64,000 nucleotides of DNA from Marivita lacus (GTDB lineage: Bacteria; Pseudomonadota; Alphaproteobacteria; Rhodobacterales; Rhodobacteraceae), in NCBI RefSeq assembly GCF_014637725.1, contig NZ_BMFC01000001.1, positions 870,632 to 934,631 on the forward strand. Reading direction: 5' to 3'. A model generated the notes under the pieces. That model was not told the DNA's origin. It made no database searches and was given only the letters and a program-made list of their open reading frames with translations. Positions 1 to 64,000 of this stretch are shown here, piece by piece. The position numbers were made by a program, and so were the translations under genes. Positions within the stretch are counted from its first letter, which is position 1. Each line of letters starts with the position of its first letter.

Positions 1-661
1 GTTTCTTTACATGCAGGGCGACAAGCTGTTGATCGGCAAGTTCCTGACATTGGAGCAGTTCGGCATCTACAATATCGGATTTTTCCTCGCGAGCTTCCCG
101 CTGCTTATGGGAGGGATGATGACCCGGAAAATCCTGATCCCGGTCTACCGCGAACGCGCCCCTGCCGAAAGCACCGAGAATTTCCGCAAGTTGCAAAAGA
201 TGCGGCTTGTGTTGACCGGTGGGATGATGGCGATCACCGGCGGTGTGTCGATGGCCGGTGTTGTGCTGATCGAGGTGATGTACGACTCGCGCTACATTAT
301 GGCAGGCACAGTGGTTGTCATGATCGCCGCGATGCAGATGCCACAGATCCTCGTGTTGACCTACGAACAGGCGGCGCTTGCTGCAGGCGACTCGCGGCGG
401 TTCTTCGTTTTGTCGGCGGCACGGGCGGCGTTGACGCTGGGCTTTCTCTATATGGGGCTCAGCTACGGCGGGCTGTTCGGCGCTCTTGTTGGTCAGGGCA
501 TTGCCGGGCTTGCTGCCTATCCCTTTGTGGTGTGGCTCGCCCGTCATGCCCGGGCTTGGGATCCAAAGCATGACGCCATTTATGGCTGCGTTGGGGCCGC
601 GATCATCGTTTTGGCCTTGTGGATCAATTTTGATGCAGTTGCAGAGCTTGCGGCCCTGTGA
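1..661 (+). CDS. Oligosaccharide flippase (Wzx-like), C-terminal part, 5'-truncated
   Basis: The reading frame is open to the window edge, so the 219 residues seen are the C-terminal part of a larger protein whose start lies outside. It is almost entirely hydrophobic, with about five to six predicted membrane segments. Short basic loops follow the first helices, and the MQGDKLLIGKFL stretch resembles loops in MOP-superfamily polysaccharide exporters. Such proteins flip lipid-linked oligosaccharide repeat units across the inner membrane. Its position just before a PKS/NRPS operon and about 13 kb from a Wzz/BY-kinase pair supports a role in the same polysaccharide pathway. The exact substrate cannot be inferred. 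Confidence 0.75.
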   Translation, partial: FLYMQGDKLLIGKFLTLEQFGIYNIGFFLASFPLLMGGMMTRKILIPVYRERAPAESTENFRKLQKMRLVLTGGMMAITGGVSMAGVVLIEVMYDSRYIMAGTVVVMIAAMQMPQILVLTYEQAALAAGDSRRFFVLSAARAALTLGFLYMGLSYGGLFGALVGQGIAGLAAYPFVVWLARHARAWDPKHDAIYGCVGAAIIVLALWINFDAVAELAAL

Positions 662-672
662 GGCGGGATTAA

Positions 673-688
673 CTCTTTATCCAAAGAG
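673..688. repeat. Small stem-loop after the flippase gene
   Basis: CTCTTT and AAAGAG form a 6-bp stem with a 4-nt loop, 11 bases after the flippase stop. There is no T run, so termination activity is doubtful. It may be part of the control region ahead of the PKS. Confidence 0.3.
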
Positions 689-711
689 ACCATCTGCGAC
701 CCTGCTGAACG

Positions 712-754
712 CCCAACTTTGATCATATTTGTGCAATACTGACCCAAAGTTGGG
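712..754. promoter_or_regulatory. 10-bp perfect inverted repeat upstream of the PKS start
   Basis: CCCAACTTTG (712-721) and its exact reverse complement CAAAGTTGGG (745-754) flank a 23-nt AT-rich spacer. The right arm ends 14 bases before the PKS start codon at 769. The arms could be a dimeric-regulator operator, or a hairpin near the ribosome binding region of the PKS message. No T tract follows, so a simple terminator is unlikely. I could not fix convincing -35/-10 hexamers in this 107-base gap. Confidence 0.55.
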
Positions 755-768
755 AATAGGGTACGGCT

Positions 769-3700
769 ATGACGAATGAGACAACCGCGCCGCATTCGGT
801 TGCGGATGCAGATATCGCCATCGTCGGCATGTCCGCCCACCTGCCGGGGGCGGCATCGCTGGCGCAATATTGGCGAAACTTGCGGGACGGTGTGTCTTCG
901 ATTCACCGACTGACCGATGAGGAATTGACCGAGGCAGGTGTGCCGCCGGGACTGTTGCGCCATCGTGACTACGTGCCCTATGCGGCGCGGCTTGAACAGT
1001 TCGACCATTTCGATGCGGAATTCTTTGGCCTGTCTCTCAAGGATGCCGCGATCATGGATCCGCAGCATCGGCAATTCCTCGAATGCGCATGGGAGGCTTT
1101 GGAAAACGCTGGTCACATGCCCGACCGCCACGACGGGCGGATCGGTGTGTTCGGTGGTTGCGGGATGGGCAGTTATTTCTATTTCAACCTGTGTTCGAAT
1201 CCCGACCTGGTGGAAGGCACCGGCATGTTCCTGCTGCGCCACACCGGGAACGACAAGGATTTCCTGGTGACCCGTGTCAGCCACATTTTCGATCTGGATG
1301 GGCCGTCTGTGAACGTGCAGACAGCCTGTTCAACATCCCTGGTCGCCACGCACTATGCCTGCCAATCGCTGTTGAACGGCGAATGCGACATGGCGCTTGC
1401 TGGCGGTGTGACGATCGAGCTGCCACATGGGCGGGGGTATCTTTACAAGGAAAACGAGATCCTGTCTCCCGATGGTCAGTGTCACGCATTTGATCATCGG
1501 GCCAAGGGCACGGTTTTCGGATCCGGAGCGGGCGTCGTGGTCCTGCGTCGCCTCGCGGATGCTTTGGCGGATGGTGATCATATCTGGGCAGTCATCAAGG
1601 GCAGCGCGGTCAACAATGACGGCGCGGCCAAGGCCGGGTACCTTGCGCCATCGGTCGAGGGTCAGGCTGACGCAATTGCCGAGGCGCATGCGATGGCTGG
1701 TGTGACCGCCGACAGCATCGACTATGTCGAGTGTCACGGCACGGGCACTTATCTTGGTGACCCGATCGAGGTTGCGGCATTGACGCAAGCTTTCGCTGCA
1801 ACCAGCAACAAGGTCGGTCATTGCCGGATCGGCTCCGTAAAAACCAATATCGGTCATCTGGATACCGCGGCGGGTGTGGCCAGTCTGATCAAGGCCACGA
1901 TGGCGCTCCACCATCACCAGATGCCGCCGAGCCTCGGCTTCGAAAGACCCAACCCGGCCATTGATTTCGAAAATTCGCCCTTTCGCGTCAATGACCGTCT
2001 GACGGATTGGCCGCGCCGCGACCATCCGCGCCGCGCGGGTGTGAACTCGCTTGGCGTCGGGGGCACCAATGCGCATGTCGTGCTCGAAGAGGCACCCAAT
2101 GCCCCGCCGTCCGAGGAAAGCGATTGGCCATTCCAAATCATCACGGTTTCCGGTCGCACCAAGGCGGCTCTTGATGCAAACACCGCGCGCCTGGCGGCGC
2201 ATCTGCGGGCCAATACCGATCAGCCTTTTGCGGATGTCGCATGGACGCTGCGGACAGGCCGGCGCGCCTTTGAAAAGCGCCGCCTTGTGGTCGCAAGGGA
2301 TCATCTTGATGCGGCGATGCTGCTCGAACAATCCGGCTCGCGCCGCGTTCATACACATGATGCCATGTCCCGGCCCGACATCGTGTTCCTCTTTCCCGGC
2401 GGCGGAGCGCAATATGTCGGCATGGCCCGCGATCTGTACGAGACCGAGCCGGTCTTTGCCGAATGGATCGACCGTGGGCTGAGCCACCTTGAAACGCTCG
2501 ACTCCCGCAGCATTCGAGACTTGTGGTGTCCTGATCCGGGCAATGAAGCGCAGGCGACCGAGGCCTTGCGGCAGCCCTCGCTGCAACTGCCACTGATCAT
2601 GATCGTCGAATACGCGCTGGCGCAGCTCTGGATGAGCTGGGGCATTCAGCCAGCCGCTGTCGCCGGTCATTCGATGGGCGAAAATACCGCCGCCTGCATT
2701 GCCGGTGTGATGTCGTTCGAAGACTGCATCGGTCTTGTCCATCTGCGGGGCACGCTGTTTGACAGCGTGGAAAAAGGCGGCATGCTCTCAGTCGCGCTCC
2801 CGGCCGAGGATCTGAGGCCGCTTCTGGGTGACGCGCTTGATCTTGGTGCTGTGAACAGCCCAGGGCTCAGCGTTGCCTCCGGTCCAAGCGCTGCGCTGAT
2901 GACGCTGGAAACCGAACTCAGGCATCGAGAGATCGAGTTCCAGCGCATCCCGATCGACATTGCGGCTCATTCGCGGATGCTCGACCCGATCCTCGACAGG
3001 TTCCGGTCTTACCTACAGAAGATCACTCTGAACCCGCCAACAATTCCGATCACATCCAACCGGACCGGTGTGATGATGACCGATGAAGAGGCGACAAGCC
3101 CCGATTACTGGGTCTCGCACCTGCGCGGCACGGTGCAGTTCACGCACTGCCTCGACACGCTGTCGGACAGGCAGAACCGCATCTACCTCGAGGTTGGTCC
3201 CGGCAAGGCGCTGTCCGCGCTGGCGCGGCAATGTGAGGGCATTCAGGCCACCCAGGTCCTGTCCAGCCTGCGCCATCCCGAGGAAGAGATCGAAGACGAT
3301 CGCCACATGCTCGAGGTGCTTGGGCGCATCTGGGCGTTGGGTGGCGACTTCGACTGGGATCAGATCTGGGGCAACGCGCGGCGCAATCGTGTGCCGCTGC
3401 CTACATACGCGTTTCAGCGATCCCGCTATTTCATCGAACCGGGGCAGCCGCAGACCGAGAAGGTCTCAAGCTTCCTGACCCGCATCGACGGCGTCGAGAA
3501 CTGGGGCTGGACCACTGCATGGAGGCCAAAATACGCTTCTGCCCCCGTGGAGGTGCGCACCGAACTGGGCAAAGCCGATTTGCAAAGCTGGCTTGTATTC
3601 ATGGACGATGCCGGAGTGGCCCTTGCCGCGGCGAAACGCTTGCGCGCCGCGGGACATTCGATTGTCGAGGTTTGGCCGGGCGACAGTTTCGCACGGTTGA

Positions 3701-6700
3701 ATGACACGACGTATGTCCTTGCACCCGAACGCGGTCGGGAAGGCTATGACCTTCTGTTCCGCGATATGCTGTCCCGCGGATTGGTGCCAAGCCGGATCGC
3801 CCATTTCTGGGGCATCACCAAAGACAACAGCCACCGTCCGGGCTCCAGCTTTTTCCAGCGCATGCAGGAACATGGGTTCTATTCCCTGATGTTCATCGCT
3901 CAGGCGATTGCGGATGACACGTTGCCAAAACCGACCCAGATCACCGTGTTCACCAATGGCGCTGCTGCTTTCGGGCAAGAGCGGCTCATGTCGCCCGAAA
4001 AGTCGATCATTGCCGGACCTGTGCGCGTCATTCCGCGTGAAATTCCGGGGCTAACTGTATCCTCGGTCGATCTGCGGCTTCCGGATGAACCTGCCAGGCG
4101 ACCTGTCCTGCGCCGCGCAAAAAGGAGTGACACGCATCAGGCGTGGGAGGATCTGACCGATCAGGTGATCGAAGAGATGATTGCCGATCCCTCTTCGGGT
4201 GTTGCGGTCTTTCGGTCTGGGCGTCGCTATGAACAATCGCTCCAGAAAACAGCATTGAGACCGACAGCCGAGACATCCGTTCAGCCGGGTGGCACATATC
4301 TGATCACTGGCGGATTCGGTGGTATCGGGCTGACCGTTGGCAAAGCACTCGCTGCCCAAGGCTGCACGTTGATTCTGACTGCACGTGACGCCTTGCCAGA
4401 ACGCGAGGTCTGGGATCGTTACCTGCAGCGGCACGCCCCGCAGGACAAACTTTCCCGCCGCATCCGTGCGGTACAGGAGCTCGAGGCATTGGGCGGACAT
4501 GTTCGTGCCTTTGCGGCCGATATCTGCAACCTGCCAGAGATGAAGCATGTCGTGGACGACACCCTCGCACGCCTTGGTCGCATCGACGGCGTGATCCATG
4601 CCGCCGGTGTGATGGAGGATGCGCCGCTCCTCGCAAAATCGACAGGGTCGATCGAAAAGGTTTTCTCGTCCAAGATCCACGGGACCAAGGTTCTGGATCA
4701 GCTTTTCCCGGACGGATCGACGGACTTCATTGCCCTCTTCGCGTCGTCATCGACACAGACAGCGCCCGCAGGCCAGATCGACTATGTCGCGGCGAATGAA
4801 TATCTGAACGCATATGCACATGCGCGCAGGGGTGACAAAACCAAAGTCCTCGCGATCAACTGGGGTATCTGGGCGGATGTCGGCATGGCTGCGACCGCCT
4901 TGGCAGACCGTATCGGTGATACCGATCCGATCAGCTTCAGCCCGGTTGATCTGCCGCTGCTCGACAAGACAGGGTTCGATCCGGCGGGCCACCGCCTTTT
5001 CGAGGCGCGGTACACCACCGACGATTGGTTCATTGACCAGCACAGGACCCGGCAGGGTGATGCCCTGTTCCCCGGGGCCGGTTACCTGACGCTGGCGTCC
5101 AAGGCGCTGCGCGGACAGGGCGAAACCAGCGGCTACGCAATCCGCAACATGACCTTCCTCAGGCCGCTTCACATCCCGGAAGCGGGCGCACGCGACATTC
5201 GTTTGCGGCTGTCCCGGCGGGATGACGGCTATCATATGGATGTACTGGGCAGCTGTATGTTGAACGGGCGTAACGGATTCGTGCCGATCGTCACTGCGGA
5301 CCTGTCGCTGATCCCCGAGATCCAGCCGAAACCGATCGACGTCGCCGCCATTCGAAAACGGTGTGGCGCTGCACGAAGGGTCACCACGGGCAAGAAACTG
5401 GATGCGGCGCAGGAAACGCAGATGGCCTTTGGTCCGCGCTGGAAGGTTCTGGACGCTTGCGCCTACGGCACTCGTGAGGGGATCGCGGATCTGTCTCTTG
5501 CAAGCGCAATGCAGGATGAGGAGCGCTTGCATTTGCATCCCGGTCTTCTGGACATTGCCACGGGCTGGGCGATGGAACTGATCGACGGTTATACCGGAGA
5601 CGAATTGTGGGTGCCCGTGTCCTATGACCGGGTGCATGTCTACCACCCGTTACCGGACCGCATCGTCAGTTGGGTCCGATCGTCCGGACCCAACCGCAAT
5701 GCCGACGAAACCGCGTCTTTCGACATCACCATTGCCATGCCCGACGGCACGGTCTGCATGGAGATCGGGGATTTTTCGATCAAGCGACTCTCCGACATGT
5801 CCGCGCTTTCAGCCCCGGTCAAGGTCAGCGCCTCTGAATTCGAACCTTCGGATTTCAGCAAAGCGACCCACCCGCTGTCCCCAGCTGAAGAGCGGTTCCA
5901 GCACAACCTGTCACAGGGCATTCGACCAGAGGATGGGACCGATGCCTTTCTGCGCGCGCTCGGTCGGACAGAACCGCAGATTTTCATCTCCTCGCTCGAT
6001 ATGGGCGCGCTGATCGAACAGGCCGGGATCGCCGGCGACGCCAAGTCGGAGGCGCAGAAATTCGATCGCCCGCAGCTTGATGGCGACTATGCCGCGCCCG
6101 AGACCGAAATCGAACGGACGCTGGCCGGCATCTGGGAAGATCTGCTGGGCGTGCAGAATGTCGGCGTCGAAGACAGCTTTTTCGACCTTGGGGGTCATTC
6201 GCTGATTGCCGTCCGCCTGTTTGCCAAGGTGCGCAAGACCTACAGCGTCGATTTCCCGATTTCGATCCTTTTCGAAGCGCCGACGATCCGGGCCTGCGCA
6301 TCGCTGATCAAGGACCGCACTGGCATCAGCGAAGATGCCGCCGGTCCCGCCGAAAAGAAACCCAAGCCGCAGACAAGGCGATTCAAGCATATCGTTGCGA
6401 TGCATGACGGCGAGGGCGGGCCGAAAGCGCCATTCTTCCTTGTTGCTGGAATGTTCGGCAACGTGTTGAACCTGCGCCATCTCGCCCAGCTTCTGGGTGC
6501 GGACCGACCGTTCTACGGGCTTCAGGCCAAGGGCCTTTACGGGGATGAGACCCCGCACCTGTCGATCAAGGATGCAGCGCGCGACTATATTGCCGAAATG
6601 AAGCAGGTACAGCCCGAAGGGCCGTATTATGTCGGTGGCTTTTCAGGCGGCGGGATCACCGCCTACGAGATCGCGCACCAGCTCGAGGCGATGGGCGAAG

Positions 6701-7248
6701 AGGTCGCGCTTGTCGTTCTGCTCGATACGCCTTTACCGCAACGCCGTCCGCTTAGCCGGAAAGACCGCCTGTTGATCCAGATGCAGGAAACCCGGCGCAA
6801 AGGTGTGTCATACCCGTTGGTGTGGCTGCGCAACCGGGTTCAGTGGGAAATCGAAAAGCGCAAGACGACCAGGGAAACCCGCACCGCGCACAGTTTCCAC
6901 AACGCCGAGATCGAACAGGCGTTCCTGCAAGCGGTTGGCACGTATGAGGTCGCACCCTGGTCCGGACGCATCGCATTGTTCAGACCGCCTTTGATGGGAA
7001 CCTGGTCAGTCTCCGGTGGCAAGCTGGTGAACCACGAACGCGCGTACCTGTACGATGACAATGACTGGGGGCAGCACGTGCCCCAGATCGAAGTATTTGA
7101 AGTGCCCGGAGATCATGACAGCATGGTTCTCGAGCCAAATGTGCGTGTTCTTGCCAGCTATTTGCGCAGGGTCATCACCACGACCGAAGCTGCCGTTGGC
7201 GGCAAGGGGCGCGTCTTGTCTTTCACCGCCACGGAGGCAGCGGAGTGA
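769..7248 (+). CDS. Single-module type I polyketide synthase (KS-AT-KR-DH-ACP-TE)
   Basis: A complete 2159-residue reducing PKS module. The ketosynthase spans about residues 12-442, with C187 in TACSTS and catalytic H323 and H363. The acyltransferase spans about 538-860 (S635 in GHSMG); malonyl versus methylmalonyl is not clear from the motifs. A structural subdomain precedes the ketoreductase (about 1175-1365; NADPH loop TGGFGGIG at 1180-1187, Y1339). The dehydratase is about 1390-1680 with H1425 and D1595; its His motif has one extra residue (H-x4-G-x4-P). The acyl carrier has S1811 in GGHSL. A type I thioesterase ends the protein (S1959 in GFSGGG, H2116). There is no enoylreductase or methyltransferase. 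A built-in thioesterase means it can release its own short hydroxy- or enoyl-acyl product, perhaps iteratively. It heads an operon with a GT2, an NRPS and an SGNH-like gene. Confidence 0.93.
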   Translation: MTNETTAPHSVADADIAIVGMSAHLPGAASLAQYWRNLRDGVSSIHRLTDEELTEAGVPPGLLRHRDYVPYAARLEQFDHFDAEFFGLSLKDAAIMDPQHRQFLECAWEALENAGHMPDRHDGRIGVFGGCGMGSYFYFNLCSNPDLVEGTGMFLLRHTGNDKDFLVTRVSHIFDLDGPSVNVQTACSTSLVATHYACQSLLNGECDMALAGGVTIELPHGRGYLYKENEILSPDGQCHAFDHRAKGTVFGSGAGVVVLRRLADALADGDHIWAVIKGSAVNNDGAAKAGYLAPSVEGQADAIAEAHAMAGVTADSIDYVECHGTGTYLGDPIEVAALTQAFAATSNKVGHCRIGSVKTNIGHLDTAAGVASLIKATMALHHHQMPPSLGFERPNPAIDFENSPFRVNDRLTDWPRRDHPRRAGVNSLGVGGTNAHVVLEEAPNAPPSEESDWPFQIITVSGRTKAALDANTARLAAHLRANTDQPFADVAWTLRTGRRAFEKRRLVVARDHLDAAMLLEQSGSRRVHTHDAMSRPDIVFLFPGGGAQYVGMARDLYETEPVFAEWIDRGLSHLETLDSRSIRDLWCPDPGNEAQATEALRQPSLQLPLIMIVEYALAQLWMSWGIQPAAVAGHSMGENTAACIAGVMSFEDCIGLVHLRGTLFDSVEKGGMLSVALPAEDLRPLLGDALDLGAVNSPGLSVASGPSAALMTLETELRHREIEFQRIPIDIAAHSRMLDPILDRFRSYLQKITLNPPTIPITSNRTGVMMTDEEATSPDYWVSHLRGTVQFTHCLDTLSDRQNRIYLEVGPGKALSALARQCEGIQATQVLSSLRHPEEEIEDDRHMLEVLGRIWALGGDFDWDQIWGNARRNRVPLPTYAFQRSRYFIEPGQPQTEKVSSFLTRIDGVENWGWTTAWRPKYASAPVEVRTELGKADLQSWLVFMDDAGVALAAAKRLRAAGHSIVEVWPGDSFARLNDTTYVLAPERGREGYDLLFRDMLSRGLVPSRIAHFWGITKDNSHRPGSSFFQRMQEHGFYSLMFIAQAIADDTLPKPTQITVFTNGAAAFGQERLMSPEKSIIAGPVRVIPREIPGLTVSSVDLRLPDEPARRPVLRRAKRSDTHQAWEDLTDQVIEEMIADPSSGVAVFRSGRRYEQSLQKTALRPTAETSVQPGGTYLITGGFGGIGLTVGKALAAQGCTLILTARDALPEREVWDRYLQRHAPQDKLSRRIRAVQELEALGGHVRAFAADICNLPEMKHVVDDTLARLGRIDGVIHAAGVMEDAPLLAKSTGSIEKVFSSKIHGTKVLDQLFPDGSTDFIALFASSSTQTAPAGQIDYVAANEYLNAYAHARRGDKTKVLAINWGIWADVGMAATALADRIGDTDPISFSPVDLPLLDKTGFDPAGHRLFEARYTTDDWFIDQHRTRQGDALFPGAGYLTLASKALRGQGETSGYAIRNMTFLRPLHIPEAGARDIRLRLSRRDDGYHMDVLGSCMLNGRNGFVPIVTADLSLIPEIQPKPIDVAAIRKRCGAARRVTTGKKLDAAQETQMAFGPRWKVLDACAYGTREGIADLSLASAMQDEERLHLHPGLLDIATGWAMELIDGYTGDELWVPVSYDRVHVYHPLPDRIVSWVRSSGPNRNADETASFDITIAMPDGTVCMEIGDFSIKRLSDMSALSAPVKVSASEFEPSDFSKATHPLSPAEERFQHNLSQGIRPEDGTDAFLRALGRTEPQIFISSLDMGALIEQAGIAGDAKSEAQKFDRPQLDGDYAAPETEIERTLAGIWEDLLGVQNVGVEDSFFDLGGHSLIAVRLFAKVRKTYSVDFPISILFEAPTIRACASLIKDRTGISEDAAGPAEKKPKPQTRRFKHIVAMHDGEGGPKAPFFLVAGMFGNVLNLRHLAQLLGADRPFYGLQAKGLYGDETPHLSIKDAARDYIAEMKQVQPEGPYYVGGFSGGGITAYEIAHQLEAMGEEVALVVLLDTPLPQRRPLSRKDRLLIQMQETRRKGVSYPLVWLRNRVQWEIEKRKTTRETRTAHSFHNAEIEQAFLQAVGTYEVAPWSGRIALFRPPLMGTWSVSGGKLVNHERAYLYDDNDWGQHVPQIEVFEVPGDHDSMVLEPNVRVLASYLRRVITTTEAAVGGKGRVLSFTATEAAE

Positions 7249-7253
7249 CCTGT

Positions 7254-8273
7254 ATGACGGACATCGTTGTCGTCGTTCTCAACTACAAGACACCGGATCT
7301 GGCCGTGCTTGCGGCACAGTCAGCCGCGGCAGCCATGGCCGATTTCGGTGGTGCGATCATCCTTGTCGACAACGACTCGCCCGACGACTCCTTCCAGCGC
7401 ATGACCGACCTGACGCGTTCCGCCGAATGGCCTGCGCATCTTGAGGTTCAGGTGTTGCAATCCGGTCGGAATGCGGGCTTCGGGGCTGGCAACAATTTCG
7501 GCATCCACGCCGGACTGGCGATCTGTCCGTCAGCCGAATTCATCTATATCCTCAACCCGGATGCACAGGTCGAACGCGATGCGATCACCACGCTTGTGAA
7601 CCATCTGCACGCGCATCCCAAGGTGGCCATCGCCGGTAGCTGGGTCTACGGAGAAACCGGCGAGGATCATTGCAGCGCCTTCCGCTTTCCGGGCCTTGCC
7701 TCGGAATTCGAAGCCTCGATCCGGCTGGGTCCGATCACGCGGCTGCTCAAGAAACACATGCTGCCACTGCATATTCCCGAAACATCCGGCCCGGTGGGCT
7801 GGATTCTCGGCGCGTCGATGCTGGCCCGGACAAGTGCCTTCAAAGAGATCGGCCTTTTTGACGAGACGTTCTTTCTCTATTTCGAAGAAACGGATCTGTG
7901 TCTGCGCGCACATCGCGCGGGTCACGAGGTGCATTTCGTGCGTGAAAGCCGCGTCTGTCATATCGGCTCTGTCTCGACCGGCATGGGCAGATGGACGCGC
8001 ACGCCCGCCTATTGGTACCAAAGCCGCTGGTATTATTTCAGCAAGAACCATGGCCGGGGCTACGCCATCGCTGCGACCGCTCTCAATGTCATCGGCACCT
8101 TGATCTGGCGGCTACGGCGCAAGATCGAGGGCAAACCGACGCCGGGCGCGCAGCGTTTCCTCAGGGACATGGTGACACATGATCTGCGCGCGCTTGTGCG
8201 TCCGACACCCGACGCGTCGATCCGCACCGTCGGCCTGCCGCAGGAACCTTCCCTTCAGACCAGCGTGGATTGA
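7254..8273 (+). CDS. Family 2 glycosyltransferase (rhamnosyltransferase-like)
   Basis: A cytoplasmic GT-A enzyme of 339 residues. It has the VDNDS nucleotide-sugar motif near residue 39, a GFGAGNNFG loop, the LNPDAQ metal-binding region, and the late LFDETFFLYFEETDLCLR block typical of WbbL/RfbF-type rhamnosyltransferases. The ATG at 7254 has GGAG eight bases upstream. An in-frame GTG at 7245 overlaps the PKS stop and would add three residues. It lies between the PKS and NRPS genes with almost no spacing, so it is certainly co-transcribed with them. That suggests the natural-product part and a sugar-transfer step belong to one pathway. Donor and acceptor are unknown. Confidence 0.88.
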   Translation: MTDIVVVVLNYKTPDLAVLAAQSAAAAMADFGGAIILVDNDSPDDSFQRMTDLTRSAEWPAHLEVQVLQSGRNAGFGAGNNFGIHAGLAICPSAEFIYILNPDAQVERDAITTLVNHLHAHPKVAIAGSWVYGETGEDHCSAFRFPGLASEFEASIRLGPITRLLKKHMLPLHIPETSGPVGWILGASMLARTSAFKEIGLFDETFFLYFEETDLCLRAHRAGHEVHFVRESRVCHIGSVSTGMGRWTRTPAYWYQSRWYYFSKNHGRGYAIAATALNVIGTLIWRLRRKIEGKPTPGAQRFLRDMVTHDLRALVRPTPDASIRTVGLPQEPSLQTSVD

Positions 8274-8276
8274 TCC

Positions 8277-11200
8277 ATGACCCAGTTCGACTGCATCATC
8301 ATCGGAGACGAAAGCCTCACACAGCATTGCGCCGAGACGCTCCTGTCTCAGGGACATGGTCTGGCTGCCCTCGTGACCGACAATCCGGATGTGGCGAAAT
8401 GGGCCAAGGGACACGGTATCCGCTGCGAAGGTCACGGTGCCGACCTCTCCACGCGGCTTGGGACTGTCACGGTGGATTGGGTGCTGAGCATCGCCAACCT
8501 CAAGATCCTGCCGCCCCAAATCCTGTCGCTTGGCCGGACAGGTGCGGTGAATTTCCACGACGGACCATTGCCCAGACGCGCCGGTCTGAATGCTCCGATC
8601 TGGGCGCTGATCGAGGGCGAGACCACACATGGCATCACCTGGCACCTGATCGACGAAGGTGTCGACACCGGTGATATCCTCGTTGAACGCAGCATTGACA
8701 TCTCGCCCCACGACACGGCGCTCACGCTGAACACCACGTGCTATGAGGCCGGGCTGACCAGCTTCACCGACCTCCTTCACGAAATGACCCACGGCCTGCC
8801 GAACCGCCGCGCTCAGGGCATGTCTCACCGCAGCTACCACGCGCTGACCGACAGGCCCGAGGCCAATGGCGTTCTCCGTTTCGACCAGCCTGCATCCGAT
8901 GCCGTGAGATTGATCCGCGCGCTGGATCACGGGACGTATTGGAATCCGCTTTGTACGCCGAAACTGGTCATTGGCGACCTGATCCTGAACATCGGTGCAG
9001 CATCACTGACGGAAAGCAGCGCCGCACCGGGCACCGTGATCGCCGTTGATGAGGCGTCCCTGACAGTCGCCTTCGCGGATGGTGCCCTGCAGATGAAGAA
9101 CCTGACCGGGACCGACGGCAAGTCCGCCAACCCGTCTAGCCAAGTCGCCTTGGGTGATGTCCTGCCGTCCCTGTCCGACACTAACCGCGCGGCGATCACA
9201 GACGCAATGCGCCCCGTGGCAAAGATGGAAGGGCACTGGCGTCGAATGCTCGCTCGTGTGGTGCCCCTGTCGCTGCCCTTCACCCGGTCCGATGATTCAG
9301 CACTCACCACACGCGATACTCTCATCCATTCCGAGCATCTGGGCGAGGCACTGGGCTGTCTGGCCCAACGTCTGTCACCGGAACACGCATCAGTTCTCGC
9401 ATTTTCCAATCCGCAGCTGATTGAAAATGCCCGCTTCGGGCTGATCCGCCCTTGGGTTCCGGTCCTCGCCGGGTCACTTGGCCAAACGCTTCCGCATGTC
9501 GAAACGGGCTTTGCAACCGATCTGCCCCTGCGGGATGCGGCTCTGTCGCGGCTTGAAACCCCCGCAATCGGAGTGTCGCAGGGTGCCGGACATATTCCCG
9601 GGACGGCGATCACCTTCACGGTGACGGGTCCGAACGTGACCGCGCATGTGGATCACGGAAAGATCGCACCCGATTTTGCCGATGTCTTGGTCCACCGTCT
9701 GAACTGGATCGCCGGACAACTGGCGAAAGGCACTGCACCCGCGGACATCGCGGCGCTGCCCCCGCAGGAACGCGAACATGTCCTGAGCACATTTAATGCG
9801 ACCGACGTGCCCCTTGATGGACCGACGACCATGCATGCCGCTTTTGAGGCGCAGGTTGCCCGCACCCCGGATGCGATCGCGCTCGTGTTCGAAAACCAAG
9901 AGGTCACTTTTGCAGCCCTGAACGAACGCGCCAACCGTGTCGCGCATACCCTGCGCGCGATGGGCGTGCAGCCCGACAGGATGGTCGGTCTGCATTGCCG
10001 CCGTGGTCCCGAGCTGGTCGCGGGGGCGCTGGGCATTCTCAAGGCAGGCGGCGCTTATGTTCCGCTCGACCCCGACTATCCGCGCGACAGACTCGCGCAT
10101 TACCTCACGGACAGCGGCGCATCTGTGGTCATCACCGAACACGCTCTGCATGCCGAATTGCCGGCGACCGAGGCTGACCTTCTTGTCATCGACCGCGATC
10201 CGCGTCTGGCCGTGGCCAAGACCGACAATCCCGATCCGGTCGCATCGCCCGATCATCTGGCCTACGTGATCTACACCTCCGGGTCGACCGGACTGCCCAA
10301 GGGCGTCATGGTCGAACATCGCAACGTGATGAATTTCTATGCGGGCATGGATGCGGTTGTTCCGGACCGCGACAACGCCGCTTGGCTTGCGGTCACCAGC
10401 CTCAGTTTCGATATCTCGGTGCTGGAACTCTTCTACACCATGGCCCGCGGCATCAAGGTTGTGCTGCCCAGTGCCAGCCAGCGAGGCATCATCTCGGGTG
10501 GTCCTGCCCGCAAGGGTGGCGATGGCATGGAATTCTCGATCTACTATTGGGGCAATGATGACGGCGTTGGTCGGGACAAGTATCGCCTCTTGCTGGAGGG
10601 CGCGAAATTCGCCGATGAAAACGGCTTTTGCGCCGTCTGGACGCCGGAACGCCATTTCCACGCGTTTGGCGGCCCTTATCCGAACCCGTCGGTCACAGGG
10701 GCTGCCGTTGCCGGTGTGACGAGGAACATCGGTGTTCGCGCCGGAAGCTGTGTTGCCCCGCTGCACCATCCCGCCCGCATTGCCGAGGAATGGGCTGTCA
10801 TCGACAACCTGACCAACGGGCGCGCGGGTATTGCCATCGCAAGCGGCTGGCAGCCCGACGATTTTGTCCTGCGCCCGGAAAACACGCCCCCCGACAACAA
10901 GCCCGCGATGTTCGAAGCCATCGACAAGGTGCGCAAGCTCTGGCGGGGTGAAGCCGTCGCCTTCCCGCGCAAGGACGGCCAGATGCACGAGGTAGTCACG
11001 CAACCGCGCCCTGTGTCAAAGGAACTGCCGATCTGGGTCACGACCGCAGGCAATCCGGACACATGGCGCGAGGCCGGGGCGAACGGGGCCAATGTGCTGA
11101 CGCATCTTCTGGGCCAGTCCATCGACGAGGTGGCCGACAAGATCACGATCTACCGTCATGCGCTGCGCGACGCAGGGCACAACCCGGATGACTTCACAGT

Positions 11201-12854
11201 CACGCTGATGCTGCACACCTGTCTGGCCGACACGCGCGATCAGGCCCGCGAGATTGCGCGCGAACCGATGAAGGAGTACTTGCGCTCTGCAGCGGGGCTG
11301 ATCAAGCAATACGCTTGGACCTTCCCGGCCTTCAAGAAACCGCAAGGCGTGAAAAGCGCGTTCGAACTGAACCTTGGCGACCTGAGTGAGGAAGACCTGG
11401 AAGGCATCCTCGATTTCGCGTTCGAACGGTATTTCAACGAGTCCGGCCTGTTCGGGACAATCGACGATGCCTTGACGCGTGTGCAACAGCTTCAGGCGAT
11501 TGGCGTCTCGGAAATTGCCTGCCTGATCGACTACGGCATTGCCACGGATCAGGTTCTGGCAGGTCTCAGACCTTTGGCAGAGGTCGTGCGCCACTCTGCG
11601 CCGTCGCCCAATCACGAAGACACCGACTTCTCCATCGCTGCGATGCTGTCCCGCCACAGTGTGACGCATATGCAATGCACCCCGTCCATGGCGCGGATGA
11701 TCGCGATGGACGACGATGCGCGCCCCAACCTGCGCGGATTGAAGCACCTCTTGCTCGGGGGTGAGGCTTTGCCGGGTGCCTTGGTGGCCGATCTCAGTAC
11801 CGCCACAGATGCCACCATCACCAACATGTATGGGCCCACCGAAACGACGATCTGGTCGTCGGCGGAAATCGCGACTGCACAGGACGCCACCGTCAATATC
11901 GGGCGCCCGATCGCGAACACGCAGCTTTATGTTCTGGATGACGATCTGAACCCGGTCGGGATCGGTCAGGAGGGCGAGCTTTGGATCGGCGGTGCCGGTG
12001 TCACCCGGGGCTACTGGCAGCGCGACGAGATGACAGCCGACCGGTTCCGCGACAACCCGTTTGCGCCGGGCCGGATCTACCGAACCGGCGATCTGGTCCA
12101 GCGCCGCGCCGATGGCCGTCTGAATTTCCTTGGGCGCGCGGACACTCAGGTCAAACTGCGCGGCTTCCGGATCGAACTGGGCGAGATTGAAAGCGCGATC
12201 CAGGCCTGTACCGGGATCACCAATGCAGTCGTTCTGGCCCGCGAAGATACACCCGGAGATGTGCGCCTTGTGGCCTATATCACCGCCACGACCGAGATCG
12301 ACAGCAAGGATCTGCGCGCAATCCTGTCGGCGCGGTTGCCCGACTACATGGTCCCGGCGCATGTGATCACGCTTGAGGCCTTCCCGGTCACGCCGAACCA
12401 GAAGATCGACCGCAAGGCCCTGCCTGCGCCCGGTATCATCGCTGTTCGGCCCAAGGCAAAAGAGCGGACTCAGGTCCATATGACCGGTCAGGCGGACGAG
12501 GCGTTGCGCTCGCGGATCGCCGCGATCTGGACGGAAGTGCTGGGGGTCACGACGATCCAACCCGAAGACAATTTCTTCGATCTCGGTGGGCATTCGCTTT
12601 TGGCGGTGCAGACCCACCGTGCCTTGCGGGACAGGCTGGACCTGGCAAAGCTGTCGATCACCGACATCTTCCAGTTCCCGACACTGTCCGCGCTGGCCGA
12701 TCGCGTGGCCAAGCTGGGCGGCGCGACACAAGGCGGTCAGGGATCAGCAGACGTCACTCCGATGTCGCAGCCTGCCCAGGTTGATCGCGCCGCGATCCGG
12801 AACGATGCCATGGCGCGCCGTCGCGCCATGCGCGCGCGGCGACAGGCATCATGA
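8277..12854 (+). CDS. NRPS-like protein: formyltransferase, adenylation domain interrupted by a luciferase-like monooxygenase, carrier
   Basis: Residues 1-300 resemble methionyl-tRNA formyltransferase: N92 and H94 in VNFHDGPLP, D130 in VDTGD, then an OB-like C-terminal part. Residues 310-495 look like the back half of a condensation domain with no HHxxxDG motif. The adenylation domain starts near 500 (YTSGSTG at 666-672, FDIS at 711-714). It is split at about 740-1106 by a flavin-dependent luciferase-like monooxygenase of the MupA/Atu3671 class, then resumes (YGPTETT at 1185-1191, YRTGD at 1268-1272, K1376). A carrier with S1440 follows; there is no thioesterase. The specificity positions D712, I713, L716, Q1133, L1159, G1161, M1184, I1192, W1193, K1376 match the classical glycine code at nine of ten. 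Predicted product: an oxidised and possibly N-formylated glycyl thioester. It starts three bases after the GT2 stop. Confidence 0.93.
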   Translation: MTQFDCIIIGDESLTQHCAETLLSQGHGLAALVTDNPDVAKWAKGHGIRCEGHGADLSTRLGTVTVDWVLSIANLKILPPQILSLGRTGAVNFHDGPLPRRAGLNAPIWALIEGETTHGITWHLIDEGVDTGDILVERSIDISPHDTALTLNTTCYEAGLTSFTDLLHEMTHGLPNRRAQGMSHRSYHALTDRPEANGVLRFDQPASDAVRLIRALDHGTYWNPLCTPKLVIGDLILNIGAASLTESSAAPGTVIAVDEASLTVAFADGALQMKNLTGTDGKSANPSSQVALGDVLPSLSDTNRAAITDAMRPVAKMEGHWRRMLARVVPLSLPFTRSDDSALTTRDTLIHSEHLGEALGCLAQRLSPEHASVLAFSNPQLIENARFGLIRPWVPVLAGSLGQTLPHVETGFATDLPLRDAALSRLETPAIGVSQGAGHIPGTAITFTVTGPNVTAHVDHGKIAPDFADVLVHRLNWIAGQLAKGTAPADIAALPPQEREHVLSTFNATDVPLDGPTTMHAAFEAQVARTPDAIALVFENQEVTFAALNERANRVAHTLRAMGVQPDRMVGLHCRRGPELVAGALGILKAGGAYVPLDPDYPRDRLAHYLTDSGASVVITEHALHAELPATEADLLVIDRDPRLAVAKTDNPDPVASPDHLAYVIYTSGSTGLPKGVMVEHRNVMNFYAGMDAVVPDRDNAAWLAVTSLSFDISVLELFYTMARGIKVVLPSASQRGIISGGPARKGGDGMEFSIYYWGNDDGVGRDKYRLLLEGAKFADENGFCAVWTPERHFHAFGGPYPNPSVTGAAVAGVTRNIGVRAGSCVAPLHHPARIAEEWAVIDNLTNGRAGIAIASGWQPDDFVLRPENTPPDNKPAMFEAIDKVRKLWRGEAVAFPRKDGQMHEVVTQPRPVSKELPIWVTTAGNPDTWREAGANGANVLTHLLGQSIDEVADKITIYRHALRDAGHNPDDFTVTLMLHTCLADTRDQAREIAREPMKEYLRSAAGLIKQYAWTFPAFKKPQGVKSAFELNLGDLSEEDLEGILDFAFERYFNESGLFGTIDDALTRVQQLQAIGVSEIACLIDYGIATDQVLAGLRPLAEVVRHSAPSPNHEDTDFSIAAMLSRHSVTHMQCTPSMARMIAMDDDARPNLRGLKHLLLGGEALPGALVADLSTATDATITNMYGPTETTIWSSAEIATAQDATVNIGRPIANTQLYVLDDDLNPVGIGQEGELWIGGAGVTRGYWQRDEMTADRFRDNPFAPGRIYRTGDLVQRRADGRLNFLGRADTQVKLRGFRIELGEIESAIQACTGITNAVVLAREDTPGDVRLVAYITATTEIDSKDLRAILSARLPDYMVPAHVITLEAFPVTPNQKIDRKALPAPGIIAVRPKAKERTQVHMTGQADEALRSRIAAIWTEVLGVTTIQPEDNFFDLGGHSLLAVQTHRALRDRLDLAKLSITDIFQFPTLSALADRVAKLGGATQGGQGSADVTPMSQPAQVDRAAIRNDAMARRRAMRARRQAS

Positions 12855-13804
12855 TGCGACGTGCTCACCTTGTTTTGGCCGGACTGGCCGCGATGGCCTG
12901 CGGTGCCGCAGCATGGGCCTATCTGTCCGGTCCAAAGCCCTTGTCGCCGGATCAACTCGCGGCGCGCTACGACACACCCCTCCCGCCGCCGAATGGCCCT
13001 TTGACGGTGTTTCATCTTGGCCACTCGCTCGTCGGGCGCGACATGCCCGCGATGCTGGCGCAATTGGCCGAGCATGATCACGCGTCCCAGCTTGGGTGGG
13101 GCACACCGCTCAAGGCCCATTGGGAACCCGACGAACCGATCCAGGGCTTCGATGTGGAAAACGCACATGACCATTACCGTGATGCCAAAGACGCCTTGGC
13201 CAGTGGTGATTTCGACGCCTTCGTGCTGACCGAGATGCTCGAGATCGAAGCCGCTATCAACTATTTCGACGCGCCGGATTACCTTGAGAAATGGGCTTCC
13301 GCCGCGCGCGAGGGCAACCCCGACATTCGTGTGTTTCTCTACGAGTCGTGGCACGACCTGAACGATCCGCAAGGCTGGCTGACGCGGCTCGATGAAGACC
13401 CGGTGCGCTATTGGGAGGGTGTTCTCTTGGCACAGGCCATGGCCTCTGCGCCTGAAGCCGGTCCGATCCACGTGATCCCGGCCGGTCGGGTGATCGCCGA
13501 ATTCGTCCGTCGGATCGAATCCGGCGATGGGGTCGACGGCATCACATCACGCGAAGACCTCTTTGCGCGGATGGATGACGGCACGCTGGATCCGATCCAT
13601 ATCAATGATCTGGGTGCCTATCTGGTCGCCCTGACCCATTACGCGGTGCTGTACCAACGCACGCCCGTTGGTCTGCCAAGGCATCTGGATCGCGCCGATG
13701 GCACCCCGTCAACCGCACCGGGGCAGGCTCTGGCCGATCTGATGCAACGAACAGTCTGGGACGTGGTCTCGACCTTGCCGATCACCGGCATTCCACAGAA
13801 CTGA
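12851..13804 (+). CDS. SGNH/GDSL-hydrolase-like exported protein
   Basis: 317 residues with a hydrophobic N-terminal segment (about 6-25) that acts as a signal peptide or membrane anchor, so the body should be periplasmic. The core begins with an F-H-L-G-H-S59-L block resembling the SGNH nucleophile block. Near the end D247-P-I-H250 resembles the DxxH block that carries the catalytic Asp and His. I do not see clear Gly and Asn blocks, so the assignment is partial. Its ATG overlaps the NRPS stop (ATGA), indicating translational coupling. SGNH proteins in polysaccharide loci often add or remove O-acyl groups. Acting on the PKS/NRPS-derived group or on the polymer is plausible but unproven. Confidence 0.75.
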   Translation: MMRRAHLVLAGLAAMACGAAAWAYLSGPKPLSPDQLAARYDTPLPPPNGPLTVFHLGHSLVGRDMPAMLAQLAEHDHASQLGWGTPLKAHWEPDEPIQGFDVENAHDHYRDAKDALASGDFDAFVLTEMLEIEAAINYFDAPDYLEKWASAAREGNPDIRVFLYESWHDLNDPQGWLTRLDEDPVRYWEGVLLAQAMASAPEAGPIHVIPAGRVIAEFVRRIESGDGVDGITSREDLFARMDDGTLDPIHINDLGAYLVALTHYAVLYQRTPVGLPRHLDRADGTPSTAPGQALADLMQRTVWDVVSTLPITGIPQN

Positions 13805-13836
13805 ACGCGTTTTGACTTTTCAGTGAAGCACGGTGC

Positions 13837-13853
13837 GGAAACACGTTGTTTCC
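13837..13853. promoter_or_regulatory. 17-bp dyad between the NRPS operon and the Wzz-like gene
   Basis: GGAAACACGTTGTTTCC is a perfect 7-bp dyad around a CGT spacer, 33 bases after the SGNH gene stop and about 127 bases before the Wzz-like start. A T-rich stretch follows, so it could be a weak terminator of the PKS/NRPS operon. Alternatively it is an operator controlling wzz. The 3-nt loop makes the terminator reading less attractive. Confidence 0.4.
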
Positions 13854-13979
13854 ATTTCTTTCGGTTTTTGGTGTCGCAATTCCGCCTTGATTTCACTAGA
13901 TTATGACTTGTCCAAGGCAGACGGTCACGATCTGACCCGAATTGGGCAAGGCGGGGGCCTTGGTACTGGAGTTGGACGC

Positions 13980-15314
13980 GTGCTGTATTTTCAGTCGTTC
14001 GAAGAGGTATTCTCCGCACTCAAGCGGCGTATGCGTCTCATCATGCTGATCACCTTTGTCGGGTGTGTCATTGCGCTTGTCATCGCGCTCTCCCGTATTC
14101 CGGTCTACAACGCCATCGCAGTCGTCCAGATCGAAGACGCGCAGGTCACAGGCACCAACACCAGTGTGGGTGCAATGGTCGACACCCGCGCCAGCCTTGA
14201 TACGCGCCGCACGGTTCAGTTGATCGAACAGCGCGTCATGTCCCGTGGCTCTCTGGTCGAGATCATGGAAAAGTACGATCTCTTTACCAATATTCCCAAC
14301 TTGACCCCGGCGCAGCGTCTGGATGCGATGCGCCAGTCCGTCTCAATCGAAGCCATCGGGACCGGTGAGCCCTGGCAGCCGGTGCAAGCCGTGTCCGGCA
14401 TGGTCATCACCGTCAACCTGAGCGATCCGCAAAAGGCAGCGGACGTGGCCAACGAAGTGTTGGCTCGCGTGATGGAAGAGGCCCGCAGCCGCAGCGTGGA
14501 TCGTGCCCAGGTCGAGCTTGAGTTCTTCAATGTCGAAGAGGCTCGCATCCGCGCCGAAATTGCAGCCGCCGAAGACGTGATCGCACAGTTCAAATCGGCC
14601 AATGCCGAGGTGTTGCCCGGCAACATCTCGGTTCTGCAGGGCGAACTGACCACGCTGAACGCCTCGCTTCTGACGCTGCGCCAGCAGGTCCTGACCCTTG
14701 AATCCAACAGCGCGCGTGTCCGTCCCGAAGAGCTGCAGCGCCAGATCAGCCTGTTGCAGGACCAGATCAACCTGATCGAAACGCGGACCGCCCGGATCAA
14801 CGAGCTTCTGGGCCGAGCGCCGACAGTGGAGCGTGAACTGGCATCGCTGCAACGCGAACTCACGCAGTTGAACGAACAGTTCACTGTGATCTCGCGTCGC
14901 AAGGCGGATGCCGAGATGAGCCAGAACCTCGCAGAACAGCGCCAACTCGCGCGGTTCGAAGTGCTGGAGCCCGCGATTGTCCCGGTCTACGCGGTGTCGC
15001 GCAGCAAGAGGTCGATCGCGATGATGGGCGGCGTGGCCAGTCTCATGCTTGCGGTCGGCGTCGCCTTTGTTCTTGAACTGATGAACCCACCGATCCGCAA
15101 CGCCGCTCAGATGGAGCGTGTTCTGGGCATCCGTCCGGTGATTTCAGTGCCCGTCCTTGAAGCGGCCAACGCAACCCCCTCTCGAAAAAAGGGAAAGGGC
15201 CTGAAGCTCATGTTGGGCGCGGTGATCGCGCTGCTTCTGGGGGTTATTGCCCTCGTGGCCAAACCCCTTGCCTCTTTGGCAGGCCTCACCCTGTCGCCGC
15301 GCAACGCGCAGTAA
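13980..15314 (+). CDS. Wzz/Wzc-type polysaccharide chain-length determinant protein
   Basis: Predicted 444-residue polysaccharide co-polymerase. One transmembrane helix lies near residues 20-40, followed by a long periplasmic coiled-coil region. A second helix with the MNPPI region and a third hydrophobic stretch lie at the C-terminus. The GTG at 13980 is chosen because GGAG sits eight bases upstream. An upstream in-frame ATG at 13833 would add about 49 residues that look non-coding and run through the intergenic dyad. Such proteins set polymer length and work with a BY-type kinase, which here is the convergent gene ending 3 bases away. The kinase is separate, as in CpsC/CpsD-type systems. 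Confidence 0.88.
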   Translation: MLYFQSFEEVFSALKRRMRLIMLITFVGCVIALVIALSRIPVYNAIAVVQIEDAQVTGTNTSVGAMVDTRASLDTRRTVQLIEQRVMSRGSLVEIMEKYDLFTNIPNLTPAQRLDAMRQSVSIEAIGTGEPWQPVQAVSGMVITVNLSDPQKAADVANEVLARVMEEARSRSVDRAQVELEFFNVEEARIRAEIAAAEDVIAQFKSANAEVLPGNISVLQGELTTLNASLLTLRQQVLTLESNSARVRPEELQRQISLLQDQINLIETRTARINELLGRAPTVERELASLQRELTQLNEQFTVISRRKADAEMSQNLAEQRQLARFEVLEPAIVPVYAVSRSKRSIAMMGGVASLMLAVGVAFVLELMNPPIRNAAQMERVLGIRPVISVPVLEAANATPSRKKGKGLKLMLGAVIALLLGVIALVAKPLASLAGLTLSPRNAQ

Positions 15315-15317
15315 GGT

Positions 15318-16481
15318 TCAATACGAGTAGTCGCCCGCCTCGATGTGTTCGGACTTGTTCAGAACCACGCCGAGCAGTGGGATGTTCTCACCGATGCGGC
15401 GCTCGGTTTCCTTGATGTCGTTTGCCTTGGTCAGACCACCAGCAGCCACGATCAGCAACGCGTCGATATGCGGCCGCATTGCGATCACGTCATCATTGAG
15501 CAGGGCAGGCGGCAGATCGAACAGCATGACGTTCGGCTGGAACTGGGTCTCGATTTCGTCAAACACAGCCTGCGTTGACGGGTCTTGCAACAGCTCTGCT
15601 GCATAGGGTTCGACGATTCCGTTGAATCCGATGGCGACATGGGACCCTGCCGCGATGGAATTCGGCGCAAAGCCCTGCAGATGCGCGTCCGGCGCAATGT
15701 CTCCGCGCAGCATGTCCCCGATGGATCCGGTGTCGGACACACCAAAAACCTTGTGCAGGCTCGGGCTGCGCATATCGAGATCAAGCAGCACGGTGCGACA
15801 GTTTTCCTGCCGCGACAGGCTGATGGCAAGGTTCGCCGCCGTAAAGGTCTTGCCGCAATCCTTGGTCGGAGAGGTGATTGCAACGCGCGTCCACCCGTTC
15901 TCGGACAAGGCCTGCAACATGCGCGTGCGCAGGATATCGAACCGCGTGTGTGACGGATCGGTGCGCAATGCGGTGATCACGTTTCTCTCTGCAAGGCGCT
16001 GCGCATCAAGCGGGAACCGGTCGATGCTTTTCCACGATGCTTCGGGATCAAAGACAGCTGCGCTTTGCGGTTTGGGATCGGGCGCACGGGCCAGCACCAG
16101 CGGCGCCTTTGGCTTCACTGACTGAGCGCGTTTGGCCTGTTCGGCGTGCGCATCTTCATCGCGTTTGCGCTGCGCATCCTCTTCTGCCTTTCGCGCGCGC
16201 TGCCTCGCCTCCAATTCGGCCTCGCGCGCCAGTCTGGCCTGATGCGCCTGCTCTTCAGCGGCTTTCGCGGCGCGGGCGCGCTTGGCCTCGCGTGCGGCCT
16301 GCCGCATGCGCTCTGCCTCAAGCTCGGCCTTGCGCTGCAACAACGCCTCTTTCTCGGCGATCAGCGCTTCAAGGTCTGCAATCGTTTGGTCCGGAGTGGC
16401 TGTCGTCGCACGCTGAGTCTGCGCGACAGCGTCCTCTGCCACGCGCCGTTTGCGGCGTTGGAACTTGGGCTGTTCGGTCAT
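15318..16481 (-). CDS. BY-kinase-like ATPase of exopolysaccharide synthesis (CpsD/CapB type)
   Basis: 387 residues. Residues 200-387 are a MinD-like BY-kinase domain. It has a variant Walker A (SPTKDCGKT at 204-212, K211), a Walker A' VLLDLDMRSP near 231-240, and a Walker B-like LFDLPPAL. Residues 30-120 are an unusually long Ala/Arg/Glu-rich charged coiled coil, followed by a linker. The C-terminus ends in GDYSY, so the tyrosine cluster that is normally autophosphorylated is reduced to two tyrosines. It should act in the cytoplasm on the Wzz-like partner encoded convergently 3 bases away. Because the genes converge, the two partners are not co-transcribed. A 20-bp palindrome lies about 80 bases upstream of its start. 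Confidence 0.85.
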   Translation of the reverse strand: MTEQPKFQRRKRRVAEDAVAQTQRATTATPDQTIADLEALIAEKEALLQRKAELEAERMRQAAREAKRARAAKAAEEQAHQARLAREAELEARQRARKAEEDAQRKRDEDAHAEQAKRAQSVKPKAPLVLARAPDPKPQSAAVFDPEASWKSIDRFPLDAQRLAERNVITALRTDPSHTRFDILRTRMLQALSENGWTRVAITSPTKDCGKTFTAANLAISLSRQENCRTVLLDLDMRSPSLHKVFGVSDTGSIGDMLRGDIAPDAHLQGFAPNSIAAGSHVAIGFNGIVEPYAAELLQDPSTQAVFDEIETQFQPNVMLFDLPPALLNDDVIAMRPHIDALLIVAAGGLTKANDIKETERRIGENIPLLGVVLNKSEHIEAGDYSY

Positions 16482-16561
16482 GTCTCAGCCTCTGTGCGCG
16501 GCATCTCTGCTTTCCGGTCCTGAATCAGCGCGACCTATGCCGCGTCGTCGATCTTTGTCAG

Positions 16562-16581
16562 CGTATTCTGTCAAGAATACG
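16562..16581. promoter_or_regulatory. 20-bp perfect palindrome upstream of the BY-kinase-like gene
   Basis: CGTATTCTGTCAAGAATACG has two 8-bp arms around GTCA. It lies about 80 bases upstream of the minus-strand kinase gene and 37 bases beyond the end of the Gfo/Idh-SDR fusion gene. No T run follows on either strand, so an operator is more likely than a terminator. Confidence 0.5.
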
Positions 16582-16617
16582 TCCGATTTGAGGGGATTGT
16601 TTATCAAATGACCCCGA

Positions 16618-18726
16618 TCAGAACCCGAAAAGATTGGCTTTGCCAATCGCTTTCTCGATGAACCGCGTCTTGTCCTGTTCCGGTGACCAGCCGAGTTCCG
16701 CCTTGGGTTTCGTGTTCACGAAGGGTGACAGATGCGCCCGGCTTTTCCAATCCGCCAGTGACGGGCGGGTCAGCCCGTGCCGCCGCAGCGCGTAGACCTT
16801 GAGCACATGCTTGATCGCATCCGCCGCCCAGAACACCGTCAGGTTGCCCGTGCTGACCCCGATCCGCGCGCCAAGGGATTTTTGGATCGCATCGAAATAG
16901 CCCTTGCCCGACAACATTGGCTCACCGATCAGGTTGTAACTCTGGCCCACAGCATCGGGATGTTCGGCCATCAGGATCAGGCCGTCCGCCACATCGTCGA
17001 TCAGCACGAAGGGCAGGATGTTCAACCCATCCCCCCAGATCCGCACCGCGCCCGCGCCATGCCAACGCCCGATGCCCCAGTGCTGGAGCGGCCCGCCATG
17101 CCCTACCACGATCCCCGGTCGTGCGATCACCAATGGCAATCCGTCGCGCCGATGCATCTCCATCAGCCGCTTCTCGCATTCCGCCTTGGACCGCGCATAC
17201 ATGTTGCGGTCGCTCATGTCGGCGGCGAAGGGCACGTCTTCGGTGATCTTCTGCAGCGGCGAGGACATGTCATAGCTTGCGATCGTGCCGGTATAGACCA
17301 GCCGTTTGACACCTGCCTCTTGGCACGCGTCGGCAATCCGCACAGCCACGCCCACGTCATGCTCCAGCGCCTCGTCCCATGTCCCCTCTAGCGATCGGGC
17401 AAGGTTGTAGACCACGTCGATGCCCTGCATCGCCTCGACAAGCGCGTCCTTGTCGTAAAGCGAGACACCGACGGTCTCGACCTGATCCGGCAGGTCGGGG
17501 AACGGCCCGGATCGCCCCCGGCTCAACACACGCACATCCTGCCCCTTGGCCACCAGTGCTCGCGTGAGGGCGCGTCCGATAAAGCCGGTACCACCGATCA
17601 CCATGGCAGTCGGCTTCGGATCGCGGGTTTTCACCTTGGGTGCAGCCGGTTTCAGCATGTCCGCGGGGATCAATGCCAAGGTCTGATCCAGCGCGGACAT
17701 CACCTGCACCGCACTGGCCCCCGAGAAACGCACGTCCGGTTCTGTGCCCTTTCGCAGCGCGGTGTAGATCGCCGTGTTCATCCCCTGAAAGCTCAGCGCG
17801 TAAGGCGATTTGCGATTCAGCGATCTGACCTGGGTAAAGGTGTTGCCCAGACCTTCGCGCAGATGTTGCCAAGACAGGTCCAGCTGCCGGCGCAACGGAT
17901 TCAACACCAGATCGGACGCATTCTCGCGCTCGACCACCAGCGTGTCCGCCGCAAAGTCCAGCCGCGCCCGGCCGGACGACCCGCGCAAGGTCAGGGATCG
18001 GTCATCAATCGTCTCGACCATCGAAATGGTCAGCGTCACGTCAACATCCCCTGCCTGCGCGACAATGCGCCATGACTGGTACCGGGTGTCGTCACCCGGC
18101 AGGTCAACGGGTTTGGACAGCTGCACCGACCGGATGTCCGGCACGCCGAACAGATCGACGATGAATCCCATCAGGTGCGGGCCGAGTTCGAGCAGCAGGT
18201 TCTTCGGTTCCCGCAGCAGCCAGATGCCGAACGGCCCCGACCGCAGTGGCGCAAGCGGCAGGCACCAATGCACCTCGGCGACCGACACGCGACCCAGATC
18301 ACCTTTCGCCAGCATCCCCTTCAGACGGTCATAAGACGGCAGACCCATGAAGTTGTGGCCCGCATGAAACCGCACGCCATGTTCCTGCGCGACCGCCTCG
18401 ATCTCGGCTGTCTCGATGGCCGAAGTCGCCACCGGCTTTTCCACCAGCACATGCAGGCCCGCCTTCAGGCACTGGATCGCCAGCGGGTGATGCAGATGCG
18501 GCGGCGTCAGGATATGCACGGCGTCGCAGACCCCGGCCTCGATCAGGTCAGCCAGATCCCCGAAAGCGCGCACACCCAGCGCATCGGCCAGCGCCTTGCC
18601 CGCCGCCAGGGATGGATCGCAGACAGCAGTGATCTCGACCCCATCGGTGGCCCGCAACGCGTCGGCATGCCAGCTTGCGATGTACCCGGCCCCGATCAGA
18701 CCAACCCGGATTTTCGAAGACGCCAT
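16618..18726 (-). CDS. Gfo/Idh/MocA oxidoreductase fused to an NAD-dependent epimerase/dehydratase
   Basis: 702 residues in two domains. Residues 1-360 form a Gfo/Idh/MocA dehydrogenase: Rossmann GLIGAGYIASWHADAL near 9-24, and the VEKP catalytic-lysine motif. Residues 372-702 form an extended SDR: GGTGFIGRAL near 377-386, with Y510 and K514 of YxxxK. Both families oxidise, reduce or epimerise nucleotide-sugars using NAD(P), so the fusion probably performs two consecutive steps on one sugar. It is the last gene of the minus-strand operon, 13 bases after the GT2. Two genes encoding the same domain pair separately, in the same order, open that operon (23005-20958), so fusion after duplication is possible. 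Confidence 0.9.
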   Translation of the reverse strand: MASSKIRVGLIGAGYIASWHADALRATDGVEITAVCDPSLAAGKALADALGVRAFGDLADLIEAGVCDAVHILTPPHLHHPLAIQCLKAGLHVLVEKPVATSAIETAEIEAVAQEHGVRFHAGHNFMGLPSYDRLKGMLAKGDLGRVSVAEVHWCLPLAPLRSGPFGIWLLREPKNLLLELGPHLMGFIVDLFGVPDIRSVQLSKPVDLPGDDTRYQSWRIVAQAGDVDVTLTISMVETIDDRSLTLRGSSGRARLDFAADTLVVERENASDLVLNPLRRQLDLSWQHLREGLGNTFTQVRSLNRKSPYALSFQGMNTAIYTALRKGTEPDVRFSGASAVQVMSALDQTLALIPADMLKPAAPKVKTRDPKPTAMVIGGTGFIGRALTRALVAKGQDVRVLSRGRSGPFPDLPDQVETVGVSLYDKDALVEAMQGIDVVYNLARSLEGTWDEALEHDVGVAVRIADACQEAGVKRLVYTGTIASYDMSSPLQKITEDVPFAADMSDRNMYARSKAECEKRLMEMHRRDGLPLVIARPGIVVGHGGPLQHWGIGRWHGAGAVRIWGDGLNILPFVLIDDVADGLILMAEHPDAVGQSYNLIGEPMLSGKGYFDAIQKSLGARIGVSTGNLTVFWAADAIKHVLKVYALRRHGLTRPSLADWKSRAHLSPFVNTKPKAELGWSPEQDKTRFIEKAIGKANLFGF

Positions 18727-18739
18727 TCGTGTCTACCCT

Positions 18740-19708
18740 TTACTTGTATTCGATGATGCGCATTTGCGCGTGGCTCAGACGCCGCCAGTGAAAGCGGATC
18801 ATGCCAAGGACATTCGGAAACTTGGACAGTGTGAGGAAAACCGCGTGCGCGCGCGCCTCTTGGTCGGGCAGACCTTCGGCCTTCAACCCGCGCATCGTTT
18901 TCCAGTAGGACAGTGCATAAAGCCCTATCGCGAGGACCGGCACAACCGGCGACACAAACGCTCCGACAAATGCGATCACAGGCAGGATCACACCGTAGAC
19001 CCAGCCGCGCTGACGTTCACGCACGAAATACTCCGGATGCATGTGCCCGACCTGGGCAAACCCGTGCCCGGTGCGTTCGGCGCGTTTCCACCATTGCGCG
19101 AACCGCGTCATGTTCGCGTCATGCCCGGCCATTGGTTCCGCGATCCGCACCAGCCGCCACCCGGCCTTGCGCAACCGTGTGCAGAACTCGTCATCTTCGG
19201 CGGCGATCACCTTTGGATTGAACCCGCCCACCTTTTCAAAGGCACCGACGCGCACCATCATGTTGCCCGGACAGGTCAGGATCTCGCCCGCCGGGCGCGA
19301 CCATTCCACGTCGAACATCTGGTTGAACACACTCGCATCGCGCCGCATCTCGCGCTGTTGCCCGGTGACCAGCGCCAGCCCGTCCTCGGAGCGCAACCGC
19401 GCCTCGGCTTGTGCCAGCCAGCCCTCGGCCATGATGCAATCACCATCGAGGAACTGCACCACGTCAGGCGGCGTGTCCTGCGCCATCAGTGCCGTGAACC
19501 CCTCGTTGCGGGCGCGGGCTGCGGTAAACGGAACCGACATGTCCAGCCTGACAACGATGGCACCGGCCTGTTCAGCATTGGCAACACTCTGGTCACTTGA
19601 CCCGCTGTCCACATAGACCATGCGCCGCGCCTGCGGCGCGACAGAGGCCAGCGACGCGACCAGCTTGTCGCCTTCATTGCGGCCGATCAGGACGACATCC
19701 ACGCTCAT
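18740..19708 (-). CDS. Family 2 glycosyltransferase
   Basis: 322 residues. It starts MSVDVVLIGRNEG, with DSGSSD in the nucleotide-sugar site, the FLDGDC metal-binding motif, and EDDEFCTRLRKAG near the catalytic base. Hydrophobic segments at the C-terminus probably anchor it in the inner membrane. The start is set by an ATGA overlap with the upstream GT4 stop; a longer upstream frame exists but runs through the GT4 gene. It should transfer a sugar onto a lipid-linked intermediate of the local polysaccharide. Specificity cannot be inferred. Confidence 0.88.
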   Translation of the reverse strand: MSVDVVLIGRNEGDKLVASLASVAPQARRMVYVDSGSSDQSVANAEQAGAIVVRLDMSVPFTAARARNEGFTALMAQDTPPDVVQFLDGDCIMAEGWLAQAEARLRSEDGLALVTGQQREMRRDASVFNQMFDVEWSRPAGEILTCPGNMMVRVGAFEKVGGFNPKVIAAEDDEFCTRLRKAGWRLVRIAEPMAGHDANMTRFAQWWKRAERTGHGFAQVGHMHPEYFVRERQRGWVYGVILPVIAFVGAFVSPVVPVLAIGLYALSYWKTMRGLKAEGLPDQEARAHAVFLTLSKFPNVLGMIRFHWRRLSHAQMRIIEYK

Positions 19709-20961
19709 GATGCAGCCTCCGCCTCGGGTCGCAAGCCGGGTGTGGCGCGTCCCTCGGTATAGGTGGTGATCAGTTCCGACAACCACCGTGCTTCTCGCGC
19801 AGCATCGTATTCCGCGACCACCTTGGCACGGCCTGCAGCACCGTAAGCCTTGCGCAACTCCGCATCCGACAACAGCCTGTCCAGCGCGTCCGCAAAGGCG
19901 CTCACGTCACCGGGCGCCACCACCCTGCCACTCACGCCGTCCTCGACCAGTTCCGGCACCCCTGCAATCCGCGTGGTCAGCACCGGCACCTGCGATGCCA
20001 TCGCTTCCATGAGCACAACAGGCACACCCTCGGCAAAGCTGGGCAGGACAAACACATCCGTCTGGGCCAATTCCTCGGCCACTTCGGCCTGTGACTTGTA
20101 GCCCAGAAACACCACACGGTCCTGCAGGCCGCGTCGGGTGACCTCGGCCTCAAGCGCCTTGCGGTCAGGCCCGTCACCGACAAGGCGCAGGCTGAGGTCT
20201 GGGTATGTGCTGGCCAATCGCGCCACGGCGTCGATCAGGATCGGCACACCCTTGACGCCCGCCAGCCGTCCGACAAAGAGCGCCCGCAAGCCGGTTCGAA
20301 CCGGCTTGGGCGCATACCGCGACGGGTCCACACCGCAATGAACGATATGCAGCTTGTGCCAATGTTGCGCGTCGGCAAAGCACATGAGCTGCGAACGGCA
20401 GAAATGGCTGATACAGGCGACAAACGCGGCCCGTACCGCCTTTTCGTCGATGCGCCAGTGGTGCGGCTCGAAAAAGATGTCCGGCCCGTGGATGGTAAAG
20501 CTCCAGCGCAGCCCTGACAGCGCGCCCACGAGCATCGCCACGGTACAAGATGCCTTGGCGATATGGTTGTGCAAATGGGTCACACCCTCATCGGACAGTT
20601 TCGCGGCCAGAACTCCCGCCTCGACGAAATAGATCAGGTTGTAAAGCCGTCCCTTGATGCCCTTGGGAGCGCTGCGCCACGCCAGCGACAGCGCCGACAA
20701 GTAACGTCCCGGGGTCTTCATCCAGCGCAGATGGGCCTTGAGCGTCACAGCCGGATTGCGCAGGGCATCCAGCACCTTGAACGTGCGCGCATGCTCCTCG
20801 CGCTGTTCTGGCCCGACCAGATGTTCGGCCCCCGTGGTGCGGATCGAACAGGTCAGAACCTCGTGCCCCAGCGCGCGCAGGTTCGCCACCTCACGTTGGA
20901 TGAACGTGTCGCTGGCGCGGGGGTATTCGCCCGTCAGGTATGCGATCTTGGGCAGGCTCAT
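19705..20961 (-). CDS. Family 4 (GT-B) glycosyltransferase, WcaL-like
   Basis: 418 residues with two Rossmann-like halves. The N-terminal half begins KIAYLTGEYPRASDTFI, typical of colanic-acid WcaL/AmsK-type enzymes. The C-terminal half carries the retaining GT4 E-x7-E motif in FAEGVPVVLMEAM. It should be cytoplasmic or peripheral to the membrane. Its start overlaps the upstream SDR stop (ATGA), and its stop overlaps the next GT2 start, so the operon is tightly coupled. It probably adds one sugar of the repeat unit. Confidence 0.9.
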   Translation of the reverse strand: MSLPKIAYLTGEYPRASDTFIQREVANLRALGHEVLTCSIRTTGAEHLVGPEQREEHARTFKVLDALRNPAVTLKAHLRWMKTPGRYLSALSLAWRSAPKGIKGRLYNLIYFVEAGVLAAKLSDEGVTHLHNHIAKASCTVAMLVGALSGLRWSFTIHGPDIFFEPHHWRIDEKAVRAAFVACISHFCRSQLMCFADAQHWHKLHIVHCGVDPSRYAPKPVRTGLRALFVGRLAGVKGVPILIDAVARLASTYPDLSLRLVGDGPDRKALEAEVTRRGLQDRVVFLGYKSQAEVAEELAQTDVFVLPSFAEGVPVVLMEAMASQVPVLTTRIAGVPELVEDGVSGRVVAPGDVSAFADALDRLLSDAELRKAYGAAGRAKVVAEYDAAREARWLSELITTYTEGRATPGLRPEAEAAS

Positions 20962-21890
20962 GTTGCGGTGTCCCAGAGCGGGGGCGGTTCGGGCAGATCA
21001 AGCCCGATCGGAGGCTGAAACCGGTATGTCATTGGCAGCAGCCGTTGACGCAGGACCGGCGCGCGCAAAAGGCCCGGCAGCTTTGACGCAACCGGGCGCA
21101 GCATATTGGCAACAGTCCAGAGACCCCGCCAGGGCAGCGGCGCAACTGCCTTGGGCCAGCCGGTCTGTTGCAGAGCCGAAATCACCGCGCCGCGGGTCGG
21201 AAGCGCCGGATCGACAAGGGTGAAAGTGCCATTGACCCGCTGAGTCGTGGCCAGCACCAGGGCCGCGGCACAGCGCGTGACGTGGCACATGGGCAACGGA
21301 TCGTTGGGTGGCGCGCCGAACAGTAGTGGCCCCACGGCAACACCCAGATGCGCGTTCCACAGGTGATCCGCGTCATGGACAATGCCGGGGCGCAGCACGG
21401 TCAGGCTGTTGACTCGCGCAGCACGGGCAAGGGATTCCTGTTGTGCCTTCGCACCCGAATAGGGATCGCGCGCGGTGCTTTGGGTCACCAGCGGTGTGCC
21501 ATCCGTCAATTCTCCGCCGACGGGCACGTGACGGGTGTCATAGACGGCAAGAGAGCTGGCCAGCGTCAGATGGCCGACACCGGCCTCCTGCATCGCCTCG
21601 ATGATCCGCTGCGTGCCACCGATGGTCAGGCGCGCGTGGTCCTGCGGATCGCCCGACATGGCGGCGGCCAGATGAATGACGGCGTCACATCCCTGCATCG
21701 CGTCAACCAGCATCTCCGCATTGTCCTGTACGGTCAGGTCGGTCGAAACGTACGTGATGCCTTCGCGCTCGGGTCCCGCACGACGCTGCACCGCGACGAC
21801 CTCCAGCCCCGCATCACGGGCGGCTTGGACCGTGGCGCGCCCGATGAACCCGGACGCCCCGGTGATCAGGACGCGTGTCACATCGCCCAT
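20958..21890 (-). CDS. NAD-dependent epimerase/dehydratase (extended SDR)
   Basis: 310 residues. It has the Rossmann motif GASGFIG (11-17), the HLAAAMSG segment after strand 4, and Y144/K148 of the YxxxK catalytic pair. The ATG at 21890 gives the natural N-terminus directly before the Rossmann strand and overlaps the preceding Gfo/Idh gene by 13 bases. The open frame further upstream is only the other strand phase of that gene. Likely role: nucleotide-sugar epimerase, dehydratase or reductase for the local polysaccharide. Together with its upstream neighbour it mirrors the two halves of the 702-residue fusion at 16618-18726. Confidence 0.88.
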   Translation of the reverse strand: MGDVTRVLITGASGFIGRATVQAARDAGLEVVAVQRRAGPEREGITYVSTDLTVQDNAEMLVDAMQGCDAVIHLAAAMSGDPQDHARLTIGGTQRIIEAMQEAGVGHLTLASSLAVYDTRHVPVGGELTDGTPLVTQSTARDPYSGAKAQQESLARAARVNSLTVLRPGIVHDADHLWNAHLGVAVGPLLFGAPPNDPLPMCHVTRCAAALVLATTQRVNGTFTLVDPALPTRGAVISALQQTGWPKAVAPLPWRGLWTVANMLRPVASKLPGLLRAPVLRQRLLPMTYRFQPPIGLDLPEPPPLWDTAT

Positions 21891-23005
21891 GGCATCGGCT
21901 CCATCGGATTGCAGCGCGTGGTCATCGCCTGTGCGCCGGAGGTTTCGCCCGCGTTCTGGATCGCGAGGGTCACCTCTGTCATGTGCAGCGCGAAATCGTT
22001 GGACAGGCGGGACGGACGGCCTTGCCGGATCGCATCCAGCATCTCGGTTGGTCCAAGCATGAAGTTCATCGCGGCAGCCCCCCAGCGTTTGACCTTGGGA
22101 TGGGTCGGCTGGGGCAGCTTCAGCCGTTTGGGAAAGGGCGATTCCATCAGGCGGCGGCGGATCGTCATGCGCTTGGCAAAACTCACCTTGGCGGAATTGT
22201 CCCAAGCCGCCTTGCAGGACAACACGCCATCGTTGCCGATGATGCGGATCCGGTGATCGTGCGGCGCGACGATCGAACAGGTCAGGCGGGTCATCGGACC
22301 CTTGTCGAAAAACAACGTCGCCACAGACAGGTCCGGTGCGAACGGCCCGGTGCCTTCCTTGTCGGGGATGGTTTCGGCTGAGGCGGCCACCACGGTGCGC
22401 ACCGATCCGAACCACGAGATCAGCCAGCCCAGATAGTAGCCCGCATGCTCCAGCGTGCAGCCGACGCGGAACTCATCCTCAAAGGGCCAGGGCGCGCCGG
22501 ATTCCGAGAGCCACTTTTTATACGCCGCCTGCGGCACGAACCCGTCGTCCAGTTCGGCATAAATGGCACGTGGCACGCCGGCAACACCAGTGCGAATGGC
22601 GTGACCAAGGGTTTGCGCCGCCTCGCCCAACATGCTGCAGGGTGCGGAGGCCAGCATCAGGTTGGCCGCCTGTGCCTGTGCATGCAACGCCTTGGCGTCG
22701 TCGACGCTCATGGCCAGCGGCTTTTCCGAATAGGTGTGGCAGCCCGCGGCAAGGCAGGCAGAATTCACCTCGAAATGCGCGGAGGGATTTGTCAGGTTGA
22801 GCACGACGCCATCGCGCGGGTGCTGATCCAGAAGCTGCTCCAGCGACGAGACGGAGGGCACATCCCAGAAGGTACAGAACTGCGCAAGCCGTGTGGCATT
22901 CTTGTCATAGACCCCGGCCACGGTGATGCCGTCCATCGCGCGCAGCGACCGCATGTAGAGATCGGCCACGAAACCGCAGCCGATGATCGAGACAACACCG
23001 CTCAT
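21878..23005 (-). CDS. Gfo/Idh/MocA-family oxidoreductase
   Basis: 375 residues. A Rossmann fold begins at SIIGCGFVADLYMRSL and the conserved SEKP motif supplies the catalytic lysine region. The C-terminal half is a beta-sheet substrate domain. The family oxidises or reduces sugar or nucleotide-sugar hydroxyls with NAD(P). It is the promoter-proximal gene of the five-gene minus-strand sugar operon and overlaps the following SDR by 13 bases. The 247-base gap to the divergent WecG-like gene must hold its promoter. I could not fix hexamers there, though AT-rich stretches occur around 23100-23180. Confidence 0.9.
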   Translation of the reverse strand: MSGVVSIIGCGFVADLYMRSLRAMDGITVAGVYDKNATRLAQFCTFWDVPSVSSLEQLLDQHPRDGVVLNLTNPSAHFEVNSACLAAGCHTYSEKPLAMSVDDAKALHAQAQAANLMLASAPCSMLGEAAQTLGHAIRTGVAGVPRAIYAELDDGFVPQAAYKKWLSESGAPWPFEDEFRVGCTLEHAGYYLGWLISWFGSVRTVVAASAETIPDKEGTGPFAPDLSVATLFFDKGPMTRLTCSIVAPHDHRIRIIGNDGVLSCKAAWDNSAKVSFAKRMTIRRRLMESPFPKRLKLPQPTHPKVKRWGAAAMNFMLGPTEMLDAIRQGRPSRLSNDFALHMTEVTLAIQNAGETSGAQAMTTRCNPMEPMPWAM

Positions 23006-23252
23006 GCCGCGACCCTCACAGGACGGCGGACAATACGGTTTCGGATGCGTTTCACAGGCTGCTCATGTGGTTTGTGCGTCTTTTCCGCAGGGCGTAGACC
23101 ATCCAATCATGGTCATAATTCGACAAACGCCGGATTTCTCGTGTGTCTTAGGATAAATTTTGCAGGAATGTCTTGATTTTGCAGCGCCGTGGTCGCGATT
23201 TGGCCGCATGACGCAGGCAGAAATCCCCAAAGTCACGATACAGGAGGCACCG

Positions 23253-24038
23253 ATGCGCTTTTGGGGCCAAGACTTCGATGTGACGGTCAACGTCTCCGAT
23301 TGGGTCGCTCTCGAGCGGCAGATCTCGTCGCGCCTGCGTGCGGGGGACGGGTTTTCACTGGCCACGATCAATTTGGACCATTTGGTAAAATTGCGTCAGG
23401 ACCAGCGGTTTCGGGACGCCTACGCTGCACAAGACCTTGTGGTGGCCGATGGCAACCCGATCGTCTGGATGTCGAAACTGGCCGGGCGGCCGGTGTCTTT
23501 GATCCCCGGCTCTGATGCCATTTTGCCACTGGTGCGGATCGCGGCGGCACATGGCAAGACGCTGGCGCTGGTTGGCAGCACCGATGACACACTCGCCGCT
23601 GCAAAGACCTATCTTGAACGCGAAGTGCCCGGCACGCGGATCGTGGCCACATTGGCCCCGCCGATGGGGTTCGATCCGACAGGCGCTTCGGCGGATGCGG
23701 TTCTGGAGGCGCTGATCGCCTCAAGAGCCGATATCGCCTTCCTTGCGCTGGGCGCGCCCAAACAAGAGCTGTTCGCGGCCTACGGGCGTGGCAAGCTGGA
23801 TCATGTCGGGTTTATCTCGATCGGTGCGGGTCTGGATTTCTTTTCGGGCGCACAGGTGCGGGCGCCGGGATGGGTGCGCGCCATCGCGATGGAATGGCTG
23901 TGGCGGGCGCTGTCGCAGCCCGCGCGCCTGATCCCGCGCTATGCGAGGTGCTTTGCCATCCTGCCAGTCGAACTGGCCCATGCGCTGAAGTTGCGGTGTG
24001 CACAGGTGCCGACGCGAACGGCACCCGAGGGCGAGTAA
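23253..24038 (+). CDS. WecG/TagA/CpsF-family glycosyltransferase
   Basis: 261 residues. Family blocks visible are TINLDHLVKLRQD near the N-terminus, DLVVADGNPIVW, the LVGSTDDT region, ALGAPKQEL, and IGAGLDFFSG. A basic, aromatic C-terminus (WLWRALSQPARLIPRYARC) probably contacts the membrane. A strong AGGAGG lies five bases before the ATG at 23253, so this start is preferred over upstream in-frame ATGs. Members transfer UDP-activated HexNAc or mannosaminuronic-type sugars to lipid-linked acceptors. It is transcribed divergently from the sugar operon and is likely the end of the polysaccharide locus. Confidence 0.9.
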   Translation: MRFWGQDFDVTVNVSDWVALERQISSRLRAGDGFSLATINLDHLVKLRQDQRFRDAYAAQDLVVADGNPIVWMSKLAGRPVSLIPGSDAILPLVRIAAAHGKTLALVGSTDDTLAAAKTYLEREVPGTRIVATLAPPMGFDPTGASADAVLEALIASRADIAFLALGAPKQELFAAYGRGKLDHVGFISIGAGLDFFSGAQVRAPGWVRAIAMEWLWRALSQPARLIPRYARCFAILPVELAHALKLRCAQVPTRTAPEGE

Positions 24039-24045
24039 CGCAGTG

Positions 24046-24684
24046 TCAGTCCAGCCGGTGCACCCGCCCACCCGCCGCGTCTGCGTCGGCGTGATCATGG
24101 GTGACCAGCAGAACAGGCAGCCCGTTCGCGCGTGCCTGCGCAAAAACAAGTTCGCGGATCTTGTCGCGACGTTCCGTGTCGAGCCTGGAAAACGGTTCGT
24201 CCAGAAGCAGCGCCTTTGGACCTGACAGCAGCATCCGCATCAATGAGACCCGCGCCTTTTGCCCACCGGACAGCGTGTCGGGGTCGCGTGCGGCAAAGCC
24301 AGCAAGCCCGATGTCTTCAAGCGCTGCGTCGATCTTGCGTTTGCGCTCTGCCCGGCCCTTGATGCTGGCGCGCAGCCCGAAGGCAAGGTTTTCGCCCACC
24401 GACAGGTGCGGAAACAGCAGGTCGTCCTGAAACAGGATGCCGACATGCCGCGCCTCGGGGGCGAGATCGGTGATGTCGGTGCCGTTCAGCTTTACCTGTC
24501 CCTGCGCCGCGAACCCCGCGTCGAGCGTGCCGATGATGTAGGACAGCAGCGTTGACTTGCCCGATCCGCTGGGGCCCATCACGGTCAGCACCTCGCCGGG
24601 TGCGACATGGTCCGAGATGTCGACCAGCGTGCGCCCATCGCGGCGGATCACCACGCCGTCAAGGGTCAGTCCGGGATCAGGCAT
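24046..24684 (-). CDS. ynjD: YnjD-like ABC transporter ATP-binding protein
   Basis: 212 residues, a compact single ATPase. It has Walker A GPSGSGKST (37-45), a Q-loop in FQDDLLFPHLSV, signature LSGGQ, Walker B ALLLDEPF and switch His in VTHDH. The start at 24684 overlaps the permease stop by 8 bases. It energises import by the fused permease and binding protein encoded just upstream. Length and gene order (binding protein, fused permease, ATPase) match the YnjBCD system of enterobacteria. That system's substrate is not established in general; sulfate or thiamine-type roles have been suggested by similarity only. Confidence 0.88.
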   Translation of the reverse strand: MPDPGLTLDGVVIRRDGRTLVDISDHVAPGEVLTVMGPSGSGKSTLLSYIIGTLDAGFAAQGQVKLNGTDITDLAPEARHVGILFQDDLLFPHLSVGENLAFGLRASIKGRAERKRKIDAALEDIGLAGFAARDPDTLSGGQKARVSLMRMLLSGPKALLLDEPFSRLDTERRDKIRELVFAQARANGLPVLLVTHDHADADAAGGRVHRLD

Positions 24685-26395
24685 GGCGCAGCCCCCTGCG
24701 GTTGCGCCAGAGGATGGCGGGAACGAACAGCGCCAGCGCGAAGGGCAAGAGCGCCAGCGCCGTCTGGCTGAGCGCATAGACGGAAATGACCCGCCGGTCA
24801 CCCCCGGAGGCCAGCGCGACCGCCTCGGTGGTGAGGGTCTGCACCCGTCCTGCGCCTGCCAGAAGCGTTGGCAGGAATTGCCCGATGGACACGGCAAAGC
24901 CCACGGCAGACGCGATCAGGATGGGACGCAGCAGCATCGGCAGACGGACACGCCACAACACCCCGTCACAGCCCGCGCCCAACGCCCGCGCGACACGGCC
25001 ATAGCGTGCATCCCAGGCGCGGAATGGGTCTGCCAGCGACAGGAAGACATAAGGAAGGACAAAGACGATATGCACCGCGATCACCGCGGTCCGGTTGCCG
25101 TCCAGGCCGGTATAAATGGCCAGAGTCTGCAACCCGGTCAGGAAGGCGATCTGCGGCACGATGAGTGGCAGGTAGAGCAGCCAGAGCGCACGGGTGCCGG
25201 GTTTCAGGCCGTGGCGTTCCTCTGCCTCCAGACAGGCGAGTGTGAGCAGCAGGGCGACAAAGGTCGAGACCGACGCGATGATCAGGGTTTCGGTGATGAC
25301 AGGCCAAAGGTTCGTTGTGTGGCGCATCCATGTCCGTGTCGTGAACGTGCCGGGCAGCAGGTCGGGAAAGCTCCAGAACCCGGCAAAGGACCAGACCAGC
25401 AGGCCAAGGATGCCGAGTGCGATGGCGCTGGCGCTCAGGATCGCGGCGGTCAGGGAAAGGGCCTTGATGCTGCGTGTCGCGCCTCCGCGTGTGCCCGTGG
25501 TGACCCAGATGCGCCCCAGACGCGCAACCGCGAATTCTGCCAAGCGCCACAGGATCAACGTGCCGATGACCAGAGCCAGTTGCCAGACAGCCGCAGCCGA
25601 GGCGAGAAAGCGCAGGCTCAGGTCCGGGTCGTTCATCCATTTGAGGATCTGCACCGACAGTGTCGATGGCGTTGTCGGCCCGAGGATCAGGGACACGTCC
25701 ACGACTGTCATGGAGAACGCGAGCACCGCGTAGACCGGCAGCCTGATCTGCGCATAGACGCGGGGGAAGATGGTTTTGAACCACGCCGTAACCGGGGCGT
25801 ATCCCAAGGCCAGAGCGGTGTCGCGGGCCTGTACCGTGCGGATCTGGGTGAGTGCCGCGAGCGTCATCAAGAGCAGGAACGGCACTTCCTTGACCACCAG
25901 CCCCGCGATCAGGGACAGGCCAAGCGGGTCTTGGAGGATCAGCAGGTCCGGCGGTCTGTCCCATCCGGTCAGCCAGGGCGATGTGGCCCGCGCGATCCAT
26001 CCTGACGGTGCGATCAGGAAGGCCAGCCCAAAGGCTGCAGCGGCGTGTGGCACCGACAAGAGCGGCGACAGCATGCGTTCGATGATGCGAAAGGCGCGCG
26101 ATCCGCTCCAGGCGGCGCAGATGAGGGCCACCAGCAGCAGGGACAAGGAGGTTGCCGCGACACCGGTGGTGACGCTCAGAACGCTGGCGCGGGTGATGCC
26201 GGGCCAGTCGAACAGCATGACAAAGGCGGTGAGGGTGATCGCGTCACCGCCAAGCGCCGGCATGTAGCCGAAGGCGGGGCCAATCGTGCCCAAGACACCC
26301 GCCACCACGGGGCCGACCATGATGGCGAGTGTCAGAAACGGAGCCCAGGGCAACAGCCGGGCCCGCGCCGTTGTCGTGTCGCAGCGGGGGGTCAC
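24677..26395 (-). CDS. ynjC: YnjC-like fused ABC transporter permease
   Basis: About 572 residues with roughly twelve membrane segments, arranged as two binding-protein-dependent permease halves in one chain. Each half has an ATPase-coupling loop of the EAA type (for example the stretch with RDTALALG and the one with RVARALGAG). The GTG at 26395, seven bases after the YnjB stop, is the most likely start and gives a short cytoplasmic N-terminus before the first helix. The longer upstream frame overlaps the YnjB gene in another phase. It forms the channel of the importer. A large open frame on the opposite strand here is a GC-phase artefact. Confidence 0.85.
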   Translation of the reverse strand: MTPRCDTTTARARLLPWAPFLTLAIMVGPVVAGVLGTIGPAFGYMPALGGDAITLTAFVMLFDWPGITRASVLSVTTGVAATSLSLLLVALICAAWSGSRAFRIIERMLSPLLSVPHAAAAFGLAFLIAPSGWIARATSPWLTGWDRPPDLLILQDPLGLSLIAGLVVKEVPFLLLMTLAALTQIRTVQARDTALALGYAPVTAWFKTIFPRVYAQIRLPVYAVLAFSMTVVDVSLILGPTTPSTLSVQILKWMNDPDLSLRFLASAAAVWQLALVIGTLILWRLAEFAVARLGRIWVTTGTRGGATRSIKALSLTAAILSASAIALGILGLLVWSFAGFWSFPDLLPGTFTTRTWMRHTTNLWPVITETLIIASVSTFVALLLTLACLEAEERHGLKPGTRALWLLYLPLIVPQIAFLTGLQTLAIYTGLDGNRTAVIAVHIVFVLPYVFLSLADPFRAWDARYGRVARALGAGCDGVLWRVRLPMLLRPILIASAVGFAVSIGQFLPTLLAGAGRVQTLTTEAVALASGGDRRVISVYALSQTALALLPFALALFVPAILWRNRRGLRHA

Positions 26396-26402
26396 GCCCT
26401 GT

Positions 26403-27608
26403 CTACTGGGCGACGCCGTACCGGTCGGTCCAGTCTTCCTCGAGCTTGACCATCCAGCTTGGATGCGGCTCGGACAGGGTGTTACCAAGCTCTTCGGGCG
26501 GCAGCGTGGCGATGCCCAGCTCCAACGCATCGAACCGCGCACGGTCTTCGCCCGACAGCTTTGCGATGTCCAGAACGGTGCCAAGGCCCCAGACTTCGGG
26601 GTCCTGCATCATCGCCTGCGCTTCGGGGGCCATGATGAAATTCGCCAATACCATCGCACCGGCCTTGGCGTTGGCGTTGTAGGGGATGGCGACAAAGCTG
26701 GCATTGCCGATGCTGCCTGCGTCCATGACGAAGCTGCGCACTGTGTTCTGAAGCTGCCCGTTGGCAATCGCGTTGCTGGCCTCGTTCGGGTTGAAGCTGA
26801 TCGCAAGGTCGATCTCGCCATCGGCCATGAGCTGTATCTGGCGGGATTCGTTCTGTGGATAGGCGCGGCCCGAGCGCCAGAGGCTCGGCGTCAGTCCGTC
26901 AAGGAAGGTCCAGAATTCGGCGGTCGCCGCCTCGTAATCCGCCTCGTCAACCGGCGCTTGCAGCACCGATGCGTCGGGGACGAATTCGATCAGCGCCTGC
27001 TTGAGAAAGGTAGACCCGAGGAAATTCGGCGGCTGCGGATAGGTGAAGCGACCCGGATTGGCTGCGGCATAATCGGCCAGTTCTGCCATCGTCGTTGGCG
27101 GATTTTCAATCCGCGCGGTGTCATAGTAGAACACCACTTGCGCCATGCCCCACGGTGCCTCGAGCCCATCGGTGGGAACGGTGAAATCCGAGATCACCGC
27201 CGGTTTGCCCGCAACATCGACATTGGCCCAGCTTGGTGTCTGTTCGACCCAGGGACCGAACAGCAGGTTCTGCCGTTTCATCGCGGCAAAGTTTTCGCCG
27301 TTGATCCAGATCAGATCGACCGCACCGCCCTCGTCCTTGCCGGCGGTCTTTTCCGCCAGCACGCGGGATACGGCATCGGCGGTGTCGGACAGTTTCACAT
27401 GCTCGAGCGTCACGCCGTAGTCTTCCTGAACCCGGTTGCCGATCCACGCGATGAAGCTGTTGATCGTGTCCGATCCGCCCCAGGCGTTCCAATAGACGGT
27501 CTGACCGCGCGCCTCTTCGGTCACTGCGTCCCAGTTCGACGGATCGGGTTCGGCTTGGGCCGAAATGGCGGCAAATGTGGCCAGCGTGGCAGCAAGAAGT
27601 GTCCGCAT
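26403..27608 (-). CDS. ynjB: YnjB-like ABC transporter substrate-binding protein
   Basis: 401 residues. A cleavable signal peptide (cut after A19 in AISAQA) precedes a type II periplasmic binding fold. Early NAWGGSDTINSF and the later WINGENFAAMK are characteristic of the YnjB group. It captures the ligand in the periplasm and delivers it to the fused permease, whose start lies 7 bases after this stop. It heads the minus-strand ynjBCD operon and diverges from a ynjF-like gene, so a shared control region lies in 27609-27770. Confidence 0.9.
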   Translation of the reverse strand: MRTLLAATLATFAAISAQAEPDPSNWDAVTEEARGQTVYWNAWGGSDTINSFIAWIGNRVQEDYGVTLEHVKLSDTADAVSRVLAEKTAGKDEGGAVDLIWINGENFAAMKRQNLLFGPWVEQTPSWANVDVAGKPAVISDFTVPTDGLEAPWGMAQVVFYYDTARIENPPTTMAELADYAAANPGRFTYPQPPNFLGSTFLKQALIEFVPDASVLQAPVDEADYEAATAEFWTFLDGLTPSLWRSGRAYPQNESRQIQLMADGEIDLAISFNPNEASNAIANGQLQNTVRSFVMDAGSIGNASFVAIPYNANAKAGAMVLANFIMAPEAQAMMQDPEVWGLGTVLDIAKLSGEDRARFDALELGIATLPPEELGNTLSEPHPSWMVKLEEDWTDRYGVAQ

Positions 27609-27770
27609 GTCATCATGTCCTTGGTATTTGAGGCAAACGCCTGAGTTCCTAGCTTAAAACCAGCGTTACCCGGTTGTGGTCAAATGACAAACAGGTGTGC
27701 AAGATTTCAGTGTACGCGCTGAGACCGGCCCGCTATGGCGATCACCGACCCTGACGCGCGAGGCCGAACG

Positions 27771-28376
27771 ATGATCGACGCCGCACTCCTGCCGTATGTC
27801 AAACGCGCCATAGACCGGCCTGCGCGGATGCTTGTCGCGCGCGGGATCAGTGCAGACCAGATCACGCTTGTGGGTTTCTGCATCGGGCTTTTGGGGGTGC
27901 CGGCGCTGTGGGGAGGACTGTTCTGGGTGGCGCTGCTCTGCCTTGCGCTGAACCGGCTGGCGGACGGTCTGGACGGTGCGGTGGCGCGGCTGACCCGGCC
28001 CACCGATAGGGGCGCATTTCTGGATATTGCGCTGGACTTCATGTTCTACGGCCTGTTCCCGCTGGGATTTGCGCTGCACGACCCCGCCATGAACGCTCTG
28101 CCCGCCGCTGTCCTGATCTGCAGCTTCATCGGCACGGGATCAAGCTTTCTCGCGTTTTCGATCATCGCTGAAAAACGCAGGCTGGCGTCCCGGGAATACC
28201 CCACCAAGGGCATTTATTACCTCGGCGGCTTGACCGAAGGCACAGAGACCATCGCGCTTTTCGTGGCAATGTGCCTGGTCCCGGCTGTGTTTCCCTGGCT
28301 GGCCTACGGTTACGCAGGTCTTTGCGCGATCACCACCCTGACCCGCTGGTGGGCGGGGTGGCGGGTGTTTGACTAG
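27771..28376 (+). CDS. ynjF: CDP-alcohol phosphatidyltransferase family protein (YnjF-like)
   Basis: 201 residues and a membrane protein of about six helices. The catalytic metal motif is visible: D65-x2-D68-G-x2-A-R ... G81-x3-D85-x3-D89. The spacer between AR and the second G is seven residues rather than the usual eight. The ATG at 27771 has GAGG seven bases upstream and aligns with the expected family N-terminus; an upstream ATG at 27735 is less likely. Such enzymes swap CMP of a CDP-alcohol for another alcohol, normally in phospholipid synthesis. Its divergence from ynjBCD copies the enterobacterial ynj neighbourhood, suggesting a shared but unknown pathway. Confidence 0.85.
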   Translation: MIDAALLPYVKRAIDRPARMLVARGISADQITLVGFCIGLLGVPALWGGLFWVALLCLALNRLADGLDGAVARLTRPTDRGAFLDIALDFMFYGLFPLGFALHDPAMNALPAAVLICSFIGTGSSFLAFSIIAEKRRLASREYPTKGIYYLGGLTEGTETIALFVAMCLVPAVFPWLAYGYAGLCAITTLTRWWAGWRVFD

Positions 28377-28454
28377 CGCGCCCTCTTCTCTCCACATTCG
28401 ACGCCACCTCTGCTACACCGTGCGAAAGACCGCGCCGCGCAGAGGACACCGCAC

Positions 28455-29972
28455 ATGACCACACCGAAACCTGTCGTTTTGACCATCCTCGACGGCTGGG
28501 GTCTGCGCGACGATCCTAACGCGAACGCGCCGAAACTGGCCAACACGCCGACGATGGACCACCTGATGGCGACCTGCCCCCATGCAACGCTGATCACGCA
28601 CGGTCCCGATGTGGGCCTGCCCAGCGGACAGATGGGCAATTCCGAGGTCGGGCACACCAATATCGGCGCAGGGCGCGTTGTGGCGATGGATCTGGGGCAG
28701 ATCGACCTGGCCATCGAAGACGGCAGTTTCTTTCAAAACGCTGCGATCCTCGATTTTTCCAAGACGGTCAAGGATGCCGGGGGACGGGCGCATCTGATGG
28801 GTGTGGTCTCGGACGGGGGCGTGCACGGGCATATCAGCCATATCAAGGCGGCAGTGAAGATGCTTGCCGATCAGGGTGTCGACGTGGTGCTGCACGCGAT
28901 CACCGACGGGCGCGACGTGGCGCCCAGTTCGGCCAAGGGGTTCATGCAGGACATGGTCGGCAGCCTGCCCGCGTCCGCCACAATCGGTACGGTGATCGGG
29001 CGCTATTTCGCGATGGACCGTGACACGCGCTGGGACCGCGTCGAACGCGCCTATGACGCGATGATCCGGGGGCAAGGCGTTCCAGTGGATACGGCATTGC
29101 AGGCGGTCGAGCAGGCCTATGCCAAGGGTCAGACCGACGAATTCATCGAGCCCTGCGTGATCGGTGGCTATGCAGGCCTGAGAAAAGGCGACGGGCTTTT
29201 CTGCCTCAACTTCCGCGCCGACCGGGCGCGCGAAATCCTTGCCGCCATTGGTGATCCCGCCTTCGACGGGTTCGAGCGCGGCAGGCCCGACCTGTCCGCG
29301 TTGCTGGGCATGGTGGACTATTCGAGGGCGCATGATGCCTACATGACCACCGCCTACCCCAAGCAGGAGATCAGCAACACGCTGGGCGAGTGGGTCGCCA
29401 AACATGGGCGCACGCAGTACCGGCTGGCCGAGACCGAGAAATACCCGCATGTGACGTTCTTCCTCAACGGTGGGCGGGAAACGCCGGAGGAAGGCGAAGA
29501 CCGCTTCATGCCAAAAAGCCCGAACGTGGCGACCTATGATCTTCAGCCCGAAATGTCGGCTGACGAAGTGACCCAGAAATTCGTCGCGGCGGTCGAGGCG
29601 GGGTATGACCTGATCGTGACCAATTACGCGAACCCCGACATGGTCGGCCACACCGGCGATCTGCAGGCAGCGATCAAGGCATGCGAGGCTGTGGATGCCG
29701 GGCTGGGCAAGGTTCTTGCCGCTGTCGAACAGGCAGGTGGCGCGATGATCGTCACGGCGGATCATGGCAATTGCGAAATGATGGTCGATCCCGACACCGG
29801 CGGGGCACACACGGCGCATACAACAAACCTTGTTCCGGTTGTGCTTTATGGCGGGCCGGATGGTGCAACTTTGGCCAATGGGCGGCTGGCCGATCTCGCA
29901 CCGACGCTGTTGGCGCTCATGGGGTTGCCGCAACCTGATGACATGACAGGACAAAGCCTGATCCGCACATGA
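28455..29972 (+). CDS. gpmI: 2,3-bisphosphoglycerate-independent phosphoglycerate mutase
   Basis: 505 residues, the normal length for GpmI. It interconverts 3- and 2-phosphoglycerate in glycolysis and gluconeogenesis using two metal ions and a phosphoserine intermediate. The nucleophile S63 lies in GQMGNSEVGH. Other metal and substrate motifs seen are VSDGGVHGH, NFRADRARE, NYANPDMVGHTG and TADHGNCE. Its stop overlaps the start of the EnvC-like gene by 4 bases (ATGA), beginning a chain of coupled genes with ctpA and rppH. Linkage of this glycolytic gene to cell-wall genes is common in alphaproteobacteria. Confidence 0.97.
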   Translation: MTTPKPVVLTILDGWGLRDDPNANAPKLANTPTMDHLMATCPHATLITHGPDVGLPSGQMGNSEVGHTNIGAGRVVAMDLGQIDLAIEDGSFFQNAAILDFSKTVKDAGGRAHLMGVVSDGGVHGHISHIKAAVKMLADQGVDVVLHAITDGRDVAPSSAKGFMQDMVGSLPASATIGTVIGRYFAMDRDTRWDRVERAYDAMIRGQGVPVDTALQAVEQAYAKGQTDEFIEPCVIGGYAGLRKGDGLFCLNFRADRAREILAAIGDPAFDGFERGRPDLSALLGMVDYSRAHDAYMTTAYPKQEISNTLGEWVAKHGRTQYRLAETEKYPHVTFFLNGGRETPEEGEDRFMPKSPNVATYDLQPEMSADEVTQKFVAAVEAGYDLIVTNYANPDMVGHTGDLQAAIKACEAVDAGLGKVLAAVEQAGGAMIVTADHGNCEMMVDPDTGGAHTAHTTNLVPVVLYGGPDGATLANGRLADLAPTLLALMGLPQPDDMTGQSLIRT

Positions 29973-31099
29973 GATATCTGGCGCTTCTTCTCTGCCTGAT
30001 TGGCTCATCGCTTTCGGCCCAGACTCCGGCAGAGGCCGCGCGCAGCGCGATGGCGCAACTGGAAGAGGCGACAATTCAGCTGGATGCGGCGGACACTGCG
30101 CGCGACCGGGTGCGGGCGCTGACCGATGCGGTTCAGGCGTTCGAGACCGGGCTGGCCGCGATGCGCGACGGTCTGCGCGCGGCGTCGATCCGGGAAACCG
30201 AGTTGCGCCGCGACCTTGATGCCCGCGATGCCGAAGTGACGCGCCTTTTGGCGGCGCTGTCGTCGCTTGGGCCGGATGCCAGGCCTCAGAATTTCGTCCA
30301 TCCCGACGGGCCGATCGGCGCGGCACGGGCTGGGTTGCTCATGGCGTCCGTCACGCCTGCGCTGTCTGCAGCGGCGTCAGGTCTGCGCTCCGATGTCGAA
30401 GAGGCGACCGTGCTGCGCCAGCTTCAGCAGGAGGCGGCGAACACTCTGCAGACCGGCCTTGCCAACATCCAGACCGCGCGCACCGCGCTGAGCCAGGCGA
30501 TGGCCGACCGCACCGATCTGCCGCGCAAGTTCACCGAAGATCCGGTCAAGACCGCGCTGTTGATCGCCGCGACCGAAACGCTGGACGGTTTCGCGGCGGG
30601 CCTCACCCAGATCTCCGAAAACGAGGCGGATCTCGACCTGCCCGCGGCAAGCGACCGCAAGGGACAATTGCCGCTGCCCGTCGTCGGAGAGATTTTGCGC
30701 CGCGCGGGAGAGATCGACGCGGCAGGTGTGACGCGACCGGGCGTGCTGATTGCGACCCGTCCTCGCGCGCTGGTCACGACACCGACAGCGGCGACAATCC
30801 GCTACCGGGGGCCGTTGCTCGATTACGGGCTGGTCAGCATTCTTGAACCAGAACCGGATATCCTGTTCGTGTTTGCGGGTCTCGACACCGTGTTCGGCGA
30901 GACCGGTCAGGTGCTTCCCCAAGGCAGCCCTGTCGGATTGATGGGCGGTCCCGCAGGAGAAACCGACGATATTCAATCACCATCCGGTGAAAGGGCTGGC
31001 GAAGCGCTGTCCGAAACGCTCTATATAGAAGTCAGATTGGGCGACAGGCCAGAGGACCCCCTCGGGTGGTTCACACAGGATAAGGGAAGGACCGAATGA
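29969..31099 (+). CDS. EnvC-like murein hydrolase activator with degenerate LytM domain
   Basis: 376 residues with a signal peptide ending near SLSAQ. A coiled-coil region rich in Ala, Glu and Arg (about 25-230) is followed by a C-terminal M23/LytM-like domain (about 240-365). The LytM zinc ligands (HxxxD and HxH) are absent, so it should not cut peptidoglycan. As in EnvC and NlpD it probably activates a cell-separation amidase from the periplasm. It overlaps gpmI upstream and ctpA downstream (ATGA at 31096-31099), so the three are one transcription unit. Confidence 0.83.
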   Translation: MRYLALLLCLIGSSLSAQTPAEAARSAMAQLEEATIQLDAADTARDRVRALTDAVQAFETGLAAMRDGLRAASIRETELRRDLDARDAEVTRLLAALSSLGPDARPQNFVHPDGPIGAARAGLLMASVTPALSAAASGLRSDVEEATVLRQLQQEAANTLQTGLANIQTARTALSQAMADRTDLPRKFTEDPVKTALLIAATETLDGFAAGLTQISENEADLDLPAASDRKGQLPLPVVGEILRRAGEIDAAGVTRPGVLIATRPRALVTTPTAATIRYRGPLLDYGLVSILEPEPDILFVFAGLDTVFGETGQVLPQGSPVGLMGGPAGETDDIQSPSGERAGEALSETLYIEVRLGDRPEDPLGWFTQDKGRTE

Positions 31100-32433
31100 A
31101 AAAAGTAGTCATGGCGGCCATGGGCGGCACACTCGCAGGCATCGTGGCCACGACGCAATTCGTGGGTCCGCTGGTCGCGCAGGAAAGCGCCCGCACCACA
31201 AACGTGTATGAACAGCTCGACCTGTTCGGCGACATTTTCGAACGCATCCGCGCGCAATATGTTGAAGAGGTGGATGCAGGCGATCTGATCGAAGCGGCCA
31301 TCGACGGCATGCTCACCTCGCTTGATCCGCATTCCAGCTACCTGTCGCCTGACGACGCGGCAGACATGCGGGTGCAGACGCGGGGCGAGTTCGGTGGTCT
31401 TGGCATCGAGGTCACGCAGGAGGAAGGGTTCGTCAAGGTCGTGTCCCCGATCGACGGCACACCCGCCGATGAAGCCGGGATCGAAGCGGGCGATTTCATC
31501 ACCCATGTCGACGGCACGTCGGTTCTGGGCCTGACACTCGACGATGCGGTGGACCTGATGCGCGGCCCGGTCGGGTCGGAAATCATCATCACCGTTGTCC
31601 GCGAGGGCGAGGCCGAACCGTTCGACGTGTCGATCATTCGTGACACGATCAAGCTGACCGCCGTGCGTACGCGCCTGCAGGGCGAATCCGTGGTTCTGCG
31701 AGTCACCACCTTCAACGATCAGACCTACGCCAACCTCGAAGCTGGGCTGGCCGAACAGATCGAAGCTGCGGGCGGCATGGACAATGTCGAAGGCATCGTT
31801 CTGGACCTGCGCAACAATCCCGGCGGTCTGCTCAACCAGGCGATCCGCGTGAGCGATGCGTTCCTCGAAAAAGGCGAGATCGTCAGCACCCGTGGCCGCA
31901 ATCCCGAAGACGGTGACCGCTACAACGCGACACCGGGGGACCTGGCCGAAGGCAAACCGATTGTCGTGCTGATAAACGGCGGCTCTGCTTCGGCGTCCGA
32001 GATCGTTGCCGGTGCGCTTCAGGATCACCGCCGCGCCATCGTCGTCGGCACCAAGTCGTTCGGCAAGGGGTCGGTCCAGACAGTCATGCCGCTGCGGGGC
32101 GACGGCGCGATGCGCCTGACAACGGCGCGATACTACACCCCGTCCGGCCGGTCGATCCAGTCGCTGGGCGTGTCGCCCGACATCGTCGTGGCGCAGCCGC
32201 GCCGCCCCGAAGCCACCGAAGAGGAAGAGGACACCAACGCCTTCAGCCGTTCGGAGGCCGATCTGCGCGGAAGTCTCGGCAATGACAGCCTGAGCGAGGA
32301 CGAGGTTGAGCAGATCGAAGCCGACCGCGCCAAGGCCGAAGCCGCTGCCGCGCTGCGCGAAGAGGATTACCAGTTGGCCTACGCCATCGACATCCTCAAG
32401 GGCTTGACTGCGCTGCAACCGTCGAACGACTGA
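31096..32433 (+). CDS. ctpA: S41-family carboxy-terminal processing peptidase
   Basis: 445 residues. An N-terminal hydrophobic export segment is followed by a PDZ domain (about 90-170) and a tail-specific protease domain. The catalytic Ser/Lys dyad is S299 (in GGSASASE) and K324 (in KSFGKG), separated by the usual 25 residues. The acidic C-terminal tail is rich in Glu and Ala. It degrades or trims periplasmic proteins, often cell-wall enzymes. Coupling to the EnvC-like gene fits a role in controlling murein hydrolysis. Confidence 0.95.
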   Translation: MKKVVMAAMGGTLAGIVATTQFVGPLVAQESARTTNVYEQLDLFGDIFERIRAQYVEEVDAGDLIEAAIDGMLTSLDPHSSYLSPDDAADMRVQTRGEFGGLGIEVTQEEGFVKVVSPIDGTPADEAGIEAGDFITHVDGTSVLGLTLDDAVDLMRGPVGSEIIITVVREGEAEPFDVSIIRDTIKLTAVRTRLQGESVVLRVTTFNDQTYANLEAGLAEQIEAAGGMDNVEGIVLDLRNNPGGLLNQAIRVSDAFLEKGEIVSTRGRNPEDGDRYNATPGDLAEGKPIVVLINGGSASASEIVAGALQDHRRAIVVGTKSFGKGSVQTVMPLRGDGAMRLTTARYYTPSGRSIQSLGVSPDIVVAQPRRPEATEEEEDTNAFSRSEADLRGSLGNDSLSEDEVEQIEADRAKAEAAAALREEDYQLAYAIDILKGLTALQPSND

Positions 32434-32498
32434 ACGAACTGAACCACTGAGCGGCACAGGGGGCATTCCCTGTGCCGCGATTTTGCAAAGGCCCCATC

Positions 32499-32981
32499 AT
32501 GACTCCCGAAGAGATTGCCCGCCTGCCGTATCGCCCCTGTGTCGGGGTGATGCTGGTGAACCACGACGGGCATGTCTTTGTCGGCCAGCGCATCGACAAT
32601 CCCGGCCCGGCCTGGCAGATGCCGCAGGGCGGTATCGACAAGGGCGAAAGCCCGCGGGACGCGGCCCTGCGCGAATTGTGGGAAGAGACTGGCGTCCTGT
32701 CGAGCCTCGTCAAGATCGAGGCCGAAACCAAGGACTGGATTCCCTACGACCTGCCGCATGACCTTGTCGGCAAGCTCTGGAAGGGGCGCTACCGGGGGCA
32801 GGAGCAGAAATGGTTCCTGATGCGGTTCAAGGGCACCGATGACCAAGTGAACATCGCCACCGAGCATCAGGAGTTCAGCCGCTGGCAGTGGATGGACCCG
32901 AACCAGCTCATCAACAACATCGTGCCGTTCAAGCGCCACGTCTACGACCGCGTCCTGACCGCGTTCAAAGGCCATTTGTGA
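32499..32981 (+). CDS. rppH: RNA pyrophosphohydrolase
   Basis: 160 residues. The full Nudix box is present ([20 protein letters not shown], then TG). RppH removes pyrophosphate from the 5' end of RNAs and so triggers their decay. The ATG at 32499 follows an AAAGG and gives the usual [16 protein letters not shown] start; an upstream ATG would add nine residues. It follows ctpA by 65 bases, and its stop overlaps the next small gene's GTG. No domain beyond Nudix is present. Confidence 0.93.
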
Positions 32982-33460
32982 CGCGCCTTGGCGTTGTCCT
33001 TGCGGCGCTGATCGCACTCGCGGAACCGGCCTTTGCGCTCAGTTGCGCGGCCCCGGACATTGCCCGAGACTTCGAACGCGCCGCCCAATCCGAAGATACC
33101 TATATCATCGTCAAGGGCGATCTCTTTCTCGACGAAACGGAATTGCCCGACCGGACCGACCAAGGCACGTCGAGGGCCCGCAGCTCGGTGGACATCACGG
33201 GGTGGCTGGCCGGCTATTCCCTGACAAAGGACGGGTTCACCAAGCGGTTCGAGCGGGATGTGATCCTGCGCGTGTCCTGCCTTGGCCCGTGGTGTGGCGG
33301 CATAACCAAGGGTGATCACCTCGCGTTTCTCAGGTTGGAGGACCGTCGCTGGGTGATGCAGATCGCGCCTTGCCCCGGAATGACCCATGCCAATCCGACC
33401 GCCGAGCAGGTACAAAAGGCGCTGGCCTGTTTTCGCGGTGACCGCTGCGCGGCCGGTTAG
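32978..33460 (+). CDS. Small periplasmic protein of unknown function
   Basis: 160 residues. It starts at a GTG overlapping the rppH stop (GTGA) with AAAGG upstream. A signal peptide (about 1-20, ending AEPAFA) precedes a mature domain with six cysteines ([28 protein letters not shown]), suggesting disulfides. I recognise no family with confidence. The frame continues upstream in phase but would overlap rppH heavily, so the GTG is preferred. Its position at the end of the gpmI-envC-ctpA-rppH run points to co-expression only. Confidence 0.75.
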
Positions 33461-33475
33461 GCCGCGCCACCCTGT

Positions 33476-34252
33476 TTACTCCGCTCGAACAGACACGCTT
33501 TGCGCGACGAAATCCGCCTGACCGAAGATGTTGAGAAAGGCAACGCTGGCCGCATCCGCACCGACACCGATCCGCGCAATCGTCTCGGCAGGCGACATCC
33601 CCGTCGCGTCCACAAGATGCCATCCGCCATCGAGATACACTTCGGCCACCGCGTGGAAGTCAGGCGGGGTCACACCCGGCGCGTAGACGCTGGCAAACCG
33701 CGCGGGAATGGTTGCGGCGCGGGCCAATGTCACCAGCACATGCGCGAAATCGCGGCAGATGCCTTGCCGTTGCACAAAACTGTCCAGCGCGGTCGTCTGC
33801 GCATTGCTGACGCCCGGCACATAGCTGAAGGCACCGTAGATCCAGTCTCGGATCGCCGCGATCTGCGCGCCGCCCCTCAGATGCCCGAACTCGGCCGCCA
33901 CGAAGGTCTGAAACTCGTCCGACGGGCAGTAGCGGGATGGCATGAGATAACGCACCGTGTCCCCCGGCAGCAGGTGCAGCGGCACCGCCTCCAAGGTCCG
34001 GACATCCGGCGCGGACCGTGCGATCTGCACCCGCGCGCTGTACGTGCAGCGGAACAGCCCATCGGCCTTCAGCCAGATGCGGTTTCCCAAGGCTTCGTCG
34101 GCGGGAACGCGGGTGAAATCCGGCACATCGAAGAAGTCGATCTGCGAGTCCAGCAGCGTTTGGTCGTCCAGATCCGCCGCCTCGATCTGCAACAACAGGT
34201 CGGTCGGTTGCGACAATTGGTAGGCAAGGTGCACGTCTATGTTCAGGATCAA
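33476..34252 (-). CDS. Transglutaminase-like cysteine peptidase family protein
   Basis: 258 residues. An N-terminal beta-rich domain with YCPSDEF precedes a transglutaminase core. The triad is visible: Cys in RQGICRDFAHV, His in PDFHAVAEVYLDGG, and Asp in WHLVDATG. Bacterial proteins of this type are usually cytoplasmic or periplasmic proteases or amidases of unknown substrate. No signal peptide is seen. It converges on the preceding small periplasmic gene with 15 bases between stops. Confidence 0.88.
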   Translation of the reverse strand: MILNIDVHLAYQLSQPTDLLLQIEAADLDDQTLLDSQIDFFDVPDFTRVPADEALGNRIWLKADGLFRCTYSARVQIARSAPDVRTLEAVPLHLLPGDTVRYLMPSRYCPSDEFQTFVAAEFGHLRGGAQIAAIRDWIYGAFSYVPGVSNAQTTALDSFVQRQGICRDFAHVLVTLARAATIPARFASVYAPGVTPPDFHAVAEVYLDGGWHLVDATGMSPAETIARIGVGADAASVAFLNIFGQADFVAQSVSVRAE

Positions 34253-34312
34253 GGGCCGACTCCGGTATGTCTTCTGGCGATGTAGGCTGCGGCTGCGTCC
34301 GGTACAAACAAT

Positions 34313-35089
34313 CTATGGGTCAAACGCCGCACGGTGACGAATAAACGGTGTCACACTGGGCCTGTCGCATCGCAACTGACCGTTCTGATCGAAATCCGTG
34401 TCGGCGTTGAACCGCAGTCGCGGCCTTGTACCTAACGCCGCCAGCACGCCTGCCTGCGCGTGTAGCGCAGCGTTCAGCCGTTCGGTCAGGTGCACCTTGC
34501 GGTCGCCGCGGTGATAGCCATGCACGCCATGCACCACCACCGGTTCCAGCACATCGAACCCCAGATACCGCAGCGTGTAGGCGGTGGGCCAAAGAAGAAG
34601 GTTGATGTCGCCTTCCTTGCCATCATGCGCGCTCTCGGATGCGTTTGATCCGGTTGTCACGCACATCAGCGCTTGTTTTCCCCGGCGCGTGCCGCTGTCA
34701 AACCTCATGTTGGTATCGTGCAGTGCGCCATGTTGGAACGCGCGGTCGAACCAGCCCTTGAGGATCGCGGGCGGAGCGAACCACCAAAGGGGGAAGTGCA
34801 GGACCAGACGGTCGGCCTGCTTGATCTTGTCGACCTCGATCTGCACATCGCTCGGCGTTGTGCCTGTCCCTGCCGCGCGTTCCTGCGCCTTGAGCGGATC
34901 AAATGCAGTTTTTTCGGGCCAATCGGTGTAATGGTGCACGCCTTCGACCGGGTCGAACCCCATCTGGCACAGATCCGATCGCAAGACCCGATCACCCTGC
35001 GCGCGCGCCGCAGTCTCGGTCGCATCCGACCATGCGCCGTTGAAGGACCGCCGTTCGGGATGTGCCAGCACGACCAGCGTTGTCGGCAT
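34313..35089 (-). CDS. NAD(P)H dehydrogenase (quinone)-like flavodoxin-fold protein
   Basis: 258 residues. The flavodoxin-like fold of the NQO1/MdaB/KefF group is seen from TTLVVLAHPERRSFN at the start, then HFPLWWFAPPAILKGWFDR, and a TTGSNASE turn. Such proteins bind FAD or FMN and reduce quinones or other electrophiles in the cytoplasm. The ATG at 35089 has AAGGA seven bases upstream; an in-frame ATG at 35107 is possible but lacks a site. It appears to be a single-gene unit. Confidence 0.85.
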   Translation of the reverse strand: MPTTLVVLAHPERRSFNGAWSDATETAARAQGDRVLRSDLCQMGFDPVEGVHHYTDWPEKTAFDPLKAQERAAGTGTTPSDVQIEVDKIKQADRLVLHFPLWWFAPPAILKGWFDRAFQHGALHDTNMRFDSGTRRGKQALMCVTTGSNASESAHDGKEGDINLLLWPTAYTLRYLGFDVLEPVVVHGVHGYHRGDRKVHLTERLNAALHAQAGVLAALGTRPRLRFNADTDFDQNGQLRCDRPSVTPFIRHRAAFDP

Positions 35090-35149
35090 ATGCCTATCCT
35101 TGATCAATTGCGCAGGGCGGGTTTTCAGTCAGCCGCACTACGCACCGAA

Positions 35150-36493
35150 TTAGCGCAGTTTGTCGAGGATGTTCAGCGAAGCGTAGCCATCGGGGATATC
35201 TCCGATCGACGTCTGGAACGCCCTGACCGCGTTGATCGTGAGAGGCCCGATCCGACCGTCGATCTTTTGCGTGTCAAAGCCCTTGGCGGTCAGCAGGCGC
35301 TGCATTTCCTTGCGTTCTTCAAAGCTCAGCGCACGGTCCTCGCGCGGCCAGCCCGACCGGATTGGCCCTGCGCCGGTGATCCGGTCGCTCAGATGGCCGA
35401 CCCCGATCACATAGGCATCGGCAGTGTTGTAGCTCTCGATCACGTCGAAATTCTTGAAGATGAGGAACGCGGCCCCGCGCGCGCCTGCAGGCAACAAAAC
35501 CGAGGCCGAACCGTGATCCTGCACGGGCGCACCATCCAGCCCCAGAACACCGATCCGCGCCCAGTCGGAGGGCATGCGCTTGGTGTCGCGGTCGGCCAGC
35601 GTGTAGTCAAAGCCTTCGGGGATCGTGACTTCGACACCCCAGGGCATCCCCTTGATCCACCCGTTCCTTGCGAGGTAGTTGGCGGTCGAGGCCAAGGCAT
35701 CCGCGGGATCTTCAGACCAGATGTCGCGTTTGCCATCGCCGTCGAAATCGACCGCCAGCGATTGATACGAGGTCGGGATGAACTGAGTATGCCCCATCGC
35801 GCCAGCCCAGCTTCCGGTGAAATTGGCGAGGGTGACATCGCCGCTTTGCAGAATCTTCAGTGCTTCGATCAACTGACCCTCAAAGAACGCGCTGCGCCGT
35901 GCGTCATAGGCCAGCGTCGCCAGTGATCCGATCACCGGGTTGGTGCCCCGGAACGTGCCATAGGCGCTTTCCAGCCCCCAGATCGCGACCACCACATCCT
36001 TGTCAACGCCATAGCGCGCTTCGATCCGGTCCAGAAGGGCATCATGTCTGGCCAGCGCTGCCTTGCCGTTGGTGATCCGCGCATCAGACGCGGCACTGTC
36101 GAGATAATCCCAGATCGTCTTGGTGAACTCCGACTGGTTGCGGTCGCGGCGGATCACGTCTGCATCGTATGTCGCGCCGACAAAAGCACGGTCGAACACG
36201 TCGCCGGAAATGCCTTGTTGCACCGCGCGGGTGCGGAAGTCGTTGATCCAGTCAGCGAAGCCCGATTGCGTGGCTGCCGCAACACGGGTTTCGGATATCG
36301 AGGACACGGCGGGCCGCAGGGCAGGGCGCAAGGACATCTGCGGGGCCACGACCGACACCAGCGATACCGCGTTGCGGCTGACCACCGGTTCCGGCAAGGA
36401 CCGGCTGACAGGCCGGGTCGTGCCGTCTGGTGTCTCGGCAAGTGCCGGACCGCTCATCATTGCCAGAACCGAGGCGATCACCCGAATACGCAT
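35150..36493 (-). CDS. Lytic murein transglycosylase, MltB-like, with peptidoglycan-binding domain
   Basis: 447 residues. A signal peptide ends near GPALA. An MltB-type catalytic domain has the catalytic Glu in WGLESAYGTFRG and the substrate groove motif SWAGAMGHTQFIPTSY. A DFDGDGKRDIW calcium-type loop follows. At the C-terminus is a PG_binding_1 domain (about 385-447; TAKGFDTQKIDGRIGPLT). It cleaves glycan strands to anhydro-muropeptides in the periplasm. It lies alone on the minus strand with no coupled neighbour. Confidence 0.93.
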   Translation of the reverse strand: MRIRVIASVLAMMSGPALAETPDGTTRPVSRSLPEPVVSRNAVSLVSVVAPQMSLRPALRPAVSSISETRVAAATQSGFADWINDFRTRAVQQGISGDVFDRAFVGATYDADVIRRDRNQSEFTKTIWDYLDSAASDARITNGKAALARHDALLDRIEARYGVDKDVVVAIWGLESAYGTFRGTNPVIGSLATLAYDARRSAFFEGQLIEALKILQSGDVTLANFTGSWAGAMGHTQFIPTSYQSLAVDFDGDGKRDIWSEDPADALASTANYLARNGWIKGMPWGVEVTIPEGFDYTLADRDTKRMPSDWARIGVLGLDGAPVQDHGSASVLLPAGARGAAFLIFKNFDVIESYNTADAYVIGVGHLSDRITGAGPIRSGWPREDRALSFEERKEMQRLLTAKGFDTQKIDGRIGPLTINAVRAFQTSIGDIPDGYASLNILDKLR

Positions 36494-36604
36494 GTCTCTG
36501 CTTCCTGCTGCCTGTGTCCGTTTGCCCGAACTTGTCAGCAGACTAGCGCGAAAGCGGTGTCTTGCGAAGCGATCAAAAGCGATCAGGCAATCTCCTGCCG
36601 TGTG

Positions 36605-38893
36605 CTACCCGTTCCGCCGCTGCCGTGTGACCTTGCGTTTGGTCTTGGCGTCCTTCTTTTTCGCCTTGGCCACTTTGCGCTTTGGTCCACCCTTGCCGGT
36701 CGGGCGCGTGCCACGCCCCATGCGGCCCTTGCCGGTTCCACTGGGCAGTTCTTCGTTCTCCAGCGTCAGCAGCTCCAGTCCGATACCGCCTGTCACCGGG
36801 GCAGCCTCAATCAGTTTGACCGTTACACGTTGCCCCAGACCGATCATCACTCCGGTGTCGGACCCCATCAGCGTGCCCGCATCCGCATCGAAATGGAAAT
36901 ACTCGTTGCCCAGCGACCGGATCGGAATGAGGCCGTCCGCCCCGGTCTCGTCCAGTTTCACGAACACGCCGAACCGCGCGATGCCGCTGATGCGCCCGGC
37001 GAATTCCGCGCCGACGCGGTCCGACAGGAAGGCGGCCAGATAGCGGTCGGTGGTGTCGCGCTCGGCCATCATCGACCGGCGTTCCGTGTCGCTGATATGC
37101 TGCGCGGTCGCTTCCAACTTGTCGATATCCTGCGGCGACAGCCCGTCCTTGCCCCAGCCATGTGCTGTGATTAGCGCGCGATGCACGATCAGGTCGGAAT
37201 AGCGCCGGATGGGTGATGTGAAATGCGCGTAGTTCTTCAGCGCGAGGCCGAAATGTCCGAAGTTTTCGGGATTGTAATAGGCCTGCGTCATCGACCGGAG
37301 CGTGGCGATGTTGATGAGCTCCGACTCTTCCGTCCCGGCGGCATCGTTCAACAACCGGTTCAGCTGCGCGGTCTGCAACACCTGACCCTTGGCCAGTGTC
37401 AACCCGGCGGCTTCGGCGGTTTCGCGTAGGCTCTCCATCTTTTCGGGGGGCGGTTCCTCGTGCACCCGGAACAACAGCGGCATGCGCTTGGCGATCAGGG
37501 TCTCGGCTGCGGCGACATTGGCCAGCACCATGAACTCCTCGATCAGCTTGTGCGCATCCAGCCGGTCGGCAAAGTTCACAGAGTGAACGGTACCATCTTC
37601 GGCCAGGATGATCTTGCGTTCCGGCAGGTCGAGGTTGAGAGGCTGTCGCCGGTTGCGCGCCTCGACCAGCGCAGTGTAGGCGGCGTAAAGCGGGCGGATC
37701 ACGTCGTCCATCAGTGGCGCGACCTGATCGTTCGGCGCACCGTCCATACCCGCCTGGACGTCCTGGTAGCTCAGCGATGCGGGCGAGCGCATCAACCCGC
37801 GCACGAAATGGTGTCCGATCTTTTCGCCATGGGCGTCGATCACCATGCGCACCGCAATACAGGCGCGCGGCACCCCTTCGTGCAATGAGCACAGATCGCC
37901 CGACAGCCGGTCGGGCAGCATCGGCACCACCCGGTCGGGGAAATAGCTGGAATTGCCGCGTTTGCGGGCTTCGTGGTCCAGTGCCGAACCCGGCGTCACG
38001 TAATACGCCACATCCGCAATCGCGACCCAGATCACGTGACCGCCTGCGTTCTTGGGGTCTTCGTCGGGATGCGCATAGCAGGCATCATCGTGGTCGCGCG
38101 CATCGCTGGGGTCGATGGTGATGAGCGGCATCTCGCGCAGGTCCTCGCGCCCAGAAAGCCCCGCAGGTTTCATCGCGTCCGCCTCCGCGATCACGTCGTC
38201 GGGAAAGCTGTCGGGAATGCCGTGCTGGTGGATCGCGATCAGCGAAACGGCGCGTGGCGCTGATGGGTCGCCCAGTCGTTCGACGATGCGCGCGCGCGGC
38301 AGGCCCATGCGCCCGGCCGGTCCGGCCTGTTCCGCCTCGACCAGCTCTCCGTCCTTGGCGCCACCCGTGGCGTCGGCAGCGACGATCCATTCCTTGTCCG
38401 ATCCCTTGTCGATCGGCTTGATCCGTCCGCCTTCGGAGGATTTGGCAAAGATGCCAACCACCTTGCGCGGGTTCGATCCGATGCGGCGGATCAGGCGCGC
38501 CTCGTAATTGTGGTCCTCTTCGTGGACCACCTGAAGTCGGGCGAGGATGCGGTCACCTTCGCCCAAGGCCGGGTCAGAGGCACGCGGGATCAAGAGGATG
38601 ATCGGCTCGACCCCTTCGCCATGCCATTCCAGAGCACGGGCGAACAGGTCACCATCAGCTGTCGGGGCCTTGACCTGCAAGACGCTGACCGGCGGCAGGC
38701 GGTCGGGGTCGCGATAGGTTTTCTTGCGTTTTTCAAGATGACCTTCTGCCTCCAGCTCTTTCAGCAGGCGCTTCAGATCGATCCGCGCGGCACCCTTGAT
38801 GCCAAAGGCCTTGGCGATGTCGCGTTTCGCGGTGAGGGTCGGGTTGGCGGCGATCCAGTCCAGGATGTCCGCCTTGGTCGGCAATGTGCTCAT
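36605..38893 (-). CDS. rnr: Ribonuclease R
   Basis: About 762 residues. An N-terminal winged-helix region (KADILDWIAANPTLTAKRDIAK) is followed by cold-shock-like domains and the RNB exonuclease domain. The RNB motif DPSDARDHDDACYA supplies the metal-binding aspartates. An S1 domain (about 630-710) precedes a highly basic Lys/Arg tail. It degrades structured RNA 3' to 5'. I use the ATG at 38893; another ATG two codons upstream (38899) cannot be excluded since neither has a clear ribosome site. Confidence 0.95.
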   Translation of the reverse strand: MSTLPTKADILDWIAANPTLTAKRDIAKAFGIKGAARIDLKRLLKELEAEGHLEKRKKTYRDPDRLPPVSVLQVKAPTADGDLFARALEWHGEGVEPIILLIPRASDPALGEGDRILARLQVVHEEDHNYEARLIRRIGSNPRKVVGIFAKSSEGGRIKPIDKGSDKEWIVAADATGGAKDGELVEAEQAGPAGRMGLPRARIVERLGDPSAPRAVSLIAIHQHGIPDSFPDDVIAEADAMKPAGLSGREDLREMPLITIDPSDARDHDDACYAHPDEDPKNAGGHVIWVAIADVAYYVTPGSALDHEARKRGNSSYFPDRVVPMLPDRLSGDLCSLHEGVPRACIAVRMVIDAHGEKIGHHFVRGLMRSPASLSYQDVQAGMDGAPNDQVAPLMDDVIRPLYAAYTALVEARNRRQPLNLDLPERKIILAEDGTVHSVNFADRLDAHKLIEEFMVLANVAAAETLIAKRMPLLFRVHEEPPPEKMESLRETAEAAGLTLAKGQVLQTAQLNRLLNDAAGTEESELINIATLRSMTQAYYNPENFGHFGLALKNYAHFTSPIRRYSDLIVHRALITAHGWGKDGLSPQDIDKLEATAQHISDTERRSMMAERDTTDRYLAAFLSDRVGAEFAGRISGIARFGVFVKLDETGADGLIPIRSLGNEYFHFDADAGTLMGSDTGVMIGLGQRVTVKLIEAAPVTGGIGLELLTLENEELPSGTGKGRMGRGTRPTGKGGPKRKVAKAKKKDAKTKRKVTRQRRNG

Positions 38894-38941
38894 GTGCATC
38901 AGGTAGCACGGGTCTTGACGCGCGTCATGGCGAAAGTCACG

Positions 38942-39370
38942 TCAGCGGGTGACGCGCCGCTCCATCATGCGGTGGTCGATCCCGGCGTCGTCGAACACGT
39001 CGCCATAGGCGGTGAACCCGAGCTTTTCGTAGAACCCCAACGCGTCGATCTGCGCGCCAAGGGCAGCGCGGGTGATGCCGGGCATGTCGTGCAGGATTTC
39101 CAGCGTCTCGCACATCAGGGTTGACCCAATCCCGTTGTGGCGCCGATCACGCAAAACACAGACGCGCCCAATCTTGCCGGTGTCCCTTGTGAGCACGATC
39201 CGCGCCGCGCCCACCGGCTGCCCCGCAACTGTGGCCAACAGATGGATCGCGGTGGCGTCCAAAGCGTCGCGCTCGAGGTCCACAGGTACATTCTGTTCGC
39301 CGACGAACACGGTGTGTCGCACGGCATAGCAGTCGGTCGGGTCCGTGACCCGGGCAATCGTCACGGTCAT
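38942..39370 (-). CDS. GNAT-family N-acetyltransferase (ElaA-like)
   Basis: 142 residues, a single GNAT domain. The acetyl-CoA loop region reads [18 protein letters not shown], and the C-terminal [22 protein letters not shown] block is typical of the ElaA/YjcF-like group. The acceptor is unknown. Its start overlaps the dapE stop (ATGA), so it is co-expressed with dapE. Confidence 0.87.
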
Positions 39371-40515
39371 TGCGCGAAATACTCCTGCAGGATGCGGGTG
39401 TAGATCGTCTTGAGTTGCACGATCTGGTCCACTTCGACCCGTTCATCGACCGCGTGCATCGTCTTGCCCACAAGACCGAATTCCACGACCGGACAGTGGT
39501 TCTTCACGAAGCGCGCATCGGACGTGCCACCCGAGGTGGACAATTCCGGCACAACACCGGTCTCTGCCTCGACCGCCTTGGCGACAAGGTCGGACAGCGG
39601 CCCGGGCGGTGTCAGGAATGACTCACCCGAGATCGTGATCTTGATGTCTGTCCTGGTGCCGAACTCGGTGTCGACCTTGGCCGCCTCTTCACGCAGCCAG
39701 TAGGACAGGCCCTCGCCGGTGTGGATGTCGTTGAACCGGATGTTGATGCAGGCGCGGGTTTCGGCGGGGATCACGTTGGTCGCGGCATTGCCGGTGTCGA
39801 TGGTCACGACGGCCAGCGTGGACGCGTCGAAATGGTCTGTGCCCTGATCAAGCTCGTGTGACGCCAGTCGGTCCATCAGCCGCGCCATCGCGGGCATGGG
39901 GTTCAGCGCGCGGTGCGGATAGGCGGAATGGCCCTGCTGGCCTTTCACCGTGAACCACGCGTTCATCGACCCGCGCCGCCCGATCTTGATCATCTCGCCC
40001 ATGGTGTTGGGGCAGGTGGGTTCGCCGACAAGACAGACGCGCATCTGTTCGCCGTGAGTCTCCATCCAGTCCAGAAGCGCCATCGTGCCATCGATCGCAT
40101 CGCCTTCCTCGTCGCCGGTGATGGTCAGGATCACCGCGCCATCGGGGGGCGTGTCCTGCACGAAATCCACTGCCGCGGCAACAAAGGCCGCCACCGCCGA
40201 TTTCATGTCGGTGGACCCGCGCCCATAGAGCATGCCGTCCTTGATCTCGGCTCCGAAGGGCGGCATCGACCACGCGTCGGGATTGCCCAGAGGCACCACG
40301 TCCGTATGCCCGTTGAACCCGAAGGTCCGGTCGTGCCCCTTGGCGCCCCAGCGGGCAAAGAGGTTCGACACATCCCCGCGATCAACGCGGGTGCAGGTAA
40401 AACCCGCCTCTTCCAGAACGCCGTGCAACAGCGTCAGCGCACCGCCTTCTTCGGGGGTCACGGAGGCGCATCGGACAAGCGCCGCGGTCAGGTCAACGGG
40501 ATCGGTCTTTGGCAT
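39367..40515 (-). CDS. dapE: Succinyl-diaminopimelate desuccinylase
   Basis: 382 residues. An M20 metallohydrolase of the lysine and meso-diaminopimelate pathway; it removes succinate from N-succinyl-L,L-DAP. The metal and catalytic motifs are [24 protein letters not shown] and [13 protein letters not shown] dimerisation insert lies in the middle. dapD (44317-45144) and asd (47233-48255) of the same pathway also occur in this window but in separate units. A 271-base gap with a CtrA-type box separates its start from the Hint protein gene. Confidence 0.96.
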
Positions 40516-40653
40516 GGCTTTGGTCCTCTGGTCGGTCTTGCGCCATGGCTAACGCCAACCGCAGGCAGAGGCAAATGTGGCGAAAAGAACGCAATCGGGA
40601 TGACCCATGGGGCTGACCGGAACATCCGAGGGATGACATCCAAAGATAAAATG

Positions 40654-40669
40654 TTAACTTTCGATTAAC
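40654..40669 (+). promoter_or_regulatory. CtrA-type binding site upstream of the Hint/anchor-L gene
   Basis: TTAACTTTCGATTAAC matches the full alphaproteobacterial CtrA consensus TTAA-N7-TTAAC with no mismatch. It lies in the dapE/Hint divergent region, 117 bases before the Hint gene start and about 140 bases upstream of dapE. TTAA tetramers are rare in this GC-rich window, so a perfect spaced pair is unlikely by chance. It is also a TGTTAA/TTAACA dyad. Confidence 0.75.
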
Positions 40670-40786
40670 AAAAATGAAAACGGCTCGAGGCGGAGCAGAA
40701 ATCAGTGAGCGGGTTCGACACGGTGAAAACACCGGTCGGGTGAAAAGTCGCTTCTGGTGGTCGCCATGGGCTTCATCGAGGCAAAG

Positions 40787-42358
40787 ATGGCGACAGGCGC
40801 GGAGCTTAGTTACAACACGGGTGCCAGCGCGATTGCGATGGCGAACGCGATTTTCGGTTCTGGTGTTGGCGTCGTGAACGCCAGCTATTCCGGGGACAGC
40901 CGGTCTTCGGCGATCTATTCCAACGGCGATGCGCTGGCGCCGGATGTGACACCGGGGGACACCGGCGTCATCCTGTCGACCGGGCAGGTCCGGGCCTTCA
41001 CCCAGAGCAGCGGAGATCCGAACCGCAGCACCGCAACGACCACAGCCTCGGGCGGCCAGAACAACAACCCCGATTTCAATGCCGCCGCGGGAACGAGCAC
41101 ATTCGACGCCAGCTATCTCGACATTGATTTCATTCCAGACAATGACGTGATGACGATGCGCTTCGTGTTCTCGTCCGAGGAATACCCAGAATTCACGAAC
41201 TCGATCTACCAGGATTTCGTCGGCGTCTGGATCAATGGTCAACAGGTGCAGATCGTTGCAGGTGATGGCGACGTCGATCCGGCGAACCTCAATACCACCG
41301 CGAACGTCAACCTGTTCAAGGACAACATCGGCGACGATTACAACACCGAGATGGACGGGTTCACCGTGACCCTGACCATGACCATGCTGGTCAACGCTGG
41401 AGAGCTCAATTCCATCCGCATCGGCATCGCGGATGTCGCTGACTCCAGTTACGATTCGAACCTGCTGATCGCAGGAGACTCTGTCCAGACAGAGCTTGTC
41501 GCCCGATCCGACATCATCAACATGTACACGAACCGGACCAAGGTTCTTGATGTTCTGGACAATGACATCAACCTGACAGGCGGGGTGATGGTCATCACCC
41601 ATATCAACGGCGTCGCCGTCAGTGTCGGTGACAGTGTCACGCTGAGCACAGGGCAGGTCGTGACTTTGAATGCCGATGGAACCTTGTCGGTCACGTCGGA
41701 TTCCGATTTCGAGACGGTCAATTTCACATATGGCATCGAAAGCACGAACGGTGAAATCGACACGGGCTTTGTCACCATTGCCACGGTCCCGTGTTTCGTG
41801 GCGGGCACGTTGATCGAAACGGCCACTGGCAAAAGATCTGTGGAGGATCTCGGTCCCGGCGATCTGGTCTGGACGCTCGACCGGGGGCTGCAACCGCTGC
41901 GATGGTCCGGGCAGCGCACCGTTGCCGCGGTCGGGGCGTTTGCGCCGGTGCGCGTCAGGGCGAACACCTTTGGCGACCACAGGACGCTGATGCTGTCCCC
42001 GCAGCACCGCATCCTTGTGCGGGATCCGCTGGCTGATCTGGTGTTCGGCACGCCTGAAGTTCTGGTTGCCGCCAAACACCTCGTCAACGGCAACAGCGTG
42101 CAGACCGTCGAAGGTGGCAGCGTCACCTATGTGCACCTGCTGTTTGACCAGCACGAGATCATCCTGTCGAACGGTCTGGCCACCGAAAGCTTCCTGCCCG
42201 GCCCCCAGACACTTGACGCGTTCGAAGACGACATCATCAAAGAGATCGTCAGTCTCTTTCCCGGTCTCGACCCTCGCACCGGGCAGGGTTACGGGGCCGC
42301 GGCCCGCCAGATCCTCAAGAAGCACGAAGCGCAAATGCTGTTCGGAGCGGCTGCGTGA
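40787..42358 (+). CDS. Choice-of-anchor-L / Hint domain protein
   Basis: 523 residues with no classical signal peptide. The N-terminal 210 residues match the choice-of-anchor-L type, with FVFSSEEYPEF and FVGVWING. A short cadherin-like linker with VLDVLDND leads to a Hint domain of the Rhodobacteraceae type. That domain begins at C336 in PCFVAGTLIET, then RSVEDLGPGDLVWTLD, and ends with LLFDQHEIILSNG. The ATG at 40787 has GAGG five bases upstream and gives the usual MATG start; ATG or GTG codons 7-10 codons earlier are less likely. Proteins of this type are probably secreted by a type I system and self-process. Its promoter region carries a CtrA box. It overlaps the next Hint-like gene (ATGA). 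Confidence 0.85.
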   Translation: MATGAELSYNTGASAIAMANAIFGSGVGVVNASYSGDSRSSAIYSNGDALAPDVTPGDTGVILSTGQVRAFTQSSGDPNRSTATTTASGGQNNNPDFNAAAGTSTFDASYLDIDFIPDNDVMTMRFVFSSEEYPEFTNSIYQDFVGVWINGQQVQIVAGDGDVDPANLNTTANVNLFKDNIGDDYNTEMDGFTVTLTMTMLVNAGELNSIRIGIADVADSSYDSNLLIAGDSVQTELVARSDIINMYTNRTKVLDVLDNDINLTGGVMVITHINGVAVSVGDSVTLSTGQVVTLNADGTLSVTSDSDFETVNFTYGIESTNGEIDTGFVTIATVPCFVAGTLIETATGKRSVEDLGPGDLVWTLDRGLQPLRWSGQRTVAAVGAFAPVRVRANTFGDHRTLMLSPQHRILVRDPLADLVFGTPEVLVAAKHLVNGNSVQTVEGGSVTYVHLLFDQHEIILSNGLATESFLPGPQTLDAFEDDIIKEIVSLFPGLDPRTGQGYGAAARQILKKHEAQMLFGAAA

Positions 42359-43434
42359 GCTGGTTCGCCCTGCTGGATTGCGAGACCCGCACGCCATGGG
42401 TGCGCGAGGAGGTCGAGGAGATACTGGACCGCCGCCCACGCGCTTGCGTGCCGCGCGGCTCCGTCGTGCTGGAGACGCGCCTCTCGCCGGATGGGCACCC
42501 GCAAACGCTTGTCAGCTATACGCGAAAGGGCACGGCTGTCTTTAGTTTCTCGCTGATGTCGACGCCGCATGGCAGCGTGGTGTTGGTGATCGCGCAAGGC
42601 GACGATGTGGTTCATGAGGTCGTGGAACGCGGACGCGAGGCGCGAACCGACACCTTGCAGGTGACCATAAGTTGGGATGTGCACAAGACGCTGGGCCGGC
42701 TGGTCGTGGCGCGGCCCGAAACCGAACATGTCCTGATCCGGCATTTCCAGATGAAAAGCGCACCGCTTCTGTCAGATCTCGTGGCGCTCGCATCTCCCAA
42801 GGGGCTGACCGATATCGACCCCGACGTGATCTTCGTGGCCCTTTCGACCGAGATCGAACCGGTTGGCCCGATGCCCACGCTGTCACCGTCTGTCCAGATC
42901 GAGACTGCGCAGGGCTTGCAGTTGGCAATGTCCCTGAAACAGGGTGACGTGGTGCGATCGGCCAATGGCAAGCTACATCCGGTCCTGCACGCCGTCGCGC
43001 GCGACGTGCCCAGCCTCGGGTCTTTTCGGCCGGTGCGTCTGCGCGCGCCCTATTTTGGCCTGACGCAGGATGTGGTGGTGTCGCGCCATCAGCGGCTACT
43101 GGTCAGCGGACCCGAGGTCGAATACCTGTTCGGGCGCGAAGAGGTGCTGATCCCGGCCTCGGCGTTGGTGAACGGCTATGCCGGACATTACGAACCGGCC
43201 CCGCGCTTTGTGACCTATCATCAGTTGCTGCTGCCGCATCATGATGCGGTGCGCATCCCCGACGCCGCGCTGGAAACGCTCTATATCGGACGGATGAGGC
43301 GCGACACGGAACTGCTGAATGCCTCGGTGCTCAGCGATCTGCCCCGCGCGCTCCTGCCCGAACATCACCGTGCGGGTTATCAGGTGTTGCGCGCCTTCGA
43401 GGCGATCACATTGGCCGAGGCCCGCGCAGCCTAG
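42355..43434 (+). CDS. Hint-like domain protein lacking the catalytic Cys
   Basis: 359 residues. The C-terminal two thirds resemble the Hint domain of the upstream protein: SLKQGDVVRSANG, PVRLRAPYFGL, VSRHQRLLVSG, LLPHHDAV. The cysteine that starts a Hint domain is replaced; the aligned region reads SPSVQIETAQG. Self-cleavage should therefore be lost. The N-terminal 170 residues resemble no family I can name. The start overlaps the upstream gene's stop by 4 bases, so the two are made together. A partner, inhibitor or matrix component role is possible. Confidence 0.75.
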   Translation: MSWFALLDCETRTPWVREEVEEILDRRPRACVPRGSVVLETRLSPDGHPQTLVSYTRKGTAVFSFSLMSTPHGSVVLVIAQGDDVVHEVVERGREARTDTLQVTISWDVHKTLGRLVVARPETEHVLIRHFQMKSAPLLSDLVALASPKGLTDIDPDVIFVALSTEIEPVGPMPTLSPSVQIETAQGLQLAMSLKQGDVVRSANGKLHPVLHAVARDVPSLGSFRPVRLRAPYFGLTQDVVVSRHQRLLVSGPEVEYLFGREEVLIPASALVNGYAGHYEPAPRFVTYHQLLLPHHDAVRIPDAALETLYIGRMRRDTELLNASVLSDLPRALLPEHHRAGYQVLRAFEAITLAEARAA

Positions 43435-43781
43435 CCGCGATCCTCATCGCCAAAATATGGCGTGACCTGCGCCACGACGACGGAGTTCTCATCCAGCGCC
43501 TTCTGCATCAGCTCGATCTCGTCTGCCTCGATCTCGTGACCCAGTTCCTTGCGCTCGTCCAGCGTGCCATATCCCGTGACATCCAGCGGAGCCATATCCG
43601 CCTGTTTCAGGATCGCAACGGTTTCGCGCACCGCTTCGGCCTCATCAACGCCCGAAGCGTAGCACATGAGCGCGGCCCCCGTGGCCCCCTTGGGCAGGCC
43701 ATCACCGGACTTGCGGCCAACCTCGACAACGAGGGTGTAGACCGAATGCGGTTTCTTTGGCTTCTTGGGAGTTTCGGTCAT
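43431..43781 (-). CDS. Conserved hypothetical small protein
   Basis: 116 residues. A basic N-terminus (MTETPKKPKKPHSVYTL) is followed by an alpha/beta body rich in Glu and Asp (DEAEAVRETVAILKQADM, LGHEIEADEIELMQKAL). No membrane segment or signal peptide. Its stop overlaps the end of the Hint-like gene on the other strand (43431-43434). The ATG at 43781 is preferred over a longer frame because the added N-terminus would be unusual. I recognise no family. Confidence 0.7.
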   Translation of the reverse strand: MTETPKKPKKPHSVYTLVVEVGRKSGDGLPKGATGAALMCYASGVDEAEAVRETVAILKQADMAPLDVTGYGTLDERKELGHEIEADEIELMQKALDENSVVVAQVTPYFGDEDRG

Positions 43782-43894
43782 GGTTTGGCCTGTTTCATGG
43801 GTGCGCCCCGCATCTGCCATGAAACTTGCCGCAGGTCGAGGGTTGTTGCCACCGTCGCTCTGGGCATACTGCGCCCCGAACAGGGAGGAACGAT

Positions 43895-44290
43895 ATGAAA
43901 TCCGTCAAGGACATGGTGGCTGCCGCGAATGACGTGGTCGATCACGCACCCGCAATTGAAATGCTCCATCTGCATGGTCAGGATGGCGTGACATTCGTGG
44001 ATCTGCGCGATCCACGTGAACTGGAACGCGAGGGCATGATCCCCGGTGCCTTCCATTGCCCACGCGGCATGCTGGAATTCTGGATCGACCCGCAAAGCCC
44101 CTATGCCAAGCCGCAATTCCAGACCGGCAACCGGTTCGTGTTCTACTGCGCCTCGGGCTGGCGGTCGGCCCTGTCCGCACAGGTGGCGCAGGAGATGGGG
44201 CTGGAGCATGTCAGCCACATCACCGACGGGTTCGGAGGCTGGAAGCAGGCGGGCGGCCCGGTTGGTGAGAAGCCCGCCAAGAAGGCGTAG
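43895..44290 (+). CDS. Rhodanese-like domain protein
   Basis: 131 residues, a single rhodanese domain. The active-site loop is C85-ASGWRS, with motif VDLRDPRELEREGMIPGA near the start and HITDGFGGWKQAGG at the end. It would carry sulfur as a persulfide on C85 in the cytoplasm. A strong GGGAGG six bases before the ATG at 43895 decides the start. It converges on dapD with a hairpin between them. Confidence 0.9.
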   Translation: MKSVKDMVAAANDVVDHAPAIEMLHLHGQDGVTFVDLRDPRELEREGMIPGAFHCPRGMLEFWIDPQSPYAKPQFQTGNRFVFYCASGWRSALSAQVAQEMGLEHVSHITDGFGGWKQAGGPVGEKPAKKA

Positions 44291-44310
44291 GGTGGGTTTT
44301 TAGCCCACCC
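44290..44310. terminator. Hairpin between convergent rhodanese and dapD genes
   Basis: GGGTGGG (44290-44296) and CCCACCC (44304-44310) form a 7-bp GC stem with a 7-nt loop, starting at the last base of the rhodanese stop. There is no T run outside the stem. It may act as a weak bidirectional terminator. Confidence 0.5.
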
Positions 44311-44316
44311 GTCAAA

Positions 44317-45144
44317 TCAATCCCGCAGCAACTCGTTGATGCCGGTCTTGGAGCGGGTCCGCTCGTCCACCCGCTTCACGATCACCGCACAATAGAGGTT
44401 GATGCCGTTCTTCGACGGCATCGACCCTGCAACCACGACCGAATAGGGCGGCACTTCGCCATACATCACGGTGCCGGTTTCCCGGTCCACGATCTTGGTC
44501 GACTGGCCGATGAACACGCCCATGCCCAGAACCGAGCCTTCGCGGATGATGCAGCCCTCGACCACTTCCGACCGCGCCCCGATGAAGCAATTGTCCTCGA
44601 TGATGGTCGGCCCGGCCTGCATCGGCTCCAGCACGCCGCCGATACCGACGCCGCCGGACAGATGCACGTTCTTGCCGATCTGCGCGCAGGACCCGACCGT
44701 GGCCCAGGTGTCGACCATCGTGCCTTCATCGACATAGGCGCCCAGGTTGACGAAGGACGGCATCAGCACAACGCCCGGCGCGATATAGGCCGATTTGCGC
44801 ACGATGCAGTTCGGAACGGCGCGAAACCCTGCCGCGCGCCATTGATTGTCGCCCCAGCCCTTGAACTTGCTGTCCACCTTGTCCCACCAGCCAGCGCCCT
44901 GCGGACCCCCGGCCTGCTGTTCCATGTCCTTGATCCGGAAGCCCAGAAGCACGGCTTTCTTGGCCCACTGGTTGACGTGCCAGCTGCCGTCATCCTGCTT
45001 TTCGGCAACCCGCAGCGACCCGCTGTCCAGCGCGTTCAGCGTGGCCTCGATCGCCTCGCGGGTTTCCCCGCCGGTGGACGGTGTAATGGTGTCGCGCGCG
45101 TCCCACGCGGCTTCGATGGCGGTTTCAAGCTGTGCGTTGGACAT
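44317..45144 (-). CDS. dapD: 2,3,4,5-tetrahydropyridine-2,6-dicarboxylate N-succinyltransferase
   Basis: 275 residues, the normal length for DapD. It succinylates tetrahydrodipicolinate in lysine and DAP synthesis. The C-terminal half is a left-handed beta-helix of hexapeptide repeats ([47 protein letters not shown]). The ATG at 45144 has GGAG seven bases upstream; an upstream in-frame ATG would add a non-family N-terminus. Confidence 0.96.
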
Positions 45145-45279
45145 GGATGCGCTCCTCACGTCGTAATCCCGGAAATCGCCTTGGCTATAAGCTGCGATGC
45201 ACCATCGCGCAACGCATGTGGTCAATTGCCAGTGGCGAAAACATTCGGGCGTGACCGAAGACAGCTCAGTGTACCGCCA

Positions 45280-46197
45280 TCACGCAATCTGCGGATCGGG
45301 TGCGATATTTCCGCCGCAGACCAGAATGGCCACGCGTTCCCCCGCCTCAGGCTCATAGGCACCGCACATGAGCGCGGCCAGCGCCGTCGCGCCCGCAGGT
45401 TCCACCAACTGCCGATGCGCCTGCCACAAGGCCTGTTGCGCCTGGATGATGGCACCGTCCGAGACAAGCACGCTTTCGATCCCGGCACCTTTGGCCAGAT
45501 CGAAACAGATGCGACCGATGCGCCGCGCACCCAACGCATTCGCCGCCACGCCCGACACAGCCACATCCACTGGCGCGTCCGCCTCGAGAGCGGAGTGGAG
45601 CGCGCAGGACGTCATCGGTTCGACCGCAACCACCTTGCGCCGCTCGCCGAGCCACGCCAGCGCCCCGGCGATCAGGCCCCCGCCACCAACCGCGATCAGC
45701 ACCGTGTCCGCCTCCAGCCCCTGACGTTCCCATTCCAGCATTACCGTGCCCTGACCCGTCACGGTCAAAGGCGCGTCATAGGCGTGGATCTGCATCGCGC
45801 CGCTTTCCGAAGCCTCGCGCTCGGCCAGTTCCAACGCGTTGGCGTATTCCCCCGGCACCACGGTCAGCTCCGCCCCTGTCCGTTTGATCAGGCCGATCTT
45901 GGCCGGTCCGGCAATCTCTGGAACGAAGATCTTCGCCCGATGCCCAAGCTGCCGTGCAGCATGCGCCACCGCCGCCCCGTGATTGCCGCCCGACGCCGCA
46001 ACGACCCCCGCAGCAGGCACATCGGCGGCCAGCAGAGTGTTGAACGCGCCGCGGGTCTTGAAGCTTCCGGTGTGTTGCATCTGCTCCAGCTTGAGCACGA
46101 TGTCGCGCCCGAAGGCGCGGCTGTGCAACACCGGGGTTTGAACGATATGCCCGATGATGCGCTCTTGCGCCGCGATGATGTCATCCTGCCACTGCAT
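45280..46197 (-). CDS. Threonine/serine dehydratase-like PLP enzyme
   Basis: 305 residues of fold type II PLP enzymes. K47 in GSFKTRGA forms the Schiff base. The phosphate loop is VGGGGLIAG, and ASGGNHGAA binds substrate. It lacks the regulatory ACT domain, so it resembles catabolic threonine dehydratase or serine racemase-type enzymes. It converts threonine or serine to 2-oxobutyrate or pyruvate plus ammonia. It appears monocistronic. Confidence 0.87.
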   Translation of the reverse strand: MQWQDDIIAAQERIIGHIVQTPVLHSRAFGRDIVLKLEQMQHTGSFKTRGAFNTLLAADVPAAGVVAASGGNHGAAVAHAARQLGHRAKIFVPEIAGPAKIGLIKRTGAELTVVPGEYANALELAEREASESGAMQIHAYDAPLTVTGQGTVMLEWERQGLEADTVLIAVGGGGLIAGALAWLGERRKVVAVEPMTSCALHSALEADAPVDVAVSGVAANALGARRIGRICFDLAKGAGIESVLVSDGAIIQAQQALWQAHRQLVEPAGATALAALMCGAYEPEAGERVAILVCGGNIAPDPQIA

Positions 46198-46269
46198 GCT
46201 GTTGCCTATCTGGTCACTTTGCCCCTGACGCTATAGGTCTGGACGCTGGCGAACAAGGAACCGATCCTC

Positions 46270-47112
46270 ATGACAGACCACCGAAACAGCCCGTTCCGCG
46301 ATGCTGGCCTTGATCGGAGCACGGCAAGCCACGTTCCGGACACCGCGCAGACGCGCTCTACGTCCTATCGGCTGGCCTTTGCCGATGACGATTTCCTGTG
46401 CCGCGAAGAACTGCGCCCGGTGCGTCTCCAGCTGGAACTGCTCAAGCCGCAAATGATGCTGGACGAACACCAGATCGACAGCACGATCGTGCTGTTCGGC
46501 GGTGCCCGCATTCCCAGCCCCGCGAACAAGGACACCGCGCGCACCAAGACGCTGGCGGAGCTGTCGCATTTCTACGACGAGGCGCGCAGCTTTGCCCGGT
46601 TGATGACCCGCAAATCCATCGAAAGTGAGGGCCGCGAGTTCGTCGTCGTCACCGGCGGCGGTCCGGGTGTCATGGAGGCGGGGAATCGCGGTGCGGCGGA
46701 AGAGGGCGGCAAATCCATCGGACTCAACATCGTCCTGCCGCATGAACAGGCACCGAACGAATACGTCACGCCCGAACTATGTTTCAACTTCCACTATTTC
46801 GCCATTCGCAAGATGCATTTCCTGATGCGCGCCCGCGCCATCTGCGTCTTTCCCGGTGGCTTCGGAACGCTGGATGAAATGTTCGAATCGCTGACCCTGA
46901 TCCAGACCGGGCGCATGCAGCGCGTGCCGTTCCTGCTGTTCGGGCGGGCGTTCTGGGAAAAGATCATCAACTGGGATGCCCTCGCCGATGCAGGCACAAT
47001 CAGCCCGCAGGACCTTGATCTGTTCCGCTTTGTCGAGACCGCCGAAGAGGCGGCGGATATCATCGACAACTGGGATCCCGCACCGCCGCGAACTGATATT
47101 CCGGGGCGCTGA
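46270..47112 (+). CDS. LOG-family protein (TIGR00730-type)
   Basis: 280 residues. The family motifs are VTGGGPGVMEAGNRGA and CVFPGGFGTLDEMFE. Related proteins hydrolyse the N-glycosidic bond of cytokinin ribotides or of purine nucleoside 5'-monophosphates. It is longer than the small LOG proteins because of an N-terminal extension of about 90 residues. It diverges from the threonine dehydratase gene. Confidence 0.88.
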   Translation: MTDHRNSPFRDAGLDRSTASHVPDTAQTRSTSYRLAFADDDFLCREELRPVRLQLELLKPQMMLDEHQIDSTIVLFGGARIPSPANKDTARTKTLAELSHFYDEARSFARLMTRKSIESEGREFVVVTGGGPGVMEAGNRGAAEEGGKSIGLNIVLPHEQAPNEYVTPELCFNFHYFAIRKMHFLMRARAICVFPGGFGTLDEMFESLTLIQTGRMQRVPFLLFGRAFWEKIINWDALADAGTISPQDLDLFRFVETAEEAADIIDNWDPAPPRTDIPGR

Positions 47113-47232
47113 TCTCGCTGGCCAACGGTCACGCGCGGGAAGCCCTTTCGTCCGTACGGGACTTGCGATATGAGCCACGCTCAGTCCAGCCCCCAACCCG
47201 ATGCCGGGGCTGGCAATCGAAAGGAGAGCCAA

Positions 47233-48255
47233 ATGGGCTACAGAGTCGTTGTTGCAGGTGCCACCGGAAACGTGGGCCGCGAAATGCTGAACATCCTGGC
47301 AGAGCGCCAGTTCCCCGTTGACGAGATCGCCGTGCTTGCATCGCGCCGGTCGCTGGGCACGGAGGTCAGCTTTGGCGACAAGACGCTGAAGACGAAGGAT
47401 CTCGACACGTTCGATTTCACCGGCTGGGATTTCGCGCTGTTCGCCATCGGGTCGGACGCCACCAAGAAATATGCGCCGGTCGCCGCCAAGGCGGGCTGCG
47501 TGGTGATCGACAACTCATCGCTCTACCGCTACGACCCTGATGTGCCGCTGATCGTGCCCGAGGTGAACGCGCAGGCAATCCACGGCTATTCCAAGAAGAA
47601 CATCATCGCCAACCCCAACTGCTCGACCGCGCAGATGGTTGTCGCGCTCAAGCCGCTGCATGACCGCGCGCGGATCAAGCGCGTCGTCGTGTCGACCTAC
47701 CAGTCGGTGTCCGGTGCGGGCAAGGACGGGATGGACGAGCTCTGGGATCAGACCAAGTCGATCTACAACCCGACCTCTGACGTGCCGCCGAAGAAGTTCA
47801 CCAAGGAAATCGCCTTCAACGTCATTCCCCATATCGACGTCTTCATGGAAGACGGCTCGACCAAGGAAGAGTGGAAGATGGTCGCAGAGACCAAGAAGAT
47901 CATCGATCCGTCGATCAAGGTCACCGCCACCTGCGTCCGCGTGCCGGTCTTCGTCGGCCATTCCGAAGCGATCAACATCGAGTTCGAGGATTTCCTCGAC
48001 GAGGACGAGGCCCGCGATATCCTGCGCGAAGCGCCGGGCATCATGGTGATCGACAAGCGCGAGGACGGTGGCTACGTCACACCCAAGGAATGCGTCGGTG
48101 ACTACGCCACCTTCATCAGCCGCATCCGTCAGGACTCGACCATCGACAATGGCATCAACCTGTGGTGCGTGTCCGACAACCTGCGCAAGGGCGCTGCGCT
48201 GAACGCGGTGCAGATCGCCGAAGTGCTGGGGCGGGAAGTCCTGAAAAAAGGCTGA
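47233..48255 (+). CDS. asd: Aspartate-semialdehyde dehydrogenase
   Basis: 340 residues. It reduces aspartyl phosphate to aspartate semialdehyde, the branch point to lysine/DAP, threonine and methionine. The NADP site is VVAGATGNVGREML. The catalytic nucleophile is C130 in IANPNCSTAQM, and KFTKEIAFNVIPHID is conserved. AAGGAG six bases before 47233 sets the start; an upstream ATG would add 21 non-family residues. A strong terminator follows. Confidence 0.96.
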   Translation: MGYRVVVAGATGNVGREMLNILAERQFPVDEIAVLASRRSLGTEVSFGDKTLKTKDLDTFDFTGWDFALFAIGSDATKKYAPVAAKAGCVVIDNSSLYRYDPDVPLIVPEVNAQAIHGYSKKNIIANPNCSTAQMVVALKPLHDRARIKRVVVSTYQSVSGAGKDGMDELWDQTKSIYNPTSDVPPKKFTKEIAFNVIPHIDVFMEDGSTKEEWKMVAETKKIIDPSIKVTATCVRVPVFVGHSEAINIEFEDFLDEDEARDILREAPGIMVIDKREDGGYVTPKECVGDYATFISRIRQDSTIDNGINLWCVSDNLRKGAALNAVQIAEVLGREVLKKG

Positions 48256-48273
48256 TCGCCTGACAGAGCTTTC

Positions 48274-48305
48274 AAAAGGCGCCGCCAGCCAGCGGCGCCT
48301 TTTTT
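48274..48305 (+). terminator. Rho-independent terminator of asd
   Basis: AAGGCGCCGC and GCGGCGCCTT form a perfect 10-bp GC-rich stem (48276-48301) around CAGCCA, extendable to 12 bp through flanking A/T pairs, with a T run to 48305. It lies 18 bases after the asd stop. Confidence 0.92.
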
Positions 48306-48461
48306 GTGGCCTTTCGCCAGTGGAAGCAGCCCGCGTCGCAGGCGTACAAGGCCTCCCGGACTACATGGAATTGTCTTTATTCTTCTTATTGCTGCCTAAA
48401 ATCAGCTCGGTTCGTCCCGTATGCCTCTCTGGCTGCGTGTCAAAACAACCGGGTCGGTACC

Positions 48462-49226
48462 ATGTCCGAAAAACCAATACCCTTGCTGCTCGAGAATGGT
48501 CCGCTGAGGATCAGGTATCTTGAAGGCGAGAGCCGTGATCTGGTTGTCAGCCTCTCGGGTGTCGGCACGCAAAGAAACGTCGAACCGCCCCCGGAGTTTC
48601 CCGGTATCGCGTCATCGGGTGGCCAGAACCACGTGTTGTTCGTGAGCGACAAATCCCGAAGCTGGCTGAATGGCGATGGCATGGCAGACCAGATCCTGAG
48701 GTGCATCAAGGCGACGGCAGAGCATGTCGGGGCCGAGCGCGTGATTGCGCTTGGCAATTCGATGGGGGGCACGATGGCGCTTCACCTGTCGCGGTTCTTT
48801 GATTTCGAACGGGTGATTGCCTTCACGCCGCAATATTCCGTTCTGGCCGATGAAGTCCCTGAAGAGGATCGCTGGTTCTACTTCCGCAAACAGATCAAAA
48901 GGTATCCTTTCCCCAGGGTGGAAGCCCTGCGTCCGGACGCCACCAAGTATTACATTTTTCACGGCGATGAACATCGCGAGCTTGCGCATGCGCTGCGTTT
49001 TCCCAAGGCGCCCGGTATCTCGCATTACATCATGCCCGAGACCGATCACCGTGTCGCCGCGTCCTTGCACGAACGCGGTGTCCTTGCGCCTTTGGTCAAG
49101 AACCTGATAGCCGGTCAGTCGCGTCGGTTCCGGCGTAATGTCGCAGACCTGAATGGCATCCCGGTACTGCATTTCAACGCGCCGCCGGTCGGTCCGGCCC
49201 AACAGAAATTCGCGGCCATCCACTGA
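48462..49226 (+). CDS. Alpha/beta-hydrolase fold protein
   Basis: 254 residues. The nucleophile elbow is G-N-S100-M-G-G, and a late TDHR may supply the catalytic His. No signal peptide. The N-terminus (SGVGTQRNVEPPPEFPG) and the RFFDFERVIAFTPQYS stretch resemble proteins encoded near bacterial capsule and surface-polysaccharide genes. The ATG at 48462 is preferred; an upstream in-frame ATG at 48306 would begin inside the asd terminator. The 156-base leader has AT-rich patches but no well-spaced promoter that I trust. Confidence 0.75.
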   Translation: MSEKPIPLLLENGPLRIRYLEGESRDLVVSLSGVGTQRNVEPPPEFPGIASSGGQNHVLFVSDKSRSWLNGDGMADQILRCIKATAEHVGAERVIALGNSMGGTMALHLSRFFDFERVIAFTPQYSVLADEVPEEDRWFYFRKQIKRYPFPRVEALRPDATKYYIFHGDEHRELAHALRFPKAPGISHYIMPETDHRVAASLHERGVLAPLVKNLIAGQSRRFRRNVADLNGIPVLHFNAPPVGPAQQKFAAIH

Positions 49227-49425
49227 TCCCGAAAGCGCTCTGTGCTGTGCGCGTCGCGCCCGACAGCGGCGCGATTGTTTCGCGTGCCTGAAAAACAGTC
49301 ACTGAACCTTGCGATCTGTTGCGCGTTCTTCACAGATAAGGGCAGGTCTTTCGACTGCCCCATTCTTGCCGCAATTGGCTCACACCCTTTTGGAGTCTGG
49401 TTGAAAAACAGTAAAGGTATCACCC

Positions 49426-49752
49426 ATGGCAGTCCAGTCTGTCCCTTTCCCCGCCGAGGCTGCGCCCGGCATGCCGTCCCCCCTCGACAGTGAAACAGCC
49501 ATGCTGCTGCGCACCGTCCTGCTGCCGCATTTCGAACGGGCGACCAGCTGGGGTGACCTCTGCACGCGTCTTGCATCCAAAGGCTACGCGATCACGTTCC
49601 GAAGCGGACATCTCGTTTTGGCCGACGACACAGGCAAGCCTGTCTGCACCGGGTCGATGATTGGATCTCCGTTGGCGCGGCTCGCGAAACGTCTTGGCCG
49701 CCCCAAGCTGCGCACCGATTGCACAGGCGTCAGCGCAACGCTGCAGCACTGA
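49426..49752 (+). CDS. Conserved small protein of unknown function
   Basis: 108 residues. Part of the chain (LCTRLASKGYAITFRSGHLVLADDTG) looks like a small alpha/beta domain. The end is basic, with LARLAKRLGRPKLR. AAAGG lies upstream of the ATG. Its stop touches the stop of the carbonic anhydrase gene on the other strand with no base between. I recognise no family. The 199 bases before it contain one imperfect hairpin (49340-49360) and no clear promoter. Confidence 0.7.
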   Translation: MAVQSVPFPAEAAPGMPSPLDSETAMLLRTVLLPHFERATSWGDLCTRLASKGYAITFRSGHLVLADDTGKPVCTGSMIGSPLARLAKRLGRPKLRTDCTGVSATLQH

Positions 49753-50403
49753 TCAGACCGGTTGGAACGCCCGGGTTTTCGGGTCGAAAAATTCCAGCCC
49801 GCCTTCGCCGATATCGGTCCACAGGCCGTGAAGCGTCAGCACATCCTGTTCGACCGCCTCGCGGATGAACGGAAACGTCATCAGGTTCTCGAGCGACACG
49901 ATCACCGATTCCTTCTCCAGCGCGCGCACCTGCCCTTCGGGTGTGTTCATCGCCTTGACCCGCTCATATCCGGGGCGCAGGATATCCATCCAGCGCCCGA
50001 CAAAGCTCGATTGCTCCTCGAGATGCGGCGCATTGCCGGAACACATGTCCAGACAGCCCTGAACGCCGCCGCATTGCGAATGCCCCAGCACGATCAGATG
50101 CGCCACCTTCAGCGCGGTCACCGCGTATTCCACCGCCGCCGATGTGCCATGGTGATCACCATCGGGTTCGTAGGGCGGCACCAGGTTGGCGACATTGCGG
50201 TGGATGAAGAACTCGCCCTGATCCGCGCCGAAGATCGATGTGACATGCACCCGGCTGTCACAGCAAGACACCACCATCGCACGGGGGCGCTGGCCTTCGG
50301 TCGCCAATCGCTTGTACCACGCGCGGTTGTCGGAATAGGTCGTGGCCTTCCAGCCTTGGTACCGTTGAATGAGATATGCGGGCAGCGGCTTCGCGGCGTC
50401 CAT
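49753..50403 (-). CDS. Beta-class carbonic anhydrase
   Basis: 216 residues. It interconverts CO2 and bicarbonate in the cytoplasm. Zinc ligands are visible: C48 with D49 and R51 in CCDSR, and H108 and C111 in GHSQCGG. Length fits the bacterial beta class. It is the only gene on the minus strand here and converges exactly on the 108-residue hypothetical. Confidence 0.93.
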   Translation of the reverse strand: MDAAKPLPAYLIQRYQGWKATTYSDNRAWYKRLATEGQRPRAMVVSCCDSRVHVTSIFGADQGEFFIHRNVANLVPPYEPDGDHHGTSAAVEYAVTALKVAHLIVLGHSQCGGVQGCLDMCSGNAPHLEEQSSFVGRWMDILRPGYERVKAMNTPEGQVRALEKESVIVSLENLMTFPFIREAVEQDVLTLHGLWTDIGEGGLEFFDPKTRAFQPV

Positions 50404-50552
50404 GAAATCCTCCGCCTTCTGGGTCGTCGTTCAAAGCGGGATACGTCGAAATTGATCGGAATTCGAGGGAAAAAACCATGGAGGGCTTACCAATCGGAAA
50501 GACCGCTCTGTGATACAGGGTGCCGGGTCGGGGTGAGAAAGGAATCAAAAAG

Positions 50553-50933
50553 ATGCAGACAATTTCGATTTTGCATCCACGCGATACGGCATATTTCGAC
50601 GAGGACACGCTGAACAGCCTCAGTCGCGATCTTGGGCAATCGGTCGCCGAAAACATCCTCTGCCGCGCGCTCGAGGATATCGCAGTGCGGTTCACGCAGA
50701 TCCGCGATGATTACGGCACGGGCAACCATCAGGGCCTGCGAAAATCGGTGCGCGCGGTCCTCCCCATCGCGTCACAGATCGGCTTGCCGGGTCTTGCTCA
50801 TATCGGGCGCGACGTTCTGATCTGCATTGATCAGGGTGATCCGGTGGCGCTTGCCGCAACCCTGTGCCGGTTCCTCCGCTGGGGCGAAACGGCGATGTCT
50901 TTTGCCGATATGGGGGCCGATCTTTCGCTCTGA
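50553..50933 (+). CDS. Conserved helical protein of unknown function
   Basis: 126 residues, mostly predicted alpha-helical (DTLNSLSRDLGQSVAENILC, LRKSVRAVLPIASQIGLPGLA). No membrane segment. The size and helical pattern recall histidine-phosphotransfer-like proteins, but no conserved phosphoacceptor His context is clear, so I do not assign it. AAAGGA nine bases upstream supports the ATG at 50553. It stands alone, about 60 bases before the aminopeptidase. Confidence 0.65.
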   Translation: MQTISILHPRDTAYFDEDTLNSLSRDLGQSVAENILCRALEDIAVRFTQIRDDYGTGNHQGLRKSVRAVLPIASQIGLPGLAHIGRDVLICIDQGDPVALAATLCRFLRWGETAMSFADMGADLSL

Positions 50934-50992
50934 TTCCGCTTGCAGAGCGTGTGCAAGGGCGTACGTTCTCCCCATCTTGAAAGGGGAATTCC

Positions 50993-52378
50993 ATGACCGT
51001 TGCACTCGCGCCCGCGGGCACCAAGGCCTTGCCGATCCACGTTCTCGGCAGCGAGGATGTCGCGCTCTGGGCGGGGCAGCAAAGCGACCGCATCCGCACT
51101 TGGGTCGACGTCAGCGGGTTCAAGGGCGCCATCGGGACCGCCTTGATGATCCACGATGCCGAGGGTCATCCCGAGGCGGCGCTGATCGGTTATGGCACCC
51201 AAGCAGCGCGCAAGCGCGACCGCTTTGCAGTGGCGGCAGCCCTGCCGAAACTCGCCCCCGGCACGTACCGGATCGACAGCGGCATCGACCCGCATCACCT
51301 CGAGCAAGAGGCGCTGGGCTGGCTGCTGGCCTGCTACAGCTTCACTCGGTATCGCGAGAACAGCGTGGATCACGCGACGCTGGTCACGCCGGGTGGTGTC
51401 GATGCACAGCGCGTGTCGATCTTGGCCGAAGCCGAGTTCCTGACCCGCGACCTGATCAACACTCCGGCCTCCGACATGGGACCGGCGGAGCTGGAAGCCG
51501 CAGCGCGCGGACTGGCCGAGACGCACAAGGCCAAGATCACCGCCATCACCGGCGAGGCTCTGCTCAAGAACAATCTGCCGATGATCCACACCGTGGGTCG
51601 CGCATCGGACCGCGCGCCTCGGCTGATCGACATGCACTGGGGCACCAGTGGCCCGAAAATCACGCTTGTAGGCAAGGGGGTCTGTTTCGACACGGGCGGG
51701 CTCAACCTCAAACCGGGCAGCTCCATGGGCCTGATGAAAAAGGACATGGGCGGAGCGGCCAACGTCCTGGGGCTTGCGCACATGATCATGGCGTCGGGCC
51801 TTCAGGTGCGCCTGCGCGTGCTGATCCCGGCGGTTGAAAACTCGGTCAGCGCCAACAGCTTTCGCCCGCAGGACATCCTCACCTCGCGCAAGGGTCTCAC
51901 GGTCGAGATCAACAACACCGATGCCGAAGGCCGGCTGGTGCTGGCCGATGCGCTGACCCTCGCATCCGAAGGCGAACCTGACCTGATCGTATCGATGGCC
52001 ACCCTGACGGGTGCTGCCCGTGTCGCAGTGGGTCCCGATCTTGCGCCCTATTTCACCGACGACGATGTCGCTGCAACCTCGCTCGATCTTGCGGCGCGAC
52101 GCATGGCCGATCCGGTCTGGCGGCTGCCTTTCCACGAACCCTACGAGGCGATGATCGAACCCGGTATCGCCGATCTGGACAACGCGCCCAGCGGCGGTTT
52201 TGCCGGGTCTATCACGGCTGCGCTGTTCCTGCGCCGGTTTGTCAGTGAACAGGATCGTTACATGCATTTCGACATCTACGGCTGGCAACCCGTTGCTGCA
52301 CCCGGTCGGCCCAAGGGCGGCGCGCTTCAAGGCGCACGCGCGCTCTTTGCCGCCCTGCCGGACATGCTCGACCTGTGA
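50993..52378 (+). CDS. Leucyl aminopeptidase family (M17) protein
   Basis: 461 residues. The M17 catalytic and metal motifs are KGVCFDTGGLNLKP, MKKDMGGAANVLG and NTDAEGRLVLADAL. It removes N-terminal amino acids from peptides in the cytoplasm using two metal ions. The N-terminal macro-like domain is shorter and more divergent than in PepA, as in the PepA2/ampA type. Its stop overlaps the start of the NlpC/P60 gene, so the two are co-translated. Confidence 0.92.
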   Translation: MTVALAPAGTKALPIHVLGSEDVALWAGQQSDRIRTWVDVSGFKGAIGTALMIHDAEGHPEAALIGYGTQAARKRDRFAVAAALPKLAPGTYRIDSGIDPHHLEQEALGWLLACYSFTRYRENSVDHATLVTPGGVDAQRVSILAEAEFLTRDLINTPASDMGPAELEAAARGLAETHKAKITAITGEALLKNNLPMIHTVGRASDRAPRLIDMHWGTSGPKITLVGKGVCFDTGGLNLKPGSSMGLMKKDMGGAANVLGLAHMIMASGLQVRLRVLIPAVENSVSANSFRPQDILTSRKGLTVEINNTDAEGRLVLADALTLASEGEPDLIVSMATLTGAARVAVGPDLAPYFTDDDVAATSLDLAARRMADPVWRLPFHEPYEAMIEPGIADLDNAPSGGFAGSITAALFLRRFVSEQDRYMHFDIYGWQPVAAPGRPKGGALQGARALFAALPDMLDL

Positions 52379-53241
52379 CGGATCGGCGGACACATTGGTC
52401 CAACGGCACGGTTGCGCACAGTTCACTGATGGGCAGCGTTGCGGCAGAGCGGTTCACTGATGGCCAACTGCACTGGGTGACGTGTCCCCCGGTTGCGGCG
52501 CTTCGCGCGGCACCTTTCGGAGAGCGTGACCGCGAACTCCTCTGGGGGCAGGGCTTCAATGTCCTTGCCTGCGAACAGGGCTGGGCCTTTGGCTACGCGG
52601 TCCACGACGGCTACACCGGTTATGTCGAGGCGCGCATGCTGACCCCGGTTGACGATCCCGCAACGCATCGCGTCTGCGCCCGGCAAACCGTGGCGCTGGC
52701 CTCCCCCGATTTCAAGGCGACCAAGGCCGACCTTGTGCCGCTGTCCCTTGGATCAGAGGTCGTCCTCACGGCGACCACCGACAAATGGGCAACCATCAAC
52801 GGCGCCCCGCACGATCTTTACGTTCCTCTTGCCCACCTGACCCCGATCGACACGAAAGACCCCGATCAGGTCACGGTTGCCGAACGCCTGCTTGGCACAC
52901 CCTATGTCTGGGGTGGCAATTCCGCCTTTGGGATCGACTGCTCCGGTCTGGTGCAGATTGCCTGTCACGCCTGCGGCATTCCTTGTCCGGGTGACAGCGA
53001 TCAGCAGAGGGCGCAGCTTGGAGAAACGCTCCACCCCGATACACCGCCTCAACGCGGCGACCTTCTGTTCTGGAAGGGCCATGTCGGCTGGGTCTCCGAT
53101 CCGGACACGCTTTTGCACGCGAATGCACATTCCATGTCGGTGGCTTATGAACCGCTCCATGCTGCGATCCAGAGGATTGCCGATCAGGGTGATCCTGTCC
53201 TGCGCCATGCCCGCTTGACGCTGGGTCGAAAAGACGTCTAA
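52375..53241 (+). CDS. NlpC/P60 family cell-wall peptidase (SH3-like plus C40)
   Basis: 288 residues. Two SH3-like regions (about 30-160) precede an NlpC/P60 domain with C189 in GIDCSGLVQ, H236 in KGHVGWV and H248 as third residue. This layout matches gamma-D-glutamyl-diamino acid peptidases that handle murein peptides. No signal peptide is seen, so it may act on recycled peptides in the cytoplasm together with the aminopeptidase. It starts at a GTG within the aminopeptidase stop (GTGA). Confidence 0.88.
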   Translation: MTDRRTHWSNGTVAHSSLMGSVAAERFTDGQLHWVTCPPVAALRAAPFGERDRELLWGQGFNVLACEQGWAFGYAVHDGYTGYVEARMLTPVDDPATHRVCARQTVALASPDFKATKADLVPLSLGSEVVLTATTDKWATINGAPHDLYVPLAHLTPIDTKDPDQVTVAERLLGTPYVWGGNSAFGIDCSGLVQIACHACGIPCPGDSDQQRAQLGETLHPDTPPQRGDLLFWKGHVGWVSDPDTLLHANAHSMSVAYEPLHAAIQRIADQGDPVLRHARLTLGRKDV

Positions 53242-53266
53242 TCGCGGCACCTTCCGGAGCACTCCT

Positions 53267-54511
53267 ATGCAAGCCCGCGCCTCCATCTTCACACCCGTCC
53301 TTGTCGGCGGGTGTTTCATCATCATGGTGTCCTTCGCGATCCGTGCCAGCTTCGGGGTGTTCCAGATCCCCATCGCCGAGGAATTCGGCTGGCTGCGGGC
53401 CGAATTCTCTCTGGCCATCGCGATCCAGAACCTTGCCTGGGGCATTGGCCAACCGCTCTTCGGTGCGCTGGCCGAAAAGATCGGCGACCGCAAGGCGATC
53501 ATCCTTGGCGCGCTGACCTATGCCGCAGGTCTGGTGCTGTCGTCCTTCGCAGTCACACCCAGCGCGCATCAGTTCTACGAAATCCTCGTGGGCTTCGGCG
53601 TGGCGGGCACCGGCTTCGGCGTGATCCTCGCCGTGGTGGGCCGTGCCAGTTCGGACGCCAACCGCTCCATGAGTCTCGCCATCGCCACCGCCGCAGGCAG
53701 CGCGGGGCAGATCTTTGGCGCGCCGGTCGCGGAATGGATGCTGACGCTCATGAGCTGGCAGATGGTGTTCATCTGGTTCGCGGCTGTCATCCTCGCGGTG
53801 ACGCTGGTGCTGCCGTTCATGCGGTCGCCGACACCTCTGGCCAGCCGTGCCGAGCTTGAGGAAAGCATGGGCACCATCCTCGTCCGCGCCTTCCGCGATC
53901 CATCCTATGCGCTGATCTTCCTGGGTTTTTTCAGCTGCGGCTACCAATTGGCTTTCGTGACCGCGCATTTCCCGGCCTTCGTGACCGAACTGTGCGGACC
54001 GATCCAGCCGGGGGGCATCCTGCATTCCCTCGGCATCACGACAACGTCTGCGCTGGGCGCGGTGTCGATCTCGCTCATCGGGTTGATGAACGTCGTCGGC
54101 ACGCTGACGGCGGGTTGGGCCGGCAACCGCTGGTCCAAGAAATACCTGCTGGCGGGCATCTACACGGGCCGCACCATCATCGCGGCGCTCTTCATCATGT
54201 TCCCGATTACCCCCACATCGGTGATCCTGTTTTCCGCCGCGATGGGGTCGCTCTGGCTGGCCACCGTGCCGCTCACTTCGGGGCTGATCGCGCATATCTA
54301 CGGGCTGCGCTACATGGGCACGCTCTACGGCATCGTGTTCTTCAGCCACCAGCTGGGCAGCTTCCTGGGAGTATGGCTGGGGGGCCGGATGTACGACATC
54401 CACGGCGATTACACGCTGGTCTGGTGGATTGGCGTCGGTGTCGGCGCGTTCAGCGCAATCGTGCATTTGCCGATCCGTGAAAAACGTCAACCGATCCCGC
54501 TTGCTGCCTGA
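53267..54511 (+). CDS. Major facilitator superfamily transporter
   Basis: 414 residues with about twelve membrane segments and the MFS loop motif near GALAEKIGDRKAI after helix 2. It resembles the monocarboxylate/oxalate:formate-like group (VSFAIRASFGVFQIPI at the start). Substrate unknown. It follows the NlpC/P60 gene by 25 bases and probably shares its transcript. Two hairpins follow its stop. Confidence 0.88.
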   Translation: MQARASIFTPVLVGGCFIIMVSFAIRASFGVFQIPIAEEFGWLRAEFSLAIAIQNLAWGIGQPLFGALAEKIGDRKAIILGALTYAAGLVLSSFAVTPSAHQFYEILVGFGVAGTGFGVILAVVGRASSDANRSMSLAIATAAGSAGQIFGAPVAEWMLTLMSWQMVFIWFAAVILAVTLVLPFMRSPTPLASRAELEESMGTILVRAFRDPSYALIFLGFFSCGYQLAFVTAHFPAFVTELCGPIQPGGILHSLGITTTSALGAVSISLIGLMNVVGTLTAGWAGNRWSKKYLLAGIYTGRTIIAALFIMFPITPTSVILFSAAMGSLWLATVPLTSGLIAHIYGLRYMGTLYGIVFFSHQLGSFLGVWLGGRMYDIHGDYTLVWWIGVGVGAFSAIVHLPIREKRQPIPLAA

Positions 54512-54518
54512 TCAGGAG

Positions 54519-54560
54519 CCTGTTTGCGTCAACGCAAACAGGCGATGCGTCAACGCATCG
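54519..54560. repeat. Two tandem hairpins sharing a GCGTCAACGC core
   Basis: CCTGTTTGCGT-CA-ACGCAAACAGG (54519-54542) forms an 11-bp stem and CGATGCGT-CA-ACGCATCG (54543-54560) an 8-bp stem. They are directly adjacent and each contains GCGTCAACGC. They lie between the convergent MFS and ornithine-cyclodeaminase-like genes. No T run follows. They could be a double terminator or an intergenic repeat unit. Confidence 0.75.
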
Positions 54561-54570
54561 AGAACCCGGT

Positions 54571-55488
54571 CTAACGGGTCTGCCACCGATCCAGAATGTA
54601 GCGGCTGACCATCAGGTCCAGATGCGCCCCGCCGCCATTCTTGAATAGCGTGATCTCGTCCTCGGACTGCCGCGCAAACGCACCCAGATCATAATAATCC
54701 GCCACGATATCCGCCTCCGAGATCACCCCTCGCGCAATCGGATCCCGGATCTCGCCGATATGCCCCACCGTGGTGTCCAGCGAGTCGACAAACACCCGCG
54801 CCCGCGTCAGCGCCGCATCATCGGCCTCGCGCATGTCGGGCCGGTACGCGCCGATCAGGTCCACATGGGTTCCGGGCCGCAGCCACGCGCCCTGCAGAAC
54901 CGGCGTGGTCGACATGGTGGCGCAACTGAGGATATCCGCCTGTCCCACAGCCTCTGCCAGATCATCCACCGCCGTGACGTGACCAAACGCATCCGCCAAC
55001 GCGCGCGCCTTGGCGCCGGTCCGGTTCCAGATCAGAAAACGCGCTCCCGGAAACGCCGCCGAATACGCCTCAATCAAGGACCGCGCCACGGTCCCCGCAC
55101 CGACGATCAGGATCACCGCGCTGTCCGGTCGCGCCAGCCGACGTGCCGCGAGCAGACTGTCCCCGGCGGTCTTCCACTTGGTCACAAGGTGAAAGTCGAT
55201 GATCGCCGCGAGCGTCCCGTCCATATCCGAATAGACCGACACACCGCCATTCACCGCCGGTTTTCCAAGTCCGGCATTGCCCGGAAAGATCGTCGCCGAT
55301 TTCACGGCCAGCCCCAGCCCGTCGATCCAGGCCGCCCGGTTCAAGAGCGTATCTTCCCCGCGATAGAGGAAACTGTCCGCAATCTTGGCCTTCGGCAAAT
55401 CATGCCCTGCCGCAATCGCATCGGTCAGGCCGACCCAGTCAAGTTGCGCTTCGCCTTCCGCAAAGGGAATGATCTCGGGTGTGGTCAT
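54571..55488 (-). CDS. Ornithine cyclodeaminase/mu-crystallin family protein
   Basis: 305 residues. It has the Rossmann motif LIVGAGTVARSLIEAY and the early K(S/T)A-type region LAVKSATIFPGN. Members are NAD(P)-dependent enzymes such as ornithine cyclodeaminase, alanine dehydrogenase or ketimine reductase; the exact reaction cannot be set. The ATG at 55488 has GGGAGAG upstream. It is the distal gene of a minus-strand cluster with a YaiI-like protein and S-formylglutathione hydrolase. Confidence 0.88.
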   Translation of the reverse strand: MTTPEIIPFAEGEAQLDWVGLTDAIAAGHDLPKAKIADSFLYRGEDTLLNRAAWIDGLGLAVKSATIFPGNAGLGKPAVNGGVSVYSDMDGTLAAIIDFHLVTKWKTAGDSLLAARRLARPDSAVILIVGAGTVARSLIEAYSAAFPGARFLIWNRTGAKARALADAFGHVTAVDDLAEAVGQADILSCATMSTTPVLQGAWLRPGTHVDLIGAYRPDMREADDAALTRARVFVDSLDTTVGHIGEIRDPIARGVISEADIVADYYDLGAFARQSEDEITLFKNGGGAHLDLMVSRYILDRWQTR

Positions 55489-55510
55489 GGCTCTCTCCCC
55501 TCGTGGTCTC

Positions 55511-55972
55511 TCAGCGTGGCGTGTCACTCGCTGCCGCCCGCATTTCGCGCTCCAGCGCATCCAGAAACCGCGACCGGTCGACCTTGGAGAACGCCTTGCC
55601 GCCGCCCTGCCGAAACGGGTCCGCCGCGCGCAGATCGGTCATCAGGTCGCGCGTCGCAAGCACCTGTCCGATATTGCGCGCATCCAGACGCTCGCCATTG
55701 TGCTTGAGCACGCGCGCGCCGTTCTCGACGCAGCGCGCGGCCAGCGGAATATCCCCGGTGATCACCACATCCCCCGGCCCGGCCCGATCCGCGATCCACA
55801 TATCGGCCACGTCCGGCCCGTCCGACACGACGACCACCTCCACAAACGGATTTTCAGACATCCGCAACCCGCCATTCGACACGAGGTACATCTGCGCCTT
55901 GTGCCGTGTCGCCACGCGCTCGGCCTCACCCTTCACCGGGCAGGCATCGGCATCGACGAACAGCCGGGTCAC
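55511..55972 (-). CDS. YaiI/YqxD family (DUF188) protein
   Basis: 153 residues. It has the family N-terminus [18 protein letters not shown] and later [19 protein letters not shown] and [12 protein letters not shown], a PIN-like acidic arrangement suggesting a nuclease-type fold. Function is not established. Its start overlaps the S-formylglutathione hydrolase stop (ATGA). Confidence 0.9.
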
Positions 55973-56799
55973 AGCCCCAGCGCGTTGGCATGGAACGCGA
56001 TGTGATCGGGGATGAAGGTCGCGACAAAGAAATACGAATGGTCGTAGCCCTTCTGCATCCGGAACACCCCGTCCTGCCGCCGCGCTGCCATTGCCTGCGC
56101 CAGCGCTTCGGGCTTGAGCAGATACAGAAACTGGTCCGATCCCCCTTGATCCACCAGCAGCGGACCGTCAAAGCCCACAGCCTCCATCTGCACCGTCGCG
56201 TCATGCTTGGCCCAAGTGCTCTCATCATCGCCCAGATAGGCGGACAGCTGTTTGCGGCCCCAATCGCTTTGCATCGGGTTGGCAATCGGCGCAAAGGCCG
56301 AAACAGAGGCAAACCGCCCCGGATGCGCCATCGCAAGGGTCAGCGCGCCATGTCCACCCATCGAATGACCCGTGATCGCCTGACGACCCAGATCGACCGC
56401 AAATTCGGTGCCCAAGAGTGCGGGCAATTCCGTCGAAACATAGTCCCACATCCGGAAATGCGGTGCCCACGGCTCCTGTGTCGCGTTCACGTAGAACCCG
56501 GCTCCCTTGCCCAGATCATAGGCGTCGTCATCCGCCACATCCGCGCCGCGCGGTGACGTGTCGGGGAATACCACCGCCATGCCCGCCTCTGCCGCAAACC
56601 CCTGCGCAGCGGCCTTGGTCATCGCGTTCTCGTGGGTGCAGGTCAGCCCGGACAGATACCACAGCACCGGCACCGGGCCGTCCTTGGCCGCGGGCGGCAG
56701 GTAGAGGCCAAAGGTCATGTCACACCCACAGGCCTCGGACGCATGGGAATAGACACCTTGCACACCCCCGAAACAGGCGTTCTCCGATACGGTTTGCAT
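55969..56799 (-). CDS. fghA: S-formylglutathione hydrolase
   Basis: 276 residues. An esterase-D fold with nucleophile S146 in GHSMGG and the early [11 protein letters not shown] oxyanion region, both diagnostic for FghA. It hydrolyses S-formylglutathione to formate and glutathione in formaldehyde detoxification. It is coupled to the YaiI-like gene. A probable fdhD lies at the far end of the window, but 7 kb away. Confidence 0.93.
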
Positions 56800-56812
56800 G
56801 GCGCTTCCTTTC

Positions 56813-57739
56813 CTAGATCAAGACTTGGCTGATCACGTAGGACACTGTCACGATGCTCAGCGTCGTCGAGATCAGGATGGCGGCGGACACCCGTTGCGGG
56901 GCCACGTTGTAATGCTGGGCAAGGATGAACACGTTGCCCGCAACTGGCAAGGACGCAGCCGCTACCACGACCCCCGCCTTGTAGGGATCGGCCGGAAACA
57001 GGATGAAAACCCCCAGCGCCACCGCCGCCGGATGAATCACCAGCTTGCAAAAGCTAAGCCAGCCCGCGATGTTCAAACGCTCGGCAGATTTGCTGGCCAA
57101 GGACGCACCAATCGCGAACAAGGCACCGGGTGTGGCGGCGGCCCCCAGAATGGACAGGAATTGATTGACTGGCTCAGGGATCGGCACACCCGTGGACGAC
57201 ACCATGAACCCCGCCACGATCGCGACGATCATCGGGTTCTTGAGCAAGCCCACCCCGACCGTTCTGAAAATGCGCAACGACATCCGGCCTTCGCGCGACC
57301 CGACAACCAGGATCACGATCAGCGACGAAAACACCACAAGGTCGATGGTCAGAACAAGGATGATTGGCCCGACCGCATCCTGCCCCATCAAGAGCGCCAG
57401 CATCGGTACACCCAGAAAGCCGGTGTTCCCGATAGCTGCGACCTGTCCTTCAAAGGCGGCGGTTTCGGTGTTCATGCCGCGCAGGAACCCCACCGCCATG
57501 CCGATGCCGTAGACAAAGGCTGTACCCCACAGATACCCTGCCGCGATCCGCCAATCGAAGATCTCGGCAATCGACAGGTTGGCCGAAAACCGGAACAACA
57601 TGGCCGACAGCGCGAAGTAGAAAACGAACTTGGTCAGGTAGGCGGTTGCTTCCTCGGTAAAGAAGCCAGTCTTGCCCGCGCCGAACCCGACGGCGATCAA
57701 GGCGAAAAAAGGCAGGGTCTGAAGGAAGATAGCCAGCAT
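56813..57739 (-). CDS. AEC (auxin efflux carrier) family transporter
   Basis: 308 residues with about ten membrane helices in two halves. The start is MLAIFLQTLPFFALIAVGFGAGK, followed by short loops. Bacterial members export or import small organic acids; substrate unknown. It lies 13 bases upstream of fghA in the same direction. A strong sigma-70-like promoter on the other strand begins 38 bases beyond its start codon. Confidence 0.88.
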   Translation of the reverse strand: MLAIFLQTLPFFALIAVGFGAGKTGFFTEEATAYLTKFVFYFALSAMLFRFSANLSIAEIFDWRIAAGYLWGTAFVYGIGMAVGFLRGMNTETAAFEGQVAAIGNTGFLGVPMLALLMGQDAVGPIILVLTIDLVVFSSLIVILVVGSREGRMSLRIFRTVGVGLLKNPMIVAIVAGFMVSSTGVPIPEPVNQFLSILGAAATPGALFAIGASLASKSAERLNIAGWLSFCKLVIHPAAVALGVFILFPADPYKAGVVVAAASLPVAGNVFILAQHYNVAPQRVSAAILISTTLSIVTVSYVISQVLI

Positions 57740-57776
57740 ATGTGTTTTGTTATCATGCGGGTGGGCGGGGTCAATC

Positions 57777-57805
57777 TCGACAGGGTTCTGTTAACCACCT
57801 ATATT
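57777..57805 (+). promoter_or_regulatory. Sigma-70-like promoter for the 53-residue membrane protein
   Basis: TCGACA (57777-57782), 17 bases, then TATATT (57800-57805) fit the -35/-10 consensus (TTGACA, TATAAT) at five of six positions each. A start near 57812 would leave about a 29-base leader for the gene at 57841. Confidence 0.65.
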
Positions 57806-57817
57806 TAGAGTAGGAGC

Positions 57818-57844
57818 ATGAATCTGTTTGGGACGCTTCGATGA
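57818..57844 (+). CDS. Possible 8-residue leader peptide MNLFGTLR
   Basis: An ATG preceded by AGGAGC opens eight codons and a TGA that overlaps the ATG of the next gene (ATGA at 57841-57844). Its ATG would be only about six bases from the predicted transcript start. It may be a translational coupler rather than a peptide of interest. Confidence 0.3.
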   Translation: MNLFGTLR

Positions 57845-58002
57845 CACTGCAAGAACAATCCATCGCCGACGACAAGATGCGTGCGGAAATCGCGAAACTT
57901 GTCGCGGAAACATCCGAAATCAATCAGAATATGAAGTATCGCTTCTGGGTTCTGATGGCGGCCTACGTCAGTGCGATGGGTATCTTGCTCAAGTTTTTCT
58001 GA
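57841..58002 (+). CDS. Small single-span membrane protein, 53 residues
   Basis: A soluble Gln/Glu/Asp-rich N-terminal helix (about 1-30; MTLQEQSIADDKMRAEIAKL) is followed by one C-terminal transmembrane helix (about 33-51; YRFWVLMAAYVSAMGILL) ending KFF. The layout suggests a small tail-anchored inner-membrane protein, perhaps an oligomerising one. It has a well-formed promoter directly upstream and ends 59 bases before mutL. I recognise no named family. Confidence 0.72.
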   Translation: MTLQEQSIADDKMRAEIAKLVAETSEINQNMKYRFWVLMAAYVSAMGILLKFF

Positions 58003-58061
58003 CCTTTTTGGAATCCGAAACCCCGTAGAAGAATCGTATCCTCCATGCTACATCTCGTGGC

Positions 58062-59906
58062 ATGAACTCCCATGCCACCAATATCCGCGCCTCAATTCAA
58101 CAACTTGAGGAAGGCGCCATCAACCGCATAGCCGCGGGCGAGGTGGTCGAACGCCCGGCCTCCGCGGTCAAGGAGCTGGTGGAAAACGCCATCGACGCGG
58201 GCGCGACTCGCATCGAGGTGGCCATCGCCGATGGCGGCAAGACCCTGATCCGCGTCACCGATGACGGGTGCGGCATCCCGCCCGAAGAGCTGCCGCTGGC
58301 GATTGCCCGTCACGCCACGTCCAAGATCGACGGGTCGGATTTGCTCAACATCCACAGCTTCGGGTTTCGTGGCGAAGCGCTGGCCTCGCTAGGGGCGGTC
58401 GGTCGCCTGACCCTGACCAGCCGGGCCGAAGGGTACGACGCCGCCGAACTGTCGGTCACTGGCGGCAAATCCGACCCGGTGAAACCGGCGGCCCTGTCGC
58501 GCGGCACCGTCGTCACTCTGCGCAACCTGTTCTACGCCACACCAGCACGGCTGAAATTCCTCCGATCCGACCGGGCAGAGATGCAGGCGATCTCGGATGT
58601 GCTCAAGCGTCTTGCCATGGCCGAACCCTCGGTCAGCTTTGCTCTGCGCGACGTGTCGGGGGGTGGCGAAGGCCGCGTGACCTTCCGTGCCGACGCGGTG
58701 ACCGGCGATCTCTTCGACGCCCTTCGCGGTCGCTTGGGGCAGGTGATGGGCGCGGAGTTCATCGACAATGCCGTGCCCATAGATGCCGAACGCGAGGGCA
58801 TTCACCTCACCGGGCTTGCCGGCTTGCCGACCTATTCGCGCGGTGCGGCGGTGGCGCAGTTCCTCTTCGTCAACGGCCGCCCGGTGCGCGACAAGCTCCT
58901 GATTGGCGCGCTGCGCGGGGCTTATGCCGATTTCCTCAGCCGCGACCGTCACCCGGCGGTGGCGCTGTTCATCGATTGCGACCCGCACAAGGTGGACGTG
59001 AACGTGCATCCGGCAAAATCCGAGGTTCGCTTCCGCGAACCGGGACTCGTGCGCGGGTTGGTCGTATCCGCCCTGCGCCATGCGCTGGCCGAGGCAGGGC
59101 ACCGCGCGTCGACCACCGTGGCGGGTGCCACGCTGGGTGCCATGCGTCCCGAGGCGCCCCAGGGCCAACCCCGCATCTACCAGATGGACCGCCCGAGTTT
59201 CGCCGCGAAACAGACAGCCTATGCGATGCAGTCGCCCGGTTTCGCGGATATGGCGCAAAGCTATTCGGGTCGCGTGGTCGAGGTCGAAGAGAGCTCGCAA
59301 GAGGCCGATGAGATCCCCCGCCCCCATCTTCCGCTTGGCGCGGCGCGGGGGCAGGTGCACGAGAACTACATCATCGCGCAGACACAAGACGGCATCGTGA
59401 TCGTCGATCAACACGCCGCACATGAACGTCTGGTCTACGAGAAACTCAAGACCCAGATGGCGCAGAACAGCGTACCCGCACAGGCGCTGCTGATCCCGGA
59501 CGTGGTCGAGATGAGCGAAAGCGACAGCGCCCGCCTTTTGGACATCGCGGATGACCTGACCCGCATGGGCCTGACCATCGAGCCCTTCGGAAACGGTGCC
59601 GTTGTGGTCCGCGAGACCCCGGCAATTCTGGGTGAAGTCAACGCTGACGCCCTTCTGCGCGATATCCTCGACGAGTTGAACGACCAGGGCGAAGCCCGCG
59701 CCGTTCAGGACCGGATCGAGGCGATCCTGTCTCGTGTTGCCTGTCACGGGTCGATTCGCTCCGGTCGACAGATGCGCGCCGAGGAAATGAACGCGCTGCT
59801 GCGCGAAATGGAAGCGACGCCCTATTCCGGCCAGTGCAACCACGGCCGGCCCACCTATGTCGAACTGAAACTCAGCGACATCGAAAGACTGTTTGGCCGC
59901 ACATGA
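58062..59906 (+). CDS. mutL: DNA mismatch repair protein MutL
   Basis: 614 residues. The N-terminal GHKL ATPase has [26 protein letters not shown] and [10 protein letters not shown]. The C-terminal dimerisation domain carries the endonuclease motif DQHA-x2-E-x4-E ([12 protein letters not shown]) and a CNHGRP segment. MutL here is therefore a nicking enzyme, as in bacteria lacking MutH. The stop overlaps the rmuC start by 4 bases. Confidence 0.97.
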
Positions 59907-61069
59907 TCCAGATCGGTGATCTCATTCTTGACCTGAGCGATCCGGTCATCCTTCTGGCTTTGGCCTTGGGCGGGCTGGTGTTCCTTCTGCTTTTCATGTC
60001 GCTCATGTCCGCCCGTCGCGCTGCGAAACTCAGCGAACCCTTGGTGTACCAACTGGCGCAGGTGGGGCAGCGGGTTCAAAGCCTCAGCGACGGGCAGGAA
60101 CGGTTGTCGGGTGGTCTGCACCATGTCAGCGAAGCACAGGCGCAAAGCCAGACCGCGATGCTGCAACTGATGGAGCGGCGGCTGGCGCAGGTGCAAAGCC
60201 AGATGAACGAGAACCTGCACGGCTCGGCCCGGCGCACGGCGCAATCGCTTGGTGACTTGCAGCAAAGACTCCAGAGCATCGACAAGGCGCAGGAGAACAT
60301 CACCAAGCTGTCGGGCGATGTGCTGTCCTTGCAGGACATCCTGTCGAACAAGCAGACGCGCGGCGCATTCGGGGAAATCCAGTTGACGGATATCGTCGGC
60401 AAGGCGCTGCCCAAGGACAGCTATACGCTGCAAGCCACACTTTCGAACGGCAAGCGCGCGGATTGCCTGATCCACCTGCCGAACCCGCCGGGGCCGATTG
60501 CCATCGACAGCAAGTTCCCGCTCGAAGCCTACGAGCAGCTTCGCCGGGCCGACACGCAAGAGCAACTGACTCGCGCAGCACAGCAGCTTCGGCTTTCGCT
60601 GCGAAAGCACATCAAGGACATTTCCGAGAAATACATCATCGAAGGCGAGACCGCCGATGGCGCGCTGATGTTCCTGCCCTCCGAGGCGGTCTATGCCGAA
60701 CTGCATGCGAACTTCCCCGAAGTGGTGCGCGACGGGTTTGCGGCGCGGGTCTGGATCGTGTCACCGACCACCTGCATGGCGACCCTGAACACGATGCGCG
60801 CGATCCTCAAGGATGCGCGGATGCAGGAACAGGCCGGGGCGATCCGCAAGGAACTGGGATTGCTTTACGCCGATGTGGACCGGCTGGGCAGCCGGGTGGA
60901 AAGCCTCGACCGGCATTTCGGACAGGCGGCCAAGGACATCGCGGACATCAAGATCAGCGCGGACAAGGCAGGACGCCGGGCGCGGCGGCTGGACAATTTC
61001 GATTTCGAGGAACTCGCCAAGGTCGATCCGACACCGGTGGTGCGACTGGCCAAGCCGCCGGGAGAATAG
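59903..61069 (+). CDS. rmuC: DNA recombination protein RmuC
   Basis: 388 residues. One N-terminal membrane helix (about 12-32) leads to a long coiled coil (about 40-150) and a RmuC nuclease-like domain ([49 protein letters not shown]). It limits DNA inversions and structural instability. The ATG at 59903 overlaps the mutL stop (ATGA); an earlier in-frame ATG lies within mutL and is not used. Confidence 0.94.
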
Positions 61070-61107
61070 GTCAGAATACGCACCTTGGGCTCGGCCCGTT
61101 CTCGCCT

Positions 61108-61187
61108 CAAACCATCCCCCGTATGGTTTGTTCGCCAAAGGCGAAACCGGCTCGAACTGTTTCGCGCGCGAAACAATATGTCCGGTT
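61108..61187. repeat. Cluster of nested palindromes downstream of rmuC
   Basis: Seen in order: CAAACCAT/ATGGTTTG (61108-61130), TTCGCC/GGCGAA (61131-61145), and AACCGG/CCGGTT (61145-61150 and 61182-61187). Inside the last pair is the 16-bp palindrome GTTTCGCGCGCGAAAC (61159-61174). The block lies in the 210-base gap between rmuC and an Lrp regulator. It resembles an intergenic repeat element; part may terminate mutL-rmuC transcription. Confidence 0.6.
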
Positions 61188-61195
61188 CGGACCCT

Positions 61196-61211
61196 TTAAC
61201 TTTTTGTTAAC
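61196..61211 (+). promoter_or_regulatory. CtrA-type binding site upstream of the Lrp regulator
   Basis: TTAACTTTTTGTTAAC matches TTAA-N7-TTAAC with no mismatch, 68 bases before the Lrp start. A weaker TTAA-N7-TTTA copy sits at 61266-61280, overlapping the start codon. Together with the site at 40654 it suggests CtrA control in this organism. Confidence 0.75.
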
Positions 61212-61279
61212 GTTTGGCTTTGTTGGGTCGTATGTTGCTGGTATCTCGAAGGAAGATTTCCTAAATTAATGACGAATTT

Positions 61280-61759
61280 ATGGGAAATTCTCTCGTGGAC
61301 CAAGACAAGCTTGATCAATTCGACAAGGCAATCCTGCGTATCCTGCAACGGGATGCAAGCCTGAGCGTGGAGGTCATCGCCGATCAGGTGGCGCTGTCGC
61401 GCAACGCCTGCTGGCGGCGGATCAAGATGATGGAACAGTCCGGCATCATCACCGGGCGGGTGGCGCTGGCTGATCCGGTCAAGCTGGGCTGTCCGCTCGA
61501 AGTGATGGTGATGATCCGCGCCGGGCGCCATGATGCGGATTGGTTGGAGAGTTTTCACAAGGCGGTGCGCACTATGCCCGAAGTGGTCGGCGCCTACCGG
61601 ATGACCGGTGACCTGGATTACCTTCTGCGGGTGCGGGTGGCCGATGTTCCAGCCTATGACGCGTTTTACAAGCGCGTGATCGCGCGGATTCCGCTCTCGG
61701 ATATCTCGGCCAGTTTCGTTATGGAGGAGATCAAGGAAACCACGGCTTTGCCCATCTGA
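61280..61759 (+). CDS. Lrp/AsnC-family transcription regulator
   Basis: 159 residues. An N-terminal winged HTH (LDQFDKAILRILQRDASLS ... LSRNACWRRIKMMEQSGII) precedes a RAM effector domain (EVVGAYRMTGDLDYLLRVRV). Members bind amino acids and control amino-acid metabolism or transport. No ribosome site precedes the ATG at 61280; a GTG at 61295 after GGGAAA is an alternative start. A perfect CtrA box precedes it. AzlCD-type exporters, frequent Lrp targets, lie 1 kb downstream but on the other strand. Confidence 0.93.
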   Translation: MGNSLVDQDKLDQFDKAILRILQRDASLSVEVIADQVALSRNACWRRIKMMEQSGIITGRVALADPVKLGCPLEVMVMIRAGRHDADWLESFHKAVRTMPEVVGAYRMTGDLDYLLRVRVADVPAYDAFYKRVIARIPLSDISASFVMEEIKETTALPI

Positions 61760-61784
61760 AAGGCCGACCCGAGGGGGAGCGACC

Positions 61785-61847
61785 ATGAGCCAGGACAGTC
61801 AGACCAATGCCGAAGCGGTCGAGGGGAATGCCGCTGCTGTGCAATGA
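61785..61847 (+). CDS. Possible 20-residue peptide ORF
   Basis: A strong GGGGGAG five bases before an ATG opens twenty codons encoding MSQDSQTNAEAVEGNAAAVQ and a TGA. It is hydrophilic and low in complexity, starting 25 bases after the Lrp stop. It may be a small protein translated from the Lrp message or a remnant. No homologue is recognised. Confidence 0.3.
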   Translation: MSQDSQTNAEAVEGNAAAVQ

Positions 61848-61991
61848 CGTCGCACCGCGCCGCATGGGGTTTCAACTTGCGGCAGAATTGGAACAGGACA
61901 GCTGAGCCGCGACACACTGCGCGCTTGGCATGGGTGACAGTGTCGGGCAAATCAGGTAGCGACTCAAAAACATATGCAAGGGATGTCTCAA

Positions 61992-62126
61992 ATGGCTGAA
62001 CACAAGCACGGTACAATGCAAACGACCGAACAGGAAAAGACCTTTGACGGGTTCATCCGCTGGTCTGTCAGGGTTGCGGTCTTCTCGATCGGGGTTCTGA
62101 TTTTCCTCGCGATCTTCAATTCCTGA
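61992..62126 (+). CDS. aa3-type cytochrome c oxidase subunit IV
   Basis: 44 residues. MAEHKHGTMQTTEQEKTFDG is followed by one transmembrane helix (about 26-42; VRVAVFSIGVLIFLAIF) and ends NS. This is the typical tiny subunit IV of alphaproteobacterial aa3 oxidase, found in the membrane with subunits I-III. AAGGGA eight bases before the ATG at 61992 supports this start over an ATG three codons earlier. The main oxidase genes are not in the window, so it is an orphan copy location. Confidence 0.87.
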   Translation: MAEHKHGTMQTTEQEKTFDGFIRWSVRVAVFSIGVLIFLAIFNS

Positions 62127-62156
62127 GATTTCAACAGAACTTGACCAGAGGCTGAC

Positions 62157-62783
62157 ATGACCTTGTTGTCGCGCATTTTCGCCGGACTGGCGATGTTGGC
62201 CTTGGTGGGGTGTGGCGCGGGCGCTGACATGCGCCCGGATGCGTCCCCCGAAGTGATCAGCAGCGCGTCGTATCGCCATGCCGGTCCGACGGCGCTCACG
62301 CTGTACACGATGATCAACAACCGCACCGGGGCGGGGGCGCATACCAGCCTGATGATCAATGGATCGCAGCGGGTGATCTTTGATCCAGCAGGCACGGTGC
62401 GGCTGAGCGCGGTGCCGGAGCGGGACGATGTGCTCTATGGCATCACGCCCAATGTCGCCGATTTCTATGCCAGCGCGCATGCGCGGGAGACATTTCACGT
62501 TGTGGTCCAGCGCATCGAGGTGTCGCCCGAGGTCGCGGAGCGTGCGCTGCAACTTGCCATCGCGAACGGCCCTGTCGCGTCGGCGCAATGTACTTTGAGC
62601 ACGACGCGCATCCTGCGCCAGCTTCCGGGGTTCGACTCCATCGGATCGACCTGGTTTCCCAGAAGGCTGATGGAGGATTTCGAGAAACTGCCGGGGGTTC
62701 AGACCACGCGCATCTTCGAGGATGACGACGACGACAAGGCGCTTGCTGTCGCGCAGTTCGAACGGGCGCTAGCGACCCAGTGA
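62157..62783 (+). CDS. Predicted lipoprotein of unknown function
   Basis: 208 residues with a lipoprotein signal peptide; the lipobox is L-V-G-C19. The mature part contains SLMINGSQRVIFDPAGT and a run of five Asp near the end. The wording of the core (GAHTSLMINGSQRVIFDPAG) recalls bacterial proteins annotated as DUF-type exported hydrolases, but I cannot assign one. It starts 30 bases after the oxidase subunit IV gene and may share its transcript. Confidence 0.78.
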   Translation: MTLLSRIFAGLAMLALVGCGAGADMRPDASPEVISSASYRHAGPTALTLYTMINNRTGAGAHTSLMINGSQRVIFDPAGTVRLSAVPERDDVLYGITPNVADFYASAHARETFHVVVQRIEVSPEVAERALQLAIANGPVASAQCTLSTTRILRQLPGFDSIGSTWFPRRLMEDFEKLPGVQTTRIFEDDDDDKALAVAQFERALATQ

Positions 62784-62789
62784 TCCGCG

Positions 62790-63113
62790 TCAGAGCAGCA
62801 GGCTGAGCGAGACCAGAACGGTCGCGCCCACGCCCATCGCGGCAAAGACGTTTTTCGTCAGATACCCGACGGCAAAGGTCGCTGCGGCAGCAGCAAGCCG
62901 CGTCGCGTCCGGCTCGCCCCCGGTTACGGTGGGCCAAAGGACCAGCGGCGCGACCAGCGCAGGGATCACTGCAACCGCCGTGTACCGCAGGTGCCGAAGC
63001 AGCCATTCGGGCATCGCGCGATCGCCCACGAGGCCAAGGAACGCGAAGCGAAGCCCGAAACTGCCCAGACCCAGCGCGATGATGACCGTCCAGAGCTCTG
63101 TCGTGTCGGTCAT
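62790..63113 (-). CDS. azlD: AzlD-family branched-chain amino acid transport protein
   Basis: 107 residues with four hydrophobic segments, as in AzlD. It pairs with AzlC to export branched-chain amino acids. The start at 63113 overlaps the azlC stop (ATGA). A longer upstream frame is only the azlC region in another phase. Confidence 0.88.
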   Translation of the reverse strand: MTDTTELWTVIIALGLGSFGLRFAFLGLVGDRAMPEWLLRHLRYTAVAVIPALVAPLVLWPTVTGGEPDATRLAAAAATFAVGYLTKNVFAAMGVGATVLVSLSLLL

Positions 63114-63817
63114 GGCTTGATCCCCAGCCGGGTTTCCGCTTGAGCGCCCGCAATCATGCCGCCCAGCCCCGCCACCAGAAGGCCCATGTTGAAGGGCAGC
63201 CATGCAAAGGCCAGCGCGAGGATCACCGACACCAGTGCGGCGATCCGGTGCGCGGGCGTGCGCAGCATCGGTCCGATCATCGCCAGAAACGCGATGGGCA
63301 GCGCGAAATCGAGGCCGAGGCTGGGGGGGATGCGTTCGCCCAGCACAGCGCCGATGAAGGTGAAGAGATACCAGGGCGGGCAGATCGGCGACATCACCCC
63401 GAGGAAATAGGCGAATTTCTCGGATGTCGTCTGATCCGGGTTGCGTTCGTAGTCGAGCACCGATTGGGCATAGGTCTGATCGACGAGGAAATACGCCGCG
63501 ATCCCGCGTTTCCAAAGCGGTAGCGGCCCCAGATGCGGGGTGATCGACGCCGAATACATCGCCATCCGCAGGTTCACCGCCAGCGCAGATGCGATGACGA
63601 CCAATGTAGGCGCGTTTTCGTTCAGCAATTGCAGCGCGGTGAACTGCGCGGCGCCTGCGATCACGACGATGGAAAACCCCATGGTTTCATGCACGGCCAG
63701 CCCGGCCTCGGTTGCCAAGACGCCGAAAAGCATGGCAAAGGGACCGACAACGGCCAGGAAGGGCAAGCCGTCCCGGACGCCCCGCCAGTAGCTTGACATT
63801 GCGGTGCCTGCCGCCAT
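63110..63817 (-). CDS. azlC: AzlC-family permease
   Basis: 235 residues with about seven to eight membrane helices. Family stretches are SIVVIAGAAQFTALQLL, RMAMYSASITPHL and AAYFLVDQTYA. It forms the main exporter subunit with AzlD. GAGG seven bases before the ATG at 63817 sets the start; upstream in-frame ATGs lack one. It diverges from a probable fdhD gene. Confidence 0.92.
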   Translation of the reverse strand: MAAGTAMSSYWRGVRDGLPFLAVVGPFAMLFGVLATEAGLAVHETMGFSIVVIAGAAQFTALQLLNENAPTLVVIASALAVNLRMAMYSASITPHLGPLPLWKRGIAAYFLVDQTYAQSVLDYERNPDQTTSEKFAYFLGVMSPICPPWYLFTFIGAVLGERIPPSLGLDFALPIAFLAMIGPMLRTPAHRIAALVSVILALAFAWLPFNMGLLVAGLGGMIAGAQAETRLGIKP

Positions 63818-63879
63818 CACTGTGCCTCGTCTGCTGTGTTCGGACCGGACGTAGCCTTGGACGAGGGGAGATGCAATCA

Positions 63880-64000
63880 ATGCCGGATGACGTGTTCAGG
63901 GACTACCTCATCGCGCCCGATCCCAGCGCGCCTCGGCTGACGCGGCGGGTGGTCGGCACCGATCACACCGGGGCGAAGACCGAGATCAGCGTGGTCGAGG
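63880..64000 (+). CDS. fdhD: Probable FdhD sulfurtransferase, N-terminal fragment
   Basis: Only the first 40 codons are inside the window; the gene runs off the end. The fragment TRRVVGTDHTGAKTEISVVE resembles the N-terminus of FdhD, which delivers sulfur to the molybdenum cofactor of formate dehydrogenase. GGGGAG nine bases upstream supports the ATG at 63880; an in-frame ATG at 63871 is too close to that site. Assignment is from a short stretch and could be wrong. Confidence 0.5.
   Translation, partial: MPDDVFRDYLIAPDPSAPRLTRRVVGTDHTGAKTEISVVE

Follow-up and report, generated by a model that had tools for sequence, protein, structure and literature searches.

Glycine adenylation (A) domains with a luciferase-like monooxygenase (LLM) inside them have been described (PMC11342130, PMC10204066). 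A PKS-glycosyltransferase-NRPS trio was reported as 'conserved amongst roseobacters', with a product unidentified as of 2016 (PMC5014874). The Roseobacter PKS/NRPS cluster (Martens et al. 2007, as given in PMC5014874) combines a PKS, a glycosyltransferase (GT) and an NRPS, like the locus analysed here. Another study assigns an NRPS-like/T1PKS hybrid, classed as unknown, to 18 of 37 species and gives, for Roseibaca domitiana, a 4,527-nt NRPS gene and a 6,333-nt PKS gene that are two numbers apart (PMC10584327); these genes are probably the same trio. In Phaeobacter inhibens, the PKS Inhi_1972 and the NRPS Inhi_1974 are listed (PMC4062626), and this numbering is consistent with one gene between them. 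None of the papers that we found names a product for the PKS-GT-NRPS cluster. Nor did we find, in literature covering a minority of the subscription journals, a formyltransferase (FT) joined to an LLM-split glycine module, or a role as PKS loader for such a protein. What is new here is the reading of the NRPS of the roseobacter trio as a putative formyl-glycine loading module with a built-in oxidase.

Domain architecture

We analysed a stretch of 64,000 nucleotides from Marivita lacus (contig NZ_BMFC01000001.1, positions 870,632 to 934,631), hereafter the window. It encodes a PKS, a GT and an NRPS side by side (769-12854). The same trio is carried by Leisingera sp. JC1 (locus L125), the strain of PMC5014874. 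We call the NRPS FTA; its parts are the following.

8277..12854, + strand: FTA (name used here), FT-(putative degenerate C lobe)-A(predicted Gly)[LLM]-PCP, 1525 aa (open ORF; Pfam, NCBIfam)
8277..9167, + strand: FT domain, residues 1-297, triad N92/H94/D130 (Pfam; LgrA alignment; Fmt/ArnA fold model)
9168..9812, + strand: putative degenerate C-terminal lobe of a condensation (C) domain, residues 298-512, without HHxxxDG (profile match)
9810..10481, + strand: A domain part 1, residues 512-735, up to motif A4 (Pfam, alignment)
10533..11588, + strand: embedded LLM, residues 753-1104, MupA/Atu3671 family (TIGR04020, 478 bits; 6ket, 338 bits)
11628..12431, + strand: A domain part 2 and A-sub, residues 1118-1385 (Pfam, alignment)
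12489..12728, + strand: peptidyl carrier domain (PCP), Ser1440 (Pfam, alignment)
12792..12848, + strand: basic C-terminal tail, residues 1506-1524, conserved, possible docking element (conservation)

Pfam recognised Formyl_trans_N (residues 56-157), Formyl_trans_C (197-287), AMP-binding in two pieces, Bac_luciferase (764-1078), AMP-binding_C (1303-1376) and PP-binding (1413-1477). The NCBIfam profile TIGR04020 (MupA/Atu3671 LLM) matches residues 753-1103 with 478 bits against a cut-off of 244, a score that, in sequence terms, settles the assignment of the LLM to the MupA/Atu3671 family. According to NCBIfam the A domain picks up again at about residue 1110, past the LLM, and the insertion lies between motifs A4 and A5. 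An earlier note on this DNA had described an A domain split at this very place; TIGR04020 and the split AMP-binding match confirm it, although the limits given then (740-1106) were slightly wide. The note's N-terminal FT with all three catalytic residues is also borne out, since N92, H94 and D130 align with the triad of LgrA. It had suggested profile searches for both activities, and FTA matched the FT (Formyl_trans_N/C) and the LLM (Bac_luciferase, TIGR04020) models.

The note had further proposed that FTA lacks condensation activity and a thioesterase (TE). We agree on both points: Pfam found neither a Condensation nor a Thioesterase match in FTA (E up to 0.001). The linker between FT and A domain (298-512) gave no match at all in Pfam and no HHxxxDG motif was found in it; a profile search matched it to the C-terminal lobe of the condensation domains of McyB (1.4e-6) and EntF (0.045). 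This stretch resembles the C-terminal lobe of a C domain in degenerate form. In an alignment of the window FTA with 13 homologues, the linker has the lowest conservation among the domain-sized parts (0.45) and the LLM is the most constrained part of the protein (0.85). The C-terminal tail has a mean conservation of 0.76 and follows a stretch at 0.36. Distant homologues carry other basic tails, and the tail may be a docking element.

Distribution

FTA is not a lone novelty, a possibility that we rejected because 109 of 295 genomes of the family (one genome per genus) give strong matches; 92 of these span nearly the whole protein (manual count of the listing). Strong matches were also found in 13 of 17 genomes of the genus (counting the window's own), in 64 of 149 genomes of the order, all of them Rhodobacteraceae, in 7 of 385 genomes of the class and in 16 of 398 of the phylum. 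The genome sets are not disjoint, and an FT is absent from some of the distant matches (G1040). Full-length homologues of the same genus are 65-79% identical to the window FTA, and the closest loci among the matches listed include Marivita geojedonensis (75%) and a Marivita MAG (78%).

Locus-level counts come from two sets. The first holds the best 80 of 575 matches, found by two peptide patterns that lie in the A domain and in the LLM, respectively; hence, the presence of the LLM in this set is conditioned by the search. The sample free of this conditioning is that of the 295 family genomes, where two (G101 and G113) lack the LLM. The second set has 40 loci from 37 genomes and partly overlaps the first, so that their counts are not independent. 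Neighbourhood listings used matches of at least 45 bits, while the counts of the trio and of exopolysaccharide genes, and the control comparison below, used matches of at least 60 bits. Loci among the best 80 of 575 include Roseovarius, Shimia, Sulfitobacter, Loktanella, Gemmobacter, Paracoccus and two Hydrogenophaga. Plasmid records add Ruegeria, Shinella, Neorhizobium and Aminobacter (29 match FTA, of which 11 cover at least 80% of the query). In a tree of A domains, Hydrogenophaga is nested within Rhodobacteraceae (99/96), which suggests horizontal transfer.

Glycine code, catalytic residues and predicted structures

The ten specificity positions (D712, I713, L716, Q1133, L1159, G1161, M1184, I1192, W1193, K1376) read DILQLGMIWK in an alignment anchored on motifs rather than on GrsA numbering. 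Nine of them are invariant across the window FTA and the 13 homologues; position 1159 is L, F, M or Y. The pattern DILQ[MLFY]GM[IV]WK is found in all 80 loci (best 80 of 575). The best solved match of the pocket segment is DhbF (5u89), with Q, G, L, I and W at the aligned positions, and module 1 of DhbF takes glycine. The glycine-type code read in the earlier note is thus upheld, and we infer from it that the A domain of FTA activates glycine.

The FT triad is N-H-D in 79 of the best 80 of 575 loci, the remaining one having a gap, and FT and A domain are within one ORF in 80 of 80. Across a wider set of 30 rows, 27 keep the triad; those that do not are G113, G742 and G1040. Among PDB matches of the FT, 10-formyl-THF dehydrogenase and Fmt come on top, and ArnA and FdtF, which are nucleotide-sugar enzymes, rank before LgrA. 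The model of FT and linker (pLDDT 90.4) matches the Fmt/ArnA fold. Structure prediction of the split A domain, which the note had proposed as a check, gave a model of moderate confidence (pLDDT 73.7, pTM 0.53) that nevertheless matches whole A domains from one end to the other, spanning the LLM insert. Among solved structures, the OX domain 6ket comes closest to the LLM (338 bits; TMt 0.85, 43% identity).

The partner polyketide synthase

The two other members of the trio lie upstream of FTA.

769..7248, + strand: partner type I PKS, KS-AT-psiKR-KR-DH-ACP-TE, 2159 aa, KR ahead of DH (Pfam; motifs by eye)
7245..8273, + strand: GT family 2, the trio gene that separates PKS from FTA (Pfam; synteny)

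The active-site motifs of KS, AT, KR, DH, ACP and TE appear intact by eye. FTA and PKS match together in 107 of the 295 family genomes, and neither matches in 175. Only two genomes have FTA without a PKS match (G163 and G289, both 73% complete assemblies). Eleven have a PKS match without FTA, all at 39-46% identity, and we read these as generic KS-AT matches rather than orthologues. At the locus level, all of the best 80 of 575 loci hold both PKS and FTA, and 79 of them hold the GT as well; in the second set the figures are 39 and 37 of 40, the 40th locus (L052) having a stand-alone LLM gene only. A stricter adjacency rule finds the PKS close upstream in 72 of the best 80 of 575 and the GT in 66 of them. 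A PPTase gene is close downstream of FTA in 59 of the same 80. The Roseobacter cluster of PMC5014874 also lists a PPTase, whereas the window FTA has no adjacent PPTase gene; two genes of this family are found elsewhere in the genome. The earlier note had treated FTA as a self-contained module, a view at odds with its conserved KS-AT-KR-DH-ACP-TE partner and with a PKS match in 107 of the 109 family genomes with FTA.

In the window the PKS is upstream of FTA, and hence colinearity from FTA to PKS is visible in distant relatives only. The two cleanest pairs are those of G684 and G742, where FTA is directly upstream of a KS-AT-KR-DH-ACP-TE protein and no Pfam Condensation match was found either in FTA or in the downstream PKS. 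In G160, Aliiroseovarius M344 and G1051, FTA is upstream of a KS-AT-KR-DH-ACP-C-A-PCP-TE protein. The two genes are divergent in five loci (Aminobacter, Shinella, Neorhizobium, G912 and G1014). We found no obvious docking helix at the N-terminus of the PKS by eye.

We built a midpoint-rooted tree of KS domains from 25 chosen partner loci, leaving out G113 and keeping KS matches of at least 350 aligned residues. The 25 partner KS fall on one side of a branch (100/99) opposite 14 other KS, including another KS of G160. Identity to the domains of the window PKS is 57-75% for KS, 35-60% for AT and 25-39% for DH (the decayed G113 left out). High KS identity carries little weight here, since in a PKS this domain is usually the most conserved. 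A clade-specific, conserved partner KS fits a KS tuned to an unusual starter, short of proof.

With no upstream chain, no TE and a conserved KS-AT-KR-DH-ACP-TE partner, FTA most likely starts the polyketide chain. We rejected the alternative of an MtaG-type chain terminator as improbable, since FTA has neither a TE nor a working C domain. The analogy with the terminal amide of MtaG, drawn in the earlier note, is not supported: there is no upstream chain, and no TE in FTA.

Some genomes carry natural variants of the system. G113 is without LLM, FT triad and carrier serine, has a PKS interrupted by a stop, and shows low identity to the window PKS (KS 36%, AT 31%). It nests among LLM-bearing forms in the A-domain tree, and the absence of its LLM is thus a case of decay. 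G101 lacks the LLM but keeps the FT, the code (DILQLGLIWK) and the carrier serine, showing that the LLM is not strictly required. Its PKS has no DH, and its KR lacks the serine and the tyrosine (by eye). A link between the LLM and reductive processing is hinted at by this one case. In G742 phenylalanine replaces the FT histidine (N-F-D); formylation may be lost there, and may be dispensable in some lines. In G1040 a C domain takes the place of the FT.

Genomic context

The trio is surrounded in the window by genes of polysaccharide type.

1..661, + strand: oligosaccharide flippase (Wzx-like), C-terminal part, the gene beginning upstream of the window (Polysacc_synt_3 below cut-off; TuaB-like)
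12851..13804, + strand: unclassified protein with a 4-base overlap with FTA, SGNH-hydrolase-like by eye, no Pfam or NCBIfam match
13833..15314, + strand: Wzz-type chain-length determinant (Pfam, NCBIfam)
15318..16481, - strand: P-loop ATPase, BY-kinase type by our own reading (CbiA/ParA match)
16618..18726, - strand: Gfo/Idh/MocA oxidoreductase fused to NAD-epimerase
18740..19786, - strand: glycosyltransferase family 2
19705..20961, - strand: glycosyltransferase group 1
21878..23005, - strand: Gfo/Idh/MocA oxidoreductase
23160..24038, + strand: WecG/TagA glycosyltransferase

At least one of flippase, Wzz, kinase and WecG is found in 66 of the best 80 of 575 loci and in 29 of the 40 of the second set; matches to all four are missing from the other 14 and 11. 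We compared 20 FTA loci with control stretches of the same 20 genomes (two of them of the window's genus) at a distance of about 138-148 kb from FTA, using the window's own genes as queries. Polysaccharide genes were present in 17 of the 20 FTA loci and in none of the 20 controls; with a looser rule (at least two genes of exopolysaccharide type) these values were 16 and one. Polysaccharide neighbours are annotated on the plasmids of Aminobacter MSH1 and Ruegeria conchae, and no polysaccharide locus was found in the annotated stretch of M344. In Rhodobacteraceae, the FTA-PKS pair is usually within exopolysaccharide loci.

A proposed mechanism and its alternatives

From the observed domain architecture, code, triad, near-complete PKS pairing, PKS-GT-FTA synteny and exopolysaccharide context, we infer each of the following chemical steps and the link to polysaccharide. 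On balance, and with moderate confidence, we read FTA as a CongA/OzmO-like formyl-glycine loading module with an MtaG-like built-in oxidase, feeding the neighbouring PKS, whose acyl product would be attached to, or made with, exopolysaccharide in Rhodobacteraceae. The A domain, judging from its code, would activate glycine and load the carrier. The FT, given its family and intact triad, would N-formylate the glycyl-S-PCP, as in LgrA and as proposed for CongA. The embedded LLM would hydroxylate the alpha-carbon of glycine, a reaction known from reports on MtaG/MelG and also proposed for SolF. The unit would then move to the KS of the neighbouring PKS, as gene order and the KS tree suggest; CongA/OzmO offer a precedent for F-A(Gly)-PCP loading of a PKS (PMC4504003). 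The PKS would extend it by one or more malonyl units, KR and DH would reduce and dehydrate, and the TE would release. At its simplest the product would be an acyl group of four carbons (C4), for instance 4-formamido-4-hydroxybut-2-enoyl. The intervening GT and the flippase, Wzz and GT neighbours suggest that this group may be attached to, or co-made with, exopolysaccharide in Rhodobacteraceae. The oxidised and possibly formylated glycyl unit envisaged in the earlier note is supported, as a possible one, by the code, the LLM and the intact FT.

The fate of the hydroxylated carbon could differ. Flavin domains of the same kind occupy the same A4-A5 position in myxothiazol and melithiazol (PMC11342130, PMC10204066), and the family of the LLM of FTA agrees with them. 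By analogy, the carbinolamide formed by hydroxylation of the alpha-carbon would break, leaving a glyoxylyl-S-PCP starter and formamide or ammonia. We consider this unlikely: FTA has no upstream peptide to become an amide, its conserved FT would yield nothing but formamide, and the hydroxyl is proposed as kept in SolF. C-N cleavage of MtaG type after formylation would waste the formyl group, which counts against the loading reading. The earlier note had also raised an oxygenation of the nitrogen followed by formylation, giving an N-formyl-N-hydroxyglycyl (hydroxamate) unit. An FT and a flavin oxygenase on one protein would suit this route, which is nonetheless very improbable, for carbon is the described site of action of the relatives found in glycine modules, and no siderophore gene was recognised among the 14 different window proteins scanned.

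Other alternatives concern the acceptor. FTA might work independently of the PKS and put a formyl-glycyl-type unit directly on a sugar, in which case the same polysaccharide would receive a lipid or acyl group made separately by the PKS. The exopolysaccharide locus, the GT between the two genes and the PKS having its own TE all speak for such a division of labour. It sits badly with the co-occurrence of FTA and PKS in nearly all family genomes with FTA (107/109) and with five colinear FTA-PKS loci that have no match to the trio GT in their stretches, one of which, that of M344, has no annotated polysaccharide locus; we regard it as quite improbable. An FT acting on a sugar of the locus would fit the rank of ArnA and FdtF ahead of LgrA, but is disfavoured by the presence of FT and A domain in one ORF in all of the best 80 of 575 loci.

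The reading of FTA as a loading module gives a concrete starter unit and a PKS partner, and the exopolysaccharide context indicates where to seek the product. A broader statement can be made tentatively, and we hold it as doubtful: about a third of the genera of Rhodobacteraceae, some Hyphomicrobiales and Hydrogenophaga would have a two-enzyme line turning glycine into a formylated, alpha-oxidised starter extended by one ketide, and in Rhodobacteraceae at least the acyl group would be a building block or decoration of exopolysaccharide. If true, two known module types are joined in one protein and assembly-line chemistry is tied to the coat that covers the cells of a large group of marine bacteria, serving the polysaccharide coat of Rhodobacteraceae via a short acyl product.

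Comparison with known systems

LgrA (linear gramicidin) resembles FTA in being an FT-A-PCP start module, and the FT triads align. It differs in running on into a second NRPS module and in lacking an LLM, and its first A domain takes valine. The closest solved LLM to that of FTA, the OX domain of PuwE (6ket), comes from a hybrid polyketide/peptide synthetase; we know of no occurrence of this domain in a formylating glycine module. SolF (solanimycin) shares with FTA a glycine A domain with an embedded monooxygenase, for which a retained alpha-hydroxyglycine was proposed. However, its insert lies between A8 and A9, in an elongation module, whereas that of FTA is between A4 and A5, and the available SolF text has no mention of 'formyl' while FTA has an FT. 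MtaG and MelG (myxothiazol, melithiazol) have, like FTA, a flavin monooxygenase between A4 and A5 of a glycine A domain (PMC11342130, PMC10204066), and crz-like MOx domains also lie within glycine A domains. Those systems elongate a peptidyl chain, which they finish as an amide; FTA has no working C domain and no TE, and has an FT. CongA and OzmO (conglobatin, oxazolomycin) share with FTA an FT, a glycine A domain and a PCP that start a PKS (PMC4504003). Unlike FTA, they have no LLM mentioned in the available part of that paper, and, unlike the FTA-PKS pair, their lines build longer polyketides with an oxazole.

Variant forms of the FTA locus

A sugar-locus gene is shared across many loci of FTA, the formyltransferase-adenylation-carrier protein: the Gfo/Idh/MocA oxidoreductase-NAD-epimerase fusion (window 16618-18726, minus strand) recurs in them at 58-92% identity. 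The trio of PKS, family 2 glycosyltransferase and FTA is present in Betaproteobacteria, in two Hydrogenophaga loci (L117 and L123) that both the A-domain tree and the KS tree place inside Rhodobacteraceae. L123 also encodes an NRPS of two modules. A DIP2-like C-terminus ends the first AMP-binding domain of this NRPS, which in our reading makes that domain FAAL-like.

Variant forms and a lone LLM gene (positions within each locus, contig ranges in brackets):
L050 (G101:C42:16501-36500), 1676-6985: PKS
L050, 7905-11327: FTA
L049 (G113:C17:141001-161000): decayed trio
L190, 6498-11006: FTA homologue of genome G742
L052 (G260:C65), 9427-10602, minus strand: stand-alone MupA-like luciferase-like monooxygenase (LLM) gene

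The L050 FTA naturally lacks the LLM and keeps its formyltransferase and carrier serine intact; the adjoining PKS has neither a DH domain nor the key KR residues. The L049 trio has lost the LLM, the formyltransferase triad and the carrier serine, and a stop breaks its PKS, while the adenylation code is still retained. In G742, phenylalanine replaces the formyltransferase histidine, and the gene is colinear with its PKS.

The LLM gene of L052 belongs to no NRPS; its neighbours, judged by eye, are a PHA synthase-like gene and a DegT-type aminotransferase-like gene.

Two genomes, G142 (L054, L055) and G148 (L056, L057), each carry two FTA copies in differing surroundings, and L054 also encodes a C-A-PCP-TE protein after FTA. 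In Seohaeicola (L114, 14607-19284), a GT61 glycosyltransferase, an A domain standing apart from FTA and an ornithine/DAP-type decarboxylase that depends on PLP come after FTA.
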